Positions 1-64,000 of a DNA stretch of 64,000 bases are shown one piece after another. Position 1 is the stretch's first letter; each line of letters opens with the position of its first letter. The notes beneath the pieces were generated by a model. It saw only the letters and a program-made list of their open reading frames with translations. It made no database searches and was not told the DNA's origin. Position numbers and translations under genes: made by a program. Origin of the DNA: Planctomycetota bacterium (GTDB lineage Bacteria; Planctomycetota; UBA1135); assembly GCA_030748415.1 (NCBI GenBank), contig JASMMA010000014.1, positions 1 through 64,000 of the forward strand. The letters are read 5' to 3'.

Positions 1-140
1 TGTGTGAGATTTACAATCATCTCGTGGGCAAAAAGGAGGGGTGAAACTCATGACTTTTGTTTTTGGGGCGAGGGCCGTAGGCCCGAGGCCTCTTTGTCAA
101 CGAGTCTCTTTGGGAGGTATTACAACTTTTTCTCTTTTTT

Positions 141-165
141 TGACCCAATCGGGGGGGTCAGTGTC
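141..165. repeat. Single REP-like palindrome, related to the arms of the two REPIN-like elements
   Basis: This 25-nt stretch begins TGACCCA and ends GGGTCAGTGTC. It matches the right arms of the elements at 32031-32200 and 60120-60284 in length and at both ends; only the seven central bases differ. TGACCC and GGGTCA can pair into a short hairpin. No partner arm was found between base 1 and this site, so it is either a single REP or the right half of an element reaching past the window edge. The rest of bases 1-233 holds no convincing gene. Confidence 0.6.
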
Positions 166-233
166 TTGGTGGGGGGGGCAGCCTCTTAATTATCTATGGC
201 GTCACCTGAAAGGGATGCGAGACTATATTCAAC

Positions 234-1535
234 ATGGTTGCCACCAGCCTCGCTCTCGCGCTTCTTGCGGCAGTACTACCTGCTCAAAATACTGGAGATA
301 AATTCCATGTGGGGGACTCCTCCCCCTCGTTGATGCTACTGGAGCAATTGGGAAACCGAGGTGTTCCCGCTGGACAACGGCAAGAGATTTGGAGTCGATT
401 GGCTGATGCAGGGGGACCGCTTCCATTTGGGGACGTGTCCTCATTGCGGTCTGATGTGCGTGCTTCTTGGCTCCCTGACTATGTTCGCTGCTTGGGTCGT
501 ACTTCCCATGAGGCGGTTCCTCTGCTGGAGCGATACTTGGATTCTCATCTTGCACCAATCCGTGCGGAGGCCATCTTTGCTATCCCGCAGCTGGGCGGGT
601 CGGGCGGTGTGAATATTGCACTGAGGGTGTTGCGTGATTCCGAAGAAGAGAACATAGTGCGAGTTGCAGCATTGCGTGGATTGTCTAGAGCCGGGTCACC
701 ATTCTCTCGTGTTGAGGCGGCGCGGCGACTCAAAACTGCGGAGGGTCCCTTGCTTCTTGAAGCAGTTGCCACTTTGGCTTCGCGGCCCAACCCCAGCGAC
801 ATTCCCTACTTGATTCCTCTTATTCAAAGGGCACCCAATTCGCGTGCCGCAGGCGAGGCGGTTCTTCTTCTGCAGAAACTTACCGGATATCGCATCGGGC
901 GAGATGCGCGAACCTGGACATACTGGATGCGCCGATACCAAATTGAAGGGAAAGCATTTTGGCGAGAGCCTCAACCGGGCGAAGGAGACTTAAAAACTTT
1001 GACCTACTTGGGGATCCCTATTCTTGGAGATAGGGTTGTTTTTGTATTGGACTCTTCTGGCTCAATGGCCTCTCCAATGCAAGAACGAGCCCCTCTCACG
1101 CGTGGCGAGTTTGCAGTCCAGGCTCTAAACGAGTTGATTCCTCGCTTACCTGAGACGGCACTCTTTTCACTCTCTTTTTTCGAAGAAAAAGTCTACGCGC
1201 TTTCTCGAGGTCTGGTTTCCCGTACACCTCAAGGGTTAAGCACTGCAAAGCAGTGGCTTCGTTCTCGCCGTTTCTCTGGCGGAACAAATCTATTTGGTGG
1301 GCTCGAGCGGGCATTTGAGTTTGATGGCGTCGAGGAAATCATTCTCCTGAGCGACGGGGCTCCCTCTGCAGGAGATGTCCTCATCCCATCCAAAATCCTC
1401 TCTAAGATTCGAAGGCTAAATCGCTGGCGACGGATTCGGGTGAGTTCGATTGGGATTGGTGTAGGAACGAGCGAGCGAACATTCCTTGCTCAACTGGCCG
1501 AAGAAAACCAGGGTGACATCCAATTCCACCATTAG
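234..1535 (+). CDS. Secreted HEAT-repeat and von Willebrand factor A domain protein
   Basis: The 433-residue product opens with a short hydrophobic signal peptide ending around AQNTG, so it is exported. Residues about 50-230 are helical repeats of HEAT type, with recurring blocks such as PIRAEAIFAI and VRVAALRGL. The C-terminal half is a von Willebrand A domain. Its metal-ion-dependent adhesion site is visible as DSSGSMAS, with the supporting Thr in GGTNLFGG and the Asp in LLSDGAPSAGD. VWA domains with this site bind protein ligands through Mg2+, and HEAT repeats also bind proteins, so a periplasmic or surface scaffold is likely. The ligand is unknown. The next gene starts 10 bases downstream on the same strand, but nothing links the two functionally. 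The start at 234 is chosen because the signal peptide begins there. Confidence 0.8.
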   Translation: MVATSLALALLAAVLPAQNTGDKFHVGDSSPSLMLLEQLGNRGVPAGQRQEIWSRLADAGGPLPFGDVSSLRSDVRASWLPDYVRCLGRTSHEAVPLLERYLDSHLAPIRAEAIFAIPQLGGSGGVNIALRVLRDSEEENIVRVAALRGLSRAGSPFSRVEAARRLKTAEGPLLLEAVATLASRPNPSDIPYLIPLIQRAPNSRAAGEAVLLLQKLTGYRIGRDARTWTYWMRRYQIEGKAFWREPQPGEGDLKTLTYLGIPILGDRVVFVLDSSGSMASPMQERAPLTRGEFAVQALNELIPRLPETALFSLSFFEEKVYALSRGLVSRTPQGLSTAKQWLRSRRFSGGTNLFGGLERAFEFDGVEEIILLSDGAPSAGDVLIPSKILSKIRRLNRWRRIRVSSIGIGVGTSERTFLAQLAEENQGDIQFHH

Positions 1536-1544
1536 AATGCTTTC

Positions 1545-2588
1545 ATGAGAGCAGTTCGCGTTCATGAACATGGTGGTGAGAGAGTTCTTCTTCTTGAAGA
1601 GCTTCCCATTCCAGAACCAGGCCCAGGGGAGGTGCGGATTCGAGTTGCTTGGTGTGCCCTCAACCATTTGGACACCTGGGTTCGGCGAGGTGTACCTGGA
1701 CACCGGTTCCCCCTTCCATTAATCCCGGGTTGCGACTTCAGCGGGGTGATTGATTCTTGTGCTTCTGATGTGACCGATTGGCCCCAAGGAACCCGCGTTT
1801 GCGTGAACCCGGGCCTTTTCTGTGGGAGTTGTTCTTGCTGCATGGCTGACAATCAGCATCTATGTCGAGGCTTTGGAATCTATGGTGAAACGACCCATGG
1901 CGGAAATGCTGAATTCGCAGTCGTAAAAGCTGAGAATCTTCTTCAGGTTCCAGATTCATTCCCATTGGACAAAGCAGCCGCCTTTCCCCTTACTTATTTA
2001 ACTGCCTGGCGGATGTTAGTGGGAAGGTGCCAGATTCGTGAAGGGGAAAAGGTTCTCATTCATGCAGCGGGTTCCGGAGTATCTGTTGCAGCAACTCAAA
2101 TTGCTCGCCACTTTGGTGCAAGAGTCATGGTGACTGCAGGAACTGATGAAAAAGTAGAAAAGGGAATCGCAAATGGTGCCGAGGCCGGTTGCAACTACCA
2201 AACCGAGGACTGGAAAAAGTTTGCCAAGGAATGGGCAGGCGGGTCCAACTTGGACATTATTGTGGACCATGTGGGCATGGACACGATTCCGGCGGGCATT
2301 TGGTTGCTTGCCAAAGGCGGGCGCCTCGTTACTTGCGGAGTGACATCTGGCGCAGAGATGAATCTCCACCTTGCCCCAGTTTTCTTTAAGTCGCTATCGA
2401 TTCTGGGTTCCACTATGGGGACCCCGAGAGATCTTTCAAATGCGGCAGAACTCATCTGGACTGGCCAGCTGAGCCCTGTCCTTGATTCTTCCTTTTTAAT
2501 GGCAAATGTCCAAGAGGCCCACCGCAGGATGGGAGAAAGGGCAGTCTTTGGAAAGATACTGCTCGAAGTCGACAGCAGCCTCGGCTGA
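1545..2588 (+). CDS. Zinc-containing alcohol dehydrogenase / quinone oxidoreductase family (MDR)
   Basis: This 347-residue medium-chain dehydrogenase/reductase has an N-terminal GroES-like catalytic domain and a C-terminal Rossmann NAD(P)-binding domain. The structural zinc site is present as four cysteines spaced Cx2Cx2Cx7C in CGSCSCCMADNQHLC, around residues 94-108. The nucleotide-binding turn is seen as HAAGSGVSVAA near residue 175. The family oxidises alcohols or reduces aldehydes, quinones or enones; the substrate cannot be read from sequence. Family and length (about 340-350) agree. It lies between two secreted-protein genes with 9- and 13-base gaps, so the arrangement may be an operon but gives no clue to substrate. 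Confidence 0.85.
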   Translation: MRAVRVHEHGGERVLLLEELPIPEPGPGEVRIRVAWCALNHLDTWVRRGVPGHRFPLPLIPGCDFSGVIDSCASDVTDWPQGTRVCVNPGLFCGSCSCCMADNQHLCRGFGIYGETTHGGNAEFAVVKAENLLQVPDSFPLDKAAAFPLTYLTAWRMLVGRCQIREGEKVLIHAAGSGVSVAATQIARHFGARVMVTAGTDEKVEKGIANGAEAGCNYQTEDWKKFAKEWAGGSNLDIIVDHVGMDTIPAGIWLLAKGGRLVTCGVTSGAEMNLHLAPVFFKSLSILGSTMGTPRDLSNAAELIWTGQLSPVLDSSFLMANVQEAHRRMGERAVFGKILLEVDSSLG

Positions 2589-2601
2589 GCCTACCCTCAG
2601 G

Positions 2602-3369
2602 ATGAACTCTAACCCGATACCACCCATGATTAGTACCGTCGCACTCGCTTTCTTTCCCGCCGCCCTTTTCGCACAAGAAGCTCCCGCCGTCAAAGTGGAG
2701 CCCCGAACCGAGCTCGAGTTTGCCCAAGTTGCGACTTGGCCCGGCTCCAAAACCTCTCAGACATTGCTCGGGGTCGGCGTGCGCGATAAGACCTTTCTAC
2801 GAGTCAAAGTTTATGCGCTTGGGCTCTATGTGGATCCTGTTGGCGCCGCCAAAGCTTTGGACAAGTGGCAGGAAACCTCTGTAAAAAAGATGCAGAAAGA
2901 CAACAAGTTTTATGATGCTTTGCTGAATGGAAAATTTAGCAAGACCATGCGTTGGGTCTTTGTGCGTGATGTCGATGGTGAAGATATTGCCGAAGCTTTT
3001 GAAGATTCTCTCGAGCCACGCTTGAAAACTCTTGCTAAGAATGAGAAAGGAAAGAAGGGCTCCGAGGCGAGAGCCGCTGCTGCAAAAACGGGCCTCAAGA
3101 CCTTGAAGTCGTGGTTTACCGAAGAAATTGAAGATGGCCAGGAACTTGTTTTTGCGTGGCACCCTGGCGGAAAGTTGATTGTTCAGCTAGAGGGGAAGCT
3201 AATCGGGGAACTTACTTCGGAGCATGTATCTACTGCCCTGTTTGATACAGCAATTGGTGAGGACACCGTTGCCGAAGATGCGCGAGAAGATTTCCCCACA
3301 GGAGTCTCCATGATGTTCGAGATTGCGTCCCAGAGGCTTCATGTGAAGAAGGGCCCTCCGGAGAAGTAA
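2602..3369 (+). CDS. Secreted chalcone-isomerase-like family protein
   Basis: The predicted product is 255 residues with an N-terminal signal peptide (MISTVALAFFPAALFAQ within the first 25 residues). The body resembles bacterial chalcone-isomerase-fold proteins: LLGVGVRDKTFLRVKVYALGLY, then KTMRWVFVRDVDGEDIAEAF, then FPTGVSMMFE. The bacterial members are not known to act on chalcones; the fold is shared with fatty-acid-binding proteins, and their role is usually unknown. An upstream in-frame ATG at 2506 would put the start inside the dehydrogenase gene and bury the signal peptide, so 2602 (or 2626) is preferred. The gene is followed after 15 bases by nqrM, so the two may be co-transcribed. 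Confidence 0.7.
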   Translation: MNSNPIPPMISTVALAFFPAALFAQEAPAVKVEPRTELEFAQVATWPGSKTSQTLLGVGVRDKTFLRVKVYALGLYVDPVGAAKALDKWQETSVKKMQKDNKFYDALLNGKFSKTMRWVFVRDVDGEDIAEAFEDSLEPRLKTLAKNEKGKKGSEARAAAAKTGLKTLKSWFTEEIEDGQELVFAWHPGGKLIVQLEGKLIGELTSEHVSTALFDTAIGEDTVAEDAREDFPTGVSMMFEIASQRLHVKKGPPEK

Positions 3370-3384
3370 GCGCCCTCAAGACCC

Positions 3385-3675
3385 ATGCTCACCTACCTTC
3401 TGAGCTTTTGTTTATTCCTGATTGCCGTCTCTGCGATGGCGGTGGGGGTGATTTTTGCAGGGAAGCGCTTGTCGGGCTCCTGTGGCGGAGTGAGCCCCGA
3501 TGGGGATGAATTAGGTGATTGTGTCTGCTCTCGAAAGGACCAAGAACTTTGCCCGTCCGAAGACGAAACGGGCCTCCTTGGCATGGCCGAGATGGGTTAC
3601 CCGAAGCGGGTTCTCAAGGAGCCTCACAGGGATGCGGGCCCCGATTCCGAACCTGAGCCTCCGCTAAGCGTTTAG
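3385..3675 (+). CDS. nqrM: Na+-NQR maturation protein NqrM
   Basis: This 96-residue protein begins with one membrane helix (LLSFCLFLIAVSAMAVGVIF), then KRLSGSCGG and further cysteines at about positions 46, 48 and 56. This is the layout of NqrM (formerly DUF539): an N-terminal membrane anchor, the GSCGG motif and a small Cys cluster. In the family NqrM is needed to deliver iron to the membrane-embedded Fe site of Na+-NQR. The nqrABCDEF-apbE operon lies 1.5-8.5 kb away on the opposite strand. In many bacteria nqrM sits directly behind apbE; here it has been separated and pairs with a chalcone-isomerase-like gene. The C-terminal tail beyond residue 60 is Pro/Glu-rich and probably not conserved. 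Confidence 0.85.
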   Translation: MLTYLLSFCLFLIAVSAMAVGVIFAGKRLSGSCGGVSPDGDELGDCVCSRKDQELCPSEDETGLLGMAEMGYPKRVLKEPHRDAGPDSEPEPPLSV

Positions 3676-3701
3676 CCCCAAATTCTGTTCCTGAATGGGG
3701 C
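3675..3701. terminator. Possible stem-loop after nqrM
   Basis: GCCCCA and TGGGGC flank a 15-base loop that contains a second pairing of ATTC with GAAT. The structure starts on the last base of the nqrM stop codon. No T-run follows it, so it could be a Rho-assisted or mRNA-stabilising hairpin rather than a true intrinsic terminator. Confidence 0.3.
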
Positions 3702-3758
3702 ACCTCCGCCCCTGAAATTGCGTTATCGCTGGGCTTGCGCCGCTATACTTCCGCTCCA

Positions 3759-4610
3759 ATGGAATACGGAAAACTCCCAATCCCCACCGTAGCCGCCACT
3801 TTGGCGGCCCTTTTTCTAAGTTCTACCCTATTTGCCCAAGGATGGCCCGGTGATGAACCCAGCACCACGCCAGAGTCTGGCTCTGGCTGGGGGAATAGCG
3901 CCGATGACCCTTGGGGCGACTCCCCGACATCTGAGTCAGAAGCAGCCCAAGATGACCCTTGGGAAACTTCTGAGCCAACTCAAGATGAAGCAACTTCAGA
4001 CTCTGGCTCTTCTTGGGGTTTCCAAGATTCGCGGCCAAGTTCAGGCCCCGAGCTCTCTCTCACCGCCCCTAAAATGGGTGGCTCTTGGCGGGTCGCTGGC
4101 TACTCCGGTAGCGATTTCACACTCAACCTAGAAGATTTTGGTTTGAACCTTTCTGCCGAACTCGAAATTGGTTCCGAATCTTCATCAGGCGATTCCGAAT
4201 TTGGTTTCGCCGGTGGAGTTGGCTTCCACCTCCTGGATGGTGAGATTGATTTGGGGCTTTCGCTTACAGACCCAGACCTGTATTACCGTTCTTACTTCCG
4301 ATCTGCTACATCCACATCCCGCGCCTTTTGGGAGGTTCGAACGAATATTGCCCAATCAATTGACCTGAACTTTGGAGGTTCTTCTGGAGTAGAGGATTTG
4401 CGCCTTCGCCTTGCTGCCGGAGCCGGATATTCCCACTCCATTAGTGAAGATGTCTCCTTGGAAATCCGAGGGCACTTCCTTTACCTCAACCTCCTTGATG
4501 GCTTTGAATACCAAATACTAGGCGGCCTAGATGACTTCCATGGCGATGCGAGTACTTGGGATTCCTTCGGGAGCCAATCTCTAGAATTTGGCCTCGCTGT
4601 CCGCTTCTAG
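3759..4610 (+). CDS. Secreted protein with acidic Ser/Asp-rich linker and beta-barrel-like C-terminus
   Basis: The 283-residue product begins with a signal peptide ending near TLFAQ. Residues about 20-95 are low-complexity, rich in Ser, Asp, Glu, Pro and Trp, with the unit DDPW occurring twice (SADDPWGDSP, AQDDPWETSE). From residue 105 on it alternates polar and hydrophobic residues in beta-strand pattern and ends in VRF, a C-terminal aromatic typical of outer-membrane beta-barrels. No family was recognised. An outer-membrane protein with an acidic periplasmic or surface segment is the likeliest reading. The start at 3759 is chosen over 3735 because it begins the signal peptide. Confidence 0.65.
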   Translation: MEYGKLPIPTVAATLAALFLSSTLFAQGWPGDEPSTTPESGSGWGNSADDPWGDSPTSESEAAQDDPWETSEPTQDEATSDSGSSWGFQDSRPSSGPELSLTAPKMGGSWRVAGYSGSDFTLNLEDFGLNLSAELEIGSESSSGDSEFGFAGGVGFHLLDGEIDLGLSLTDPDLYYRSYFRSATSTSRAFWEVRTNIAQSIDLNFGGSSGVEDLRLRLAAGAGYSHSISEDVSLEIRGHFLYLNLLDGFEYQILGGLDDFHGDASTWDSFGSQSLEFGLAVRF

Positions 4611-4642
4611 GTACAAATTTTCCCCTAAAACAAATAAAAAAA

Positions 4643-5047
4643 ATGAAAAAATTACTCATTCTTCCCCTTCTTCTGGTTTCCTGCGCGACCACGCACTCCG
4701 GTTACGAATCAGGGCGCACATTCCCCGTTGACGCGAACTCTTTGCATATGAATATCAATTATTCACAAGAGGCCTCTTATGGTGAAGCTAGCGAAACTAC
4801 GATTCTTGGCTTGATTAAGCTTGGTCCATCTGATTTTGCCTACGGCGGTGGGGGACCTGGCTTAGGCTTCGCCTCACTCCTTGGTGCCGGAAACTCGGTT
4901 GATTCTGCAGCCGTTGCCGATGTCTTGAGCAAGTCTCAAGCAGATGTTTTGGGTTTCCCTCTTTTCCGAAAAAGAGTCACTAACTTTTTCCTCTGGAAAA
5001 CTGAAACTGTTCAAGTGAAAGGATATCCCGGAAAAGTTGTCCGGTAG
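4643..5047 (+). CDS. Small predicted lipoprotein
   Basis: This 134-residue protein starts MKKLLILPLLLVSCATTHSG. LVSC is a good lipobox, so Cys14 would be lipidated after signal-peptidase II cleavage. The remainder resembles TRL-like or bacteriocin-like short lipoproteins: a Gly-rich middle (AYGGGGPGLGFASLLGAG) and a C-terminal half with VADVLSKSQADVLGFPLF. No function can be assigned. It follows the beta-barrel-like gene by 32 bases and is followed by a strong terminator, so the pair is probably co-transcribed. Confidence 0.7.
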   Translation: MKKLLILPLLLVSCATTHSGYESGRTFPVDANSLHMNINYSQEASYGEASETTILGLIKLGPSDFAYGGGGPGLGFASLLGAGNSVDSAAVADVLSKSQADVLGFPLFRKRVTNFFLWKTETVQVKGYPGKVVR

Positions 5048-5098
5048 TAGCCTGCAACAAGAACTCAGGCATTTCTGTTCTTCAAGTTTTGCCTTCAC

Positions 5099-5131
5099 AA
5101 AGAAGCCCGCAATTTATTTGTGGGCTTCTTT
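5099..5131. terminator. Intrinsic terminator between the lipoprotein gene and apbE
   Basis: AGAAGCCCGC pairs with GTGGGCTTCT across a 9-base A/T loop; there is one G-T pair, and the flanking AA/TT extend the stem. The run TTCTTTCATTT follows on the plus strand, and on the minus strand the stem is followed by TTGTG. It sits between convergent genes and can serve both, most clearly the plus-strand lipoprotein gene. Confidence 0.75.
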
Positions 5132-5154
5132 CATTTCATGAGCCATCTTTGCGA

Positions 5155-6216
5155 TTAAAGAGATGGCCAATTGGTCGACGCTTGGTTTTCGAATCCCTCC
5201 TCAACGCGCAGAATCAGCAAAGCTTCGGTTTCGGGAAGAGATTCAATCAGTTTCATTCCTTCTTCGGCACCTAGGACCATTACGGTGGTGGCGAGGGCAT
5301 CGGCAGTCATGCAGTCCTTAGCGAGAACACTGACCGAGGCTAGATTGTGCTCAATGGGCCGTCCGGTGCGTGGGTCAATGGAGTGGGAGATGCGCTTTCC
5401 ATCGAGCACGCGGTAGTTTCGATAGTCTCCGGATGTGGCGAGGGCTTGGCCACTCATTAGGGGGACGGTGATTTGGGAAGAACTTCCAAAGCTGGCATTG
5501 TCGTTGGGTTGCTCAATAGCAATCTTCCACGGAGAACGATTGGGTTTCGTTCCATGAACGAGGAGTTCGCCGCCCACTTCCAGCATGAAGGAAGACGCAC
5601 CCGCTTCTTGAAGGGCAGCAGAGGCATAATCAGCTCCAAAGCCCTTGGCGATGGCAGAAAAATCTAGCTGCACTCCATTGAGGTCCTTTCTAAGAGCTGG
5701 GGGGGATTCTTGAAATTGAATGTGCTCCCAGCCCACCAGTTTTCGAACTTTGCGGAGTTGTTTTTCAGTTGGAGCTCCAGGTTGTCGCTCAGTGGGGCCA
5801 AAGGACCACGCCTCAACTAGGGGCATAACAGTTGGGTCGAAAGCACCCTCACTTTGCTCAGCCCAAGCGAGAGCTTGAAGAGCGACCTCCAAAGTTAAGG
5901 GTGAGACCGGAACCCACCGGCCGGCCGGAGCTCGATTGAAAATAGAAAGATCAGAGTCCGGTTTATAGGTGGACATGAGTCCATCAATCTCTGCCAATGC
6001 TAGATTGGCCGCCTCCCGGTAGAGCTCAGCAACTTCTGGGGCAGGAGCGGTGCGAACTCCACTAGGAAGTTTGGCGTGCCATGTTGTGCCCATTGTGCTT
6101 CCGGTAAGTTGGACATCTAGATTTGCTGAAGTTTCAGAACCGCAAGAGGGGAGCAAAAGCAAACAGGTGGCTATCCAGCCACCTGCTCGAGTCAAAGTCA
6201 TGAGAGAAGAGCGCAT
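5155..6216 (-). CDS. apbE: FAD:protein FMN transferase ApbE
   Basis: The 353-residue ApbE-family lipoprotein (lipobox near LLPSC) covalently attaches FMN from FAD to Thr residues of NqrB and NqrC in the periplasm. Family features are visible: GSTMGTTWHAK near the N-terminus, FDPTVMPLVEAW, LDFSAIAKGFGAD, a GGELLVHG segment, HSIDPRTGRP, and the Mg-binding C-terminal stretch DCMTADALATTVMVLG. Length fits the family. Its ATG overlaps the nqrF stop by one base (TAATG arrangement), so it is translationally coupled as the last gene of the nqr operon. This placement strongly supports the substrate assignment: both target proteins encoded upstream carry the SGAT flavinylation motif. Confidence 0.93.
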   Translation of the reverse strand: MRSSLMTLTRAGGWIATCLLLLPSCGSETSANLDVQLTGSTMGTTWHAKLPSGVRTAPAPEVAELYREAANLALAEIDGLMSTYKPDSDLSIFNRAPAGRWVPVSPLTLEVALQALAWAEQSEGAFDPTVMPLVEAWSFGPTERQPGAPTEKQLRKVRKLVGWEHIQFQESPPALRKDLNGVQLDFSAIAKGFGADYASAALQEAGASSFMLEVGGELLVHGTKPNRSPWKIAIEQPNDNASFGSSSQITVPLMSGQALATSGDYRNYRVLDGKRISHSIDPRTGRPIEHNLASVSVLAKDCMTADALATTVMVLGAEEGMKLIESLPETEALLILRVEEGFENQASTNWPSL

Positions 6217-7454
6217 TAACCTCCGAAGTCATCCAAGAAGATATCTTCGCGCTCCACTCCAAGGTTTACAAGCATGTCAATGACCGCCTTGTTCATCATG
6301 GGTGGACCACACATGTAGTATTGGCAGTCTTCAGGAGCGGGATGATCTTTGAGGTAGTTCTCTAGCAGCACCTGATGAATGAACCCGGTTGGGCCAGACC
6401 AGTTATCTTCAGGGAGGGGGTTATCCAGGGCCAAGTTCCACTCAAAGTTTTCAAAATCGCGGGCGATACCGTCGAAATCCTCAATGTAGAAAGCCTCTCG
6501 TAAAGAGCGGGCGCCGTACCAGAAGCTGACCCTGCGCTTCGACTCCTTCATCGTGCGGAAAAGGTGCATCAGATGGGAGCGCATTGGGGCCATGCCCGCG
6601 CCGCCTCCAATGAAGACCATTTCACGATCGTTGTCTTTGAGGAAAAACTCACCATAAGGACCAGAAATCGTGACCAGGTCACCAGGCTTCTGGGCAAAAA
6701 TGTAGGAAGAGCCTTTCCCCGGAGGAATCCCTTCAGGGCCACGAGGTGGGGGAGAAGCAATCCGAACATTTAGCATGATCCGGTTCCCTTCAGCCGGGTA
6801 ACTCGCCATGGAGTAGGCGCGTTCACAAGGCTCGTCAGTGACCGAGTGATAACGCCACATGTCGAACTTGTCCCAATCTTCGCGATACTCATCTTCAATG
6901 ACATAGTCCGCATATTTGACATCGTGTTCAGGGATTTCAATCTGAATGTAGCCCCCTGATTTGTAGTCAATACTTTCCCCTTCGGGTAGTTGCACCACAA
7001 ACTCTTTAATGAAGGTGGCCACATTGTTGTTGGAGATGACTTCGCACTCCCATTTCTTTACGGAGAAGATTTCGGGCTCCACTTCGATGGCCATGTCTTC
7101 TTTCACCTTGACCTGGCAAGCAAGCCTCCAGCTTTCTTTGGCGTCGCCACGAGAAATGTGCCCTTCTTCAGTGGGCAAAAGGTCGCCGCCGCCATCGTGC
7201 ACTTGCACGCGGCACTGGCCACATGTGCCACCGCCCCCGCAAGCAGAAGGAATGAATAGTTTTTGCTCTGAAAGAGTCGTCAGGAGGGTGTTTCCGGCCA
7301 AACAAGACATGGCCTTGTCGTTGTCCTCGTTCACCGTAATAGTAACGGGGCCGGATTGGACCAGTTTTCCTTTTGCCCAAAGAAGGAGGGCAATCATTGC
7401 CATGACAACGATAGAGAACATGAGAACGCCGAGTCCGATGGTGTTGTAGTCCAT
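6216..7454 (-). CDS. nqrF: Na+-translocating NADH:quinone reductase subunit F
   Basis: NqrF is the NADH-oxidising entry subunit of Na+-NQR. The 412-residue protein has one N-terminal membrane helix, then a plant-type 2Fe-2S ferredoxin domain with cysteines 72, 78, 81 and 113 ([10 protein letters not shown] plus a later Cys). The FAD domain follows (RAYSMASYP), then the NADH-binding domain ([19 protein letters not shown]) and a terminal [10 protein letters not shown]. All expected cofactor residues are present and the length is standard. It is the sixth of seven genes in the operon, 11 bases after nqrE. A modest ribosome-binding site (AGAGGTC) lies 7 bases before its ATG. Confidence 0.97.
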
Positions 7455-7465
7455 TTTTGTGACCT

Positions 7466-8077
7466 CTATAACTGGATGCCGCTAAACAGCATGAAGCCCA
7501 TGGCCATCAGGCCGGTAACCATGAATGTAATCCCCAACCCCCTGAGAGCAGGCGGAACATTGGAATACTTCATCTTTTCGCGAGCGGCGGCGAGGGCCAC
7601 GATGGCCATCCACCAACCTAGTCCGGAGCCGAGTCCGTAGACCGTGCTTTCGGCGAGGTCGTATTCCCGCTGCACCATGAACAAGGAAGCACCAAGAATG
7701 GCACAGTTCACAGCAATCAGCGGTAGGAAAACGCCCAATGCAGAGTAGAGCTTGGGGGCAAACTTATCGACCGTCATTTCCACAATCTGAACCATGGCCG
7801 CAATCGTGGCAATGTAAGCAATGAAACCCAAGAATGAGAGATCGACCTCTGCGAGTTCCGGGCTCACCCAGCCAAGCGCACCTTCTTTCAGGAGGTAGGT
7901 GTAAATCAGATTGTTCAAAGGAACGGTAACAATCAAAACGAAAGTGACCGCAAGCCCTAATCCATTGGCGGTGTCCACTTTCTTGGAGACGGCCAAGAAA
8001 GAACACATTCCAAGGAAGAAGGCAAGGGCCATGTTCTCGACAAACATGGACTTGAGGAAAATGTTAAAGAGTTCCAT
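7466..8077 (-). CDS. nqrE: Na+-NQR subunit E
   Basis: This 203-residue integral membrane subunit has six predicted helices and the family start [19 protein letters not shown]. NqrD and NqrE are inverted paralogues that together hold the membrane-embedded iron centre; the conserved Cys is seen in [11 protein letters not shown], with its counterpart near GMCSF in the first helix. The start is supported by a strong ribosome-binding site, GAGGAGGAG, whose bases are the last Glu codons of nqrD. The intergenic gap is only four bases, so translation is probably coupled. Confidence 0.96.
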
Positions 8078-8081
8078 CTTC

Positions 8082-8705
8082 TTACTCCTCCTCGTTTAGT
8101 TCGGGGCTCACCGTGCGTTGAACCCAAATGATGAATCCAATCAAAAAGAAGGCACCTGGCGCAAGAACCATGAGTCCGTTTGGTTGGTACCAACCACCGT
8201 TATTGACTGTTTTCAAAACTTCAATTCCAAACAAAGTTCCTGAGCCTAACAGCTCACGGAAAAACCCGACCGCAATCAAAATGGCAGAGTAACCAAGAGA
8301 GTTTCCAAAACCATCAATTGCGGAAGGAATCACGGGGTTCGCCATTGCAAAGGCTTCGGCACGTCCCATCACAATGCAGTTTGTAATGATGAGACCAACA
8401 TAAACAGACAACTGCTTTGAGATGTCATAAACGAAGGCCCGCATAACTTGATCTGCAACAATAACCAAAGAGGCAATGATGGCGAGTTGAACAATAATCC
8501 GCACACTGCCGGGTATTTTGTTTCGAATCGCTGAAATCGCCATGTTGGAACCAACTAGAACAAAAGTAAGGGCCGCCGACATCACGATGGATGTTTCCAG
8601 CTTTGTGGTTACCGCAAGGGCAGAACAAATTCCCAGAACTTGAAGAGTGATGGGGTTGTTAATGTGGAGCGGATCCACCAGGATTTTTTTAGATTTGCGA
8701 TCCAT
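8082..8705 (-). CDS. nqrD: Na+-NQR subunit D
   Basis: NqrD is a 207-residue membrane subunit with six helices, paralogous to NqrE. Family segments include [22 protein letters not shown] and [14 protein letters not shown], each carrying one of the cysteines that ligate the shared iron site with NqrE. The ATG at 8705 overlaps the nqrC stop in a TAATG arrangement. A longer in-frame extension to 8762 exists but lies within nqrC and lacks family similarity, so it was rejected. Confidence 0.96.
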
Positions 8706-9463
8706 TATTGGGCCCCCTTCTGTGCTGTGATGAAGGGGCCGTAGCCATCTTCTCCAAACCAAAGGGCAATCATGTGTCCAACAGCGCGACTGGTAATGGT
8801 GGCGCCAGAAAGTCCATCCACCTCGTGGGTGGAATCTTTGACTTGGCCTTTCTTCACCACAGTAAGAAGTGGCGTGTCACCTTGAGGGTCAATGAGTTTC
8901 CCATTCCAGAGCGCTTTCCACTTTGGATTGTCCACTTCGCCACCAAGCCCCGGGGTTTCGCCGTGAGCGTAGTAGGTGATTCCTTTTACGGTGTTCAGGT
9001 CAGGTTCAATGGAGATGTATCCATAAAGAGTGGACCAGAGTCCGTTCCCCCAAATGGGAAGAATCCAGCACTCTTTTCCCGCAGCTGTGACTTGGTAAAC
9101 CTCAAGAGTGTTCGGGAGGCTTGAAACCCGAGCGAGATTGGAGAGACCCACCTCAGCTTGGTCGGGATCTTTGGCCGCCTTCACGACATCGTAGGTTCCA
9201 AAATCAATTTCCCCTTGAATAGCGCCAGATTTGCGATTCACTTGGAATGTTTTGATTTTCCCGAATAGTTGGGTCACCTCTTCTCTTGAAACAGATGAGT
9301 TTTCTGAAAGGCCGGCGACCACCAAAATGTTCCGCTGCTTGTCGAGTCGTTGGTTTTCGATTTGCCGGTCTTTCAGGCCAACGGCAAAACTAGAAACAAC
9401 CAGCGAACAGACGAGGCAAACGAGAAGGGCAAAGCCAGCGGTGTACTTGTTACTGAACTCCAC
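8705..9463 (-). CDS. nqrC: Na+-NQR subunit C, covalent flavoprotein
   Basis: NqrC is a 252-residue periplasmic FMN-carrying subunit anchored by an N-terminal helix ([20 protein letters not shown]). The flavinylation motif is [10 protein letters not shown], with Thr222 the expected FMN-phosphate acceptor modified by ApbE. The C-terminal FMN-binding domain also shows [15 protein letters not shown] and [10 protein letters not shown]. The start codon is GTG, preceded by GGGAGG six bases upstream; both lie inside the end of nqrB, giving a 14-base overlap. Confidence 0.96.
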
Positions 9464-10613
9464 AACGAACCTCCCGGCGTTTGATGTTAGCTTTGACTAC
9501 GTAGTAATCAATGACTGGGGCGAAAATGTTCATGAACAAAATGGCGAGCATCATGCCTTCGGGATAGGCGGGGTTGAGCACCCGCACGAGCACACAAAGA
9601 AGGCCAATGAAGATACCGTAAATCCATTTGCCGCGATTGGTTTGAGCGGCGGACACGGGGTCGGTGGCCATGAAAACAGCACCGAAAGCAAAACCACCCA
9701 CCACAAGATGCCAGTGCCAAGGAATGGCCATGTAGTGTTCGGGGGAGGGGGCGAAGGCGTTGAGTAGGAGACTCATTCCGACTAGACCCAAAAGAGAGCC
9801 GGCCATGATGCGCCAGGAGCCAATCTTGGAGAGAATCAAGACCGCGGCACCTATGAGGCAAGCAAGGGTGCTGACCTCTCCTAGTGAGCCTGGAATCCGG
9901 CCAATGAAGGCGTCCATCCAGTCCAAGTTCGCAAGGGCAGCTGCGCCATCGTTGTAGAACTCCGCAAGCGGGGTGGCGCCGGAAAAGCCATCCACCCATT
10001 GGTCGTTGGCTGCGACCCAAACTTCATCACCGGAAATTTGACCCGGATAAGCAAAGAAAAGGAAGGCGCGTCCGGTGAGAGCGGGATTCAGAATGTTCAT
10101 TCCGGTTCCCCCAAAAATTTCCTTTCCGATGAGGGTTCCAAAACCAATTCCAAGCGCAACTTGCCACAGCGGAATGTTGGGTGGCACGATGAGAGGGAAG
10201 AGTAGAGAGGTGACCAAAAAGCCTTCATTGATTTCGTGCTTCCGAACCACTGCGAAAATAGTTTCAATCATGCCACCAGCTGCCATCGTCACGATGTAAA
10301 TGGGCAGGAAGATGAGCAATCCTTGAAGTGTGGCCGCTAAACACTCAACAGAGTCGGGTGAGGCACCAGCAGCAACTTGAGCCTGAAGGCCTGCGTTGTA
10401 GAAAGACCACAGGGTTGCAGGTATGAGCGCAACAACCACCGTCATCATGGCTCGTTTCAGATCGAGACCATCGCGGACATGAGGACCAGTATGGGTCGCT
10501 TTTGCAGGGGTGTAGAGGAAGGACTCACCAGCTTCAAAAAGTGGGTGGTATTTTTCGAACTTGCCACCCTTTTCAAAAAAAGGAGCCAGCTTGTCAAACA
10601 TGGAGCGCAACAT
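9450..10613 (-). CDS. nqrB: Na+-NQR subunit B, covalent flavoprotein
   Basis: NqrB is the main membrane subunit (387 residues, about ten helices) and carries the Na+ pathway, covalent FMN and bound riboflavin. The flavinylation motif DGFSGATPLAEF places the FMN on Thr214. The N-terminal stretch HPLFEAGESFLYTP and the Gly-rich FGGTGMNILNPALTGRAFLFFAYP are family hallmarks. It starts one base after the nqrA stop and overlaps nqrC. Confidence 0.97.
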   Translation of the reverse strand: MLRSMFDKLAPFFEKGGKFEKYHPLFEAGESFLYTPAKATHTGPHVRDGLDLKRAMMTVVVALIPATLWSFYNAGLQAQVAAGASPDSVECLAATLQGLLIFLPIYIVTMAAGGMIETIFAVVRKHEINEGFLVTSLLFPLIVPPNIPLWQVALGIGFGTLIGKEIFGGTGMNILNPALTGRAFLFFAYPGQISGDEVWVAANDQWVDGFSGATPLAEFYNDGAAALANLDWMDAFIGRIPGSLGEVSTLACLIGAAVLILSKIGSWRIMAGSLLGLVGMSLLLNAFAPSPEHYMAIPWHWHLVVGGFAFGAVFMATDPVSAAQTNRGKWIYGIFIGLLCVLVRVLNPAYPEGMMLAILFMNIFAPVIDYYVVKANIKRREVRCGVQ

Positions 10614-10614
10614 C

Positions 10615-11952
10615 TCAGCCCTCCCTTTCGATTTGGGTCAACATGTCTCGCAACAACGATGTAACTTCAGTTTTGGATTGGTCCAAATACTCGCAAAGAG
10701 CTAGATCTTCTTCGGCAACTTCCAAAACACCTAACTTTTCGGACATTTCTAAATCGCCGGAGGCGAGGGCCTTAATGAGTTGAGTCGGCATGATGTCCAT
10801 GGGCATGACTTCTTCCCATGAACCAATCGGAACAATCGCACGGTGGCTCCCGTTCATGTTGGTGTCGTACTTGTGCTTTTTTCGGAAGAGTTTGCCAAGA
10901 GCCGTATGAGTGAAAGTGTGGCGAGAGCCGATGGGGTTTGCCCACCCAACAAATTCCTTTTCGGGGGCATCGCTTAGCACGCACATTTGATTCGCGCGGG
11001 AACCCAGGAATCCAGTGGGGGAATCTGGGTCAGCTAAATCGCCGGAGAGAGCCGAGCCTGACAAAACACGCACCTTTTCAGTGATGTTATGAGCCTGAAT
11101 AAGCTTAATCGTGCAGGTGCCACGGCGAACGCGAGCAAGTGCGGGCTGGTTCATTGCCGGCCCAACAACAGCCACGACTCGGGTGGTCGGAAGTTGGCCG
11201 GTTTGAACTAGGTGGCCGATTTCAGCGACTTCCTGGTAGCCAATGTTCCAAACGCACTTGTTTTGACCGACAGGGTCTAGGGCATTGATGTGCACACCAG
11301 CATTTCCAGCAGGATGGGGGCCGGTGAATTCATGTTGCTCAACTCCATCGACCAGCATGGCGGACCAATCTTCTCCTTTGCCAGTGCAAAGGAAAGTTTT
11401 TGGTGCCAATTTTGTAAGAACACCTAGGCCAGTTTTGAATGCATCTTCGCGTCCAGCTAGAACCGCCAAAGGTGGGGCAGCTAATGGATGGGTGTCTGCT
11501 GCCGTAACAAAAAGTGAAGCGGGGTCAGCAGAACTCTCAGCAACTTTGTCAAAGGGCCGTTGCCGCAACAAAGTCCAAAGCCCAGAGCGTTGGAGATTCT
11601 TTGCAATGGAATCGCGATCGTTCCAGGATAGGGTTCCCCAATCTTCTTGGGCGTCGCCATCGAGATCTACGACAACGGAAAGAACCATTCGGCGGAAGCC
11701 ACGATTGACTGCGGAAACGGTTCCAGCGCCGGGTGAAGTGAAAAGGACATCGGGGTCGCGTTTGTCGCAGAAAAGAGGCGTGCCAACTTTGACAGCGTCG
11801 CCTTCTTGGACGAGCATTTTGACTTTGATGCCGTGGGCTTCCTGGGGGAGGGCGGCAACTTGGGGTACCGACGGCGCATCTCGAATCTCGGTCGATTCAA
11901 GGCCACCGTGCAGTGGGATGTTGAAACCCTTGCGGATGGTATGGACACTCAT
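10615..11952 (-). CDS. nqrA: Na+-NQR subunit A
   Basis: NqrA is the peripheral cytoplasmic subunit implicated in quinone binding. The predicted 445-residue product starts MSVHTIRKGFNIPLHGG, the usual N-terminus of the family. Other family segments are VQEGDAVKVGTPLFCDKRD, AGTVSAVNRGFRRM, AGNAGVHINALDPVGQNKCVWNIGYQ, and the C-terminal MPTQLIKALASGDLEMSEKLG. An in-frame extension up to 12009 would add 19 unrelated residues. It is the first gene of the operon, and no clear Shine-Dalgarno sequence precedes this ATG. Confidence 0.95.
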   Translation of the reverse strand: MSVHTIRKGFNIPLHGGLESTEIRDAPSVPQVAALPQEAHGIKVKMLVQEGDAVKVGTPLFCDKRDPDVLFTSPGAGTVSAVNRGFRRMVLSVVVDLDGDAQEDWGTLSWNDRDSIAKNLQRSGLWTLLRQRPFDKVAESSADPASLFVTAADTHPLAAPPLAVLAGREDAFKTGLGVLTKLAPKTFLCTGKGEDWSAMLVDGVEQHEFTGPHPAGNAGVHINALDPVGQNKCVWNIGYQEVAEIGHLVQTGQLPTTRVVAVVGPAMNQPALARVRRGTCTIKLIQAHNITEKVRVLSGSALSGDLADPDSPTGFLGSRANQMCVLSDAPEKEFVGWANPIGSRHTFTHTALGKLFRKKHKYDTNMNGSHRAIVPIGSWEEVMPMDIMPTQLIKALASGDLEMSEKLGVLEVAEEDLALCEYLDQSKTEVTSLLRDMLTQIEREG

Positions 11953-12068
11953 CAGAGGCTGGGGGTAAGTGGATTTGCACCTTTCCCCACTGAGGGTGGG
12001 GGGAGGCACTTTGGGGCTGGATTGTAGTCACGCCCGCCCCCTTTGATAACCTGTGAAACGCAAAACCC
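11953..12068. promoter_or_regulatory. Divergent intergenic region between nqrA and the HtrA gene
   Basis: These 116 bases separate two divergent start codons and must hold the promoter for the nqr operon and one for the protease gene. The sequence is G-rich on the left (GGGTGGGGGGAGGCAC). No clear -35/-10 pair or operator palindrome could be identified by eye, so individual elements are not called. Confidence 0.45.
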
Positions 12069-13109
12069 ATGACCATTCTTCGCCCCATTCTTCTGTTCGT
12101 TTTTCTGGTCGCCATTTTGTGGATTCGGCCCGCCACGACCCACCTTCCTGAGGGTCCTAGTTCCTTGGAAAACCTATCCCAAGCCACCGAAGAGCTGGCC
12201 TCGGATGCCCTTTTGGCGACGGTGTTTCTGCGGGTGGACCAGGGGGCCGGTTCGGCTGGCCACGGGGAGCAACATGGGGCTGGGACGGGATTCATCCTGG
12301 ATGCCATGAGGGGTTTGGTGGTGACCAATAATCATGTGGTGGGGGATTTAAGCTCCCGCATGCGGGTCACTTTGAATGATGGCCGCCAGTTTTACGGCGA
12401 TCCCGTGGCCGCAGACCCGAAAACTGATCTCGCGGTGGTTCGAATCCCCGAAGGAGTCGCGAGGCGGCAGTTGCGGTGGGGCTCCAGCGACCAAATGGTG
12501 CCCGGGAGTTGGGTCATGGCCCTAGGAAACCCCCTTGGGCTAACGGGCACGACTTCCTTGGGGGTCGTTTCGGGGCTGAATCGTGAGCTGGGATTGACCC
12601 AGGATTCCTATGAGGATTTTCTCCAGCACGATGCCTTTATTGACCATGGCTCCTCGGGTGGGCCTCTTTTGAACATGCGCGGCGAGGTGGTGGGGGTGAA
12701 TACCGCCATTGGCGGCTCCCTTCAGCGCGACGCTTGGCAGGGCATTTCCTATGCCGTCCCCGCCCGCATGGCGAGCCGAGTCGTGGCCGATCTCATCCAG
12801 CATGGGAAGGTGCGGCGAGGTTGGCTGGGGGTGGCAACCAGCGATTTAGAGTTTGGCGATGCCCGCAATCAAGGGATGGAGTTCCCCGGCGGAGCAATCG
12901 TGACCAAGCTTGTGAAAGATTCACCCGCCGCCACAGCGGGTTTGAAGAAGGGCGACATCATTCTTGAGCTAGACGGCATGCGCATCCGCTCCGCCGCCCA
13001 CCTCCGCGCCCGAGTTGGCACCGTCGCCCCTGGCAGCATCGCCCAATTCAAAATCCGCCGCGGCCGCTCCACTTTGGATTTAAAGGTCGCGATTCGAGAG
13101 AAGGAGTGA
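12069..13109 (+). CDS. HtrA/DegP-family periplasmic serine protease with one PDZ domain
   Basis: This 346-residue envelope protease begins with an N-terminal signal or anchor helix (ILRPILLFVFLVAILWI). The trypsin-like domain shows the full catalytic triad: His89 in VTNNHVV, Asp120 in KTDLAVVRI and Ser196 in DHGSSGGP (GSSGGP in place of the commoner GNSGGP). A single PDZ domain covers about residues 240-340 (RGWLGVATSDLE, DSPAATAGLKKGDIILELDG). One PDZ and a retained N-terminal helix resemble DegS or short HtrA proteins rather than DegP with two PDZ domains. The family degrades misfolded or signalling substrates in the periplasm. Confidence 0.93.
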   Translation: MTILRPILLFVFLVAILWIRPATTHLPEGPSSLENLSQATEELASDALLATVFLRVDQGAGSAGHGEQHGAGTGFILDAMRGLVVTNNHVVGDLSSRMRVTLNDGRQFYGDPVAADPKTDLAVVRIPEGVARRQLRWGSSDQMVPGSWVMALGNPLGLTGTTSLGVVSGLNRELGLTQDSYEDFLQHDAFIDHGSSGGPLLNMRGEVVGVNTAIGGSLQRDAWQGISYAVPARMASRVVADLIQHGKVRRGWLGVATSDLEFGDARNQGMEFPGGAIVTKLVKDSPAATAGLKKGDIILELDGMRIRSAAHLRARVGTVAPGSIAQFKIRRGRSTLDLKVAIREKE

Positions 13110-13324
13110 GGGCTTGGGTGAAGGTGGCTAATTAGGAATCCCTAAGGCAATCGGAATCCATATATATAGATTGATTTCATTTCAACAATGGAGTAAAATT
13201 TAGGCACATCAAGACTCACGCGAGGGTTCCGGCCCGTTGACCGTGGGGGCAACCTGATTCGTTCAAGGTGCCAATGCCGGATTCGATGCGGTCGCCCGCC
13301 GTTTGATAGGGCAGCAAAACGAAC

Positions 13325-13738
13325 ATGAGACATTCCTACTTAACGGACAAGAATTGTCCAGACTTCCTTCGTGACTGGATGATTCGCAAAGACAACGAAT
13401 ACACAGGCAAGCTGCACATCCACATGCGCATGCACGCCTGTTACTGGCGGAAATTTCCCATCTCCGCAGATTGGAGCCAAGAAAAAAAGATTGCTACGGC
13501 CCTGGAGCATCGCGGAGCTTGCAAATTTACCTGCGTGATTCCAATTTCTTCGCTCTTAAGACTCTATGTGCTCAGCACCGAATGGTGCGTTTCTTGGTTT
13601 AACCAGTATGGAGCCATGACTCACCATCAGGATCCCTATGACGACGCTATGCACAAGTTGCTTCGGACATACGCCGAAGAAAGTGGACAAGTCATCTTGG
13701 AATCCGGCCCACTACCCGAACTCGAACAAAAATCATGA
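13325..13738 (+). CDS. Hypothetical protein, unrecognised
   Basis: A 137-codon open frame preceded by AACGAAC but by no clear ribosome-binding site. The product is rich in His, Trp, Tyr and Cys (for example HIHMRMHACYWRKF) and has no signal peptide or membrane helix. No family was recognised. The acidic, moderately polar C-terminus (ESGQVILESGPLPELEQ) looks protein-like. It lies in a sparse patch (13110-14040) next to an acetyltransferase remnant, so it may be accessory DNA or not a gene at all. Nothing was seen in the 215 bases before it beyond AT-rich sequence near 13155-13200. Confidence 0.4.
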   Translation: MRHSYLTDKNCPDFLRDWMIRKDNEYTGKLHIHMRMHACYWRKFPISADWSQEKKIATALEHRGACKFTCVIPISSLLRLYVLSTEWCVSWFNQYGAMTHHQDPYDDAMHKLLRTYAEESGQVILESGPLPELEQKS

Positions 13739-13906
13739 GCTAGGGTTTAACTTCGCAAAGAGGAAGGCATCTTGGTATCGACCTTCATGGAGGATGAGGC
13801 CTTTGCTGGTGCCTTCCTTTTTGTACCCGGCTTTTACAGCGACTTGCTGGAGCGGAGTATGAGAGTGGGTATGAATCTTAAAATTGAAGAGCCCTGTACA
13901 TCGGCG
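13733..13906 (-). pseudogene. C-terminal remnant of a GNAT-family acetyltransferase
   Basis: Reading the minus strand gives a stop-bounded stretch of about 57 codons containing LQQVAVKAGYKKEGTSKG, then ILHEGRYQDAFLFAKL and a stop. This matches the C-terminal end of RimJ/RimL-type GNAT acetyltransferases, where a VAEKAGF-x-KEG segment is followed by GRY-x-D-x-x-L-[FY]A. The frame is closed upstream by TAG at 13907-13909, no start codon fits, and the acetyl-CoA-binding motif (R/Q-x-x-G-x-G/A) is absent. It is therefore read as an N-terminally deleted pseudogene. Its stop lies inside the last codons of the plus-strand orphan ORF. Confidence 0.6.
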
Positions 13907-13916
13907 CTAGAAATGC

Positions 13917-13950
13917 GAAAACCCCGCGACCCGAAAGCCGCAGGGTTTTC
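13917..13950. terminator. Stem-loop terminator downstream of the EboB-like gene
   Basis: GAAAACCC pairs with GGGTTTTC and, after one mismatch, GCG pairs with CGC around a 10-base loop. The U-rich side of the stem on either strand, together with its position 90 bases after the stop of the minus-strand hydrolase gene, makes it a plausible terminator. No long T-run follows. Confidence 0.55.
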
Positions 13951-14040
13951 ATCCCCTGGAATCATTCCCCTGGAGAAAAGAATGGGTTTGATTGCCAACC
14001 CTCTTTAGGGCTTGGCCCAAGCGAAGTAACCCAATAATTG

Positions 14041-14859
14041 CTAGGCGAAGACCTTTTCTTCCCCTTCAGGGAGAGCAAGCCGGTCAGCACCGTAAAAGGC
14101 CACAGGATTATCCCAGACCAGTTTCTGGATTTGGGCAGGGTCGCCGCCAAGCCGTTCAATATGGGAGGCAGTCTTCACTACTGCCATCGGATCGGACTTT
14201 CCCCAATCGCCAGACGAGTTTACGGTCATGCGTTCGACACCGAATTCAAAGAAGATGTTGGCGAAGCGCTCCTTGGTGAGCTTGGTTTCAGGATACACCG
14301 TGTGGCCCGCCCAATAGCCGGCATCCAGAATCATTTTGGTCGTTTCTTCGGTGGAGTGATCCACTACGGTTTTGCTTTTGTCTACACCCATGTCATTCAG
14401 AACCGCAATCGTGCGCTCGGTACCCCTGGCTTTATCGCGATGGGGAGTATGCACCATGATGGGTAGGTCAAAATCCATTGCCATTTTTATTTGGGAGATA
14501 AATGCCTTCTCTTCAGCATCGGAAATGGAGTCGTAGCCCAGCTCGCCCACGGCAACACAACCGGGGTGTTGCAAAAATTCAGGCAACATTTCCAAAACTT
14601 CTGCAGCAAGGGATTCATCGTTGGCTTCCTTGGGATTAAGACCAATGGTGCAGCGATGTTCGATTCCAAAATTGCTCGCGCGTTCCCGCTCCCATTCCAG
14701 AATAGTCAAAAAATAATCCCGAAAAGTGCCCACGCTGGTGCGCGGTTGCCCGAGCCAAAAAGATGGTTCCACGACAGCGCGAACGCCAGCCTGGTACATG
14801 TTTTCGTAATCGTCAGTCGTGCGGGAAACGCAGTGAATGTGAGGGTCGAGGTATCGCAT
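14041..14859 (-). CDS. TatD-like metal-dependent hydrolase, EboB type
   Basis: The 272-residue TIM-barrel hydrolase begins with the metal-binding HxH (DPHIHCVSRTTDDYE). It continues with GVRAVVEPSFWLGQPRTSVG, a conserved VGELGYDS segment, MVHTPHRDKARGTERT, VVDHSTEET and NSSGDWGKSDP, which together supply the His/Glu/Asp ligands of an amidohydrolase-type dinuclear site. These segments resemble EboB, the TatD-like member of the ebo gene set found in bacteria and algae and tied to export or processing of periplasmic metabolites. That match is from memory of the family. None of the other ebo genes is visible in this window, so the gene may act alone here. Substrate unknown. Confidence 0.75.
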   Translation of the reverse strand: MRYLDPHIHCVSRTTDDYENMYQAGVRAVVEPSFWLGQPRTSVGTFRDYFLTILEWERERASNFGIEHRCTIGLNPKEANDESLAAEVLEMLPEFLQHPGCVAVGELGYDSISDAEEKAFISQIKMAMDFDLPIMVHTPHRDKARGTERTIAVLNDMGVDKSKTVVDHSTEETTKMILDAGYWAGHTVYPETKLTKERFANIFFEFGVERMTVNSSGDWGKSDPMAVVKTASHIERLGGDPAQIQKLVWDNPVAFYGADRLALPEGEEKVFA

Positions 14860-14897
14860 GGATTTGGGAAAGTCTAACGGGGGAAATGGGAATTAGT

Positions 14898-17366
14898 TCA
14901 ACTGTCCTCAGAGGATGCTTGTTTTTCCTTTGCTTCCCCCTTTTGGTCCTTTTCGTACCGATCGAGTGCCTTTTCAACCTGGTCCATGACGCTTTCTGCA
15001 GACCAGCCGCCTTTGCCGCGCTTGCCGGCGGGCAGGCCGGTAAGGAGGGAAATGCCCTCGTCCACGGTGCGAACTGCCCAAATGTGAAAGCGACCCGCTT
15101 TGCATGCTTCCAGCACCTTGTCCTGAAGCATGAGGTTATCTATGTTAGCGGCCGGAATTAAAACGCCTTGTTTCCCCGTGAGTCCGCGGGCGGAACACAA
15201 GTCAAAGAAGCCGGTTATTTTTTCGTTGACCCCTCCAATCGCAAGAATTTCTCCGGTCATGCTTACTGCACCCGTGACTGCTAAATCTTGGCGGAGTGGA
15301 ATTCCCGAAATGGCAGAAAGTAATGCGTAAACCTCGGTAGAGGACGCAGAGTCACCATCAATGGGGCCATAACTTTGGTCAAAGGCGAGCGTCGCCTTGA
15401 TGGGCAAGCTGCGTTTTTGGCCGAAGCGATTCCGAAGAAAGGCCTCGAGCAATAAAACACCTTTGTTGTGAATCGGACCGCTCAAATCTACATCTCGTTC
15501 TACATTGATGCAGGAATCGTCGCCCGCCGAAACCGATGCACTAATGCGGGCCACGCGGCCCGAATTTAAAGGACCTAAGTTCACGACGGTCAAGCCATTG
15601 ATGCTCCCCACTCGGGTTCCCGAGGTTGCGATTTCAAAAATGCCATCCAAAACGGAACGCCGGCTCCATTCGGTTTCCACATCATGTTGATGGCGGAATT
15701 GTTGCCGCCCTAAATCAACGGCAGCTCGGTCAATGCGGCGCTTTTTGTTTTTACTTGCCCAGTAAGAAGCTTCGCGGGCGTAGTCAAAAAGGTCATGAAC
15801 GCAGGCCGAGATACGATTTTGGCGACCCGCATCATTGACCGCCCGTTCAACAAGAGCTTGGAGACCCGAAGTGGAAAAGGGGAGCAACCCGCTTTCCGAG
15901 GCGAGGTCTCGAAGGGCGCGACAAAGGCGGCCCACGTTTCGGCGTTGAAGGGGAAGGTTGTCATCAAATTCAGCTTTGACTTTGAAAATGTCTCTAAAGT
16001 CAAAATCCGAATCGTGAAGAGTGTCGTACAAGTCATTGTCGCCAACTAGGACAACTTTCAGGTCAAAGGGGGCAGGCTCTGGGCGGACGCCTGTGACCCC
16101 TAATGGGGAGATACTTTCAAGGGCATGGATTTCCAAAACATGGTTTTGGAGGCACCGTTTGAGGACTCGCCAAACTTCGGCCTCTTTGAAAACATCGCGT
16201 GCATTGAGGACCAAAACGCCCCCGTCTGCGGCGAGCAAAGACCCGGGTCGAACCGCAAGGTGGAAAAAACCAGGGCCTGCCCGCAACCTGCGCCGCTCAA
16301 CGACACCAAAAAGATTAGAGTAATTCGGGTGGAGTTCGAAAACAGTTGGGCAGCCTTCTTCGTTAACCGTGCGTACAACATTCACTTCAAAAACTTCTAA
16401 GCCAATGGGTTCACTGTCTGAGCCAGAATCTTCATCATCATCTTCGTGTCGGCGAAAAAGATGAAGGTTGTTCAAGGCAAATCCAGCACAATCGCCCTGC
16501 CAAGCTGCGAGTTCTTCATCAGCACCAAGTTCTTCAGCTGCGGCAATGGTGAGGCCACGAACCAGGTCTTGCGTGCGAAGTTCATCAAGGCGCTGCACTT
16601 CTCGGCTCAAACGGAGACCGATTAGCCGTGCCTTATGACTGGCCTTGGAAAGTTGGACGCGAAGACCTTCTCTTGTAAGAGCCATCCGGCGCAACTTTGC
16701 ATCTGAAGGGCGCTCCTTTTTGTCCAGAGAGGCCGCCTTTTCAATGGAGATAGCTTCTTCCCCAACCGGAAGGAAAAAGTCGGGTCGCGTGCCTTGGTCA
16801 TCTTCGACTTGAACCAGAACCAATCCAGCTGTTTCGGCGCGCTTGGAAAGGCGTCGGAAAAGTTGCTCTTCGGCAACGGCGTAGCGCCGAAATAGTTTGT
16901 TGCGTCGGTTGAGATGTTCTTCCGTTTCGAGGGCGCGAGGGATTTCGCGTTGTAGGGCAGCAACCCAATCCTGCATGGCGCTTGCAAGTTCAGGGCCGCC
17001 ACCAGCAGGCAAGGACATGTGTTGGGGGCGAACAGGGTCTGCAAAGTTGTGCAAATAAACGTGGTCCTGCAGGCGAGGGCAGGAAAACCGAACGCGATCC
17101 AGAAGGGGGCGCAGGTTGTCAAACTTTTCTCCACCCTCCAGGCCGGCAACAAAGATGTTGTAGCCCGGAGAATCCACAGCTAAGCCCATTTCTAAAGCTT
17201 CCAGTGCGCGGTCTTGTCCAATAAAGGCAGAAAGAGGATCGCTGGAGCTTTTTGTATTTTTTGCCTTGGGAATCCAGGAAGCAGGGCAATTCCAGCGGAG
17301 TTCAGATGGGCGAATTGTGCGGGGGGAAGGGGATACCTTTGCCTTCTTTGGGGAGCGAGCTGCCAT
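14898..17366 (-). CDS. Lon-family (S16, AAA_32 type) protease with altered Walker motifs
   Basis: This 822-residue homologue of the LonB/YcbZ-type proteases has a C-terminal S16 protease domain. The catalytic Ser673 lies in DGDSASS and Lys716 in GGVNEKITGF, so the peptidase dyad is intact. The N-terminal part aligns with the AAA_32 region through PGYNIFVAG (residues 68-75), but the P-loop that should read GxxGxGKT/S is GLEGGEKF (75-82). The Walker B position reads GGVLVLNARD, with Asn388 where Asp is usual. ATP hydrolysis is therefore doubtful. A coiled-coil-rich insertion (about 130-270) and an acidic stretch near 305-320 (DDDEDSGSDSE) separate the halves. It is transcribed towards the EboB-like gene and starts 22 bases downstream of the GT-C/TPR gene, so the minus-strand genes may share a transcript. 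Confidence 0.85.
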   Translation of the reverse strand: MAARSPKKAKVSPSPRTIRPSELRWNCPASWIPKAKNTKSSSDPLSAFIGQDRALEALEMGLAVDSPGYNIFVAGLEGGEKFDNLRPLLDRVRFSCPRLQDHVYLHNFADPVRPQHMSLPAGGGPELASAMQDWVAALQREIPRALETEEHLNRRNKLFRRYAVAEEQLFRRLSKRAETAGLVLVQVEDDQGTRPDFFLPVGEEAISIEKAASLDKKERPSDAKLRRMALTREGLRVQLSKASHKARLIGLRLSREVQRLDELRTQDLVRGLTIAAAEELGADEELAAWQGDCAGFALNNLHLFRRHEDDDEDSGSDSEPIGLEVFEVNVVRTVNEEGCPTVFELHPNYSNLFGVVERRRLRAGPGFFHLAVRPGSLLAADGGVLVLNARDVFKEAEVWRVLKRCLQNHVLEIHALESISPLGVTGVRPEPAPFDLKVVLVGDNDLYDTLHDSDFDFRDIFKVKAEFDDNLPLQRRNVGRLCRALRDLASESGLLPFSTSGLQALVERAVNDAGRQNRISACVHDLFDYAREASYWASKNKKRRIDRAAVDLGRQQFRHQHDVETEWSRRSVLDGIFEIATSGTRVGSINGLTVVNLGPLNSGRVARISASVSAGDDSCINVERDVDLSGPIHNKGVLLLEAFLRNRFGQKRSLPIKATLAFDQSYGPIDGDSASSTEVYALLSAISGIPLRQDLAVTGAVSMTGEILAIGGVNEKITGFFDLCSARGLTGKQGVLIPAANIDNLMLQDKVLEACKAGRFHIWAVRTVDEGISLLTGLPAGKRGKGGWSAESVMDQVEKALDRYEKDQKGEAKEKQASSEDS

Positions 17367-17388
17367 TGGCCCATCCTACGATTGCGGC

Positions 17389-19494
17389 TTAACGAAGGCG
17401 CAGTTGCTGGTTTTGAAAGCCTAGAAGAGCAGCTTTTGCAGGACCGATAGAGTCGGTTGCTCCAAGGGACTCAAATGCCCGAAGAGCTTCGCTTTGGATT
17501 GCGACAGCTTGCCTCCAATCGCCTAGAACCGCGAACGCCGAAGCGCGAAGCTCCATTAAGTTGGGGTCTTGATAAAGGACCTCTCCAAACACGCTCAAAA
17601 GTTGGAGCGCCTTTTGGCCGTTCCGGATTTGGGGGTCGGGACAAGTAGCGTAAAGCCCAGCCATGCTCAAGCGAGCAGGAAGGAGTTCCGGCTGAAGTTC
17701 GAGGGCCTGTTGAAATGCTTCCAGAGATTTTCTTGGGTCCTCTTTCTCAAAGAGAAATCCCATGTTCAGCCAAGCCGGTGCAAAGTCCGGACGAAGCTCA
17801 AGCGATTTTTGGTACCAAGATTCCGCCTCAGGGATTTGGTTCAGTGCTGCGCATATATTGCCGATGCCAGATGGGGATTCCCAATCGGCGGGTTCCAGTT
17901 CGACGGCCTTAAGGAAGGCCAGCTTTGCTTCTTCGAGCTTTCCGTTTTCAGCGAGGGCCACCGCCAGACTCCGTTGCGCGTAGGCGCTTAGAGGTTGAGA
18001 GTCAGCGGATTCCTGAAGAATGGAAAGACCTTCTTTTTCTTGTCCAGCACGGCGCAAGGCATGGCCGAGGCTGGGGCCGGCATCAGGGAAACCAGCGACC
18101 CAAGATTTGCGGTAGGAATCGATGGCCGAAGTCCAATTGCTTTCTTGTTCGTGCAAGGAACCAAGCTTGTTCCAAAATGCGGGCCGAAATGAAGTCGCAT
18201 CGCTTTGGAAAAGGAAAGGGAGAAGAACGCCCGCTGAAACCCAGGCTGCCCCGCTTCGGAGTGGAGTTCGAGCATTGCCGGAATAAAAAAGCCAAGTCCC
18301 AAGAACGGTGCAAATCGGAAGAGCTGCCATTCGGTATCGCGGCGAATAGAAAAAGATGATGACCGTCAGGAGTGGAATGCCCATGCAGAGAAATTCGGCA
18401 AAACCGAATGAGCCGCGCCGCCGTAAGAAGAAAGCAGCGAGTAATGCTGGCACTAGGAGGAATGCGCCGAATCCCACTGGGCCTGGAGCGGAAGAAAGAT
18501 TGGCCTCTTTTTCAAGCCGGGCTTGGTAGATGTCCCCGTACCCATATTCAGTAAAGAAAAACAGAATTTTTTTGCCGACCGATGCAATAGATGCGAAAGG
18601 ATGTTCAGCCCAAGATTGAAGACCGCGCTTGAAGAAGAAAGTGGAGGTCGCTGACCAAGAGGTTTCCCCGGTTTGTTCGGCAACGAAGTGAAGAGCGTCC
18701 AGGTTTTGTTTTTGCCGTTCGCCGCTAACCTCGGATACGGGGCGGTACAGACCGTCCGATGGATAACTGTTTCCGTGTGCGAACGTTAGCCCTGCTTGAC
18801 CACTAATGGGAATCCACTCACCGCAAGCTTGGTAGTTATGTAGGGATATTGGAAGAAGGAGGAGTATTCCCATTCCAAGGGCGCGAAACGATGCGCCGCG
18901 GCCGAGTTTTCGGTGAAGCCATATGGGAATGGCTATCACCGCAAGAAGGAAGGGGGGATTTGCAAGTGCGTTGAGCCCCGCTACCAAGCCCAGCCGATAG
19001 GGTCGCAGAGAGGGGGAGCTGAGTTGAGACCAAAGCAAAGTTGCAAGGAAGAGTTGAAGGGTTCCATTCAGAACTCTCCCCGTCACGAGCCACGGGTCGG
19101 GCAAAAATAAGAAGAACGCGGTTGCCAACAGTGCGGCGTGGTAGCTGGATTTTTCCGGCAAGGATTTGGAATAGAAACGGAACGCGGCTCGGCCCAATAG
19201 AAAAGCAGTCCCGGCCCAGAGGAAAGTTTGGATAAGGAAAAGGGAAAAAAGGTCCCCACCCAAACCTCGAACAATCGCCACCAATCCAAGGTAGAGCGGG
19301 GCAGAGAGGAAGGGGGTAGAGAGCTGAAAACCATTCTCCCAAAGAGCCAGACCGTCCGTCCAGGCAGCAGCAGCATCCTCTATGGGGATTCTGGTGAAAG
19401 GGTTGTTTTCCCATTCTTGGGAGAGCAGCACCCACCGAACAGCCACCATCAGGAGGCAAATCCCCAAAAAAGGAAGGCGGTGGTTCTTTTCCAT
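17389..19494 (-). CDS. Membrane glycosyltransferase-like (GT-C) protein with C-terminal TPR domain
   Basis: The product has 701 residues. The N-terminal 430 residues hold about ten hydrophobic helices and an acidic pair in the first periplasmic loop (RIPIEDAAAAW), as in ArnT/PMT-type GT-C enzymes that use polyprenyl-phosphate sugars. The C-terminal 260 residues are tetratricopeptide repeats, for example AKLAFLKAVELEPADWES, AESWYQKSLELRPDFAPAW and SLEAFQQALELQPELLPA. TPR domains after a GT-C core occur in protein O-glycosyltransferases and in many unassigned bacterial proteins. The acceptor is unknown. It ends 22 bases before the Lon-like gene. An alternative is that it is a non-catalytic membrane TPR protein. 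Confidence 0.75.
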   Translation of the reverse strand: MEKNHRLPFLGICLLMVAVRWVLLSQEWENNPFTRIPIEDAAAAWTDGLALWENGFQLSTPFLSAPLYLGLVAIVRGLGGDLFSLFLIQTFLWAGTAFLLGRAAFRFYSKSLPEKSSYHAALLATAFFLFLPDPWLVTGRVLNGTLQLFLATLLWSQLSSPSLRPYRLGLVAGLNALANPPFLLAVIAIPIWLHRKLGRGASFRALGMGILLLLPISLHNYQACGEWIPISGQAGLTFAHGNSYPSDGLYRPVSEVSGERQKQNLDALHFVAEQTGETSWSATSTFFFKRGLQSWAEHPFASIASVGKKILFFFTEYGYGDIYQARLEKEANLSSAPGPVGFGAFLLVPALLAAFFLRRRGSFGFAEFLCMGIPLLTVIIFFYSPRYRMAALPICTVLGTWLFYSGNARTPLRSGAAWVSAGVLLPFLFQSDATSFRPAFWNKLGSLHEQESNWTSAIDSYRKSWVAGFPDAGPSLGHALRRAGQEKEGLSILQESADSQPLSAYAQRSLAVALAENGKLEEAKLAFLKAVELEPADWESPSGIGNICAALNQIPEAESWYQKSLELRPDFAPAWLNMGFLFEKEDPRKSLEAFQQALELQPELLPARLSMAGLYATCPDPQIRNGQKALQLLSVFGEVLYQDPNLMELRASAFAVLGDWRQAVAIQSEALRAFESLGATDSIGPAKAALLGFQNQQLRLR

Positions 19495-19577
19495 CTACTT
19501 TTCTACGAATGAAGTGTATCCTCGCTTGAGCCTCTCTTAGAATGTCCTAAAAAGGTGGAAACCCGAAAACCATAAAC

Positions 19578-20171
19578 ATGACTTACGAACTTCCTGAACT
19601 TCCTTACGCTTCTGACGCCCTTGAACCTCATATCAGTGCTGAAACTTTCAGCTATCACCATGGCAAGCACCACGCCGCATATGTGAATAAGCTGAACGAA
19701 ATGACTGGTGGCGATGACTCAAAAACGCTAGAGGAACTGATTCGCACGGCAGATGGCGGGCTCTTCAACCAAGCTGCCCAAGTTTGGAACCACACTTTCT
19801 ACTGGTCTTGCATGGCCCCTGGTGGGGGCGGTGCCCCTTCAGGCGACCTGGCCGATGCGATTACTCGAGACTTTGGTTCTTTTGATGAATTTACGACTCA
19901 GTTTAAGGCGGCAGCGGCTGGTCAGTTTGGCTCAGGCTGGGCTTGGCTTTGCTGGAATGGTTCTGCCCTGGAAATTTGCACAAGCGCCAATGCTGGCAAC
20001 CCAATGACCGATGGTAAGACTCCATTGCTCACCTGCGATGTTTGGGAACATGCCTACTATGTTGATTTCCGCAACGCCCGCCCAAAGTACTTGGAGACAT
20101 TCTTTGAAAGTCTTGTGAACTGGGAGTTTGTGGCCGCCAACTACGCAACCTGCGCCGCGGCGACGGCCTAG
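19578..20171 (+). CDS. sodB: Iron superoxide dismutase
   Basis: A 197-residue Fe/Mn superoxide dismutase that removes superoxide in the cytoplasm. All four metal ligands are visible: His27 (FSYHHGKHH), His72 (QVWNHTFYW), Asp154 and His158 (TCDVWEHAYYVDF). Iron rather than manganese use is suggested by Gln68 in AAQVWNH and by SANAGNPMTD, both of FeSOD type. The product is full length. It stands alone between a minus-strand gene and a convergent outer-membrane-type gene. The upstream 83 bases contain the promoter, but no element could be assigned with confidence. Confidence 0.95.
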   Translation: MTYELPELPYASDALEPHISAETFSYHHGKHHAAYVNKLNEMTGGDDSKTLEELIRTADGGLFNQAAQVWNHTFYWSCMAPGGGGAPSGDLADAITRDFGSFDEFTTQFKAAAAGQFGSGWAWLCWNGSALEICTSANAGNPMTDGKTPLLTCDVWEHAYYVDFRNARPKYLETFFESLVNWEFVAANYATCAAATA

Positions 20172-20197
20172 TTCACTTCCAATCTGTTGCGTCGGGA

Positions 20198-21025
20198 TTA
20201 AAAAGTAATCCCGAGCGCAGCGTAAGGACCGGTGAGGGCGAGTTCCATGTCCATGGTACCCATTCCAAAGTCGCCTTCTTTGACTTCAACATTCAGGTCA
20301 ATGTCGCGGTATCCGACCAGCAATTCCGCATTGTCTGTTAGTGCATAGTTGAGGTTTAGGTCCAGGTCCCAATAGTCCACGACAACATCTTCGACATCAA
20401 TGGAGATTCCTGAGTATTCACCCCCAAAGCGGAGGCCGGTAATGGGGATGTCAGCATCGAGACGAATGCCCCCCATGGGAACGAGGAGGTCTTCGTTTGA
20501 AATCGCGGAAACGGTGTCGCCTTGATTGATCGTGCCAACGCTTTCGGCGGCTTCAATTGAGAAGGTGTTAAAACCGAGTTGGTCAACTCCAGCAAGAAGG
20601 CCCACTCGAACAACTCCAGAGTTAAAGATATCCAAGCCAAGCATGAGCTTTTGAACCTGGAGGTCCATGGTCGTGTTAACGGCTAGGTCATCGTTCCAAG
20701 GTTGGCCCATAAATTCTCCGGTCACGGCCATATTTCCACTGTGGATTGAGTCAACTCCGAACTGAGAGTACACGATTTCTAGAGGAGCAAAGCCAATTCT
20801 GGCACCACCATAGAAGACATTCTCAGAGCCGGACGGGATATCCAGGCTTCCTTCCGTAATGTCTCCATTTTGATCTAAAGTCAAGTTGTCAAGAGCTCCA
20901 CTCGAATCCGATTGGAGCATCCCGCCAAAGGCGTTGATATGGGCGCCGCTCCAGGCGGCATCGCCGGGCAGGGCGCATGCAACTGTAAAAAGAAAGGGAA
21001 GCAGGAGTAGGTGAATGTTTTTCAT
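20198..21025 (-). CDS. Outer-membrane beta-barrel-like protein
   Basis: The 275-residue product begins with a signal peptide (HLLLLPFLFTVACALPGDAA). The mature part alternates in beta-strand pattern (NYALTDNAELLVGYRDIDLNV, MELALTGPYAALGITF) and ends in Phe, the usual barrel-terminating residue. No specific family was recognised. The start at 21025 fits the signal peptide; a longer frame to 21046 overlaps the upstream glycosyltransferase. It is the last gene of the minus-strand arm of the surface cluster, 17 bases after the glycosyltransferase stop. Confidence 0.65.
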   Translation of the reverse strand: MKNIHLLLLPFLFTVACALPGDAAWSGAHINAFGGMLQSDSSGALDNLTLDQNGDITEGSLDIPSGSENVFYGGARIGFAPLEIVYSQFGVDSIHSGNMAVTGEFMGQPWNDDLAVNTTMDLQVQKLMLGLDIFNSGVVRVGLLAGVDQLGFNTFSIEAAESVGTINQGDTVSAISNEDLLVPMGGIRLDADIPITGLRFGGEYSGISIDVEDVVVDYWDLDLNLNYALTDNAELLVGYRDIDLNVEVKEGDFGMGTMDMELALTGPYAALGITF

Positions 21026-21042
21026 GTTTGATTTGAGGAGGG

Positions 21043-21948
21043 TCATTCCAGGAACCCGTTCAGGAAATCATAAAGCCGCTCCCCTGAATCTTCACGGAGG
21101 ATTTCGGAGCTTCGGCGAAGAGAAGCGGCGCAAATTTCGCGGCGAAAATGAGGATCAATTAATTGTCGGTCCAGTATGCGAGCAAATGAGTGCGAATCCT
21201 TGGAATCGCCAAGAGGCCATGCCCCTTGAAGAGTTTCAGGATATGCGCCTGAGTCCATGGCAACCCCACACGCCCCACATTGGAGGGCCTCGATGAGTTG
21301 AGATGGGTTATGTGCACCTTGTTTGGGGGCAATAACGGCCTCCGCCGCCGAATGAAGGGCATGGATTTGATTGGGGCTCAATTTGGGAAGGCATAAGAGC
21401 CCCGGAATTCTGTTCGCTTGTGAGACTTCTTGGGGAAGGACGAACTGCATGCCAGCGATGGGGGCTTGGCTGGATTGGAATGCCTGAATACTCACAGGGA
21501 TGGATGGGTCATGTTCATTTCCGGGTAGGTGAAAAAAGAAAGGGCGATTGATTCCAAGTTCGCATAGGATTTTTGCATACTCGTTTTGCTCAAGAGGTCG
21601 AACTTCGTTCCGTGGAGGGGAATGAACTAAAATCGAATCTTCCGGAAAACTCGGAAAATGAAAGTTGAACCGCTCTAGAGAATATTTAGAGGGCAGAACG
21701 ACACCAGAGGCCCGTTGCACGGATCGGATAATGCGTTCGGAATGGTGTCGCGATTCTCCATGATCAAGGGATTCGAAAGAATCCAAGCAGAGGATTTTTG
21801 GGGACTTGCCTAAACGAGGGAGTTTAGGTTTGAAGGAAAGTACTAGGTCGCAACCCCAACTTTGGGTTTGAAGTTGAAATCCTCCCCTTTCTAGACATTC
21901 CCGAAATTGGCTTGCAGGTTCCGATCTTCCGGAAAGGGCGATTTTCAT
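21043..21948 (-). CDS. Glycosyltransferase, GT-B fold (GT4-like)
   Basis: The 301-residue protein has features of a short GT4-type enzyme. In the C-terminal half there is an acceptor/donor region with AVIAPKQGAHNPSQLIEALQCGACGVAMDSGAYPE, the equivalent of the E-x7-E loop that binds the nucleotide sugar, though the first Glu is replaced by Gln/His in PKQGAHNPSQLIEAL. The N-terminal domain (KIALSGRSEPASQFRECLE) is abbreviated. Its ATG overlaps the tandem kinase stop by four bases, so the two are translationally coupled. A role in building the same surface glycan as its neighbours is inferred from position. Sugar and acceptor are unknown. Confidence 0.65.
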   Translation of the reverse strand: MKIALSGRSEPASQFRECLERGGFQLQTQSWGCDLVLSFKPKLPRLGKSPKILCLDSFESLDHGESRHHSERIIRSVQRASGVVLPSKYSLERFNFHFPSFPEDSILVHSPPRNEVRPLEQNEYAKILCELGINRPFFFHLPGNEHDPSIPVSIQAFQSSQAPIAGMQFVLPQEVSQANRIPGLLCLPKLSPNQIHALHSAAEAVIAPKQGAHNPSQLIEALQCGACGVAMDSGAYPETLQGAWPLGDSKDSHSFARILDRQLIDPHFRREICAASLRRSSEILREDSGERLYDFLNGFLE

Positions 21949-23336
21949 TTTGTGAGAAAAGGAATCATGGCTTGCCCTCTTTTTTGAAGACGAGCCGCAG
22001 TAGCGAACTCAAGGTGAGGAAGAATGGATATGCCGTACTGTTTTAACCCGAAGAGGAGATCGCGAGCAGGGACAGTTTTGTAAAGACCCACATGAAGGGC
22101 GGCCAAGTCCTTCGCGGCCTCGGTGGGGCGTAGCTGTCTGCGAAGAAAACGATTTCGGTCGTGATCGATCAGTACGAATCGGTTTTCAGTTGAAGCATCT
22201 TGGTTAACAAGAATGTTGCTGGGTTTGAGGTCCCGGTAGTACACACCGCTTTGATGAAGACGAAGAGTGAAGGCGCCTAGCTCTTGGAGGAGCTTTCGCC
22301 GCTCTTTTTGTGAAAGTTCAGCAAGTGAATCTTGAAGCCTAGGGAGATGAGATAAATCTTCCAATAAGAGGAAGGAGCCCACCGATGAATCAGACCAACA
22401 AGCAAGTGGTTTGGCCGCTTGGATATTGCGGCGTTGAAGCGACTCAGCGGCAAATAAGGATTTGAGCGCTTTTGAAAAACCAAATGCATTTCGGAGGTCC
22501 AAGCGCTTTGTGGGTCGGTAGTGCTTGTAAACAGCTGAAGAGCTATCCGGGAGAACGGCCAGGTGTACTGAAGATGGAGATTCCGCTTTGTCCTTTAGTA
22601 AGGTCCTTGTTTGAATGGTCTGGGTGTCAAACGAATCGATTCTCCAAATAGCTGGATGGGTCCCATGGGCTTCTCTTTTTGCTCGGCGATCCAAGTTGCA
22701 CTGATGCTCGCGGAATCTAACCCAGCCGGCCTTTTCCATTTCAGGAGGCGCAATGTTTCCAGAGTAGGCGTTGGAAAGAGTGAGGAGGAGTTCGGTTGGA
22801 AGGGGATTCAGCCTTGAAAGAAGGTGCCCAAAATCAAGGAGTCTCGCAGTTGATGAGGAAGATGAGCGAAGAGTTTTAAGGTCGGTTAAAAAAATGTCCT
22901 CGTTATCGTGAAGGAGATTCCAAATATGCAAATCACCATGGACTAGATTCGAAGAGTGAAGTTTTGAGACAAGAGCGCCGAGTTTCTTAAGCAGGCGGGG
23001 GTTTTGAATTAGTTTCTCTCGGTCTAAGGAGCTTGATTCGCCATAATCAGTCAGGAAAAGTAAATAGTCATCAGCATTCTGCACGACCGCCCATGCTTGA
23101 ACGCATGGGACGCCTTCTTCTTGAAGGAGCCCTGAGTTCTGAAACTCAAGAAGGGCGCCTTTGCGAGCTTTATTGCCCGAGCCGAAGTTTTTCATGAATA
23201 GAGTGTTGCCCCAAGGGCCATCGATAAAAAACCGAAAGTACTTCCGCCCTCCTGAGCCTTCCCCCAGATTTTTCGAAGAACTCAGCTTTTGGAGGTAATG
23301 TCCCTCAAATGCATTTGCGGCGCAGATAATTTTCAT
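21945..23336 (-). CDS. Tandem WaaP/Kdo-kinase-like protein (two lipopolysaccharide-kinase domains)
   Basis: The 463 residues contain two protein-kinase-like lobes in series. Domain 1 has a candidate ATP-anchoring Lys49 (LFMKNF), catalytic loop HGDLHIWNLL (133-142) and metal Asp152 (FLTDLKT). Domain 2 has Lys271 (AVYKHY), YRDLKPSNIL (367-376) and Asp391 (LIDHDRNR). This is the pattern of Kdo kinase and WaaP heptose kinases, which phosphorylate the inner core of lipopolysaccharide at the inner face of the membrane. Family members normally carry one such domain. The gene sits between an alkaline-phosphatase-superfamily enzyme (three-base gap) and a glycosyltransferase (four-base overlap). Both domains keep the key catalytic residues, so two phosphorylation sites, or one active plus one regulatory domain, are possible. 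Confidence 0.75.
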   Translation of the reverse strand: MKIICAANAFEGHYLQKLSSSKNLGEGSGGRKYFRFFIDGPWGNTLFMKNFGSGNKARKGALLEFQNSGLLQEEGVPCVQAWAVVQNADDYLLFLTDYGESSSLDREKLIQNPRLLKKLGALVSKLHSSNLVHGDLHIWNLLHDNEDIFLTDLKTLRSSSSSTARLLDFGHLLSRLNPLPTELLLTLSNAYSGNIAPPEMEKAGWVRFREHQCNLDRRAKREAHGTHPAIWRIDSFDTQTIQTRTLLKDKAESPSSVHLAVLPDSSSAVYKHYRPTKRLDLRNAFGFSKALKSLFAAESLQRRNIQAAKPLACWSDSSVGSFLLLEDLSHLPRLQDSLAELSQKERRKLLQELGAFTLRLHQSGVYYRDLKPSNILVNQDASTENRFVLIDHDRNRFLRRQLRPTEAAKDLAALHVGLYKTVPARDLLFGLKQYGISILPHLEFATAARLQKRGQAMIPFLTK

Positions 23337-23339
23337 GCC

Positions 23340-25169
23340 CTATTCAACCAGAAGATCACCGTAGCCGAGTTGCTCCAGGAGTTCTTTTCTGTTTTCTGTC
23401 AGGTCAACTTTGCCAACAGTAGCTTTTAACTCCTCCAGAATGAATTGAATTGCAACATCAAACCCCTTGGGTCCTGGTAGAGAGGATGGCCAATTTTTCT
23501 CTTTAGGATCATTCTTAAGGTTTACGAACCCACTTCGTGAGGGAATAGGGGTTCCAGATTTGTCCAGCTCAGTTATCCACTTCCAGTCGCCTTGGCGTAT
23601 GGCGATTCGGTTTGTGTCTCGTGCGACATGGATTCTTCCAACGCTTGGATTGTCCAACAAATTGACTCCATCAAAGTCGAGGCTCGAAATATCAAAGCCG
23701 CATCGAGCAAGGAGGGTGGGGGCAATATCTTCAAGAAAGGCCTCGTCCAACTTTTTATGAGGAATACCGGGTCCATGTAGAACAAAGGGAACTTGGAGCA
23801 CTTCTTCAAATACATGTTTCCTGTGGCCAGTAAGGTTGTGCTCCAAAAAGAACTCACCATGATCACCGGTGATAGCGATAATCGTGGGCCTTTTTTTTGC
23901 TTGGATAGCCTCAAGCACTTTCCCTAATTGTGCGTCGAGGAAGTCCACTTCTTCCAGGTAAGCGGGAAAATCAATTCCCAACACTGTGCCGGAATTAGCA
24001 TTCCTTGGCCGAGTCTGCGCAAACTCGTCTGGAGCGTTGTAGGGGTCGTGCGGGTCCATGTAGTGAAGGAAAAAGAAATACGGGCTCTTGAAAGTAGAAA
24101 GGGCTTCTAAAGAATTCAGTGCCTTGTCAGTTGTGCGATATCCAAGACCAAGGTCCTGTTCTTCAGCTGGGAAGCGAGTGCTGCCATCGCTATAGAAAGC
24201 AACCTTGGCGATAGCTTCAAGGTCCTTGGTACCAGTTATCCACCCAATTAATGTTAGTTTTTCAAGGGCACGAATGATGCGGATATGGTGGCTTTCGAGG
24301 ACGACCTCATCTGAATAATGGTCAAAGCCCATACTGGGTCCAGTAGGTCGAGCTAACAAACCATTGCTCACGACGGCCGAAGTGTTCCAGCCCCCTTTTT
24401 GAAAGTACTCAGGCAGGTAAGTGACAGAGGTTGGAAAGGCATATGAGTTGTCGAGTAATCCTAGCTTTCCAGTTCCCAATCCCGTGAGCATTCCCGCGTG
24501 TCCGGGGATGGTTTGATTGGAGGGCGAAATTGCGGCTTCAGCCCAGAGCCCCTTCTCAATGAGGGAGATAAAGTTGGGGGTATGGGCGCTATTTGGCCCG
24601 AGCATGGCGTCTGCACGAATGGTGTCGATTGAAATCAGAACAACATCCGGAGTCTGTTCGGAAACTTGCTTGTCCGATTCCGAGAACCCAACCTGAGCAG
24701 TCTCTGTGTTTATGCTCGGAACCCATCCCCAAAATGCAGCGCTCCAAAGGAAAAGTGAAGCTAGGAGTATGCCACCTGAAACCATTGGCTTGATGGAGAG
24801 TTTTCGGTTCAGGATTGGAGCGAATAGAAAAAGTGGGATGGAAGCCCAAATGCCGGAACTTGGATTTCCGGACCAGTTAAAAAATTCCTGAGCAGTAAAG
24901 GAGATGAGAGGGGCGCAACCCAAAGCGGTGCCCGCCCAAAAACCAGTTGATGGAGCTTGTGGTTGCTTTCTTCGAAGCAGGCAATAAACCGAGATTAGAA
25001 GAGCTAATACGAGCCCTGTAAGAATATTCCCGCCTACACAAACTGAAATGCTATCTCTTAGTCCAAAATCCACATTGACCGCCCTTGAGCCCATGCCGCC
25101 AAGGGATTGGACAACACCCATGAGCGCAAGGCCGGAGAGGAAAAAAAAGATGAACTTAAGGATGTTCAT
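23340..25169 (-). CDS. Membrane-anchored alkaline-phosphatase-superfamily enzyme, sulfatase-like, Thr at nucleophile position
   Basis: The 609-residue product has about five N-terminal membrane helices (to residue 150) and then a sulfatase-fold domain. Metal-binding segments are visible: ISIDTIRAD and ITGDHGEFFLEH. At the position where sulfatases have C/S-x-P-x-R for formylglycine, this protein reads QTIPGHAGMLTG, so the nucleophile would be Thr220. Thr in T-x-P-x-H is the pattern of nucleotide pyrophosphatase/phosphodiesterases and some phosphotransferases of the superfamily, so action on a phosphate ester or transfer of a phospho-group is more likely than sulfate hydrolysis. The ATG at 25169 follows the hydrophobic start; a longer frame lies in the divergent promoter region. 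It is the first gene of the minus arm of the surface cluster. Confidence 0.75.
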   Translation of the reverse strand: MNILKFIFFFLSGLALMGVVQSLGGMGSRAVNVDFGLRDSISVCVGGNILTGLVLALLISVYCLLRRKQPQAPSTGFWAGTALGCAPLISFTAQEFFNWSGNPSSGIWASIPLFLFAPILNRKLSIKPMVSGGILLASLFLWSAAFWGWVPSINTETAQVGFSESDKQVSEQTPDVVLISIDTIRADAMLGPNSAHTPNFISLIEKGLWAEAAISPSNQTIPGHAGMLTGLGTGKLGLLDNSYAFPTSVTYLPEYFQKGGWNTSAVVSNGLLARPTGPSMGFDHYSDEVVLESHHIRIIRALEKLTLIGWITGTKDLEAIAKVAFYSDGSTRFPAEEQDLGLGYRTTDKALNSLEALSTFKSPYFFFLHYMDPHDPYNAPDEFAQTRPRNANSGTVLGIDFPAYLEEVDFLDAQLGKVLEAIQAKKRPTIIAITGDHGEFFLEHNLTGHRKHVFEEVLQVPFVLHGPGIPHKKLDEAFLEDIAPTLLARCGFDISSLDFDGVNLLDNPSVGRIHVARDTNRIAIRQGDWKWITELDKSGTPIPSRSGFVNLKNDPKEKNWPSSLPGPKGFDVAIQFILEELKATVGKVDLTENRKELLEQLGYGDLLVE

Positions 25170-25263
25170 TTTATGGAGTCTAGCTTCGCCCCAAGGGGTT
25201 TCCCAAGTAGAATGAAGCTCGCCCGATTCCTTGCTGGAGCCCTGGAGTAGTAGGCGAGCCCTC
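25170..25263. promoter_or_regulatory. Divergent promoter region of the surface cluster
   Basis: The 94 bases between the sulfatase-like gene (minus) and the GT2 gene (plus) must drive both arms of the cluster. No clear promoter boxes or operator palindrome were seen by eye. The shared position suggests common regulation of the two arms. Confidence 0.4.
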
Positions 25264-26088
25264 ATGAAATTTTCCGTTGTGATTCCGACCTACAATTCTC
25301 CAAGGGAGTTGGAGTTTATTTTGTGTTCTTTGGGTCGCCAAACAAGGCTCCCCGATGAGGTTCTCATTGCAGACGACGGTTCTGGAGAAGAAACCAAAGC
25401 CCTTATCCAAAGCTGGGTCGAAAAACTACCATTTCCAATTCGCCATTGTTGGCATGCTGACCGTGGCTTCCGAAAATCTCGAATCGTAAATGAGGCCGTT
25501 CGTCAATCGACGGGCGACTTTCTTTTGTTTATTGATGGCGATACATTTCCCCATCGCCGCTGGATTGAGGACTATGTCCGTGCAGCTCCCAACAACACAG
25601 TGCTTTGCGGTCGTCGAGTGAAGTTGGGGCCAAAAATATCAGAAACCATTTCCTTCCAGAAGATTGAGGCTGGCGCTTTTGACTCTCTCAATTCCGCACT
25701 CTTGTTTTCTTCCATAATGGGAGATACGAAGCGATTGTCTTTAGGGATTCGTTTGCCTTCTTTTCTTTGTAGGGTTTTGCATCCAAGAAGTAGAAAGTTG
25801 ATGGGGGTAAATTTCGGACTTTCCCGCGAGGCATTTTTTGCAGTAAATGGTTATGACGAAGAATGGAAGGTATATGGTTGCGAAGATCGAGGCCTTGAAC
25901 TTTGCTTGAGGAATTCCGGATACACGCTGACCCCTTTATTAAACCGAGCGGTTGTTTTTCATGTTTACCACCCAGAGCGCCCACGCTCTGCTGAAGCTCA
26001 CCGCTTAATCCGAGCGCAAGAGGGGTCCTGCAAAAAGCGTTGCGTGGTTGGGATTGAACGAACCACAGAATTCGCCACCGATGAATAA
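25264..26088 (+). CDS. Family 2 glycosyltransferase (GT-A fold)
   Basis: The 274-residue enzyme begins FSVVIPTYNSPRELEF, the GT2 nucleotide-binding start, followed by IADDGSGEET, DRGFRKSRIVNEAV and the metal-binding FIDGDTFPH. The C-terminal part (GVNFGLSREAFFAVNGYDEEW, then GCEDRGLELCLRNSGY) resembles the galactosyltransferase/chondroitin-synthase type of acceptor loop with an ED pair as catalytic base. It should transfer a sugar from a nucleotide donor, probably to a surface glycan or LPS core, given its neighbours. The start at 25264 is chosen because it places the VVIPTYN motif at residues 4-10. Its stop overlaps the next ATG (TAATG). Confidence 0.88.
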   Translation: MKFSVVIPTYNSPRELEFILCSLGRQTRLPDEVLIADDGSGEETKALIQSWVEKLPFPIRHCWHADRGFRKSRIVNEAVRQSTGDFLLFIDGDTFPHRRWIEDYVRAAPNNTVLCGRRVKLGPKISETISFQKIEAGAFDSLNSALLFSSIMGDTKRLSLGIRLPSFLCRVLHPRSRKLMGVNFGLSREAFFAVNGYDEEWKVYGCEDRGLELCLRNSGYTLTPLLNRAVVFHVYHPERPRSAEAHRLIRAQEGSCKKRCVVGIERTTEFATDE

Positions 26089-27998
26089 TGAGTCGCGAGT
26101 GCGTTAGGATGAAACGAATGTTACGAGGATTGCTTGCAGGAGCTGGTTGGTTTGCCCTGGTCGATGGCGGCTTTGGGCTTGCATTCCCCCAAGTTTTAAT
26201 GAGAGAGGCTCTAGTTCTCGCATTGATGGGCGCCCTCCTGGCTGCAACCGCCTTCCGTTTAATTTTTGGGTCCCTTTTGCCCCGCTTGGTTAAATCCGAG
26301 GCGGAAACTTTCTGGGTAGGCGTGGGCCTTGCGTTACCACCTTTCCTCTCAAACTGGATTTCCCCCTTTTATCTGAGTCTCTTGGCCATTCCTGCGATGG
26401 TCATCTTCGCGCCACGGCTCAGGGCAATTCTCCCCTTTCAAAGGGTTTCCTTGGTAGCTGCATCAGCGCCCTACATCATTGGGTTGCTCCTTTTCCTAGC
26501 TCCCTCCTCATTGGAAAAGCCAGCTGATATTCAGACCCATCTTTCTTTTCCAGAGAATCATGAGCCCTTGTTAGGCCCCAACGTACTTCTCGTTTCGGTG
26601 GACACTCTTCGGGCTGACCGGGTCCTTGAACTTGCAGACCGCCTTCCTCATTTGACGGAACTTCGAAATAGGGGGTCTTGGGCTTCTTTTGGGTTGGCAA
26701 CTTCGAACCAAACATTGCCATCTCATGTTTCAATGTTGACGGGCCTTCCTGTTTTGCAGCATGGAGTTAGGGACAACAGAGATAAGCTTCCTCTTCAAAA
26801 CATACCTTTCTTAGCAGAACGATTTCAAGAGGCCGGCTGGAACACGGCTGGAATTGTGATGAATGGTTTTTTGAGAGGGGACTCAGGATTTTCTCAAGGC
26901 TTTGATCTTTACGAAGACACGCTCGCTCGGCGTCCTGGCATTCATGGTGCTGCCCGCCATGCAACTCAAGCCCACTCCTGGCTTGGTTGGATCAGCCCAT
27001 TTGCACTGTCTCGAATTTGGTTTCCGTATTTACTGCCGCCACCCACCGAAGACTCCCAGGCAATGGCAGATGGCAACAATGCTCTTGGTCATGCAAAGGC
27101 AATCTTGAATGAGCTAAATGGAAGAAATCAGCCATGGTTTATGTTCTTTCATCTTTTAGATCCACACTTCCCTTATGCACCACCTTCTCCTTGGTCAGGC
27201 TCTTTTTTCGAAATTGAGTCGATTCCTGAATCCTTGCGAGAAAACACTGCTGGGTCCTGGGACCTTATGAGGTTTCTTGAGAAAGATATCCGCTTGGTGG
27301 AAGTTGAAGGGCAAACTCCTGAGCAAGCGTCGAGGCACCGTGATGCTCGGGTCGCCGCTCGTGCCCTCATGGACTTATACGACGAGGAGATTCTATATGT
27401 TGATTCTCTCATGGGAGAACTCATAAAGGCTGCATCGCTGGATGTGCGTCCCACTGTTATTCTTTTCACATCCGACCATGGGGAACATTTTGGAGAGCAT
27501 GACCTAATTTTGCACAGCCGTGGAATGTATGAGGAGCTGCTTCGGGTCCCCTTTATTGTTGTTGGCCACGGAATGAAGGGTGGGGAAATGTCGATTACAC
27601 CACATCTGGAAGATGTTGCCCCCACGCTTCTCGGCCTTGCCGGACTTTCAACCGATGGCTTTCCTGGGCGAGACCTTAGTCAAACCTTGTCGCTAAAGGA
27701 GGACAGACAGCGAGCCCACATCGAAAGGGCAGGAATGGAGTTGACCATTCGACATCAAGAATGGAAGCTCCATGTTCGCCTTCGACTCCGTGGGAATGAA
27801 GCCCTAGAGCTATACAACTTGAATGAGGATCCCGGTGAGGCTCGCAACTTACTCCAATTCAATGAAGAGAAAGTCCAAGAATTGATGAAGATGGTTGAAA
27901 CCGCTTTATCTCATTCATCGGGCTCGTCGGAACGCAACTCGAACCCTGAACAACAAGCTCTATTGGAGCACTTGGGATATGTCGAAGAGGGGAGCTGA
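26088..27998 (+). CDS. Membrane-anchored alkaline-phosphatase-superfamily enzyme, sulfatase-like, Thr at nucleophile position
   Basis: The 636-residue paralogue of the enzyme at 23340 has an N-terminal block of about four membrane helices (to 140) and a catalytic domain with LLVSVDTLRAD (metal Asp172) and FTSDHGEHFGEHD. The nucleophile segment reads NQTLPSHVSMLTG, giving Thr209 in a T-x-P-x-H context instead of a formylglycine Cys/Ser. The Arg that follows in true sulfatases (CxPSR) is His here. It is translationally coupled to the GT2 gene upstream and overlaps the third paralogue by 20 bases, so the three plus-strand genes form one operon. A phosphoester hydrolase or phosphotransferase acting on the outside of the inner membrane is the preferred reading. 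Confidence 0.75.
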   Translation: MSRECVRMKRMLRGLLAGAGWFALVDGGFGLAFPQVLMREALVLALMGALLAATAFRLIFGSLLPRLVKSEAETFWVGVGLALPPFLSNWISPFYLSLLAIPAMVIFAPRLRAILPFQRVSLVAASAPYIIGLLLFLAPSSLEKPADIQTHLSFPENHEPLLGPNVLLVSVDTLRADRVLELADRLPHLTELRNRGSWASFGLATSNQTLPSHVSMLTGLPVLQHGVRDNRDKLPLQNIPFLAERFQEAGWNTAGIVMNGFLRGDSGFSQGFDLYEDTLARRPGIHGAARHATQAHSWLGWISPFALSRIWFPYLLPPPTEDSQAMADGNNALGHAKAILNELNGRNQPWFMFFHLLDPHFPYAPPSPWSGSFFEIESIPESLRENTAGSWDLMRFLEKDIRLVEVEGQTPEQASRHRDARVAARALMDLYDEEILYVDSLMGELIKAASLDVRPTVILFTSDHGEHFGEHDLILHSRGMYEELLRVPFIVVGHGMKGGEMSITPHLEDVAPTLLGLAGLSTDGFPGRDLSQTLSLKEDRQRAHIERAGMELTIRHQEWKLHVRLRLRGNEALELYNLNEDPGEARNLLQFNEEKVQELMKMVETALSHSSGSSERNSNPEQQALLEHLGYVEEGS

Positions 27999-29613
27999 GA
28001 TTACTCGCCGTTCAGCTTTTTTAACAGGAGCAGTTTTTGGCATTCTTTTGGCGTTGGCTGAAGGGATTGGAATTTTAAGTTGGAAATCGCTCTCTCATGG
28101 CGCGATTTTTTACGGAGGCGTCTTTGGTTGTGTTTGCATTTTGCCTCGAAAATTCCTCCCTCGAATTCCGCCAGTGCTCTTAAAGTCAGTTGCCACACTT
28201 CTCTTGTTTTTGGTGGCTATGGGAGTGTGGGGGAATGGAGCTTGGCAAAGGGAAGCCAATCCAGAGCACCCCGATATTCTCCTCATAACTTTAGATACAA
28301 CTCGTGCAGATCGGTGGTACGAAGTTTCCAAATCTTTCGGCGGCGATGGTTTTGATGAGGGGAGTTTTCAATTCCCGATTACTTACACACCCACGGGGCT
28401 CACCGCTCCTGCTCACGCCAGCTTATTCACGGGCCTACACCCACACCAACATGGTGTTTTGAATAACGGTGGCAACCTCTCCGGAGGCGTCAGTTTGCCG
28501 AAATCTCTTCGCGGGGCTGGTTTCTACACGATGGCGGCGCCATCAGTCATCCATCTTGATCCCGCATTTGGCTTTTCGGCCGGCTTCCAAGAATTCGCAC
28601 ACGTGGAAGAGGGTGTGAGGGGCAAGTTTCGAGACCTGCGCCATTTCCGTTTGATTCGCCCTCTCTTTGCGATGTTTGGAGCTGGTCAAGTTACGAGGCC
28701 TGGTGCAGAAACTTTAAGTAAAGCGCTCCAACTTTGGGAGTCCGCACCTCCGAATCGCCCACGGTTTTTGTGGACACACCTTTTTGAGCCCCATTGGCCC
28801 TACGAACCCCCCTCCAAGGAGTTTTTGCAAGCCTCTGATATGCAAGCTTGGGAAACGGGGCCCTCTCCGGGGTACCCTGCTTCCGAAGTGCGGACATGGC
28901 AAGTTGCTTACGATGCCGAACTTCTTTATTCGCGGAAAATTCTCGCTGGCTTCCTAAAGAGAATCCAAGAAAAACGAACGGCGACCGCCCGCCCCCTATG
29001 GGTTTTCTTTACCGCCGACCACGGCGAAGCTTTAGGTGAGCATGGCGCGACGGATCATGGAGACCTTCTATACGAAGAACAGATTCGTGTTCCTTTCTGG
29101 TTGAAAATACCAGGAGTTCAAGCCGGATCAAATCAAACACCAATTTCTCATGTTGATTTTTTTCCGAGTTTGATAGACCTTCTCAACCTTGAACCTCAAG
29201 AGAATCTTCCGGGCCGCTCTTGGGCGCCGGCGTTGTTCGGGCATCCCATTCCGGAGGTGCCTGTTTACGCTGAATCACGGCACGCATCCTTTGATAACGC
29301 AATGTGTCGTTATGCAAATGTGAAGCTTGTCCGGAACTTAGTCGTTTCGTCCGAGCAAATGAAGCGGAAACCGCGTCCATCTCAAGGTGTCCCCGAATCA
29401 GTTTCTTGGCTTAAGCCCTGGGAAGCCTACGACCTGATGAACGATCCCCTTGAACTTTCGCGCATGGAAGGGAAGCCTGCTCCGCCTGCCGACCAGGTTG
29501 CGAGTTATTTGAATTTCTTTCTTCGGGAAAGAGGGGAAGTGCCGTCTGAATATGGCAGGAATCGCATCGCCTCAGACATCGTAGATGCCTTGCGAGAGTT
29601 GGGTTACTTCTAA
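27979..29613 (+). CDS. Membrane-anchored alkaline-phosphatase-superfamily enzyme, sulfatase-like, Thr at nucleophile position
   Basis: The 544-residue third member of the cluster has a shorter membrane region (about three helices to residue 85). The metal site shows LITLDTTRAD and FTADHGEALGEHGATDHGD. The nucleophile segment reads PTGLTAPAHASLFTG, so Thr142 stands in for the formylglycine residue, again with His two residues past the Pro. A frame starting at 27895 exists, but the ATG at 27979, inside the end of the preceding gene, is preferred because it directly precedes a basic, then hydrophobic N-terminus. The gene is followed 28 bases later by cca. Confidence 0.75.
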   Translation: MSKRGAEITRRSAFLTGAVFGILLALAEGIGILSWKSLSHGAIFYGGVFGCVCILPRKFLPRIPPVLLKSVATLLLFLVAMGVWGNGAWQREANPEHPDILLITLDTTRADRWYEVSKSFGGDGFDEGSFQFPITYTPTGLTAPAHASLFTGLHPHQHGVLNNGGNLSGGVSLPKSLRGAGFYTMAAPSVIHLDPAFGFSAGFQEFAHVEEGVRGKFRDLRHFRLIRPLFAMFGAGQVTRPGAETLSKALQLWESAPPNRPRFLWTHLFEPHWPYEPPSKEFLQASDMQAWETGPSPGYPASEVRTWQVAYDAELLYSRKILAGFLKRIQEKRTATARPLWVFFTADHGEALGEHGATDHGDLLYEEQIRVPFWLKIPGVQAGSNQTPISHVDFFPSLIDLLNLEPQENLPGRSWAPALFGHPIPEVPVYAESRHASFDNAMCRYANVKLVRNLVVSSEQMKRKPRPSQGVPESVSWLKPWEAYDLMNDPLELSRMEGKPAPPADQVASYLNFFLRERGEVPSEYGRNRIASDIVDALRELGYF

Positions 29614-29640
29614 TGCGCCGTGTTGCCTTAAACTAAAGGT

Positions 29641-31032
29641 ATGGGAAATACCTTCCCCGCATTTGCAGAGCCCAAGTTAGGGGATTTGGTCATTAAGATT
29701 GCCAAAGCCTGTCAACAGGCGGGTGGGCGAGCCTTTTTGGTTGGCGGGGCTGTCCGGGACTCATTGTTAGGGCTTGCACCGCAAGATGCCGACCTTGAGG
29801 TTTATGGCCTCCAGCCTGATGTTCTCGAAAAAGTCGTTGCCCCATTTGGCAAGATACATTTTGTGGGCCAGCAGTTTGCTGTAATTCATCTAGCGACCGG
29901 GTTCGGGGACCTGGAGATTTCCCTTCCCCGTCGAGAGTCCAAAACTGGTCCCGGACATAAAGGTTTTTCTATTCAAGCTGACCCGGAATTGAACCCTGAA
30001 GAGGCTTCTGCCCGTCGGGATTTTACGGTTAATTCAATGCTGCAAGATCCCATCACAAACGAGATTGTTGACCCATTCTCGGGTCAGCGTGATTTGAAGG
30101 CTGGCCTTTTGCGACACGTTTCGCCTGCATTTTCAGAGGACCCTCTTCGAGTTCTTCGCGCTGCCCGATTTGTTGCCCGCTTTGCATGGAAAGTTGCACC
30201 TGAAACAGTTTCCCTTTGTTGGGCGCAGGACTTGTCTGAACTTCCCGTGGAACGATTCGAAAAGGAATGGCGCGGTCTTCTTTTGCGCGGTTCTTTTCCT
30301 GGCTTAGGTTTGCAATGTCTTGCGGAGCTTGGCGCACTCCGCTGGTTTCCCGAATTGGAAGCTCTGCGAGGAATCCCCCAAGACCCTGTATGGCATCCGG
30401 AGGGCGATGTGTTTCGCCATACTTGTCTCTGTTTGAATGCAGGGGCTCACATTCGCGATGAAATGGAAGACCCTTGGGTGGAGATGTTAGGAATCCTGTG
30501 TCACGATTTAGGGAAAGCTGAAACTACCAACTTTGAACGCGGCCGTTGGCGATCCCCAAACCATGATGTTGTGGGCGGTGAGTTGAGCCATGCACTTTTT
30601 AAACGATTGAGCCATCAAGAAGGCATTGCCCCGAAAGTTGCCGCGTTGACTCGAGATCATTTGCGCCCAACGCAGTATTTCTTCGCTCCCAAAGTGGGGG
30701 ATGGTGCCATAAGGCGACTTGCATTGCGGGTGGACATTTCCGCTCTGATTCGAGTTGCATGGTCAGATGCTGCTGGAAGAGATTGTTCAAACATGCCCCA
30801 GTGGAAGGACTGGGAACCCGGTCGTTGGCTTTTGAATCGCGCCGCCGATTTGGGTGTAAAAGATTCTGCCCCGCAACCGTTTTTGCTTGGGCGTGACTTA
30901 CTGGAGCTTGGGCTCCAACCGGGTCCAAAAATTGGAAAAATCCTCAACGAAGCCTTTGAGTTGCAACTGGATGGCAAACTTCCTGACCGAGAATCGGCAC
31001 AAGTGTGGCTTGCAAAGAAATGCGCCCGTTGA
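29641..31032 (+). CDS. cca: CCA tRNA nucleotidyltransferase / poly(A) polymerase family with HD domain
   Basis: This 463-residue class II nucleotidyltransferase builds or repairs the 3' CCA of tRNA in the cytoplasm. The head domain shows FLVGGAVRDSLLG, the metal-binding DADLEVYG and the family hallmark ARRDFTVNSM. The neck segment reads SEDPLRVLRAARFVARF. The C-terminal part contains an HD-type metal phosphohydrolase motif (HPEGDVFRHT, LCHDLGKAETT, NHDVVGG), as in bacterial enzymes with 2',3'-phosphodiesterase activity. One of the two catalytic acidic residues sits in DAD rather than the usual DFD or DWD. It cannot be told from sequence alone whether it adds CCA or acts as poly(A) polymerase; CCA addition is likelier. 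Confidence 0.88.
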   Translation: MGNTFPAFAEPKLGDLVIKIAKACQQAGGRAFLVGGAVRDSLLGLAPQDADLEVYGLQPDVLEKVVAPFGKIHFVGQQFAVIHLATGFGDLEISLPRRESKTGPGHKGFSIQADPELNPEEASARRDFTVNSMLQDPITNEIVDPFSGQRDLKAGLLRHVSPAFSEDPLRVLRAARFVARFAWKVAPETVSLCWAQDLSELPVERFEKEWRGLLLRGSFPGLGLQCLAELGALRWFPELEALRGIPQDPVWHPEGDVFRHTCLCLNAGAHIRDEMEDPWVEMLGILCHDLGKAETTNFERGRWRSPNHDVVGGELSHALFKRLSHQEGIAPKVAALTRDHLRPTQYFFAPKVGDGAIRRLALRVDISALIRVAWSDAAGRDCSNMPQWKDWEPGRWLLNRAADLGVKDSAPQPFLLGRDLLELGLQPGPKIGKILNEAFELQLDGKLPDRESAQVWLAKKCAR

Positions 31033-31033
31033 G

Positions 31034-31813
31034 TTATCGGTTTTTAAGCGCCTGAAAGGAAAGTCGGGCAACTATCGAGCGGGGGAAAAATCGAGTTATC
31101 CAAGTCAGGAAAAAGTTGTGCCCACCATGCACAAAACTGATTCGTTTTCCCAGAAGGCGGAAACTTTGCTCCACAACATCTTCGGGACTCGCTGTGCCGC
31201 CGGCAACAGATCCTTGAACACCGGCAACGCCATGGAATTCAGTATCCGTGTGGCCGGGGGAGACCACAAGAACATCCACCCCGTGAGTTCGCATTTCCAT
31301 GGCAAGGGATTCTCCCAAAAGAAGGTCAAACCCTTTGGTTGCTCCATACACCGACATAGGAGGCGTGGGCAAGTAGGCGGCAGCGCTTGCAAGGACTACC
31401 ATTCCGCCGCGTTTTCTTTGGGCCATTGGCGCCAAGAGCAGGCGACTTAATCGAGCTGGAGCTTCACAGTTCAAGCGGATCATTTTTGAGATGTTGGAAT
31501 CTTTTTGATGAAGAAAGGGGGCCAGGTAACCAAAGCCAGCGTTGTTTATGAAGAGTCCAATCTCCAGCCCCTGGGTCTTCTCTTCCAAAGTGTCCACGGC
31601 AGAATCTAAAGTTAAATCTAGGGGAATACAAAGGGTGGAAATGCCATGATTGGACTCTAGTTCTTCAGCTAGTTCTTGAAGTCGCTCCTCGCGGCGGGCA
31701 ACCAGCACAAGGTTGAGGCCCATTTTTGCCATAGCCTTTGCATAACTAGCGCCAAGGCCAGCGGAGGCGCCGGTAATCAAGCCCCACGGACCATACTTTT
31801 TTTGGAATCCCAT
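31034..31813 (-). CDS. Short-chain dehydrogenase/reductase
   Basis: The 259-residue SDR has the NAD(P)-binding TGASAGLG near residue 14, NNAGFGYL, and the catalytic Ser, Tyr and Lys (LASAAAYLPTPPMSVYGATKG). Arg38-Arg39 after the second strand (VARREER) favours NADP. The C-terminal 40 residues (GGHNFFLTWITRFFPRSIVARL) look membrane-associating, as in lipid- or steroid-modifying SDRs. Substrate unknown. It converges on cca with one base between the stops. Confidence 0.88.
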   Translation of the reverse strand: MGFQKKYGPWGLITGASAGLGASYAKAMAKMGLNLVLVARREERLQELAEELESNHGISTLCIPLDLTLDSAVDTLEEKTQGLEIGLFINNAGFGYLAPFLHQKDSNISKMIRLNCEAPARLSRLLLAPMAQRKRGGMVVLASAAAYLPTPPMSVYGATKGFDLLLGESLAMEMRTHGVDVLVVSPGHTDTEFHGVAGVQGSVAGGTASPEDVVEQSFRLLGKRISFVHGGHNFFLTWITRFFPRSIVARLSFQALKNR

Positions 31814-32030
31814 GGAAGAATCATACTCATCCCCATAAAGAGTAAGAGCGCCACACCCCCCCAGGCGCAGCGCTCATTTCCCTCTTCATATCCCCGGAGA
31901 ACCGGGTGAGCCATCCTCAGGCTCACACCCATGCTTACGAGCAAAAGCACCAAGCGTAGGTGTTTCTTTCAACGGCTTTTTGACGAGGGACTTGAGGGGA
32001 AACTTCCAAAAAAGGGAAAAGCACCCCTCT
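31814..32030. other. Intergenic stretch with no recognised feature
   Basis: Between the SDR start and the REPIN-like element there are 217 bases with no convincing ORF. The region must contain the SDR promoter on the minus strand, but no elements could be assigned by eye. Confidence 0.5.
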
Positions 32031-32200
32031 TAGACACTGACCCGATCGGCTGGGTCACTCCCCGGGATAAGTTCATTCAGGCAAAGGACCTAGAGAAGAA
32101 AAAAGCTCACGGGCTAGGCCTATTCCCTTTTTCCTTCCTAAAGCCATATTGAACCAAGACTTGGAAAGAGAGGTGACCCAGCCGATCGGGTCAGTGTCTA
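32031..32200. repeat. REPIN-like palindromic element (copy 1)
   Basis: Two perfectly complementary 28-base arms lie at 32031-32058 and 32173-32200; each contains GACACTGACCC, then GATCGGC, then TGGGTCAC. Each arm is itself a short palindrome (GACCC...GGGTC). Between them lies a weaker inner hairpin, GGGCTAGG with CCTAAAGCC (about 32111-32145). The whole element is 170 bases. The same architecture recurs at 60120-60284 and one arm recurs at 141-165. The right arm ends one base from the stop codon (32202-32204) of the minus-strand beta-propeller gene. This is how REP doublets (REPINs) mobilised by RAYT transposases look; no RAYT gene is present in the window. Confidence 0.85.
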
Positions 32201-32201
32201 G

Positions 32202-33464
32202 TTAGCGGATTAGAAGTGATACGTAGTTGGACATTTCCCGCTCTCTTGGCAGGAAGACCTGGATGTGGAGGCGTTTCCCTATGAGGTGGGGGTTATAGGG
32301 AACCGTAAGGATGACATTCGTTTCGCCATTGGGGCCGAGTCTTCCTCGCCGCCATTGAGCCGAATTGAGGTCCACGTGAGAGGTTCGAACATCACCCGGC
32401 CATAGAGTAGATAGGGGGGTGGGGGATTGGACTAGCGATGCGGCAACCAGAACTGATTGATGGGCCCAACTCTTCAATGCACGAATTTTGATTTGGGTAG
32501 GATTGCCTACGCCAACGGAAGAATCACAATTCACCCAAAGGAACGGGATTTTGCAAAGGTCCCTTGGGTAACCAATAGGGTTACTGTTTGCTAAACCGTC
32601 ATCCAAATCCCAGAGCAGGCGCCACGGTGCCGCCCCACCAGGGGGAACCATGATGATGGAGCTGTCCCAGGAGTCAGCAACGGCCATGAAGCCATATCGG
32701 AGAGGGATGACATCTACTGGGTGCTCTAGCAGGCCACCCCATGCAATTTGGTTCATGGTTCCATCCCTGAACACTCGGACTACCCCCATTCGATCCAGAC
32801 CACCACCAACATTACCAAAACCATCGCTGACCAGGATTGACCCGTCATCATCAATACTTAGGCCTTGAGGTTTTGGGAGGATATTTATGTCAGTGGCAAT
32901 AATGCTTCGGTTTCCAAGGCGATCGACTTTGTGAATAAAACCTGGTTGAGAACTTCCACCTAAATAGTTGGGTGGCTCGGAAACGATAAAGCCCCCGTCG
33001 TAGTCCAAGGCGATGCCAACAGAGGGGTCATAGGAGTAGGACGGGGGCGAGAACCACGACACCTGTCCGCTTGGATTAATTTTTGCAAGTCCAGCAAAGC
33101 CATCTGCAACAATGAGATTGCCTTCAGTATCTCTACAAAACTTAAAGTTATCTTCTAGGGGTTGGATGTTGAGCTGGTAAGCAGAGTTGTTGGTGAAATC
33201 AATGCTCCAGATTCCATTGTTTGGACCCCATTGGCTCTGGTAGTTTGAAACTAGAAGAGAGCCGTCATTGTCAACAAGGATGGCATCGGGATATGTGATG
33301 GGCGAAGGGAGGGTATATTGATTGGTTGAGCCATCTGGGTGAAGAATGCAAATCTTAGGAGAGGTATATGAATCACTTGGATCTGCTATCACGATATCTC
33401 CAGGAGAGAAGATTGAATTTTGGGGAAGTAGAGGTGCGAAAGAGAGTAGGAGAAGGGTGAACAT
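32202..33464 (-). CDS. Secreted NHL/SMP-30-like beta-propeller protein
   Basis: The 420-residue protein has a signal peptide (MFTLLLLSFAPLLPQ). It then carries at least five repeats of the form [DG]DG-[SG]-[IL]-L-V-[SA]-[ND], for example VDNDGSLLVSN, DTEGNLIVAD, LDYDGGFIVSE and IDDDGSILVSD, typical of NHL or SMP-30 six-bladed propellers. The last 100 residues (SSVGVGNPTQIKIRAL, then LIGKRLHIQVFLP) form a separate beta-sandwich-like domain common at the C-terminus of secreted proteins from this type of genome. Probably an extracellular or periplasmic binding protein; no catalytic residues can be assigned. It stands alone between a REPIN-like element and the divergent recG. Confidence 0.7.
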   Translation of the reverse strand: MFTLLLLSFAPLLPQNSIFSPGDIVIADPSDSYTSPKICILHPDGSTNQYTLPSPITYPDAILVDNDGSLLVSNYQSQWGPNNGIWSIDFTNNSAYQLNIQPLEDNFKFCRDTEGNLIVADGFAGLAKINPSGQVSWFSPPSYSYDPSVGIALDYDGGFIVSEPPNYLGGSSQPGFIHKVDRLGNRSIIATDINILPKPQGLSIDDDGSILVSDGFGNVGGGLDRMGVVRVFRDGTMNQIAWGGLLEHPVDVIPLRYGFMAVADSWDSSIIMVPPGGAAPWRLLWDLDDGLANSNPIGYPRDLCKIPFLWVNCDSSVGVGNPTQIKIRALKSWAHQSVLVAASLVQSPTPLSTLWPGDVRTSHVDLNSAQWRRGRLGPNGETNVILTVPYNPHLIGKRLHIQVFLPREREMSNYVSLLIR

Positions 33465-33591
33465 AGTGAATGGACGGTTGCAAATACCGTACCACGAAAG
33501 GGAAGGCCCGTGTTGGAGGTTAGCGTTTCCTTTTGGTAACGGTAGCCTCTTTAGGGAAGGTAATTTTTCTTCATTTCGTTAGATTGGAAGG

Positions 33592-35589
33592 GTGCCGGAC
33601 CGACCCAAAGTCTCCCACTCTTCCTCCACCGATGCCTGCTTAGCAGCCCCATTGATGGAGTTACCGGGCGTGGGCGCCAAAAGAGTGGCCAGTTTCCAAA
33701 ATGAGCTTGGAATAACAAATGTGGGAAAATTGTTGCGTCTTCTGCCCAAAGCGTATGCCCAACCTGGGGAAGTTTGCGAAATCGCCAAACTTTCACAACT
33801 TGAAGGGGAAAGGGTCCGTGTTCAGGGTAAGGTCGAAAAATCTTGGGTTCGTGGTTTCGGCCGGAGGGCCGTTGTCTGTGTTAGGTTAATTTCGGGCGAT
33901 GCGAACTGCACAATCCCTTGGTTCAATCAGCCCTATTTGCGAAACGCATTTCCCGCAGACCGAGAACTTTGGGTTGAGGGATTGGTCTCACTCAAGCAAG
34001 GGGTTCAACTCCACTCTCCGAAACTTCTGGATGAAAATGATTTCCATAACGAAGAACCTGTCCCTCAATACCAAAAGGTAGAGGCATTATCTGGTAACTT
34101 TATTCGAAGGACCATCCTGCATGCATTGGATTTAGTTGCAGATGTTTCGGACCCCATCCCCGAGAATCTTCGAGCCCTTGTTTCTGTCCCTGAGTTGAGG
34201 GAAGCATTTCGGTTGGTGCACAAACCTTCCAAACTTTCTGAAGTTCATACAGGTCGCCGTCGGCTTGCTTGGGGTGAAGTGTTAGCCAGAGAAGACCGCC
34301 GTTTGCGGAATGTTGGCGGTGCTAGCCAATCGAGAGCCAACGCCGAGTTGGAAGAAACAGTTTGGGAACGCATTCTTGCTAGGTTTCCGTTTCAACTAAC
34401 GGAAGATCAAGTAAAAACTTTGCAACTACTCCGAGGTGATTTGGAATCGGGCAACCCCATGCGCCGCCTGCTTCACGGTGAAGTCGGTTCCGGAAAAACG
34501 GCGGTTGCATTTGCGATTTCCCTAGCAGTTGCTGCCAAAGGAAAGGGAGTTGCACTCTTGGCCCCAACTGAAATTCTGGCACGACAGCATTTGGATACTT
34601 TTCGTGTCTGGCTCAAAGGTGCTGAGTTGCCGGTAGTTGGCTTTCTAGGAGACGATGATGCAAAAACTCGGATGGCCGCTCGCGAACTTATTTTCGATAA
34701 GGGCTCTCAGCCTTCCATTGCAATTGGAACGCATGCCCTCCTTTCGGAGTCCGTTCAATTCTCAAACTTGGGACTAGTTATTTTTGACGAGCAGCACCGA
34801 TTTGGAGTTCGTCAAAAGTCAAAGTTGGTATCCAAAGGGGACAACCCTCATGTGCTCACCATGACAGCAACCCCGATTCCACGAACCTTGGCCTGGTCGC
34901 ATTATGGAGCTTTGGAACCTTGCGAATTGCGTTCCCGACCTGGGACAAGTGGAGAAATATCAACGAAGGTGCTTAACTTGAATAAATGGGAATGCTGGGC
35001 GGAAGAACACTTGCCCAAATTGGAAAAAGGTGAATCCACTTTTGTTGTGGCTCCTCATATTGAAGGGCCAGATGGGCTTCTTGCTCTTAAAGACCAGCTC
35101 CAAACACAAATATGGCCGGGCATTCAGATGGCCGTCATTCATGGCCGCCTACCCGGCGCTGAAATCCAAAGCCGTGTTGCCGACTTCCGAGCTGGGCAGG
35201 CTCAAGTTCTTTTGGGGACATCTGTTGTTGAGGTGGGGCTGGATATTCCCGCAATACCCTGGATGGCTGTTCTTCAAGCTCAGCGTTTTGGTTTGGCCAG
35301 CCTGCACCAGCTGCGCGGTCGATTGGCCCGAGGACCTCAGGCCGACAAAGGAACTTGCATTCTGTTTGGAGAAGAGAAATCCCTCCCACGGCTCCAAAAA
35401 CTGGAAACTTGCGCCGACGGATTTGCTGTTTCCGAGCTTGACCTTGCCCAAAGAGGGCCAGGCGCCTTTTCGGGAACGCGGCAGCATGGCAGGAGTGACT
35501 TTCAAATCTTCTCACCTGAACTCGACGCAGACCTTGTGGAGGCCCTCCGGCATCCCGAAGTTCGTATCTGGCTCCAAAACAAGAACTAG
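33592..35589 (+). CDS. recG: ATP-dependent DNA helicase RecG
   Basis: The 665-residue RecG remodels stalled replication forks and Holliday junctions. The N-terminal wedge/OB domain is recognisable in LPGVGAKRVASFQ and ERVRVQGKVEKSW. Helicase motifs are complete: Q-motif region FPFQLTEDQ, Walker A LHGEVGSGKTAVAF (about residue 296), Walker B VIFDEQHRFGVRQ (about 398), motif III TMTATPIPRTLA and motif VI HQLRGRLARG. The C-terminus carries the RecG-specific DLAQRGPGAFSGTRQHG. The start codon is GTG; a second ATG lies 21 codons on. A divergent gene starts 127 bases upstream. The length is slightly under the usual 690. Confidence 0.96.
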   Translation: MPDRPKVSHSSSTDACLAAPLMELPGVGAKRVASFQNELGITNVGKLLRLLPKAYAQPGEVCEIAKLSQLEGERVRVQGKVEKSWVRGFGRRAVVCVRLISGDANCTIPWFNQPYLRNAFPADRELWVEGLVSLKQGVQLHSPKLLDENDFHNEEPVPQYQKVEALSGNFIRRTILHALDLVADVSDPIPENLRALVSVPELREAFRLVHKPSKLSEVHTGRRRLAWGEVLAREDRRLRNVGGASQSRANAELEETVWERILARFPFQLTEDQVKTLQLLRGDLESGNPMRRLLHGEVGSGKTAVAFAISLAVAAKGKGVALLAPTEILARQHLDTFRVWLKGAELPVVGFLGDDDAKTRMAARELIFDKGSQPSIAIGTHALLSESVQFSNLGLVIFDEQHRFGVRQKSKLVSKGDNPHVLTMTATPIPRTLAWSHYGALEPCELRSRPGTSGEISTKVLNLNKWECWAEEHLPKLEKGESTFVVAPHIEGPDGLLALKDQLQTQIWPGIQMAVIHGRLPGAEIQSRVADFRAGQAQVLLGTSVVEVGLDIPAIPWMAVLQAQRFGLASLHQLRGRLARGPQADKGTCILFGEEKSLPRLQKLETCADGFAVSELDLAQRGPGAFSGTRQHGRSDFQIFSPELDADLVEALRHPEVRIWLQNKN

Positions 35590-35601
35590 ACCTCTTCTAG
35601 A

Positions 35602-38556
35602 ATGGGCCCCGGCCCTCAGCCCCCTCCTACCTTGCATCTTCTGCTTTCATTCCTCTTCTTTGCCCTTTGCGCAATACCTGCCTGGGGTCAGATTGAATAC
35701 CCAGACCCTCTCCCAGAGCCAGCTCCAGTGGAAGAAGCTGAGCAAGAACCTGCTGAGGAAATAGCTCAGCCGGAGCTTGAGCTCCCCAGCCATTGGGACG
35801 GGCACTCAGGCCGTTTGGTTTCTGTGTGGACTGCCTTTGAAGATGAAGAAGTCCACTCTGAAGCGGTTGTACGGAAGTACCTCTCCCGGTTGCGGGAGTT
35901 TGGGTTAGCGCGTCCTCGTGAAACTGCGCTGCACGCATTAACCTCATTGCATATGCCCACAGTGGAGTTGGGGGCAAGGCTTCTAGAATCCGTGGGTGAA
36001 GCCAATGATGCCCATTTGCTTGTGGATATGGCAGGCTCCATTGGCGACTTGAAGGTTGCGGGTTTTTGTCTGGAGGCTGCTGCTCGGTTGCAACAGGGTG
36101 CCCTTCCTGCTCGTGCCATTCGTTTGCTTTCTCACCCTCGCCGAAGTTTGCGGCCGGGAGTGGAGTCGCGGCTCGCTCGAAAATCTGACCCATCACACCT
36201 ACCCGAGCTTCTTCGCCTTCTTGAGTTCGGCCGCGATGCTGATTCTCGCCTTCGCGCAGCCCGACTCATTGCCCCCTTCGCGAATGAAGAGAAGGCACAA
36301 AGCGCCCTGAAGGCTGCCCTGCGAGACTCATCCGTTGCTGTCGCTTTTCAGGCCCTTTCCCATTTGACGGGTATTTCAGAGTCGGCTCCTTTTGAACCGA
36401 ACCTTCCCGCGGTTGAGAGCTTGCTAGAAAACTCTGCTGCTGGGCTTGAATTGGGCTACTACCTTTTTGCGCTCCTTGCTATGCAAAGAGAGACAGAGCA
36501 ACTTTTGATTGGCCCCGAGCATCTTCCGTTTCTTCGAACAGGGATGGGTAGTGGTGATACCTTTGTTTCTGGAACTGCGGCGGCTTGTCTTGCCGAATAT
36601 GAGTTCCGAGGTGGAGCTCACCCTTCCTCCGGAATGGACGATATTGAAATTTTGCATCGATTAATCCGCTCGATTGCCGGCTCTTCTTTCTACCCTCAGT
36701 ATTCCAGGTTTGCACGCTTGGGAGAGCGGAGCCTGATTCGTTTTTCTGGTGTTGACCTGAGCAAAGAGGGTCGAGCTTCTTGGCTAACCTGGTTCGAGCA
36801 AAATAATCAGGACTTCAGGGGAGTGCGGTCTGCTATCGCATTAAACCCTTCAAATCTTTCAGCTCTTTCTTTTCGTTGGGCAACTGGCGGAAAGAGCCGA
36901 ATGTTTTTAGGAATTGATGCCCCATCCACCGGTCAAAAAGACGATGAGGTCCGCTGGCTCGGCCCCATGGATCTTCGTAGGCTTTATGAGGCCTTAGATA
37001 GGGCGGGCGTTTTTTCTAAAGATGCAGTTCCAGGAGTTCACGGCAATTCTGAGGGGGATCTCCGCTTCAGCCTTGAACTTCAAGCGGGCCCCCTTCGTAA
37101 GCCGATGTCTTTTTATGGGGCTACTCAACCGGCATGGTCGCACAGCCTCCTTTTGGTTTTAGACGATTTGTTCGAGTCCCTTGAGTGGCAAAAACTTGCT
37201 CCCGTGGCCAATGCCCGCGAGTTTATCCTTGAAAGATTGCCTGCCTGGGACGGCGCGACCGAATTGAAGGCTCTTCAATTCAAACTGGGAATCACTCGCG
37301 ACCGTATGGCCTCCACGGATGATGATTTACTCCTTGAATGGTGTGAGCACTTGTCGAATCAAAGTGGAATTGGCGGTTTATGGAATCAAGAGCTTGGGCG
37401 GGCGTGCTTGTCAGAATTTTCAACTCGACAGCATCATTCCGAGTTGGTGGATTTTCTCATGTGGCTTGCTCTTCACGGAGCTTCTTCGGACATGCTTCCT
37501 GAATTTCTAGGCGCGGTCACTGAGCTTGACGAACCTCTCCGTTCCAAAGTTCTCATGGAAGGGTTATTGGAATTGGGCCCTGAAGCTTCAAAGACTTCTC
37601 TCATGGATGAACGCTTGGTTGTTCGGGTCGCAGGTGCACGAGCATTGGGCCAAGCCGGCGCTGTTGGGCGTGAAGCCCTTCTGGAAGCCCTTAAAGATTC
37701 CAACGCGCTTGTTGTTCGAATGGCAATTCGTAGCCTTGGTGAATTGGGTGACCAAGATGTCGTAGCCAGCCTATTGCCGTTCGCCGAGCCCTCTCAAATC
37801 CGGGCCATTCGGCGTGAGGCAATCCAGGCTTTGGGCGCCCTAGGCGATGCGCGCGCCTTTTCTGCTGTTTCAGCTGCCGCGCTTCCTGAAGAAGATGCCG
37901 GCCTTCGCCTTGATGCGGTAAGAGCCCTTGCTTTGCTTCCAGGCGATGAAGTTGACCAAGCTTTTATCCGCCTCCTTCCAGAATACGCTGGTGGAATTCT
38001 CGAACGAGATTTTTCCATCGCCTTGGAGAAAAGAGGAATATCGAAAGCGATTCTGGTTTACTCGACCCTTTTGGAATCGCCGGAAGTGGCTTCCAAACGC
38101 GTAGCCATTTTGGCTGGTCGCCTAGGCATTCCTAAATCTGCAAGCGTATTGATAGATTTACTGCCCGAGAGTCCTCGCGACCCAGAAATTTTGCACGCCT
38201 TAGCCAGTTGCACCACAGTTGATTTCCGCAACATGCCTGACCCTGCCGGTGTTTGGGCTGCGTGGTGGTTGGAACATGGACAAGAAGAACCATTCGAGTG
38301 GCTTTCCCGAACTGCTACCAGCTACGGGTACTCTTTAAAGGCAGTCGAAGATTCCGATGAGCCAACGACGGCACACATTCAGGCTCTAATCCAGTTGCTA
38401 CAAGATGGGCCTCGGCATTTACGCGCGCCCACCGCCTACCAGCTTTTCATCATGACCGAACGCAATATGCAGCCGGTTGGCTGGGAAACCTCCGACGCGG
38501 CAATTTCGCGCATTGTTTCGGAGTGGGAGGAGTGGCTATCGAGTCGCAAGGGTTGA
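35602..38556 (+). CDS. Large secreted HEAT-repeat protein
   Basis: The 984-residue protein has a signal peptide (LLLSFLFFALCAIPAWG) and a Pro/Glu-rich linker (DPLPEPAPVEEAEQEPAEE). Helical repeats follow, some in residues 100-280 and a clearer series in about 645-790 (RLVVRVAGARALGQAGAVGREALLEAL, NALVVRMAIRSLGELGDQDV, IRAIRREAIQALGALGDARAF). The central 400 residues are unclassified. HEAT arrays act as protein-binding solenoids; the partner is unknown. The lytic transglycosylase gene starts inside its last 34 bases, suggesting coupled translation and perhaps a shared role at the cell wall. Confidence 0.75.
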   Translation: MGPGPQPPPTLHLLLSFLFFALCAIPAWGQIEYPDPLPEPAPVEEAEQEPAEEIAQPELELPSHWDGHSGRLVSVWTAFEDEEVHSEAVVRKYLSRLREFGLARPRETALHALTSLHMPTVELGARLLESVGEANDAHLLVDMAGSIGDLKVAGFCLEAAARLQQGALPARAIRLLSHPRRSLRPGVESRLARKSDPSHLPELLRLLEFGRDADSRLRAARLIAPFANEEKAQSALKAALRDSSVAVAFQALSHLTGISESAPFEPNLPAVESLLENSAAGLELGYYLFALLAMQRETEQLLIGPEHLPFLRTGMGSGDTFVSGTAAACLAEYEFRGGAHPSSGMDDIEILHRLIRSIAGSSFYPQYSRFARLGERSLIRFSGVDLSKEGRASWLTWFEQNNQDFRGVRSAIALNPSNLSALSFRWATGGKSRMFLGIDAPSTGQKDDEVRWLGPMDLRRLYEALDRAGVFSKDAVPGVHGNSEGDLRFSLELQAGPLRKPMSFYGATQPAWSHSLLLVLDDLFESLEWQKLAPVANAREFILERLPAWDGATELKALQFKLGITRDRMASTDDDLLLEWCEHLSNQSGIGGLWNQELGRACLSEFSTRQHHSELVDFLMWLALHGASSDMLPEFLGAVTELDEPLRSKVLMEGLLELGPEASKTSLMDERLVVRVAGARALGQAGAVGREALLEALKDSNALVVRMAIRSLGELGDQDVVASLLPFAEPSQIRAIRREAIQALGALGDARAFSAVSAAALPEEDAGLRLDAVRALALLPGDEVDQAFIRLLPEYAGGILERDFSIALEKRGISKAILVYSTLLESPEVASKRVAILAGRLGIPKSASVLIDLLPESPRDPEILHALASCTTVDFRNMPDPAGVWAAWWLEHGQEEPFEWLSRTATSYGYSLKAVEDSDEPTTAHIQALIQLLQDGPRHLRAPTAYQLFIMTERNMQPVGWETSDAAISRIVSEWEEWLSSRKG

Positions 38557-39104
38557 GGAGTTTTCTTCTTCTGGTTTGTTTGTTGACCGTGGCTGGAGTT
38601 CTGGTTCAGCAAAAATTCGACGGTGTGCTTGCGGTAGAGGAACACGCACGAATTATTGAGGAAGCCACCGAAAAATCAGGATTGAGAAATCCGTGGCTCC
38701 TTTACGGGGTTGTTTATGCAGAAAGCCGTGGCAATGCTGATTCCATATCTTCAGTCGGAGCTATGGGGCTTGGGCAATTAATGCCTGAGACTGCTCGGGA
38801 ATTGGCAACGCGCTACTCAGTCGATGGCCCACCCTATTCTCCGAAAGATAACCTCCTTTTGGCAGCCCACTATCTTTCTGAGTTATTAGCGCAATTTGAT
38901 GGTGATCAAGATTTGGCTCTTTTGGCCTATCGTCAAGGTCCGGGAAAAGTAAGCAGAAGAATTTTGGAATGTGGGGGGATTGAATCCTACAAGGATGCCA
39001 TTCGAACTCGGAAACCATCCCCTTGGGAATACAGAACTCAGGTCTTAAGGTTTGCCGAGCGATTTGAATCTCGCCAGAAGTCCAAGAGACCCAGCCAAAA
39101 ATAA
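38523..39104 (+). CDS. Lytic transglycosylase (SLT family)
   Basis: The 193-residue enzyme has an N-terminal membrane or signal helix (FLLLVCLLTVAGVLV) and a goose-lysozyme-like SLT domain. The catalytic Glu67 is in YAESRGNADSISSVGAMGLGQLMPETA, the hallmark ES and GLMQ-type motifs (here GLGQLMP). The LALLAYRQGPGKVSR segment closes the domain, as in MltE/Slt (normally AYNAGPG; here AYRQGPG). It cleaves the glycan strands of peptidoglycan, leaving 1,6-anhydro ends, so the cell has a peptidoglycan wall. It overlaps the HEAT-repeat gene by 34 bases. Confidence 0.9.
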   Translation: MGGVAIESQGLRSFLLLVCLLTVAGVLVQQKFDGVLAVEEHARIIEEATEKSGLRNPWLLYGVVYAESRGNADSISSVGAMGLGQLMPETARELATRYSVDGPPYSPKDNLLLAAHYLSELLAQFDGDQDLALLAYRQGPGKVSRRILECGGIESYKDAIRTRKPSPWEYRTQVLRFAERFESRQKSKRPSQK

Positions 39105-39105
39105 A

Positions 39106-39459
39106 ATGCCACTTGCCAAGAAAATTCTCTTTGTTTGCCACGCACAACGCCCGCCTGCGGTTGGAGAATCATGTGGCAGTCAAGGCGCCGCCGATTTTCT
39201 TCAACGGGCGACCGAAACCTTGCAAGCAAAGATGCTTTGGGGACCTCTGCGCGCATTGGCGAGCGGCTGTTTGGGGACATGCGATCGCGGACCTTGGGCG
39301 GTGGTTTATCCCGACAATATTTGGTACCACGGTTTTACTCCAGATGATGCCGAAGAAATTGTGTCAGAACACTTGGAAAACGGCCGACCTGTTGACCGCT
39401 TGGTTTTTTCTGAGGGCGAAATGGGAGAGATGCCTCAAAGCGAAGGCTTCGAAGTCTGA
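39106..39459 (+). CDS. Thioredoxin-like (2Fe-2S) ferredoxin domain protein
   Basis: The 117-residue protein has four cysteines in the thioredoxin-like ferredoxin pattern: C-x11-C (CHAQRPPAVGESC) near the N-terminus and C-x3-C (GCLGTCDRGP) near the middle, followed by VVYPDNIWYHGFTP and DAEEIVSEHL. It should bind one [2Fe-2S] cluster, as in the NuoE-like 'shethna-type' small ferredoxins. The redox partner is unknown. The ATG at 39106 is one base past the transglycosylase stop; an earlier in-frame ATG lies inside that gene. Confidence 0.82.
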   Translation: MPLAKKILFVCHAQRPPAVGESCGSQGAADFLQRATETLQAKMLWGPLRALASGCLGTCDRGPWAVVYPDNIWYHGFTPDDAEEIVSEHLENGRPVDRLVFSEGEMGEMPQSEGFEV

Positions 39460-39531
39460 GGCGCAAGACTACACTGGGGTAGTCTTAGAAATTTCCAAGG
39501 CATCAAATTACCCTTCAATCAAGGATTCCCA

Positions 39532-40212
39532 ATGGTTCGCGTAGGAGTTTGTCTGTCCGGTTGTGGCGTTTACGATGGCGCTGAAATCCATGAGTCTGTT
39601 CTGACTCTTTTGTCACTTGCCAAAGCTGGCGCTGATGTTGTTTGCTTTGCTCCAGATAAAGAACAATTGCATGTTGTTCACCACATTTCTTGTGAGCCAG
39701 TTGAGAATGAAAACCGAAACATCCTCCAAGAATCTGCCCGAATTGCTCGTGGCGACATTCAGCCGGCAAAGGAGCTTAATTCGAAGGATTGGGATGCCCT
39801 CATTTTTCCTGGTGGTTTTGGCGCTGCGAAAAATTTAAGCGACTTTGCTCTTAGGGGTGCTGATTGTGAAGTGGATGAAGTTATTTCTCGCTTGATTCAG
39901 GAAACTCACGCAGAGGGAAAGCCTTGCGGATTTATTTGCATTGCTCCAGCCATCTGCGCTGCAGTTTTTAGGGAAACGAGTGTTTGTCCTGAACTTACGA
40001 TTGGCTCAGATGAAGGGACTGCCGAAGCTCTGGAAGCTATGGGGGCCAAACACATCATTTGTCCTGTTAATGACATTCACATTGACGAAACAAACAATAT
40101 TTTGAGCACACCTGCGTACATGCTTGCTGAAAACATAGCCCAAGTGGCAGAGGGCATTGAGAAGTTGGTCAAAACTCTAGTTGAAAGGGCCTCCTCTCAG
40201 ACTGCAGCCTAG
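39532..40212 (+). CDS. elbB: ElbB/GATase1-like protein (DJ-1 superfamily), glyoxalase III-like
   Basis: This 226-residue member of the DJ-1/PfpI superfamily is closest to ElbB (once linked to isoprenoid synthesis). Family segments are VGVCLSGCGVYDGAEIHE, DWDALIFPGGFGAAKNLSDFA and GFICIAPAI. In the last the nucleophile-elbow position reads ICIAPA, where the Cys is followed by Ile-Ala-Pro as in ElbB. The C-terminal STPAYMLAENIAQVAEGIEKLV also fits. E. coli ElbB has been reported to have glyoxalase activity; its physiological substrate is uncertain. Confidence 0.9.
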   Translation: MVRVGVCLSGCGVYDGAEIHESVLTLLSLAKAGADVVCFAPDKEQLHVVHHISCEPVENENRNILQESARIARGDIQPAKELNSKDWDALIFPGGFGAAKNLSDFALRGADCEVDEVISRLIQETHAEGKPCGFICIAPAICAAVFRETSVCPELTIGSDEGTAEALEAMGAKHIICPVNDIHIDETNNILSTPAYMLAENIAQVAEGIEKLVKTLVERASSQTAA

Positions 40213-40218
40213 AAACCT

Positions 40219-41727
40219 ATGTTCCTTACATCACTTTTATTCGCGGTACTCCCGCCTCAGTTTGCCGGTTTTGAAGAGCAAGACGCCCTTTCATATGAGA
40301 TTGATTTGTCTTTTGATTATGAGGAAACATTCGTAGAAGCAGATGTAAATATGCGCTTCCAGCTTCAATCTTCCAGCGACCGAATTTGGCTCCACTCCAC
40401 TGAAGGAAAAAAGTGGTCCATGGAATTTTTTAATGCGAAGAATCAAAAATTGGAGACTCTCCGCAATGGTCAACTTTTAGAGGTTCTCCTCGGCGGTGAA
40501 TTACCCAAGGGTTCTATCGTTGAGTTGCGAGTTCATTTATCAGGCACCCCTCCTGATGGCCTATATTTTGAAGAGGGGCGACATGGGGAGCCCGTTCTCT
40601 TTACCGACCACTTTTCTTCCCGAGCGCGTGGCTGGCTTCCATGTGAAGACCATCCCTCTGACCGGGCTTCATTTTCCGTTCATGTCAATGTGCCAAAAGG
40701 TTGGGAGTTCATTTCCAGTGGATTGGATGAAGATGGCGATGGGGTTTGGAAAACAAAAACAGACCTTCCGACCTATATGCTTGCTTTTGCGGCTGCGCCT
40801 TGGGCGCGGATTGAGGAAAAAGGGGACCCCCGCCTGATTCCCCACTTTATTTACAAAAAAGATAAACCACGGGCGCGCCTTGGGCTAAAGCATCACGCCG
40901 AATGGATGCAATCTATGGAATCTACCTTTGGTCCTTACTCATGGGAGAAGTATTGCGTAGTTCAAGTTCCAACTCGATGGGGTGGGATGGAGAACGCTGG
41001 GAATACTTGGATCATGGAACGGCTATTTGATGGTCGTGACCGTGGAGTTGGCACGCTTGCCCATGAATTTGTTCACATGTGGTTTGGGAATGCCGCCGGT
41101 TATGGCGAATGGTACGAGGCCTGGTTGAGCGAAGGCTTTGCAACTTATTTTGGGCCTTGGCTTCACGCTCAAGTGGGCGGTCCGCCTCTGCGCCGTTCTA
41201 TGGAGGGTTCGCGCCGCCGCTGGCGAAGCTCAAGTTGTTCCGATATTCGGCCTATTCGATGGAAGGAATTTGAGGCACCGGACGACTTTTTTAGTTCTTC
41301 TGCTCCAAACACTTACCAGAAGGCCGCATGGGTCCTCCATATGCTCCGAGGGGAGTTAGGAGATGGTGCCTTCTTTGAAGGCATTTCAAACTACTACGCA
41401 TCGATTTCTCCAGGGATTGCCACAACTCCACAGTTTATTGAAGCAATGGAGGCGTCAAGCGGGAGAAAATTGGGCTGGTTCTTCGAGCAATGGCTCGACC
41501 GTCCGGGTTGTCCCCAACTTTCAATTCGGTGGGAAGGAGAATCTGTTTTTGTTGAACAGCTCCAAGAGGATTTGTTTCGCTTTCGGCTCCCTCTTCAATG
41601 GACAAATGGCGAAGGCAAACGCCAGAAACAAGTATTCGAGGTTCGCCAACGGACGCACAAGTTCTCTCTTGGCAGTAAAGTGTCCGCTCCGGCTGTGGAT
41701 CCCGATGTAGAACTTTTATATCGTTAG
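40219..41727 (+). CDS. Secreted M1-family metallopeptidase (aminopeptidase N-like)
   Basis: The 502-residue protein starts with a short signal peptide, then the M1 N-terminal beta-sandwich domain (residues 25-190). The exopeptidase motif is GGMENAG (about 254; GAMEN in most members) and the zinc site is HEFVH (about 282) with the third ligand Glu 18 residues later in WLSEGFATYF. The thermolysin-like domain ends near 420, and the C-terminal helical domain of large aminopeptidases is missing, as in short bacterial M1 enzymes. It should remove N-terminal residues from peptides outside the cytoplasm. It converges with the next gene, overlapping it by four bases. Confidence 0.92.
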   Translation: MFLTSLLFAVLPPQFAGFEEQDALSYEIDLSFDYEETFVEADVNMRFQLQSSSDRIWLHSTEGKKWSMEFFNAKNQKLETLRNGQLLEVLLGGELPKGSIVELRVHLSGTPPDGLYFEEGRHGEPVLFTDHFSSRARGWLPCEDHPSDRASFSVHVNVPKGWEFISSGLDEDGDGVWKTKTDLPTYMLAFAAAPWARIEEKGDPRLIPHFIYKKDKPRARLGLKHHAEWMQSMESTFGPYSWEKYCVVQVPTRWGGMENAGNTWIMERLFDGRDRGVGTLAHEFVHMWFGNAAGYGEWYEAWLSEGFATYFGPWLHAQVGGPPLRRSMEGSRRRWRSSSCSDIRPIRWKEFEAPDDFFSSSAPNTYQKAAWVLHMLRGELGDGAFFEGISNYYASISPGIATTPQFIEAMEASSGRKLGWFFEQWLDRPGCPQLSIRWEGESVFVEQLQEDLFRFRLPLQWTNGEGKRQKQVFEVRQRTHKFSLGSKVSAPAVDPDVELLYR

Positions 41728-43655
41728 TCTTCCTCTTCGTCACCATCAAGGTAACCAAGAGAAGAAAGTGCGGCAGCTACATCACCGGACAACTCAGTTT
41801 TTCGGGAAGATTGAACACGGTCCTCAACGGTTTTGATTCGGTATTCTTCCAGCAATGATTTGAGTCGAATTGCTGTTTTACTGTTAGTGTCGAGTGGGTT
41901 TTTCTCGAGAGGATCTTGCGCTAAATCGTAAAACAGCCAAGTTGAATCTTGATCTTTTTCAGAGCTCACGCGAATTATTTTGTGGTCCCCGAGTCGAAGG
42001 GCTTGCATGGGATGAGCCCCCTTCGGGCGTTCAAAGAAAACAGGAAAAGGGTCGAGAGACGAGCCGCTTGTCAGGAGTGGGGTGAGGGAGCGGCCATGAA
42101 TGGGGAAAGTCAGCGGGTCACCTGTCCACTCGGAAATCGTTGGGAGCACATCTACAAGCTGAACTGGGGTCTCTTGTCGTTGAGCAAGAATATTGGGGCC
42201 CCGAATAATAAGTGGGACGCGAATCATTTCCTGGAATAGAGAATGCCCATGCTTCCATTGTTCATGGTCATAAAATTCTTCTCCGTGGTCAGCAGTGATG
42301 ATTAAAAAATCTTCCGGGCCCAAAATTCCGCGTTCTTCGAGGGTGGATATGAGGTTTCCAACCTCAGAATCGCAGTAACGGATTTCAGCATCATAGTGCG
42401 CCAATAAGTCGGTTAGGCCAGCTTCAGGTGGCGCAGGAAAAATGGAGCCTTCAAGGGGCCGCGGTGGGGAGTCCATCTCGGAGCCAAAATCAATTCCACC
42501 CATCACTTCATGGATTCCAGGCACGCCTTCGGGCTGCCAACCAGTTGGAGCGTCGTAGGGGTCGTGAGGGTCAATGTATTGAACATAAAGGAATGTTGGA
42601 GTGTTGTCTTTTTGGTCGTCCAACCAACCCATTACCTGCCCATTCAACTTCTTTGCTTCAGAACTTCGCGTTTTATCACCACCTTTTTCCGAGCCACCTT
42701 GGAGTTTGGCGGCTAACTTTGGAGCGGTTGCTACGAGGCCATGAATGAAATCTCGGCGCAAGTTGTTGAGAGCGCAGTAATTTCGCAAAGAGTAAGAAAC
42801 ATCCGTCCAGAAAAAATCGAATCCTCGGTTAAAGCCAAAGTTAGGAGAAACCTGAGCGTTTGCAGAGAAGGCAGCAGTCCGATAGCCCCGGTTTTGAAGC
42901 AGGGTTGCAATGGTTTCGAGGCCATCCGGCATCCGGTCATACATGGTGACTGTGTCATGGCTCGTTGGATAAAGGCCGGTCATCAAAGAGGCAACCGATG
43001 GTCGAGTCCAAGGCGCTTGAGCATAAGTGTTCTCAAATAAAGTTCCTTGCTCAGCTATTCCATCAAGGACAGGGCTAATTGGAGAAAGTGTTCCGGGTTG
43101 AGAGTAGCCGTAGCAGGAAAGATGGTCGGCGCGCAAGGTGTCAATAAGAAGTACAACAACATTTGGTGCATCTTCGGAGGCCGTTTGTTTGGAACTTGTT
43201 TCGCCTGTTGTTTGGTCAGGAGCGAAAAGAACCATTGCAACGGCAAGGAAGCCAGCGAGAACACCTGAACGAACTTCGATTCTCTTCGGTAGTTTTCGAA
43301 GAAGATAAACCAAAATAACCGAGGTGCCCGCAGCGGCAATCCAAGCAGGCAATCCGGTCTCCATGAAGCCGCTTCCTTTGCCTAGCCAGTGTGAGCCAAG
43401 GAAAAGGAAACCGAGGCCCAAGGAAAGGGAAAAAGCTCCGCGAAGGCCAATCTTGGAAATCAACAAGCGGAAAAGCGCGACAAAAGCACCAATGACCACC
43501 CCGTAGTTGATTCCGAGCTTGAGGGCTTCCTTAAAAGGGCTGGCAAAGCGAAGGCCATGAATGTGAAGGACAAGTCCACCCTCGGCAAAGCCCAGGAGGA
43601 TGCCAACAAAGAGACCAACAAGAAGGCCCAAGAGTGCTCGGCGGATGGATGCCAT
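41724..43655 (-). CDS. Membrane-anchored alkaline-phosphatase-superfamily enzyme, sulfatase-like, Thr at nucleophile position
   Basis: The 643-residue enzyme has about five N-terminal membrane helices (to residue 145) and then a sulfatase-like domain: VVVLLIDTLRADHLSCYGY (metal Asp172) and FLIITADHGEEFYDHEQWKHG. The nucleophile segment reads QAPWTRPSVASLMTG, giving Thr217 where Cys/Ser is required for formylglycine. This APWT-x-PS-x-ASL form is widespread in proteins annotated as sulfatases, but it lacks the modification motif. Unlike the three paralogues at 23-30 kb, the residue after PS is Val, not His. It lies 17 bases after the homoaconitase gene and may be co-transcribed; no functional link is evident. 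Confidence 0.78.
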   Translation of the reverse strand: MASIRRALLGLLVGLFVGILLGFAEGGLVLHIHGLRFASPFKEALKLGINYGVVIGAFVALFRLLISKIGLRGAFSLSLGLGFLFLGSHWLGKGSGFMETGLPAWIAAAGTSVILVYLLRKLPKRIEVRSGVLAGFLAVAMVLFAPDQTTGETSSKQTASEDAPNVVVLLIDTLRADHLSCYGYSQPGTLSPISPVLDGIAEQGTLFENTYAQAPWTRPSVASLMTGLYPTSHDTVTMYDRMPDGLETIATLLQNRGYRTAAFSANAQVSPNFGFNRGFDFFWTDVSYSLRNYCALNNLRRDFIHGLVATAPKLAAKLQGGSEKGGDKTRSSEAKKLNGQVMGWLDDQKDNTPTFLYVQYIDPHDPYDAPTGWQPEGVPGIHEVMGGIDFGSEMDSPPRPLEGSIFPAPPEAGLTDLLAHYDAEIRYCDSEVGNLISTLEERGILGPEDFLIITADHGEEFYDHEQWKHGHSLFQEMIRVPLIIRGPNILAQRQETPVQLVDVLPTISEWTGDPLTFPIHGRSLTPLLTSGSSLDPFPVFFERPKGAHPMQALRLGDHKIIRVSSEKDQDSTWLFYDLAQDPLEKNPLDTNSKTAIRLKSLLEEYRIKTVEDRVQSSRKTELSGDVAAALSSLGYLDGDEEED

Positions 43656-43672
43656 TAGGGGATTCTAAACAA

Positions 43673-45589
43673 TTAGGCGAGCCGAGATTGAACCAAGTTT
43701 TCGAGCCCCCCGGCAATAATGAGTTCTTGTGCGGTTGGACCCAAAGCGGAGAAGGGGAAGAAATGTTCCGCCAGGTGAATGGTACCCGTTTTGAAGTCCA
43801 GCTTGGCCCGTAGAGATGTCCGGATGGTTGGAGCAGAGTCTAGGCCTTGTTTCCGAAGCCATTCGACTATTTTGGGGCAATCGACTAGGACAATCCCATT
43901 ATTGAAAGCATTTCGCTTGTAAGTTGCCGAAAAGGAGCCCGCAATCACCAAGGGGATTCCTCGAAATTGAATCGCCGTGGCGGCTTGTTCCCGGCTGGAA
44001 CCGGTTCCAAAATTGAACCCGCTCACCAGTAGGTCGCCTTCCTGGGCAAGTTGTTGAAACTTCGGATCATAATTCTCCATCGCGACGGCAGCCATTTCCT
44101 CAGGGCTCATGTCTTCGCGGTAAGTGTATTTTCCTGGGTAAATTCCGTCCGTGTTGAGGTTGTCTGCATCACAGAAGAGGAGTTCACCTTCAATGGAGGT
44201 AGGAAAGCCCTCAAGGATGGGCGTTTCAGTTGCTTCCGGGTTGGGTTGAGGCGGAATCGAGAGTTGGCGATCAGGGCCGGAGCCTTGGAGATTATCCGGT
44301 GCACAAATATGTCCAGCGATTGCGCTTGCGGCAACCACAGCAGGGGATGCGAGATAGGCTTCCGAGTCTTTGGAACCCATTCGACCTTTGAAGTTACGGT
44401 TCGTTGCAGAAATACCAACCTCACCATCTTCAAGAAGGCCCTCGCCCATCCCAATGCACGGGCCGCAACCGGCAGGGAGCACCTTCGCGCCAGCCGCCAA
44501 CAAAGTAGCCCAATCACCTCGTGATTCGGATTCGCGCTGCACTTCAGTCGAGGCGGGTGCAAGGTAGAAGCCAACCTCGTCAGCCACGGACTTGCCTTTC
44601 AGAACATCAGCGGCCTCAGCTAAATCTTCTACCCGCGCGTTGGTGCAAGATAAAAGGTATGCCTTGTTGATTTTGCGTTTTTGGGTTTCGACATCCGAGA
44701 CCTTCTCCATAACTTTGACGGTATGGGGGCCACATATGCATGGAACAACGCTATCAAGGTCCAACTCAATGACCTGGGCATATTGGGCGTCTTCGTCCGC
44801 TTGAAGGGGAGACTTTTCAAGCTCATCAATAGCGGAGGATTTCAGAGCGGGATGAGTTCCCTCGCGCTCTCGATACCACGCAACCGTTTTTTCATCACAG
44901 GGAAAAATGCCCGTCAAAGCGCCCCATTCCGTGGTCATGTTTGCAATCGTAAGCCGCGAAGCAATATTCAAATTGGAAACTCCCGACCCTTCGAAAACAA
45001 GAGCGTGATTCAGGACCTCATCCTGGTTGTAAAGGCCGCAAAGGGAAACAATGACATCTTTACCACTGACTCCTTTTCGGAGTTTTCCTCGAAGAACTAC
45101 CTTTGTCACAGGGGGGATTTGCCACCAAGTTTCACCGGTTGCCCATAAAGCGGCTGCGTCGGTGCGGACGACGGGCGTTCCGAGAGCGCCAATGCCCCCG
45201 TAAACATTTGAGTGAGAGTCGGAGGCGACCACCAAGGTACCAGGCCAAGCGTAGCCCTCTTCAATCATGATTTGGTGTCCAATGCCACGGCCCGCAGGAT
45301 GAAAATCAACCCCCATTTTTTGGCCAAATGCCTCGATGTTTGAATACTTTTTCAGGTTATTTTCAGAAGTATCTTGAACATTGTGGTCCAGCGTGAAAAC
45401 GGGTTGTGCAGGATTATTGACTTCCGTTGCACCCAAGCCCTTAAATTTCAACATCACAGCGGCAGTGTTGTCATGGGTCATGACATGCCGTGGACGAACG
45501 GTTACAAAGTCACCAGTTTTAACGATTTGCCCATTTGGTAATCCAACAGCAAAGCGTTGGACAATCTTCTCCACTAGGTTTTGTGCCAT
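43673..45589 (-). CDS. Aconitase-superfamily hydratase of the fungal homoaconitase (Lys4) type
   Basis: This 638-residue single-chain enzyme keeps the catalytic and swivel domains fused. The three [4Fe-4S] ligands are Cys315 (LLSCTNAR), Cys375 and Cys378 (GCGPCIGMG). Many segments match fungal mitochondrial Lys4 closely from memory: HVMTHDNTAAVMLKFKGLG, YPAGRGIGHQIMIEEGYA (here HPAGRG), VRTDAAALWATGETWWQIPP, LTIANMTTEWGAL, ISATNRNFKGRMGSKD and FNFGTGSSREQAAT. Lys4 hydrates homoaconitate to homoisocitrate in the alpha-aminoadipate route to lysine. Prokaryotic homoaconitases are usually split into two subunits, so this is unusual. It could instead act as the cell's aconitase. It is 24 bases after the toroid gene and 17 before the sulfatase-like gene. 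Confidence 0.85.
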   Translation of the reverse strand: MAQNLVEKIVQRFAVGLPNGQIVKTGDFVTVRPRHVMTHDNTAAVMLKFKGLGATEVNNPAQPVFTLDHNVQDTSENNLKKYSNIEAFGQKMGVDFHPAGRGIGHQIMIEEGYAWPGTLVVASDSHSNVYGGIGALGTPVVRTDAAALWATGETWWQIPPVTKVVLRGKLRKGVSGKDVIVSLCGLYNQDEVLNHALVFEGSGVSNLNIASRLTIANMTTEWGALTGIFPCDEKTVAWYREREGTHPALKSSAIDELEKSPLQADEDAQYAQVIELDLDSVVPCICGPHTVKVMEKVSDVETQKRKINKAYLLSCTNARVEDLAEAADVLKGKSVADEVGFYLAPASTEVQRESESRGDWATLLAAGAKVLPAGCGPCIGMGEGLLEDGEVGISATNRNFKGRMGSKDSEAYLASPAVVAASAIAGHICAPDNLQGSGPDRQLSIPPQPNPEATETPILEGFPTSIEGELLFCDADNLNTDGIYPGKYTYREDMSPEEMAAVAMENYDPKFQQLAQEGDLLVSGFNFGTGSSREQAATAIQFRGIPLVIAGSFSATYKRNAFNNGIVLVDCPKIVEWLRKQGLDSAPTIRTSLRAKLDFKTGTIHLAEHFFPFSALGPTAQELIIAGGLENLVQSRLA

Positions 45590-45613
45590 CCGGAAAGGAT
45601 ATCCGCGCCGCCC

Positions 45614-47215
45614 CTAACCTTTAGGGGGAAGCCATTTTTTAGGGGCGATATGAGTGCGGAAGTTTTCTGGAGTTTCACCGGATTTTGAGGAGATACGGCA
45701 TGAGAAAGGAGTATTTCCATATTCCTCATCCACTAAAATTAATAAGAAGTGGGGGCCGGGTGAAAGTTGAAAATTCGCAACCAACTCCTCAGCGATGGGG
45801 GCCGTAATGCGCTGGTCGAAGGCAATTTGTTCGCCATCCAGCCAAACGCTCCAGCCATCTTCCAAGGCCAGCCATAGACTGAGCTCCAAATCAGGGGATT
45901 CCAAGGGAGCATCGAATATTAAATTTGTGGAGAGTGCCCAAAGTAAGTTGTCCACTCCGCGGCCGGTAACCTCTTCGAGGTTTACGCCCACGGCGGCGGG
46001 CAAGCGAATGTGTTCCCATTTCTTCCTGGCCACCTTAGCCCTGGAGTTTTTCAATTTTTGGGGTTTGAATGGTGGACTGGCTAACAACTCGTTCCCTTGC
46101 TTGGCCTGCCAAGGACCTGCAATCATCCAATCACGAACAAAGGGCACACCTTCCTTAAGAAGTGGCGTTGGTTCATCCGGTTGCATTTCCTTATCAAGAG
46201 CGGAATAAATAGTTGCGAGTTCAGGGTCTTGAGTGAGGGTAGCCCGACGCAAGAAAAGGAGAGCAAAGCATGTGCTCTCAAGGCTTCGAGTGCCGCCGGT
46301 ATTCCACCAACCTGAGCGGCGTTGTTCTTTGATTAACCAAGCTGCGCCCTCCTGATACCAATCATGGTCACCAATTAGCTCCAGCTTGGCAAAGCCAGCA
46401 TAGCGTTCAATTGCCCAGAGATGGGGGTATTGCCAACTGGGGGTCCATGAACGAACGCCTACTGCGTTTCGGTCAGGAGCAAAGTGCTCCGCGAGCCAAG
46501 ATTTCGCCTGGGCCCATTCCCTCTTCTTTTTCTTTAGAATCTTGCGCATTCGGCCTGATTTGGCCCCCAAGTCAGCAAGGATTTCTAGTGAACCCAACAT
46601 CGCTGCGGTCATTCCCTGAGAAGGCTGGTGGTGAAGTTCATATTTGAAACCACCCGTTTCTTTGTCTTGAAATCGCCAAATCCCTTCAGCGGCTTTTGTG
46701 AGGGTTTCTTCTGGGATAGTGAGGCCCATTTCATGGGCGGCTCGAAATCCCAATATTGCAAAGGCTGCATTACTGGTGTCTAGATGGCTCCATGGATAAG
46801 CCCACATGCCCTGGGTTTGGGTTTGAACAAGAAAGTTGAGGTCCTGTTGGGCAGTTTCGAGGAGCTTGGCGTTTGGGCGAAGAGTTGAGAGCATCAACAA
46901 GCGAGTTGATGCGGAATAAACACTTCTTATTTCTACCCCAAGAATGTAGGGGAGGGCTTTTTGAATCACAGGGTCCTTGGGGTTCACCCCTGATTTGAGG
47001 AGCGTGTAAACCACAAGCGATGCCATTCCTCCGGGGTGTTCTTGGGAGTATTGGTCCCAATTCCCATTGCTGGCCTGTTCATTGCTCAGCCATTCCACTC
47101 CGCGGCCAATCGCGTGGTTGACCCGGACCCCCAATGTGACTTCTTCTACTTGGGAAGAAACTTCTGGTTCCTGCAACAGGGCAACTGCGAGGAGGGCAAG
47201 TGGGAAGGCGGACAC
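45614..47215 (-). CDS. Secreted squalene-cyclase/prenyltransferase-like alpha-toroid protein
   Basis: The 533-residue protein has a signal peptide (AFPLALLAVALLQ). Residues 30-340 contain repeats of the alpha/alpha-toroid found in squalene-hopene cyclases and prenyltransferases: RGVEWLSNEQASNGNWDQY, IWRFQDKETGGFKYE, AAWLIKEQRRSGWW. The catalytic DXDD of cyclases is not seen, so an enzyme role is doubtful; many secreted bacterial toroid proteins of this kind are binding or scaffold proteins. The C-terminal 150 residues (PFVRDWMIAGPW, VWLDGEQIAFDQRITAP) resemble a carbohydrate-binding PA14-like or jelly-roll domain. A 7-bp hairpin (CCCCTAA/TTAGGGG) covers its stop codon. Its start is only 27 bases from that of the divergent GH172 gene. 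Confidence 0.72.
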   Translation of the reverse strand: MSAFPLALLAVALLQEPEVSSQVEEVTLGVRVNHAIGRGVEWLSNEQASNGNWDQYSQEHPGGMASLVVYTLLKSGVNPKDPVIQKALPYILGVEIRSVYSASTRLLMLSTLRPNAKLLETAQQDLNFLVQTQTQGMWAYPWSHLDTSNAAFAILGFRAAHEMGLTIPEETLTKAAEGIWRFQDKETGGFKYELHHQPSQGMTAAMLGSLEILADLGAKSGRMRKILKKKKREWAQAKSWLAEHFAPDRNAVGVRSWTPSWQYPHLWAIERYAGFAKLELIGDHDWYQEGAAWLIKEQRRSGWWNTGGTRSLESTCFALLFLRRATLTQDPELATIYSALDKEMQPDEPTPLLKEGVPFVRDWMIAGPWQAKQGNELLASPPFKPQKLKNSRAKVARKKWEHIRLPAAVGVNLEEVTGRGVDNLLWALSTNLIFDAPLESPDLELSLWLALEDGWSVWLDGEQIAFDQRITAPIAEELVANFQLSPGPHFLLILVDEEYGNTPFSCRISSKSGETPENFRTHIAPKKWLPPKG

Positions 47216-47242
47216 TCGGAAACTCTAAACGGAGCGGGGGGG

Positions 47243-48844
47243 ATGTGCGTAAACTCTCCCGTAATAGGCATGTTGACCGCCCTCCTTCTCTCTGCACTCC
47301 CCATTTTCCCCGCACAATCTCTTGAATACGGAGATTTGCTTCTCGAATACAAAGATTTGACCCAGCTGGCTGCCATGCCAGTTGAAGGGGTTCATTTTCG
47401 ACAGTTTTCCTCTTACGACCGCCAATCAGAGGCCGGGCCCGGGGATTCTGAAGCCTGGTTCGCCAACCAGGATCGGGGTAATTACCTGAGAAAAGAAGAG
47501 CTCAACGGTGAGCCGCTGTTTGTGATGGCTGAGCATATGGGGCCCGGCGTGATTCGCCGCATTTGGTCTGCTAATCCTTCCGGTGACATTTTGTTTTTTG
47601 TAAACGGTTCACAAGAACCCGCCCTTCGAGTTCCGATGCTGTCCCTTTTTGATGGGAGCCACGATGCTTTCCAATCTCCTTTGGCAACGATTCAAGCCAA
47701 GGGTCATACATCTTGGGTTCCTCTCCCTTTTGCTAAAAGCCTGAAGGTATGTACGACCGAGTCGGATCTTTACTACCACATCGGGGTGCGCACTTATCCT
47801 AGCGATTTTAAGTTGCCTTCTCTTTCGGACAAACTTCTCTCCGACAACCAAAGTGAGTTGGATTTTGTTAACAACCTCCTTGCGAGCAGGGAATTTGTAT
47901 CTCATCCGAGAAGGAGGACGGAGCAGGTCGGTCGTTATCGCCCCAACATGCAACAATCTCTTTGGATTAATGGTCGGGGAACCGTCCATTTTCTGCGGGT
48001 TGTTCTTATGAATCAAGACAAGCTTGCAGATATTGATTCCATACTTAGAAATATGCGAGTTGAGATTCTTGCAGATCGGAGCAAGGTCCCACAAGTGAAC
48101 ATGCCATTTTCGGAGTTCTTTGGTGCTGGCCCAGGACTTCAGCCTCATTTGGGCTACTTAACTCGAATCAAAGAGGAAAAGGATGGATCTGCTGAATTCC
48201 ACTGCTTTCTCCCAATGCCATTCGAAAACGGCATCCGTTTAAATATTTTCAATGAAAGCCGAAGCAAAATCTATATTAAGACTCAGCTTTATTTTGATAC
48301 TGAACCGCCTAAGCCCCTTCGACTTCATGCGGGCTGGCATTCCGAGCTGGATGTTTCAACCAGGCCCCATCAAGATTGGAGTGTCCTTGACGCGGAAGGT
48401 CCCGGACGCTTGGTAGGAACCCAACTTTCGATTCGGAACTTGACCCGGACATGGTGGGGAGAAGGCGACGAAAAGATTTATGTTGATGGCGAAACTCACC
48501 CATCAATTTTTGGAACTGGAACCGAGGATTTCTTTGGTTATGCCTGGTGCTGTCCCGACACTTTCACTCATCCTCTTTTTGCACAAACTCGATGTGATGG
48601 TCCAGACAACTATGGGTGGACAAGCCTAAATCGATTCATGATTGGCGATTCGATTCCATTTATGGAACGCATTCGGTTTGACCTAGAACTTTGGCATTGG
48701 GAAGACCTGAAGGTTGATCTTGCCACGAGTGTTTGGTGGTACGCCCCTCTCGAGGGGACCCATCGTCTTCCACCGATTCCTGACCCAGATGCCCGCGACC
48801 CACGCATGGTTCCTGAAGCCCCTCCAAAGAAGACCCAAAACTAA
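47243..48844 (+). CDS. DUF2961 / glycoside hydrolase family 172 protein, secreted
   Basis: The 533-residue protein has a signal peptide (GMLTALLLSALPIFPAQS). Family segments include VIRRIWSANPSGDILFFVNG, FDGSHDAFQSPL, GHTSWVPLPFAKSLKV and the strongly conserved GTGTEDFFGYAWC, which supplies acidic catalytic residues. DUF2961 is now glycoside hydrolase family 172, whose characterised members act on alpha-fructofuranosides, difructose anhydride or arabinofuranosides and assemble as trimers or hexamers. The substrate here is unknown. Frames starting further upstream (47036) would overlap the divergent gene and lack a signal peptide; 47243 or 47270 is likely, and GGAGCGGGG precedes the former. 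Confidence 0.85.
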   Translation: MCVNSPVIGMLTALLLSALPIFPAQSLEYGDLLLEYKDLTQLAAMPVEGVHFRQFSSYDRQSEAGPGDSEAWFANQDRGNYLRKEELNGEPLFVMAEHMGPGVIRRIWSANPSGDILFFVNGSQEPALRVPMLSLFDGSHDAFQSPLATIQAKGHTSWVPLPFAKSLKVCTTESDLYYHIGVRTYPSDFKLPSLSDKLLSDNQSELDFVNNLLASREFVSHPRRRTEQVGRYRPNMQQSLWINGRGTVHFLRVVLMNQDKLADIDSILRNMRVEILADRSKVPQVNMPFSEFFGAGPGLQPHLGYLTRIKEEKDGSAEFHCFLPMPFENGIRLNIFNESRSKIYIKTQLYFDTEPPKPLRLHAGWHSELDVSTRPHQDWSVLDAEGPGRLVGTQLSIRNLTRTWWGEGDEKIYVDGETHPSIFGTGTEDFFGYAWCCPDTFTHPLFAQTRCDGPDNYGWTSLNRFMIGDSIPFMERIRFDLELWHWEDLKVDLATSVWWYAPLEGTHRLPPIPDPDARDPRMVPEAPPKKTQN

Positions 48845-48846
48845 GC

Positions 48847-50373
48847 ATGACTACCCCCCATGAAGAAACACTTTTCTCCCTTTGGCGTGAACTCGTGGAT
48901 GTTTCCTCCGCTTCTGCAGTTTTGGAATGGGATCAGGAAACTTATATGCCCTCAAAAGGCCAAGAGGGTCGCGGACGCGCCCTGTCCACCCTTGCAGGTA
49001 TTCGCCACCGATTGGTAACCGCCCCAGAACTTTCCGATGCCCTATCCGCATGCGAAGAGAAGGCCGAACCCGGTTCCGACTTGGAGGCCCAATGCCGTGA
49101 AGCCCGTCGGACGGTTGACCGTGCAAGCCGCGTTAGCGAAGACTTGGCGAAGGCGCTTGCCGAGGCAACGAGTCAGGGACTTGCTAGTTGGCAAAAGGCT
49201 CGTGCAGGGTCAGATTTTTCGGTTTTTGAAGAGTCGCTCGGGCGAATTATTGAATTGCGTCGCGAGCAAGCAGAGGCCATTGATTCAAGCCGTTCAACTT
49301 ACGATGTATTGATGGATGAATTTGAGCCAGGTGCAACTGAATCTGCATTAGCTCCTGTCTTTGAAAATTTGTGTGAACAATTGTCACCATTAATTTTGGA
49401 AGCGGCGAAAAGTCGGCCAGTAGATGAGGCGCCTGCCATGGGGGATTTCCCCGTTGCCGAACAGAAAGCCTTCGGTCTTTTTGTCGCTGAGCAAATGGGT
49501 TTTGATTTTCAAGCAGGAAGGCTGGACGCCACGACTCACCCTTTCTGCTCAGGGTTTCACTCGAATGATGTTCGTATTACCTGGCGCCATTTGGAAGGGG
49601 ATTTCCGGTCTGCTCTTTATGGAATCATGCACGAGGCCGGGCATGGCCTTTATGAACAAGGATTGCCCTCCAAATGGGCAGGAACGCCGATTGGGGGCGC
49701 AGTGAGCTTAGGAATCCACGAATCCCAATCACGGCTCTGGGAAAACCTGGTGGGCAGAAGTCGTTCCTTCTGGAAATGGGCCCTCCCTCATTTCGTGAAG
49801 CATTTCCCCGCAAAAGATGGCCTCACTGTGGACCAGCTTTGGCCCGCATTGCACACCGCACGACCCAGTTTGATTCGTGTTGAGGCCGATGAAGCAACAT
49901 ACAATTTGCACATCGCAATTCGGTTCGACATTGAGCGGCGTTTGTTCGCTGGCGAAATCAGCGTTCCCGATCTACCCGAAGCCTGGGACAACGCCTATGA
50001 AAAGTATCTTGGCATTCGAGCAGAAAATGCCTCCGATGGTGTTTTGCAGGACATCCATTGGTCGATGGGTGCTTTTGGCTATTTCCCAACCTATTCCTTG
50101 GGAAATCTCATTGCCTGTCAATTGTTTGACGCGGCTGAAAATGAGTTGGGGGACCTGGACGAGGCATTTGCGGTGGGGGAGTTTGCTCCACTACGCGATT
50201 GGCTCGGCGAAAAGGTACACTCCCAAGGCTCCCGATGGAACGCATCGGAGCTGGTTCAAAAAGCCACCGGGCAACCCCTAACTGCAGGCCCATTTTTGGC
50301 CTACATCCGGGATGTTAGCTCCGAGGCTTACGGTCTGGAAAATCCTGCTCCTTCTAGCGGTTCGCGCCGCTAA
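48847..50373 (+). CDS. Carboxypeptidase Taq (M32 family)
   Basis: A 508-residue cytoplasmic zinc carboxypeptidase. The zinc site is HEAGH (about residue 261) with the third ligand Glu in GIHESQSRLWEN. Other family segments are WDQETYMPSKG near the N-terminus, DVRITWRH, and the C-terminal DIHWSMGAFGYFPTYSLGNL. The family trims C-terminal residues of peptides with broad specificity. Length is standard. It starts two bases after the GH172 stop, which suggests co-transcription without obvious functional linkage. Confidence 0.95.
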   Translation: MTTPHEETLFSLWRELVDVSSASAVLEWDQETYMPSKGQEGRGRALSTLAGIRHRLVTAPELSDALSACEEKAEPGSDLEAQCREARRTVDRASRVSEDLAKALAEATSQGLASWQKARAGSDFSVFEESLGRIIELRREQAEAIDSSRSTYDVLMDEFEPGATESALAPVFENLCEQLSPLILEAAKSRPVDEAPAMGDFPVAEQKAFGLFVAEQMGFDFQAGRLDATTHPFCSGFHSNDVRITWRHLEGDFRSALYGIMHEAGHGLYEQGLPSKWAGTPIGGAVSLGIHESQSRLWENLVGRSRSFWKWALPHFVKHFPAKDGLTVDQLWPALHTARPSLIRVEADEATYNLHIAIRFDIERRLFAGEISVPDLPEAWDNAYEKYLGIRAENASDGVLQDIHWSMGAFGYFPTYSLGNLIACQLFDAAENELGDLDEAFAVGEFAPLRDWLGEKVHSQGSRWNASELVQKATGQPLTAGPFLAYIRDVSSEAYGLENPAPSSGSRR

Positions 50374-50407
50374 GATTTGACCCTCAAATCACCCCCCCCT
50401 AAAAAAA

Positions 50408-51523
50408 ATGGCAAAGCACAAAATTGGTTGGATGCCCGGCGATGGCGTTGGGATAGAAGTAATGAACGCAACAAAAACCGTACTGGATGCGGTTGGACTG
50501 GATGCTGAGTACACCCACCTCGATATTGGTTGGGAATTCTGGCGTTCTGAAGGCGACCCTTTGCCCCTGCGGACCATTGAGGGTCTTCGCGCCTGTGATG
50601 CAGCTCTTTTTGGGGCAATTACTTCCAAGCCGAAAGCTGAAGCGGAGGCCGAACTTGCCCCCGAATTTCAAGGTAAGGGAATGTCCTATCGGTCGCCCAT
50701 CGTCCGCATGCGGCAAGAGTTTGACCTCTATTCAAACTGTCGCCCTTGCAAGGCATTTGATGGCAACCCTCTTAACTTCCAAGATGGAATCGACCTTGTC
50801 GTTTTCCGAGAGAACACTGAAGGGATGTACACAGGAATCGAATGGAGTCCTGTTGAGGGACCGATTCGTACAGCTTTGGAATCCCACCCTTCCTTTGAAC
50901 GATTCAAGTCTGTTCCCCCAGAGAAGATGGCCTTCTCAAGTCGAATCATTACCTGGAAAGGTTCTGAGCGAATCGTTCGCGCGGCTTTTGAGTACGCAAA
51001 GAAACATGGTTACCCCACGGTTACTGTTGTAGAAAAACCCAATGTCCTTCGCGAAACAAGTGGCATGTTCACGGATGCGGCCAAGGCTGTTGCAAAAGAC
51101 TACCCTGGAATCGAACTTTGGGAAACCAACATTGACGCCATGGTGATGTGGCTGGTGAAAGACCCACAAAATTATGGTGTGATTGCAACATCAAACCTGT
51201 TTGGTGATGTGGTTTCTGATCTCTGTGCACAACTTGTAGGTGGCCTTGGTTTCGCAGCAGCAGGTAACATTGGTAAAGATGTTGCAGTCTTCGAGCCAAC
51301 CCACGGTTCTGCTCCAAAATACGACGGACAAGATAAAGTCAATCCAATTGCTTGTATTTTAGCTTCACGAATGATGCTGAGTTTCCTCGGGGAAGCGGAA
51401 ATGGCGGATGCCGTTGGGAAAGCGATTGCGAAGGTCATCGCTGAAGGAAAGGCCCAGACCTACGACATGGGTGGAAGCACAAAGTGCTCCGAGATGGGCG
51501 CTGCGATTGCCGCTGCCCTGTAA
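50408..51523 (+). CDS. Isocitrate/homoisocitrate dehydrogenase family enzyme
   Basis: This 371-residue beta-decarboxylating dehydrogenase begins IGWMPGDGVGIEVM. The substrate-binding region reads YRSPIVRMRQEFDLYSNCRP and the metal-binding Asp residues lie in NLFGDVVSDLCA. FRENTEGMYTGIEW and the RS serine resemble E. coli isocitrate dehydrogenase. HGSAPKYDGQDKVNP has the Lys-Tyr pair associated there with NADP use; NAD enzymes of the family usually have Asp-Ile at this position. The substrate could be isocitrate or homoisocitrate. The Lys4-like homoaconitase 4.8 kb away makes the pair two successive steps of either pathway. A long GC-poor C/A run precedes the start (CCCCCCCTAAAAAAAA), with no clear ribosome-binding site. 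Confidence 0.85.
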   Translation: MAKHKIGWMPGDGVGIEVMNATKTVLDAVGLDAEYTHLDIGWEFWRSEGDPLPLRTIEGLRACDAALFGAITSKPKAEAEAELAPEFQGKGMSYRSPIVRMRQEFDLYSNCRPCKAFDGNPLNFQDGIDLVVFRENTEGMYTGIEWSPVEGPIRTALESHPSFERFKSVPPEKMAFSSRIITWKGSERIVRAAFEYAKKHGYPTVTVVEKPNVLRETSGMFTDAAKAVAKDYPGIELWETNIDAMVMWLVKDPQNYGVIATSNLFGDVVSDLCAQLVGGLGFAAAGNIGKDVAVFEPTHGSAPKYDGQDKVNPIACILASRMMLSFLGEAEMADAVGKAIAKVIAEGKAQTYDMGGSTKCSEMGAAIAAAL

Positions 51524-51600
51524 AGCTCCATCTTTCGAAATTTTGCGCTCTCGGCTCGGCGGGATAGGGCGGTGTGTTGTATTGTGGATGCACTTTCCTC

Positions 51601-54600
51601 ATGCGATGCCCATCCTGCGATTTTTCCAACGAAGCTTCGGCTGAATCTTGTTCCCAATGCGGAACACCTCTGTCTCGCGAGCTCCGGACTGCTGAGTCCA
51701 TCGAGCTTGAAGAGGTAACTGTCCGCTTTGATGACGACATCGGTTTTTCTGCCGGTGAGACACTCGAACCTGTGGGTGACGAAGGCCCTGCCGAAGACTC
51801 CGATACTGCGGAACCGAGTGCCTCTTCAGAAGAACAGGTGCCTGTCCCCCCAAAGGAGGACAAGATTGGGGACCTTATTGGCGACCGATACGAGATTCTT
51901 TCCCAGCTTGGCCAAGGTGGGATGGGAGCGGTGTTTCTTGCTCGGGATAACAAAACTGGCCTAGGCGGCCGCCAAGTTGCCATTAAAAGAATTCTCAAGG
52001 CGAGCGAAAGAGGTATTCAACGTTTTCTTCGCGAAGCAGAAACGATTGCGCAGTTGAACCATCAAAATATCCGTGCCATTTTCGACCGCGGCGAAGATGA
52101 ATTGGGTCATTTTCTTGTGATGGAGTTTGTTGATGGCGAATCTCTCCATGACCTTGTTGCCCGCGATGGAGTATTAAAAGATGACCAGTTTGCAGACATT
52201 GTTCGTGGCCTTGCAAGGTCCCTTGCATTTGCGCACCGAAAAGGGGTCATCCATCGTGATGTAAAACCAGCGAATGTCATGCTTGCAGAAGATGGCACAC
52301 CAAAATTGACCGACTTTGGTCTTGCTCGCGCCACAGAAGAATCTGAGTTAAGCATGGAAGGTTTTGGAATGGGAACCGCCGGTTATGCCGCGCCGGAACA
52401 GCGGCGCGATGCCAGCTCTGTCGATCACCGCGCTGATATTTATGGTTTGGGTGCAACGATGTACTTCCTTCTCACGGGGCGTTCCCCTAAAACCATCCGC
52501 GAATCGCGGGTTCCCGAACGCTGGCGGCGAATCACTCTGCGCTGCCTCGAAGAGAAGCCAGAGGATCGTTTCTACTCAGTGGATGACTTCCTTGATGACC
52601 TCGCGGCTGGTGCATCAAGCCAATCCTCAATTACTCGTCAAATTCCTGCAGGCGCAGAATTGTTCGACTGCCCTGCTTGTGCTACATCGAATGCTGAAAC
52701 TGCTCAATACTGCCGATCATGCGGTGGTGGCCTCTTTGAGGCATGCCCGAAATGTAGCCAGCTAGATCGAGCCGGCGCGAGCTTTTGTAGTGGGTGTGGC
52801 ACAGACATCGCCAACTGGAAACTTTCCGAAGAATGTTTTGCTGCTTCTCGGCACCACCGAGACGCATATGAGTTTGTGGCGGCAATCAAGGAGGCCCAAG
52901 AAGCCCTGAAAACAGTCCCAAGCAGGGGAGATGTTCGTGCCTTTCTCGAAGAGGTAAAATGTGAATACACAAAATCGGAAGCCGCCCGCGATTCGGCTCG
53001 GGCCGCAAGCGAGGAGAAAAACTTTGATTTAGCTGAGTCCTCATGGCGAGAGGTACTTGAGATAATTCCCAAAGATGAGGAGGCGTTACAAGCCATCGCT
53101 GGCCTCAAAGAACGAACGCGGTCCGCTGAGTTCTCCGAGCGACATGCCGTCTTGTTGCGCGCAGTAGCTCAGGGTGATTGGCGCTCGTCTGTGAGAATTC
53201 TGCGCACCCTTCGTGCGTGGGCAAGCGATGAAGATGCAGATGAGCTGCAAGCCGCCGAGAATTCCGTTCGTGGGCTCCAGCTTGCCAGAGTTAAAGATAT
53301 GCTTCAGCGAGCCGAAGACGAAGCCTTTGAAGGCGATTACGAAGAGGCTTACCACCTTTTAGATCAGGCCCGGAAAGGTGGCGCAACCGAGAAGACGGTC
53401 GAGCCTATCCGAAAGAAATTTTCAACAATGGAAATTGAAGGAAGCCGCGCCGAGCGCTCACGATTGCGAAAGAAGCGAATTCGGAAAACTATCTTTACTC
53501 TTTTAATTTTTACAGGCGGGACATTCTTTGGAAGTGTAAAGCTCAGGGATTACAACCAAGGGATTTTGGATAATTCTGTGGCCCTCTTTCTTGAGCAAAA
53601 AAGTGACAGTGACTGGAAGGTCGTTACAAGCCAACTGGGAAAACTTCTTCCTGAGCCCTGGGGGCCCCAAGAGCATGTTGCCCTAGGAAACATCACCCAA
53701 GGCATGATGGGCCGAAAGGATGACCAAGAAAACGAGGAACGAGTTCTTTTGCGCGAGCTATGCCAAAATTGCCCCCCTTCTCTTGCTGGGGTGAAAGAGC
53801 ATGCAATGGGAATTCTCCAAAGCGAGGCGAAGGACCGCTTTTGGGATGGTGCCGAACCTGAGAAGCTAGCCCCGAAGGTGAGTGATGGCACGCTGAAATT
53901 AAACATTCAATTTGACTCTTTCCAATCATGCGCCGTTAATGGCAAAATGGTTGAAGCGGAACCGAATGGTGAAGACAATGCAACAATCATTGATTTGTCT
54001 CCTTGGAAAAACGAACCAGGGGAATTAAGGCTTGAGTTCGTTGACGAGGCCGGATTTGTTATTGCAGGCAAATATTTTGTCAAGTGGGACAATATTCCTC
54101 TTGCTTTAGAACAACCAAAGATTTCGGAACCAATTTTCCCTGATACAGATTTTGAGATTCGCATTAAAGCCCAAGGCAAAACTCTTGTTGATACAGGTGG
54201 GATTCGGATTGAAGGTGGCACCAAAACTGATACCAAGAGAGAATCCGGCGAATTATTGCTGACGGTTCAAGCTAGGGAATTGCAGCCTAGCGAAACAGAG
54301 GCCACTGTTCGATTGTTTGGAAAGGTAGAGGATAGCGCCGGAAATATTTCTGAGGAGTTTTCTTGGAGCTGGGAGATTATCGATAAGCCCCTCTATCAAG
54401 CTGGGGAGTTCGCTAAGAAAGGCGACTACCCCGAAGCACTCGAAGCATTGAAGGATTGGCAATCAAAAGAACTGATTCCAGTTAAGGTTCGAAACCAAAT
54501 CTATTCGATTTCCGATAAATGGAGTCAGCAAATTAATGAGAAGTCGAAGAGCGCGAGCTTGGATGACTACTTCGAACTGAGGCAACAAATTGAATCCATC

Positions 54601-56754
54601 CAGGGGGCATTGCCTGCAATTCTCGAAGTAGTTCCAGGTGCAGAAGATTTAAGTATTCAGCTAGCAGACCAGTCGCACAACCTAGCCATAAAGAACGCAG
54701 AGGTTCGGTTCGGATCCACCGTTTCGAAGTGGATGGAGTCATGGAAGCCTCCAGACCCTGCGTCAAATACATCTCTTCCAGTTAGTCTTAAGGACTTTAA
54801 AATTCCTGGGGACACATTTTGGGCACCGATAAAACTAGCGGATCCCAAGGCGCGATTGTTGCCCGTTGAGCTCATTCACAAACAAACAGGGCTCCCATTT
54901 CAACTCGTTCCCGAGGGAACTCTTCGTGATGGAGAACGCCATGCAATCTTGTCACCCTTTTATATGGCAAAAACCGAAGTGCCCGCAGATATTTTTAATG
55001 GGGGTGAAGCCAATAGTGCTGCAAACAAAATCACATGGGCCGAATCTGATAAGTGGTGTAAGGAAAAGGGGCTAGCCCTTCCTTCAGAGAGCCAGTGGCT
55101 CTTTGCTGCCATGGGGGACACCCAGGGGAAAAAACATCCGTGGGGGTCGTTTGAGGAAATTGAGTATGCCAACCTAAAGGCGCCTGCTGGCGAAACATCT
55201 ACTTTGAATCAGCTTGATTCCCATCAAAAAAATGCATCTTGGTGTGGAGTCCTCAATATGGTTGGACATGTGGAGGAGTGGGTTCGTGATGGAAAAGTGG
55301 CGCGGAGTGAAAGAGCATTGGAACTCCTTGATGGCACCCGAGATCCCGAATATTTCGTATCGGGCCAGAGCAAGGGGCGCATTGCTTTAGGAGGGAGTTT
55401 TCAGGACGAGCTAAATGTGCTTAAAGAACTCCGGCAGTATTACCTATTGGATAAAAGTGAAAGCTATATTGGTTTTCGACCAATCGCACAGGTGGATTTG
55501 AGGGGGCCATCCCTTGCGAGAGGCGAAACCATTTCCGTGAATGGGGAACACCCAGCTGGGGATTCGGTAGAGACTGATGCCCTCACTTTTGGAGAAGAGG
55601 TACGCGTTGCTCCGGGAGGTCCCAATTTCCAATTAAGCAAAGTGAAAGATGGCATTTATAAACTTCGCTTCATCGTTCCAGATTTCGAAGAAGAAGAACC
55701 AAAACCTGAAAGCCTCGAAGTCGTTTTCTTTGATACTTTTAAGAACGCCTCAACATTCCAGTTAGAAATTTCAACATGGAGCATCGATGCCCGGTGTGAA
55801 AAATGGAAACGCGAATGGGATTCCTCCGTTCGTAAATCCAACCAGGTAGTCCCCTTTGAGAAGGCGCACAAGGGTTGGCTAAAACTTGTGAAGGAAGATT
55901 TAGAAAAGGAATACATTGACCAGCCGAATTACGATAAGACCCTGAAATGGGCCCAAGAAAAATACGATGCCCGTCTGCGTGAAATAAAGGAAGATTTAAA
56001 GCGTAAAGACGAGGAAGAAATACAAAAGGATACTAAAGAGCAGAATGAGGAGAAATGGGGCCCTAAAGCTGCAGATTGGCTCGCAAGGGAAACAAAGAAG
56101 CAAGACTTCCCAGTCGATGATGACTTTCGGTCTGGTTTTTCGAAAATCAATAATGTCACCGTTCCGCGAAATCTCGATGGCACAGGGGGGTTCATCCTAA
56201 GAAGGGTAAAGCACGAGAAGAGTGGCCTTAAGTTTATTTGGATTCCAAAGTCGAGTGACAGGGGGGGGTTCTATATTTCGGAGACCGAAGTTTCCTGGAA
56301 AGCTTATGGAGAATCGGGGTCCTTTTCCAATGGGCCTAAACGACCCAATTGGCGACATGATGAAAATCACCCAGTTGTGAACATCAGCCAAGGAAATGCA
56401 AAAAAATGGTGCGACCGAATGGGGCTGAATCTCCCAAGCCAAGCTGAGTGGAATTTTTCAGCATCTGGTCCTAAAGGGAAGCCAAATAAACCTCAGACCG
56501 GTTCGGTGAACATAGAAGCCTTACGCGGCCAAGACTACCCATTCTCTTATACATGTCCCGTTACTAACCCAGGGTTTGAATGTTGGGCCGGCGGCTTGAA
56601 CTGGTTCGGGAATGTCGCCGAGTTGTTGCACCCGGATTCCAAGCAAGTCGCAGTTGGGTACAGTTGGAAAAATAAGAGTCTTCAAAATGTAACGGAACCA
56701 GCTAAGTCAGCGAATCATGTTGGTTTCCGTCCGATTGCTCATCCCCGTCCTTAG
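51601..56754 (+). CDS. Giant transmembrane Ser/Thr protein kinase with zinc ribbons and two FGE/SUMF1-like domains
   Basis: The predicted product is 1717 residues. In order: an N-terminal zinc ribbon (CPSCDFSNEASAESCSQCG), an acidic linker, a Hanks-type kinase (Gly loop GQGGMGAVF, Lys129 in VAIK, HRDVKPANVM with Asp220, DFG 238-240, APEQ), and two further zinc ribbons (CPACATSNAETAQYCRSCG and CPKCSQLDRAGASFCSGCG). A TPR-like helical stretch follows, then one membrane helix (TIFTLLIFTGGTFFGSV) near residue 640. The large outer region holds beta domains and two SUMF1-type folds (about 1080-1300 and 1540-1717), each with GxxLPS-x-x-x-W, a GNV/GHVxEW-like core and GFRPI. The kinase faces the cytoplasm and the FGE-like domains face outside, suggesting a sensor of an external ligand. 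Confidence 0.88.
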   Translation: MRCPSCDFSNEASAESCSQCGTPLSRELRTAESIELEEVTVRFDDDIGFSAGETLEPVGDEGPAEDSDTAEPSASSEEQVPVPPKEDKIGDLIGDRYEILSQLGQGGMGAVFLARDNKTGLGGRQVAIKRILKASERGIQRFLREAETIAQLNHQNIRAIFDRGEDELGHFLVMEFVDGESLHDLVARDGVLKDDQFADIVRGLARSLAFAHRKGVIHRDVKPANVMLAEDGTPKLTDFGLARATEESELSMEGFGMGTAGYAAPEQRRDASSVDHRADIYGLGATMYFLLTGRSPKTIRESRVPERWRRITLRCLEEKPEDRFYSVDDFLDDLAAGASSQSSITRQIPAGAELFDCPACATSNAETAQYCRSCGGGLFEACPKCSQLDRAGASFCSGCGTDIANWKLSEECFAASRHHRDAYEFVAAIKEAQEALKTVPSRGDVRAFLEEVKCEYTKSEAARDSARAASEEKNFDLAESSWREVLEIIPKDEEALQAIAGLKERTRSAEFSERHAVLLRAVAQGDWRSSVRILRTLRAWASDEDADELQAAENSVRGLQLARVKDMLQRAEDEAFEGDYEEAYHLLDQARKGGATEKTVEPIRKKFSTMEIEGSRAERSRLRKKRIRKTIFTLLIFTGGTFFGSVKLRDYNQGILDNSVALFLEQKSDSDWKVVTSQLGKLLPEPWGPQEHVALGNITQGMMGRKDDQENEERVLLRELCQNCPPSLAGVKEHAMGILQSEAKDRFWDGAEPEKLAPKVSDGTLKLNIQFDSFQSCAVNGKMVEAEPNGEDNATIIDLSPWKNEPGELRLEFVDEAGFVIAGKYFVKWDNIPLALEQPKISEPIFPDTDFEIRIKAQGKTLVDTGGIRIEGGTKTDTKRESGELLLTVQARELQPSETEATVRLFGKVEDSAGNISEEFSWSWEIIDKPLYQAGEFAKKGDYPEALEALKDWQSKELIPVKVRNQIYSISDKWSQQINEKSKSASLDDYFELRQQIESIQGALPAILEVVPGAEDLSIQLADQSHNLAIKNAEVRFGSTVSKWMESWKPPDPASNTSLPVSLKDFKIPGDTFWAPIKLADPKARLLPVELIHKQTGLPFQLVPEGTLRDGERHAILSPFYMAKTEVPADIFNGGEANSAANKITWAESDKWCKEKGLALPSESQWLFAAMGDTQGKKHPWGSFEEIEYANLKAPAGETSTLNQLDSHQKNASWCGVLNMVGHVEEWVRDGKVARSERALELLDGTRDPEYFVSGQSKGRIALGGSFQDELNVLKELRQYYLLDKSESYIGFRPIAQVDLRGPSLARGETISVNGEHPAGDSVETDALTFGEEVRVAPGGPNFQLSKVKDGIYKLRFIVPDFEEEEPKPESLEVVFFDTFKNASTFQLEISTWSIDARCEKWKREWDSSVRKSNQVVPFEKAHKGWLKLVKEDLEKEYIDQPNYDKTLKWAQEKYDARLREIKEDLKRKDEEEIQKDTKEQNEEKWGPKAADWLARETKKQDFPVDDDFRSGFSKINNVTVPRNLDGTGGFILRRVKHEKSGLKFIWIPKSSDRGGFYISETEVSWKAYGESGSFSNGPKRPNWRHDENHPVVNISQGNAKKWCDRMGLNLPSQAEWNFSASGPKGKPNKPQTGSVNIEALRGQDYPFSYTCPVTNPGFECWAGGLNWFGNVAELLHPDSKQVAVGYSWKNKSLQNVTEPAKSANHVGFRPIAHPRP

Positions 56755-56932
56755 GGGAAGTGGCCAACCACTCTTCGGCGTCTGCAATAGTGAGGAAGTG
56801 GGCCTCCTCTTGGCTGTTTTCTCGCACAGCAGTAAACACATTTACATAAACCGTGTCCTTGGGGAGTTTGAGACCAAACTCTGGAAGTCGTTTGCGGGGA
56901 ATCAGTCGGCGTTGGATGGAGGAGTTTGCCAT
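56702..56932 (-). CDS. Possible small hypothetical protein, antisense to the kinase 3' end
   Basis: A 76-codon minus-strand frame starting at an ATG in the 239-base gap between the kinase and PrpD genes. The product reads like a real protein: a basic N-terminus (SSIQRRLIPRKRLPEFGLKLP), then TVYVNVFTAVRENSQEEAHFLTIADAEEWL, then an acidic tail. The last 53 bases overlap the kinase coding end on the other strand. No family was recognised. The compact, hydrophilic, non-repetitive composition supports expression, but there is no clear ribosome-binding site. Confidence 0.45.
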   Translation of the reverse strand: MANSSIQRRLIPRKRLPEFGLKLPKDTVYVNVFTAVRENSQEEAHFLTIADAEEWLATSPKDGDEQSDGNQHDSLT

Positions 56933-56993
56933 TCTGAAAATTCTAACCAACCGATTGGTTTTGTGATTCCCCGCGCCGCTAGGATTTCGCCCC

Positions 56994-58382
56994 ATGGGAC
57001 ACGACACCGACAAAGCGAACACTGAATACATCTCCTATAAACTTGGGCAGTGGGTTGAAGCCCTCAAGTGGGAAGACCTCCCAGACGAGGTCATAAACGA
57101 ACTTCGCCGCTACCTGCTGGACAGTATCGGTTGTGCTTTTGGTGGTTCGCGAACTCCTGATTGGGAGATTCTCCGAGATATTTCCAAAGGTGAAGGTGGC
57201 TCTGAGAAGTGTGGTCTGCTTGGTGAGGGCGGCAAGGTTGCGCCGCTTCAGGCGGCATTTTTGAATGCCCTTTCAATTCGTGCCCAAGACTACAACGACA
57301 TTTATTGGCAACAGGACCCATGCCACCCAAGCGACTGCCTTTCGGCTCCGCTTGCTGGCGCGGAATTGGCTGGCTTGGGCGGGAAAGAGTTCCTGTTAGG
57401 CATGCTCGTTGCCTATGAAATCGAACAGAGGCTCTGCGAAGTGAGTTTCCCGGGTATCCGAGAGCTGGGTTGGCACCACGCAACTTTGACGGCTTTTGCC
57501 GCCGCCTATGCCGCGGGGAAATCTCTTGGCCTTAATGCCGGAGAACTTCAACACGCTGCAGGGATTGCTGGAGCCGCAAATGTCACCCTTGGCGCAGTGA
57601 CGGCAGGTCATCTCACTATGATGAAGAACACCGTATCACCCATGGCCACTCGAGCCGGTTTAGAAGCGGCCCTTATGGCCCAACGCGGATTCTCTGGGCC
57701 AGCCCATATTTTTGAAGGGAAAGAGTCCCTCGAGCATGTGATGGATTCAGAGTGGAAGTGGGAAATCTTTGATGATTTGGGAAGCAATTGGCGGATTCTT
57801 AAATGTGGAATGAAGTTCTTTCCCACGGAAGCTTTGACCCACGCCCCGATTTCTTGCACGATTTCAATCTGCCAGGAGAACGATTTGTCTGCTGACGACA
57901 TCGCTGAAATCCGAATCAAAACATTGACCAAGGCGGCTGACATTTTGTCCGACCCTGCCAAGTATCGCCCCACCACACGAGAATCTGCAGACCACTCATT
58001 GCCTTACTGCATCACAATGGGCATCATGAATGGGCGAGTGACACCTGACCTCTTTGATGAGGATGTCGTTCTCGACCCACGCGTTTTGGACCATATTGAC
58101 AAGATTAAGGTTTTCGCCGAACCGGAATTTGAGGCCGCTTTCCCGAAAGTCCAACGGTGCCATGTTGCTATTGATACAACTGATGGCCGCAATTTCGAAA
58201 AACAAATTGACTGGCCTAAGGGTGACCCACGGGATCCACTCAGCGATTCCGAAATTCGCGCCAAATTTGATGCCCTAGCTCAAGGACTTTCTTCTGAAAT
58301 GGGGGACCGGATTTGGGAGGAAGCTGCGAAATTGCCTGAATGTTCCAAAGTTGCGGACTTTACGGCTCTCTTGAAGATTTAA
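56994..58382 (+). CDS. MmgE/PrpD family protein (2-methylcitrate dehydratase-like)
   Basis: The 462-residue protein spans the two-domain MmgE/PrpD fold. Family segments are LRRYLLDSIGCAFGGSRTPDWE near the N-terminus, AFLNALSIRAQDYNDIYW, HPSDCLSAPLAGAELAG, GWHHATLTAFAAAYAAGKSLGL and KFFPTEALTHAPI. The family includes 2-methylcitrate dehydratase (propionate breakdown), cis-aconitate decarboxylase and iminodisuccinate epimerase, so the reaction cannot be fixed. No prpB/prpC neighbours were found, which weakens a methylcitrate-cycle role. It converges with the RF-1-domain gene, overlapping by four bases. Confidence 0.88.
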   Translation: MGHDTDKANTEYISYKLGQWVEALKWEDLPDEVINELRRYLLDSIGCAFGGSRTPDWEILRDISKGEGGSEKCGLLGEGGKVAPLQAAFLNALSIRAQDYNDIYWQQDPCHPSDCLSAPLAGAELAGLGGKEFLLGMLVAYEIEQRLCEVSFPGIRELGWHHATLTAFAAAYAAGKSLGLNAGELQHAAGIAGAANVTLGAVTAGHLTMMKNTVSPMATRAGLEAALMAQRGFSGPAHIFEGKESLEHVMDSEWKWEIFDDLGSNWRILKCGMKFFPTEALTHAPISCTISICQENDLSADDIAEIRIKTLTKAADILSDPAKYRPTTRESADHSLPYCITMGIMNGRVTPDLFDEDVVLDPRVLDHIDKIKVFAEPEFEAAFPKVQRCHVAIDTTDGRNFEKQIDWPKGDPRDPLSDSEIRAKFDALAQGLSSEMGDRIWEEAAKLPECSKVADFTALLKI

Positions 58383-58750
58383 TCTTCTAGTTTTCGGTCC
58401 TTTTTAGTTTGGCCTCTGCGTTTTTTGGCTTCGAGGCGCTTGCGGTCGGCGGAGCGAGGGGGTTTTGTGGGCTTTCGTTTCTTGGGGCGATAGTTTTTGG
58501 CCTTGAGTTTTTGAATGAGTCGTTCCCAGGCGAGTTCTCGGTTCTCAAACTGGCTCCTTCGTTCCGTAGAGGTGACAGTAATCCCGCTCGGTGGATGAAA
58601 AATCCGAACTGCGGTCTCAACTTTGTTCCGGTGTTGTCCGCCAGGCCCGCCCGACCGGAAGAAGGTGACTCGAGACTCTTTCTCAAGAGTGGCGCGGTCG
58701 GTGGGCCAGAGGGGAGCCATGGTGGCTGATTCTGCCATATCCTTGTCCAC
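58379..58750 (-). CDS. RF-1-domain peptide-chain-release-factor-like protein
   Basis: The 123-residue protein consists of one class I release-factor catalytic domain. The GGQ motif is at residues 37-39 in SGGPGGQHRNKVETAVRI, followed by HPPSGITVTSTERRSQFENRELAW. The C-terminal 35 residues are very basic (KKRKPTKPPRSADRKRLEAKK), like the ribosome-mRNA-channel tail of ArfB. It lacks the codon-recognition domain, so it would hydrolyse peptidyl-tRNA on stalled ribosomes without reading a stop codon. The GGQHRNKVE form is that of the 'release factor-like' group rather than classical ArfB/YaeJ, so its exact role is open. Confidence 0.85.
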   Translation of the reverse strand: MDKDMAESATMAPLWPTDRATLEKESRVTFFRSGGPGGQHRNKVETAVRIFHPPSGITVTSTERRSQFENRELAWERLIQKLKAKNYRPKKRKPTKPPRSADRKRLEAKKRRGQTKKDRKLED

Positions 58751-58944
58751 CTGGGTTGTATAGAGAATTTATGATTCCGAATTCCTTTGAAATCCATGAT
58801 TCTGTTTATTTTCCAGTGCTTTGTGGACACAAGAAGAAGATTAAGTGTTACCCTTTGGGTGCATCCTGGGGAGTTCTGCTCTCCTTCCCTCTCCCCCAAG
58901 AGGGTCCATCCCCACCCGAATTCATCCCCATCCCCACATCTGAA

Positions 58945-59115
58945 ATGGAATCCGAAAGCCCTCCAGTTGAGAGAACGGATCTCTTGCTCTGGCTTGCCAT
59001 TGCATTGTTGTTGCCAACGATTTATGTTTTGGCTTCGACAGTTTGGGATAGTAACGCTGACCAAATCAAAGCTGCCGAGGCACAAAATGAACTCGAGCAG
59101 CTAGTCAGCGAATAG
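58945..59115 (+). CDS. Small single-pass membrane protein, hypothetical
   Basis: The predicted 56-residue protein is MESESPPVERTDLL followed by a membrane helix (LWLAIALLLPTIYVLASTVW) and an acidic helical tail (NADQIKAAEAQNELEQLVSE). No family was recognised. A frame extending to 58756 exists, but its first 63 residues look like untranslated leader (Pro-rich, no conserved pattern), so the short form is preferred. It precedes trxB by 68 bases on the same strand; the 194 bases before it hold no recognised feature. Confidence 0.5.
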   Translation: MESESPPVERTDLLLWLAIALLLPTIYVLASTVWDSNADQIKAAEAQNELEQLVSE

Positions 59116-59183
59116 AGCCACCTGACATCACTCGCTTTCTTTCTCTTTAGAGGATGGAGCGAAGGGCCTATCATTTGGGTTCC

Positions 59184-60119
59184 ATGGTTCACAACGTTGC
59201 AATTATTGGTTCCGGTCCTGCCGGTTACACCGCTGCCCTCTACACCGCCCGCGCAGGGCTTTCCCCTCTTCTTTACGAAGGAATGCAACCTGGTGGCCAG
59301 CTAACCATTACGACTGAGGTTGAGAACTATCCCGGATTTCCTGAAGGTATTACGGGGCCCGATTTAATGGATAAGTTTAAGGCGCAGTGCGCTCGATTTG
59401 GGACCACCTTCAAGGAGTTTGCCAATGTGAAGCGGATCGATACATCGGGGCGCCCTTTTGTCATCGAAGATGAAATGGGTGGCGTTGAAGAAGCACATTC
59501 AATTATTGTTGCCACGGGTGCGCGGGCGAAAATGCTGGGGCTGGATAAGGAGAAAGAATTGATGGGATTTGGTGTTTCGGCATGCGCAACCTGTGACGGT
59601 GCCTTTTTTAAGGATGTTGAAATTGCCGTCGTCGGGGGGGGAGATACCGCCATGGAGGAAGCGCTCTACCTCACTCGGTTTGCTTCCAAAGTTACCATCA
59701 TTCACCGCCGGGACTATTTCCGAGCCTCCAAGGTTATGCAAGCGCGTGCCGAGGAAAACCCGAACATTGCCCTGAAGCTTTTTCGGCAGGTGAAGGACAT
59801 TCTCCATGGGGAAGATAAAAAGGTAACCGGCCTCGTACTTGAAGACCCGAGAGATGGTTCAACGGAAGAAATGTCCTGCCAAGGCCTCTTCATTGCCATT
59901 GGCCATGCTCCTAATACAGATTTCTTGGGAGAGGAATTTGCCAAAGACGAAGTGGGCTACCTGCTCCCGCAAGAGGGAATGTCCACAAGCGTTGAGGGGA
60001 TTTTTGCAGCGGGGGATGTGAGTGATTCGGTATACCGCCAGGCGATTACTGCAGCTGGAGCGGGATGCGCTGCTGCGATTGCTGCGCAGCGGTGGCTTGA
60101 AGAGAAAGGAATCGAATAA
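59184..60119 (+). CDS. trxB: Thioredoxin reductase
   Basis: The 311-residue flavoprotein reduces thioredoxin with NADPH. It shows the FAD-binding IIGSGPAGYTAALYTARAG, the redox-active CATCDG (about residues 133-138), the NADPH-binding VVGGGDTAMEEALYLTRF with HRRDYFRAS, and the second FAD motif GIFAAGDVSDSVYRQAITAAGAGC. Length and motifs are standard. The ATG at 59184 begins the FAD motif; an upstream in-frame ATG at 59154 would add ten unrelated residues. The stop codon is followed at the very next base by a REPIN-like element. Confidence 0.97.
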   Translation: MVHNVAIIGSGPAGYTAALYTARAGLSPLLYEGMQPGGQLTITTEVENYPGFPEGITGPDLMDKFKAQCARFGTTFKEFANVKRIDTSGRPFVIEDEMGGVEEAHSIIVATGARAKMLGLDKEKELMGFGVSACATCDGAFFKDVEIAVVGGGDTAMEEALYLTRFASKVTIIHRRDYFRASKVMQARAEENPNIALKLFRQVKDILHGEDKKVTGLVLEDPRDGSTEEMSCQGLFIAIGHAPNTDFLGEEFAKDEVGYLLPQEGMSTSVEGIFAAGDVSDSVYRQAITAAGAGCAAAIAAQRWLEEKGIE

Positions 60120-60284
60120 GACACTGACCCTATCCGGTGGGTCACCCTTTTTTCTAAGTTGTTGTGCTGGAAATAATTCGGAACACTTTCTTGGCGGGGC
60201 TTAGGTCCTTACCGAAAAAAAGTCCTAAAACCCTATAAGAGCAAGCGTTATAAAGAAAGTGGCCCAGCCGATGGGGTCAGTGTC
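60120..60284. repeat. REPIN-like palindromic element (copy 2)
   Basis: The left arm starts at the base after the trxB stop (GACACTGACCC, then TATCCGG, then TGGGTCAC). The right arm, ending at 60284, is its inverse with four mismatches (reverse reading GACACTGACCC, CATCGGC, TGGGCCAC). Between them an inner hairpin pairs GGGCTTAGG (about 60197) with CCTAAAACCC (about 60224). Size (165 bases), arm sequence and inner hairpin agree with copy 1 at 32031-32200. The right arm contributes the TGA stop (60277-60279) of the minus-strand glycosyltransferase gene. It may also act as a bidirectional terminator between the two convergent genes. Confidence 0.85.
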
Positions 60285-61263
60285 CAAAGGGGTGGATTAA
60301 TCCTGACCACGCAGCAGCTTCCCGTGCAAGTGCTCGCCCGTGCCTGATTTCTTCTCGCCGTGCGGCCGATTCCAGAAGAGCAGCGTGGTGGTTATCCAAA
60401 AGGGAGCCCAACTTTCGCCGTAAGGACTGGTCATCGCCAAATAAACAAGAAGCCCCAGGAAACTCCCTATGAGCGGGAATATCAGTCGCGAGTATGGGCC
60501 TACCCATTAGGCCGGCCTCCAGTAGAGCATTCGGCGCGCCGCCCTCAGATTTGCTTGTTGAGAGAACTACCTGCGCTCGACGAAAAAGGGGAGCCAACTG
60601 AGCTCTTGGAATTGGTCCGAGCCAAGTTGCAAAGGGGTGTGCTTGGCATAGATTGCGCACCTCTGTGGCAGTTTCCTGTTCCATCTCTTCCCCCAGTATC
60701 CAGAGCTGAAGGAGAGGGCGTCGAGCAACCATGGGGGCAAGAGCTGTAATCGCCCTCGCGGGGTCTTTAATGGACCGAATCCCGGTAGGAAGAAGAATGA
60801 GCTCCGCGTCAGGGGGAAGGGCGCGGATAATTTCGGGCCTGGGGCCTGGGTGCTCAGGCAGGGGGGACACCGCTTGGGGAATGACGCTCACCTTGTCCCC
60901 GCAGTTTGGGAACAGGTCCCTCACTCGCCTGGCGGCCGCATTTCCCAATGTGACCAATACCTGTGCCTGGGCAACGACCTCTAGCTCTTCCTCTGAGGGC
61001 TGGCCATTGAGGTCTGTACCAGTAAACAGAATGATGACCGGAATGTTTTCCTTCTTCGCAATCGAGACAGCCGTCGGCCCAGACTTAAACGCATGAAGGG
61101 CGATAAGAAGTTCAAAACCATCCCCCTCAAAAGTGGTCCCCTCTGCAGCTTCCAGAGAAACCTCGTGCCCAGACCGTTCTAGGGCTGAGACTAGGCGTGC
61201 TGCAGTGGTGCTATTACCGCGGGGCGCACCGGGAGCGCACGGTAAGAGAATCCCAATCTTCAT
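60277..61263 (-). CDS. Glycosyltransferase, GT4-like
   Basis: The 328-residue GT-B enzyme has an N-terminal domain starting KIGILLPCAPGAPRGNSTTAARLV. The C-terminal donor-binding domain reads LWILGEEMEQET, LSTSKSEGGAPNALLEAGLMGRPILATDIPAHRE, which contains the E-x7-E motif (SEGGAPNALLEA). The family moves a sugar from a nucleotide donor to glycans or small molecules. The acceptor is unknown. Its last codons and its stop lie inside the REPIN-like element, so the C-terminus has probably been set by that insertion. It starts six bases after the rho stop and may share its transcript. Confidence 0.85.
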   Translation of the reverse strand: MKIGILLPCAPGAPRGNSTTAARLVSALERSGHEVSLEAAEGTTFEGDGFELLIALHAFKSGPTAVSIAKKENIPVIILFTGTDLNGQPSEEELEVVAQAQVLVTLGNAAARRVRDLFPNCGDKVSVIPQAVSPLPEHPGPRPEIIRALPPDAELILLPTGIRSIKDPARAITALAPMVARRPLLQLWILGEEMEQETATEVRNLCQAHPFATWLGPIPRAQLAPLFRRAQVVLSTSKSEGGAPNALLEAGLMGRPILATDIPAHREFPGASCLFGDDQSLRRKLGSLLDNHHAALLESAARREEIRHGRALAREAAAWSGLIHPFGH

Positions 61264-61269
61264 CAGCTA

Positions 61270-62730
61270 TTAGCCAACCGACAAGTTCACCAAGAAGTCG
61301 GTGTTGTCTTTGGACTTATGCATTCGGTTCACTAACAGCTCCATGGCCTCGACAGGATTCATGTCGTTGAGAACTTTGCGCAGCAACCAAACTCGCTGAA
61401 GTTCATCAGCGGTGAAGAGAAGGTCCTCCTTTCGGGTTCCGGAACGATTAATATCAATCGCAGGCCAAACGCGGCGGTCGGCAAGCTGCCTATCTAGGAC
61501 AAGTTCCATGTTTCCAGTTCCTTTGAATTCTTCAAAGATGACCTCGTCCATTTTCGAGTTGGTATCAATGAGGGCAGTTGCCAAAATCGTCAAGGAGCCA
61601 CCGTCTTCCATGTTTCGCGCGGCACCAAAGAAACGCTTGGGCTTCTGAAGTGCGTCAGCGACCAAACCACCGGTCATGATTTTGGAATTTGAAGGAGCTT
61701 CATTGTTGTAAGCGCGCGCTAGGCGAGTGATGGAATCCAAAAGGACAACAACATCGCGACCTTGCTCAACCATTCGCTTGGCGCGTTGAATGACCATCTC
61801 GGCAACTTTGATATGCCGTAATGGTGGCTCATCAAAAGTGCTGGCAACGATTTCTCGGTTTTCGCCGGGAACAGTTCGGCTGAAATCGGTAACCTCTTCA
61901 GGTCGCTCATCCACGAGCAAAATAATGAGGTGGCAATCTGGTTGGTTCTGAACAATTGCATTTGCAATTATTTGAAGAAGTACCGTTTTCCCTGTTCTCG
62001 GCGGCGCAACAATCAAACCCCGTTGGCCCTTGCCAATCGGAGAAATCAAATCAACAATTCTCGCCTCAATGAGATCTTGTTCAGTTTCTAAACGAAGGCG
62101 TTCATCAGGGTAAAGAGGAACCAAATCCCCAAAGGGTGCATTGGAGTATTGCTTTTCAGGATCTTCACCGAAGACTGAGAGCACATCGTGCATGACGAAG
62201 AGCGCATTTTCATCTCCAGAAACAGGAGCCAAAACACCGCTGACTTCTTGACCAGAAACCAGGTTATGTTTCTCAACAAGGGAACGGTGTAGAAGTGCGT
62301 CCGTGTCAGCGTTTGGGGTGTAGTCGTTTACACCGTGACGAAGGTAGGCATGGCCCTCTGTCGCGATATCCAAAATCCCCTTCGTGAAGAAAACTCCAGT
62401 CTCTTCCATTTTCTGGTGAACAAGTTTTCTAAGTAGAGCACCGCGTGCCATTCCGAAGGCACCATCGACACCCAACTCTTCGCCCAACTCTTGAAGTTCA
62501 GGAAGGGGAATCGACAGGAGGGGAGTCAGATGGTTGTCGGCCTTCTTTCGCTTTGTTGCAAAGGCCTTAACATTTTTCTCAGACCAAGCTTCTTCAGGAA
62601 GGGCCGGAAGTTGGGAGGGCGGCGGGAATGCTCCCATCCGCTTCTGGGTTTGAGCTCCACCGCCACCTCGGCGGCGGCGATTACGGCGGTTGCGGCGGCG
62701 GTGTGGCTTGGACGAAGGTGCAGGAACCAT
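61270..62730 (-). CDS. rho: Transcription termination factor Rho
   Basis: The 486-residue RNA-dependent ATPase ends transcription of untranslated RNA as a hexameric ring. The ATPase core shows Walker [15 protein letters not shown], the Q-loop/secondary-channel region [20 protein letters not shown], Walker [18 protein letters not shown] and the C-terminal [11 protein letters not shown]-like motif ([11 protein letters not shown]). The RNA-binding cold-shock-like domain includes [18 protein letters not shown] in place of the commoner GILDILPDGFGFLR, so it is diverged. The N-terminus has an Arg/Asn-rich tract ([16 protein letters not shown]), a common type of extension. The presence of Rho fits the scarcity of intrinsic terminators in this window. 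Confidence 0.95.
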
Positions 62731-62778
62731 CGAGATTTCCGTTTGGTTGGGACCGCCTGCGGAAAACTCGGCAGAGGG

Positions 62779-63474
62779 TCAGGTTGGGGAGTCAGGGCCA
62801 GTTTCCGGCCAGCGATCCTGGAGGGGCCGGGGGGCCAGGCTAAGAATTGCCCCTAAATGGGGGGCAAGAGCGGAACGAAGGGCTTCCAGGTTGCCCGTGT
62901 TCGCTAGGATAGCATCTGCGCGGTTTTTTTTGGTTTTCAGAGGAATTTGGGCAGATTCTCTCGCTCGCCATTCATCCTCACTCCAGCCATGTCGATTGCA
63001 GGCACGCTGTTGCCGGTCAGCCTCCGGGACATCCACAAACAAGAGGAAATCGCAAGCTTGATCCAGGCCACTCTCGATTAGGAGGGGCGCATCCAAAATG
63101 GCCCAAGCCGCCTCGCCGGTTTGCTCCAGTGTTCGTAACCTATTGAAAAGAGAAGACCTTACGGCTGGATGGATAATACCCTCAAGCTCCCTTCGAGCAG
63201 CAGGGTCGTCAAAAACAAGTCCGGCGACGGTCCGACGATCCAGGAGACCATCAGGGCGAAGGACACCCCGGCCCAGGATTCCTGCAACCTGCAGGGCCAC
63301 CTCCTCATTCGCCAAGAGGGCTCCCACTTCAGCGTCAGCGTCTAGCAAGAGGGCCTTTTGGCCCAACATCTCTGCAAGAAAGCAGGAAACGGTGCTCTTC
63401 CCGGAGCCTATTCCTCCTAACAGCCCAACAATTCGCAGACCGGGCCTGGGATTCTCATTTGTCATCTGTGGCAT
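62779..63474 (-). CDS. coaE: Dephospho-CoA kinase
   Basis: The predicted 231-residue enzyme phosphorylates dephospho-CoA in the last step of coenzyme A synthesis. It has the P-loop VGLLGGIGSGKSTVSCF, the substrate-binding DADAEVGALL, the lid segment GIIHPAVRSSLFNRL, and LDAPLLIESGLD. The C-terminal RESAQIPLKTKKNRADAILANTG is also typical. The frame continues upstream to 63603, but the extra 43 residues are unrelated; ATG codons at 63474 and 63465 are both possible. It is 48 bases upstream of rho in the same direction. Confidence 0.93.
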   Translation of the reverse strand: MPQMTNENPRPGLRIVGLLGGIGSGKSTVSCFLAEMLGQKALLLDADAEVGALLANEEVALQVAGILGRGVLRPDGLLDRRTVAGLVFDDPAARRELEGIIHPAVRSSLFNRLRTLEQTGEAAWAILDAPLLIESGLDQACDFLLFVDVPEADRQQRACNRHGWSEDEWRARESAQIPLKTKKNRADAILANTGNLEALRSALAPHLGAILSLAPRPLQDRWPETGPDSPT

Positions 63475-63597
63475 CTTGGCTAATTCTTGACCCTTCGGCA
63501 AGCGGCTCGTAAAACCTTTGTTCCTTTCAGGACCAGAAAGACCTAAAATCCGTCGCCCACCCGCTCGAGTGTGGTCTTCCGGAACCAATAAACCCCC

Positions 63598-64000
63598 ATG
63601 CACCCTTCCTCAAGCCCCAAGATGAACTCTCGCAATAGCGGAGCCGCTCAGGTCAACGTTATGTGGATGATTGCTTCTTGCGTCATCCTCGTTTTTGTTG
63701 CCATTTTTGCCTACATGAGCCAGCAGCAAGCTGTCCAGTGGGAAAGTAGCTACAACGCCGCCCTTACTAAAACTGCAACAGCCAAAATCCTTGCCGATAA
63801 GAATTTTGATACTGCTGTGGAGATTTCCAATGTTGTTGGCTTTGTTGCCGACGATGGAAGCCATTCTTCCGTCCAGGCGATGCGTGCAGGTTTGGAAAAC
63901 ATCCAAGCAACCTTTCCGGATGCTGTCGATGTTAAAACGGTAGAAGAAGCCGTTCCTGTTATTGTGCGCGAATACTTAGCGCTTAACGGAACCATTTCTG
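63598..64000 (+). CDS. N-terminal part of a membrane-anchored protein, truncated by the window end
   Basis: An open frame runs from ATG 63598 (or 63622) to the end of the window, at least 134 codons. It has a polar start (MHPSSSPKMNSRNSG), one membrane helix (MWMIASCVILVFVAIFAYM), then a hydrophilic, probably periplasmic or coiled region (QQQAVQWESSYNAALTKTA, DKNFDTAVEISNVVGFV). The layout resembles inner-membrane proteins with a large extracytoplasmic domain. No family can be named from this fragment. It is divergent from coaE with 123 bases between the starts. Confidence 0.65.
   Translation, partial: MHPSSSPKMNSRNSGAAQVNVMWMIASCVILVFVAIFAYMSQQQAVQWESSYNAALTKTATAKILADKNFDTAVEISNVVGFVADDGSHSSVQAMRAGLENIQATFPDAVDVKTVEEAVPVIVREYLALNGTIS

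Follow-up and report, generated by a model that had tools for sequence, protein, structure and literature searches.

The window analysed here, a stretch of DNA of 64,000 nucleotides, comes from contig C5 in the draft genome (2.46 Mb, 91% complete) of a member of the Planctomycetota, and it carries seven adjacent genes arranged in two divergent arms (Table 1). All seven are present in the sequence on the strands and at the coordinates given by the first-pass annotation, which was also exact as to the 94 bases separating the arms and as to the junctions, spaced from 3 bases between the genes for the kinase and sulfatase-like enzyme A to a 20-base overlap between those for B and C. The 94-base region is likely the promoter region for both arms; no sigma-70-type promoter match was found inside it. 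The GC content of the cassette (0.493) is lower than that of the neighbouring and other genes of the window (0.519; p = 0.007). Elsewhere in the window, positions 5155-12009 hold a run of genes for the Na+-translocating NADH:quinone reductase (Nqr), together with apbE.

Table 1. Genes and features of the locus, with positions in the window
Feature	Position	Strand	Basis or remark
Beta-barrel-like outer-membrane protein	20198-21046	minus	TIGR04219 sub-threshold (30.2 vs 105 bits)
GT4-like protein	21043-21948	minus	PF00534 26.7 bits vs cut-off 26.4, borderline
Tandem Kdo/WaaP-type small kinase	21945-23336	minus	PF06293 72.5 bits
Sulfatase-like enzyme A	23340-25169	minus	start ATG at 25169, within a longer ORF
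Divergent intergenic region	25170-25263		94 bases, from the sequence
GT2 glycosyltransferase	25264-26088	plus	PF00535 81.7 bits, PF02709 25.7 bits
Sulfatase-like membrane enzyme B	26088-27998	plus	PF00884 109 bits
Sulfatase-like membrane enzyme C	27979-29613	plus	PF00884 88 bits; overlaps B by 20 bases
pcnB/CCA-adding enzyme	29641-31032	plus	PF01743; right border of the slot, backbone gene

Comparison of the region across 25 further genomes of the same family (26 including the window's own) revealed a backbone of the order SOD, barrel, slot, pcnB, SDR and RecG, in which pcnB is kept in 25 of the 26 genomes and the content of the slot between barrel and pcnB varies. In five relatives (G095, G096, G105, G110 and G117) the slot is empty and the barrel gene directly abuts pcnB. 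Since barrel homologs adjoin pcnB at cassette-free sites (L082, L083, L085, L086 and L091), the function of the barrel is not tied to the cassette; its initial inclusion in the cluster was misleading, and we assign it to an invariant SOD-barrel-pcnB backbone. In 19 barrel homologs a lipobox-like Cys follows a hydrophobic leader and is itself followed by an [x]PGD.AW-like motif, a combination that is unusual in an outer-membrane barrel (window 20198-21046) and suggests, at the sequence level, a lipidated N-terminus.

The occupied slots come in several versions. A single-domain kinase is the sole content in G097 and G100, and in five genomes (G098, G099, G101, G109 and G114) it has an O-antigen ligase (WaaL/Wzy_C) and a WaaE-like GT2 beside it; in G113 the WaaE-like GT2 and the Wzy_C ligase are located at a contig end. 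The slots of G103, G104, G115 and G116 hold a two-domain kinase, a GT4 (seen within an unsplit reading frame in G104), a WaaE-like GT2 and several sulfatase-like genes; those of G115 and G116 are visible in full, and Wzy_C is absent from their slot contigs, while in G103 and G104 contig breaks divide the slot. In G108 a two-domain kinase and a WaaE-like GT2 lie on a contig that ends too early for the rest of the cassette. The GT2 proteins that we take to be WaaE-like are so labelled from a recognised motif pattern and not from a database match; they occur in 11 of the 26 genomes and are confined to the slot between barrel and pcnB. The family-specific kinase gene (>180 bits) is likewise always found at this slot (15/26 genomes). 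The window's slot is of the sulfatase type and contains no O-antigen ligase, and its GT2 is not WaaE-like.

The exact set of seven genes is not conserved, even within the genus, and so fails the criterion that the first-pass annotation set for itself, a gene order kept beyond the closest strains. In the genus's other sampled genome (G119), the flanks are 70-96% identical to those of the window and sulfatase-like enzymes B and C 69% identical, a different GT4 replaces the window's GT2 and enzyme A, and the kinase is just 45% alike, its domain count being obscured by assembly gaps (L040:9540-9865 and 10594-10921). The order of the genes for B, C and pcnB is kept in G119 (L040) and G103 (L090), and in G115 (L034) a single gene, encoding a PF01663 phosphodiesterase-type membrane protein (L034:2586-4544), is inserted between B and C. 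What is conserved is thus the slot itself, the kinase, and the order B-C-pcnB. The kinase type also tracks the rest of the cassette: tandem kinases are accompanied by sulfatase-like genes in all five resolvable genomes and single-domain kinases in none of seven, an association with an exact probability of 1/792 (about 0.001) when counted by genome and of 1/35 (about 0.03) when counted by genus (4 vs 3), genus being the deepest level of kinship allowed for. The empty and variant slot contents, together with the low GC content, are what one sees at variable surface-glycan loci, of which the outer-core waa operon of Escherichia coli is an example, and we think it rather probable that the locus is a mosaic: a variable LPS-core cassette, acting on presumed substrates, in a fixed chromosomal slot.

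The two glycosyltransferase genes of the window differ in their prospects. The GT2, with its galactosyltransferase-7C-like C-terminal part (PF02709), sits in the place of the WaaE-like GT2 and shows no significant similarity to it, and is hence not its ortholog; no WaaE-like gene was found in the window's own genome. For the GT4-like transferase of the earlier annotation, the family match holds at a borderline level and the catalytic motifs do not: compared with intact homologs of 366-400 aa, the protein has lost about 65 residues at its N-terminus, along with the lysine of RHKN and, in the EX7E motif, the first Glu. Because this catalytic Lys and Glu are lost here and kept in the intact relatives, the sequence suggests that the window's GT4 is probably not an active transferase.

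The proposal that the cassette serves the LPS core has gained strong support, which comes from the kinase (the closest solved structure to its profile is WaaP/RfaP, 6dfl), from the ligase and WaaE-like GT2 in the slots of relatives, where co-location with core transferases and an O-antigen ligase is seen directly, and from the remainder of the genome. The window's own genome encodes LpxC, KdtA (far from the locus), and three proteins of the heptosyltransferase family (GT9), so that synthesis of Kdo-lipid A is to be expected; across the family, LpxC and KdtA are each found in 24 of 26 genomes and GT9 proteins in every one. On this comparative evidence the predicted LPS-core role is well supported. 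Alternatively, the cassette could make or trim a separate surface polysaccharide or glycolipid, a sugar of which would be phosphorylated by the kinase and trimmed by sulfatase-like phosphatases or phosphodiesterases. Consistent with such a role, paralogs of the sulfatase-like enzymes lie away from the slot in a polysaccharide cluster of the same genome (L058), the sulfatase-like fold is hydrolase-like, and the matches of the GT2 and GT4 lean toward EPS families. The kinase, however, falls in the LPS-kinase Pfam family with WaaP as its closest solved homolog, the slots of relatives contain the O-antigen ligase and WaaE-like GT2, and the cassette has no recognisable polymerase, exporter, or lipid-carrier initiating transferase; we therefore consider a separate glycan unlikely. 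Alongside its several sulfatase-like enzymes, cluster L058 (G000:C55:80000-99999) encodes a Wzy_C protein, glycosyltransferases, and a flippase-like protein; with similar genes at this and other loci of the genome that have no relation to the slot, the sulfatase-like enzymes may act on other glycans.

The kinase was expected to be a tandem LPS-kinase-like protein, and its match to PF06293 (Kdo; cut-off 21.3 bits) in two separate stretches confirms this. Its AlphaFold model (pLDDT 91, pTM 0.87) has two kinase folds, and the catalytic residues (Lys, HxD...N, and metal Asp) are complete in the N-domain (K49, D135, N140 and D152) and the C-domain (K271, D369, N374 and D391) and invariant in both across an alignment of six tandem relatives. 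The two domains are homologous (profile comparison, E = 2e-17). An origin of the tandem kinase by recent independent duplication was rejected, since every N-domain falls in a single clade (support 100/99). In its PF06293 membership and in the WaaP structure nearest to its profile, the protein resembles the heptose-I kinase WaaP (RfaP) and the Kdo kinase KdkA; it differs from them in having two homologous, catalytically complete domains per chain, and it scores below the equivalog cut-offs of both models (NF011703, 38.8 vs 170 bits; NF002475, 54.1 vs 142 bits). In the literature searched, nothing relevant to a tandem WaaP/KdkA kinase was found. By fold, the Foldseek neighbours of the model are small kinases of a generic kind, PRPK/Bud32 and APH among them. 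An enzyme like Bud32/PRPK or an aminoglycoside kinase, with a substrate outside the envelope, would agree with these top matches (PRPK/KEOPS kinases and APH enzymes) and with the scores of 40-50 bits against Bud32 NCBIfam models, which are under the cut-off; it is nonetheless improbable, as Kdo is the best Pfam family by a wide margin and as the fully seen cassettes, the kinase-only ones apart, pair the kinase with glycosyltransferases, an O-antigen ligase, or sulfatase-like enzymes. A second, shorter Kdo/InaA-like kinase, a candidate further LPS kinase, is encoded elsewhere in the genome (G000:C11:16639-17280; L079 8547-9299), and weaker conserved homologs of it occur in many genomes of the family, several of them on the lpxC contig.

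All three sulfatase-like proteins match PF00884 well above its cut-off of 25 bits (A at 102 bits; for B and C see Table 1). Their nearest neighbours in sequence and fold are choline sulfatase, carrageenan-sulfatases, other S1 sulfatases, and phosphonate monoester hydrolases (PMH), and the AlphaFold model of B (pLDDT 89, pTM 0.89), which consists of five N-terminal helices followed by the catalytic domain, has only sulfatases or PMH among its best 50 Foldseek matches listed. With choline sulfatase and PMH they have in common the fold as a whole and the alignment length; the enzymes here differ in being membrane-anchored and altered at the active site: the position of the formylglycine Cys/Ser is Thr in 23 of 23 aligned sequences, His replaces the motif Arg in 21 of them, and His also stands where choline sulfatase has its catalytic Lys after the Asp-His ligands. 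The motif reads T-x-P-[SAG]-[HV] throughout (T-x-P-G-H in A, T-A-P-A-H in C), and the C/S-x-P/A-x-R maturation motif of type I sulfatases is absent from all 23 sequences.

Invariant in B and its 23 aligned relatives are D172, T209, H360, D463, H464, H476 and K560. The corresponding set in NmEptA is E240, T280, H383, D452, H453 and H465 (PMC10525099): T209, D463, H464, H360 and H476 of B equal T280, D452, H453, H383 and H465, and D172 equals E240, with the D-H...H segment matched by ungapped alignment to 5fgn and T209, D172 and H360 by position. Solved PEtN transferases outscore sulfatases as matches to the D-H...H segment. Like EptA and MCR, then, these enzymes have a Thr nucleophile, Asp-His metal ligands, and a pair of second-site His at matching spacing, and the model of B shares their five N-terminal membrane helices; unlike them, A to C have a catalytic scaffold and C-terminal part of the type-I sulfatase/PMH kind, their first ligand is Asp where EptA has Glu, and their scores are far under the EptA cut-offs (NF028537 and MCR models: B 26.3 and C 22 vs 500 bits, A unmatched). 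The level of the LtaS model is not reached either (A 17.5 and C 17.3 vs 970 bits), and model scores and fold together rule out membership of EptA or LtaS. The earlier assignment to "EptA, LtaS, OpgB types" is accordingly wrong for the scaffold, which is that of a type-I sulfatase or PMH, and apt for the catalytic residues, which are EptA-like. A Thr nucleophile, Asp-His, and two extra His as in EptA fit phospho-ester chemistry and do not fit classical sulfatases, and A, B and C are best read from their residues as putative Thr-nucleophile phospho-ester enzymes that would face the periplasm. That they are true sulfatases of environmental or self glycans in an incidental neighbourhood, as PF00884, the sulfatases heading the Foldseek matches, and the likeness of invariant K560 and H360 to sulfatase residues might imply, is very improbable given the Thr for Cys/Ser and the two His substitutions, the fact that to our knowledge no known maturase turns Thr into formylglycine, and the location of membrane-anchored enzymes in a core cassette. 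Nothing relevant on Thr-type membrane 'sulfatases' in LPS loci was found in the literature searched. Related genes lie outside the cassette: enzyme A has paralogs on contig C55 of its own genome, a fourth sulfatase-like membrane protein with a T-R-P-S-V motif is encoded at window positions 41724-43655 and also has relatives on C55, and in both genomes of the genus sulfatase-like genes lie beside that of a large multi-spanning membrane protein (L059:9704-13581 and L064:5127-9013).

We hypothesize that the LPS-core cassette would work in two compartments. In the cytoplasm, the GT2 would add a core sugar and the two-domain WaaP/KdkA-type kinase would phosphorylate one or two positions of the inner core (Kdo or heptose). 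In the periplasm, the three membrane-anchored sulfatase-scaffold enzymes, with their Thr nucleophile and EptA-like metal site, would act on core phospho-esters. Most likely they would take a phospho-substituent from a lipid donor and pass it on, hydrolysis being the less likely reaction; this preference for transfer we infer from the membrane anchor and from the setting in a core cassette. In related species the slot instead contains a WaaE-like GT2 and an O-antigen ligase next to a single-domain kinase. The substrates, the direction of the phospho-chemistry, and a loss of O-antigen at the window's core are all matters that we infer.

The nearest known counterpart is the enterobacterial waa (rfa) core operon, in which the gene sets of the outer-core types R1-R4 and K-12 have been exchanged between strains (PMC13293308). 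As in that operon, core glycosyltransferases, kinases of the WaaP/WaaY type, and WaaL are found at one fixed site and whole sets are swapped; in contrast to it, the slot described here has few glycosyltransferases and one kinase, often two-domain, the window's group has sulfatase-fold enzymes in place of WaaL, five relatives have an empty slot, and KdtA is encoded elsewhere. Unusual here are an LPS kinase of two domains, sulfatase-scaffold enzymes that apparently take the place of the O-antigen ligase, and the EptA-like catalytic residues of these enzymes. Through the contents of this slot, lineages appear to be switched between a core capped with O-antigen and one with phospho-decoration. In its most specific form, with the second state being a core modified by a two-headed LPS kinase and by new sulfatase-derived membrane phosphotransferases that have converged on the EptA site, this switch is a tentative proposal that we rate as possible, and more doubtful than the mosaic cassette itself. 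If the enzymes do have this chemistry, a large group of T-x-P-x-H proteins, at present annotated as 'sulfatase', would turn out to be envelope phospho-transferases or phospho-ester enzymes; and if our reading is true, this uncultured lineage would hold a naturally variable LPS-core slot in matched empty, kinase-only, ligase, and phospho-decoration states.
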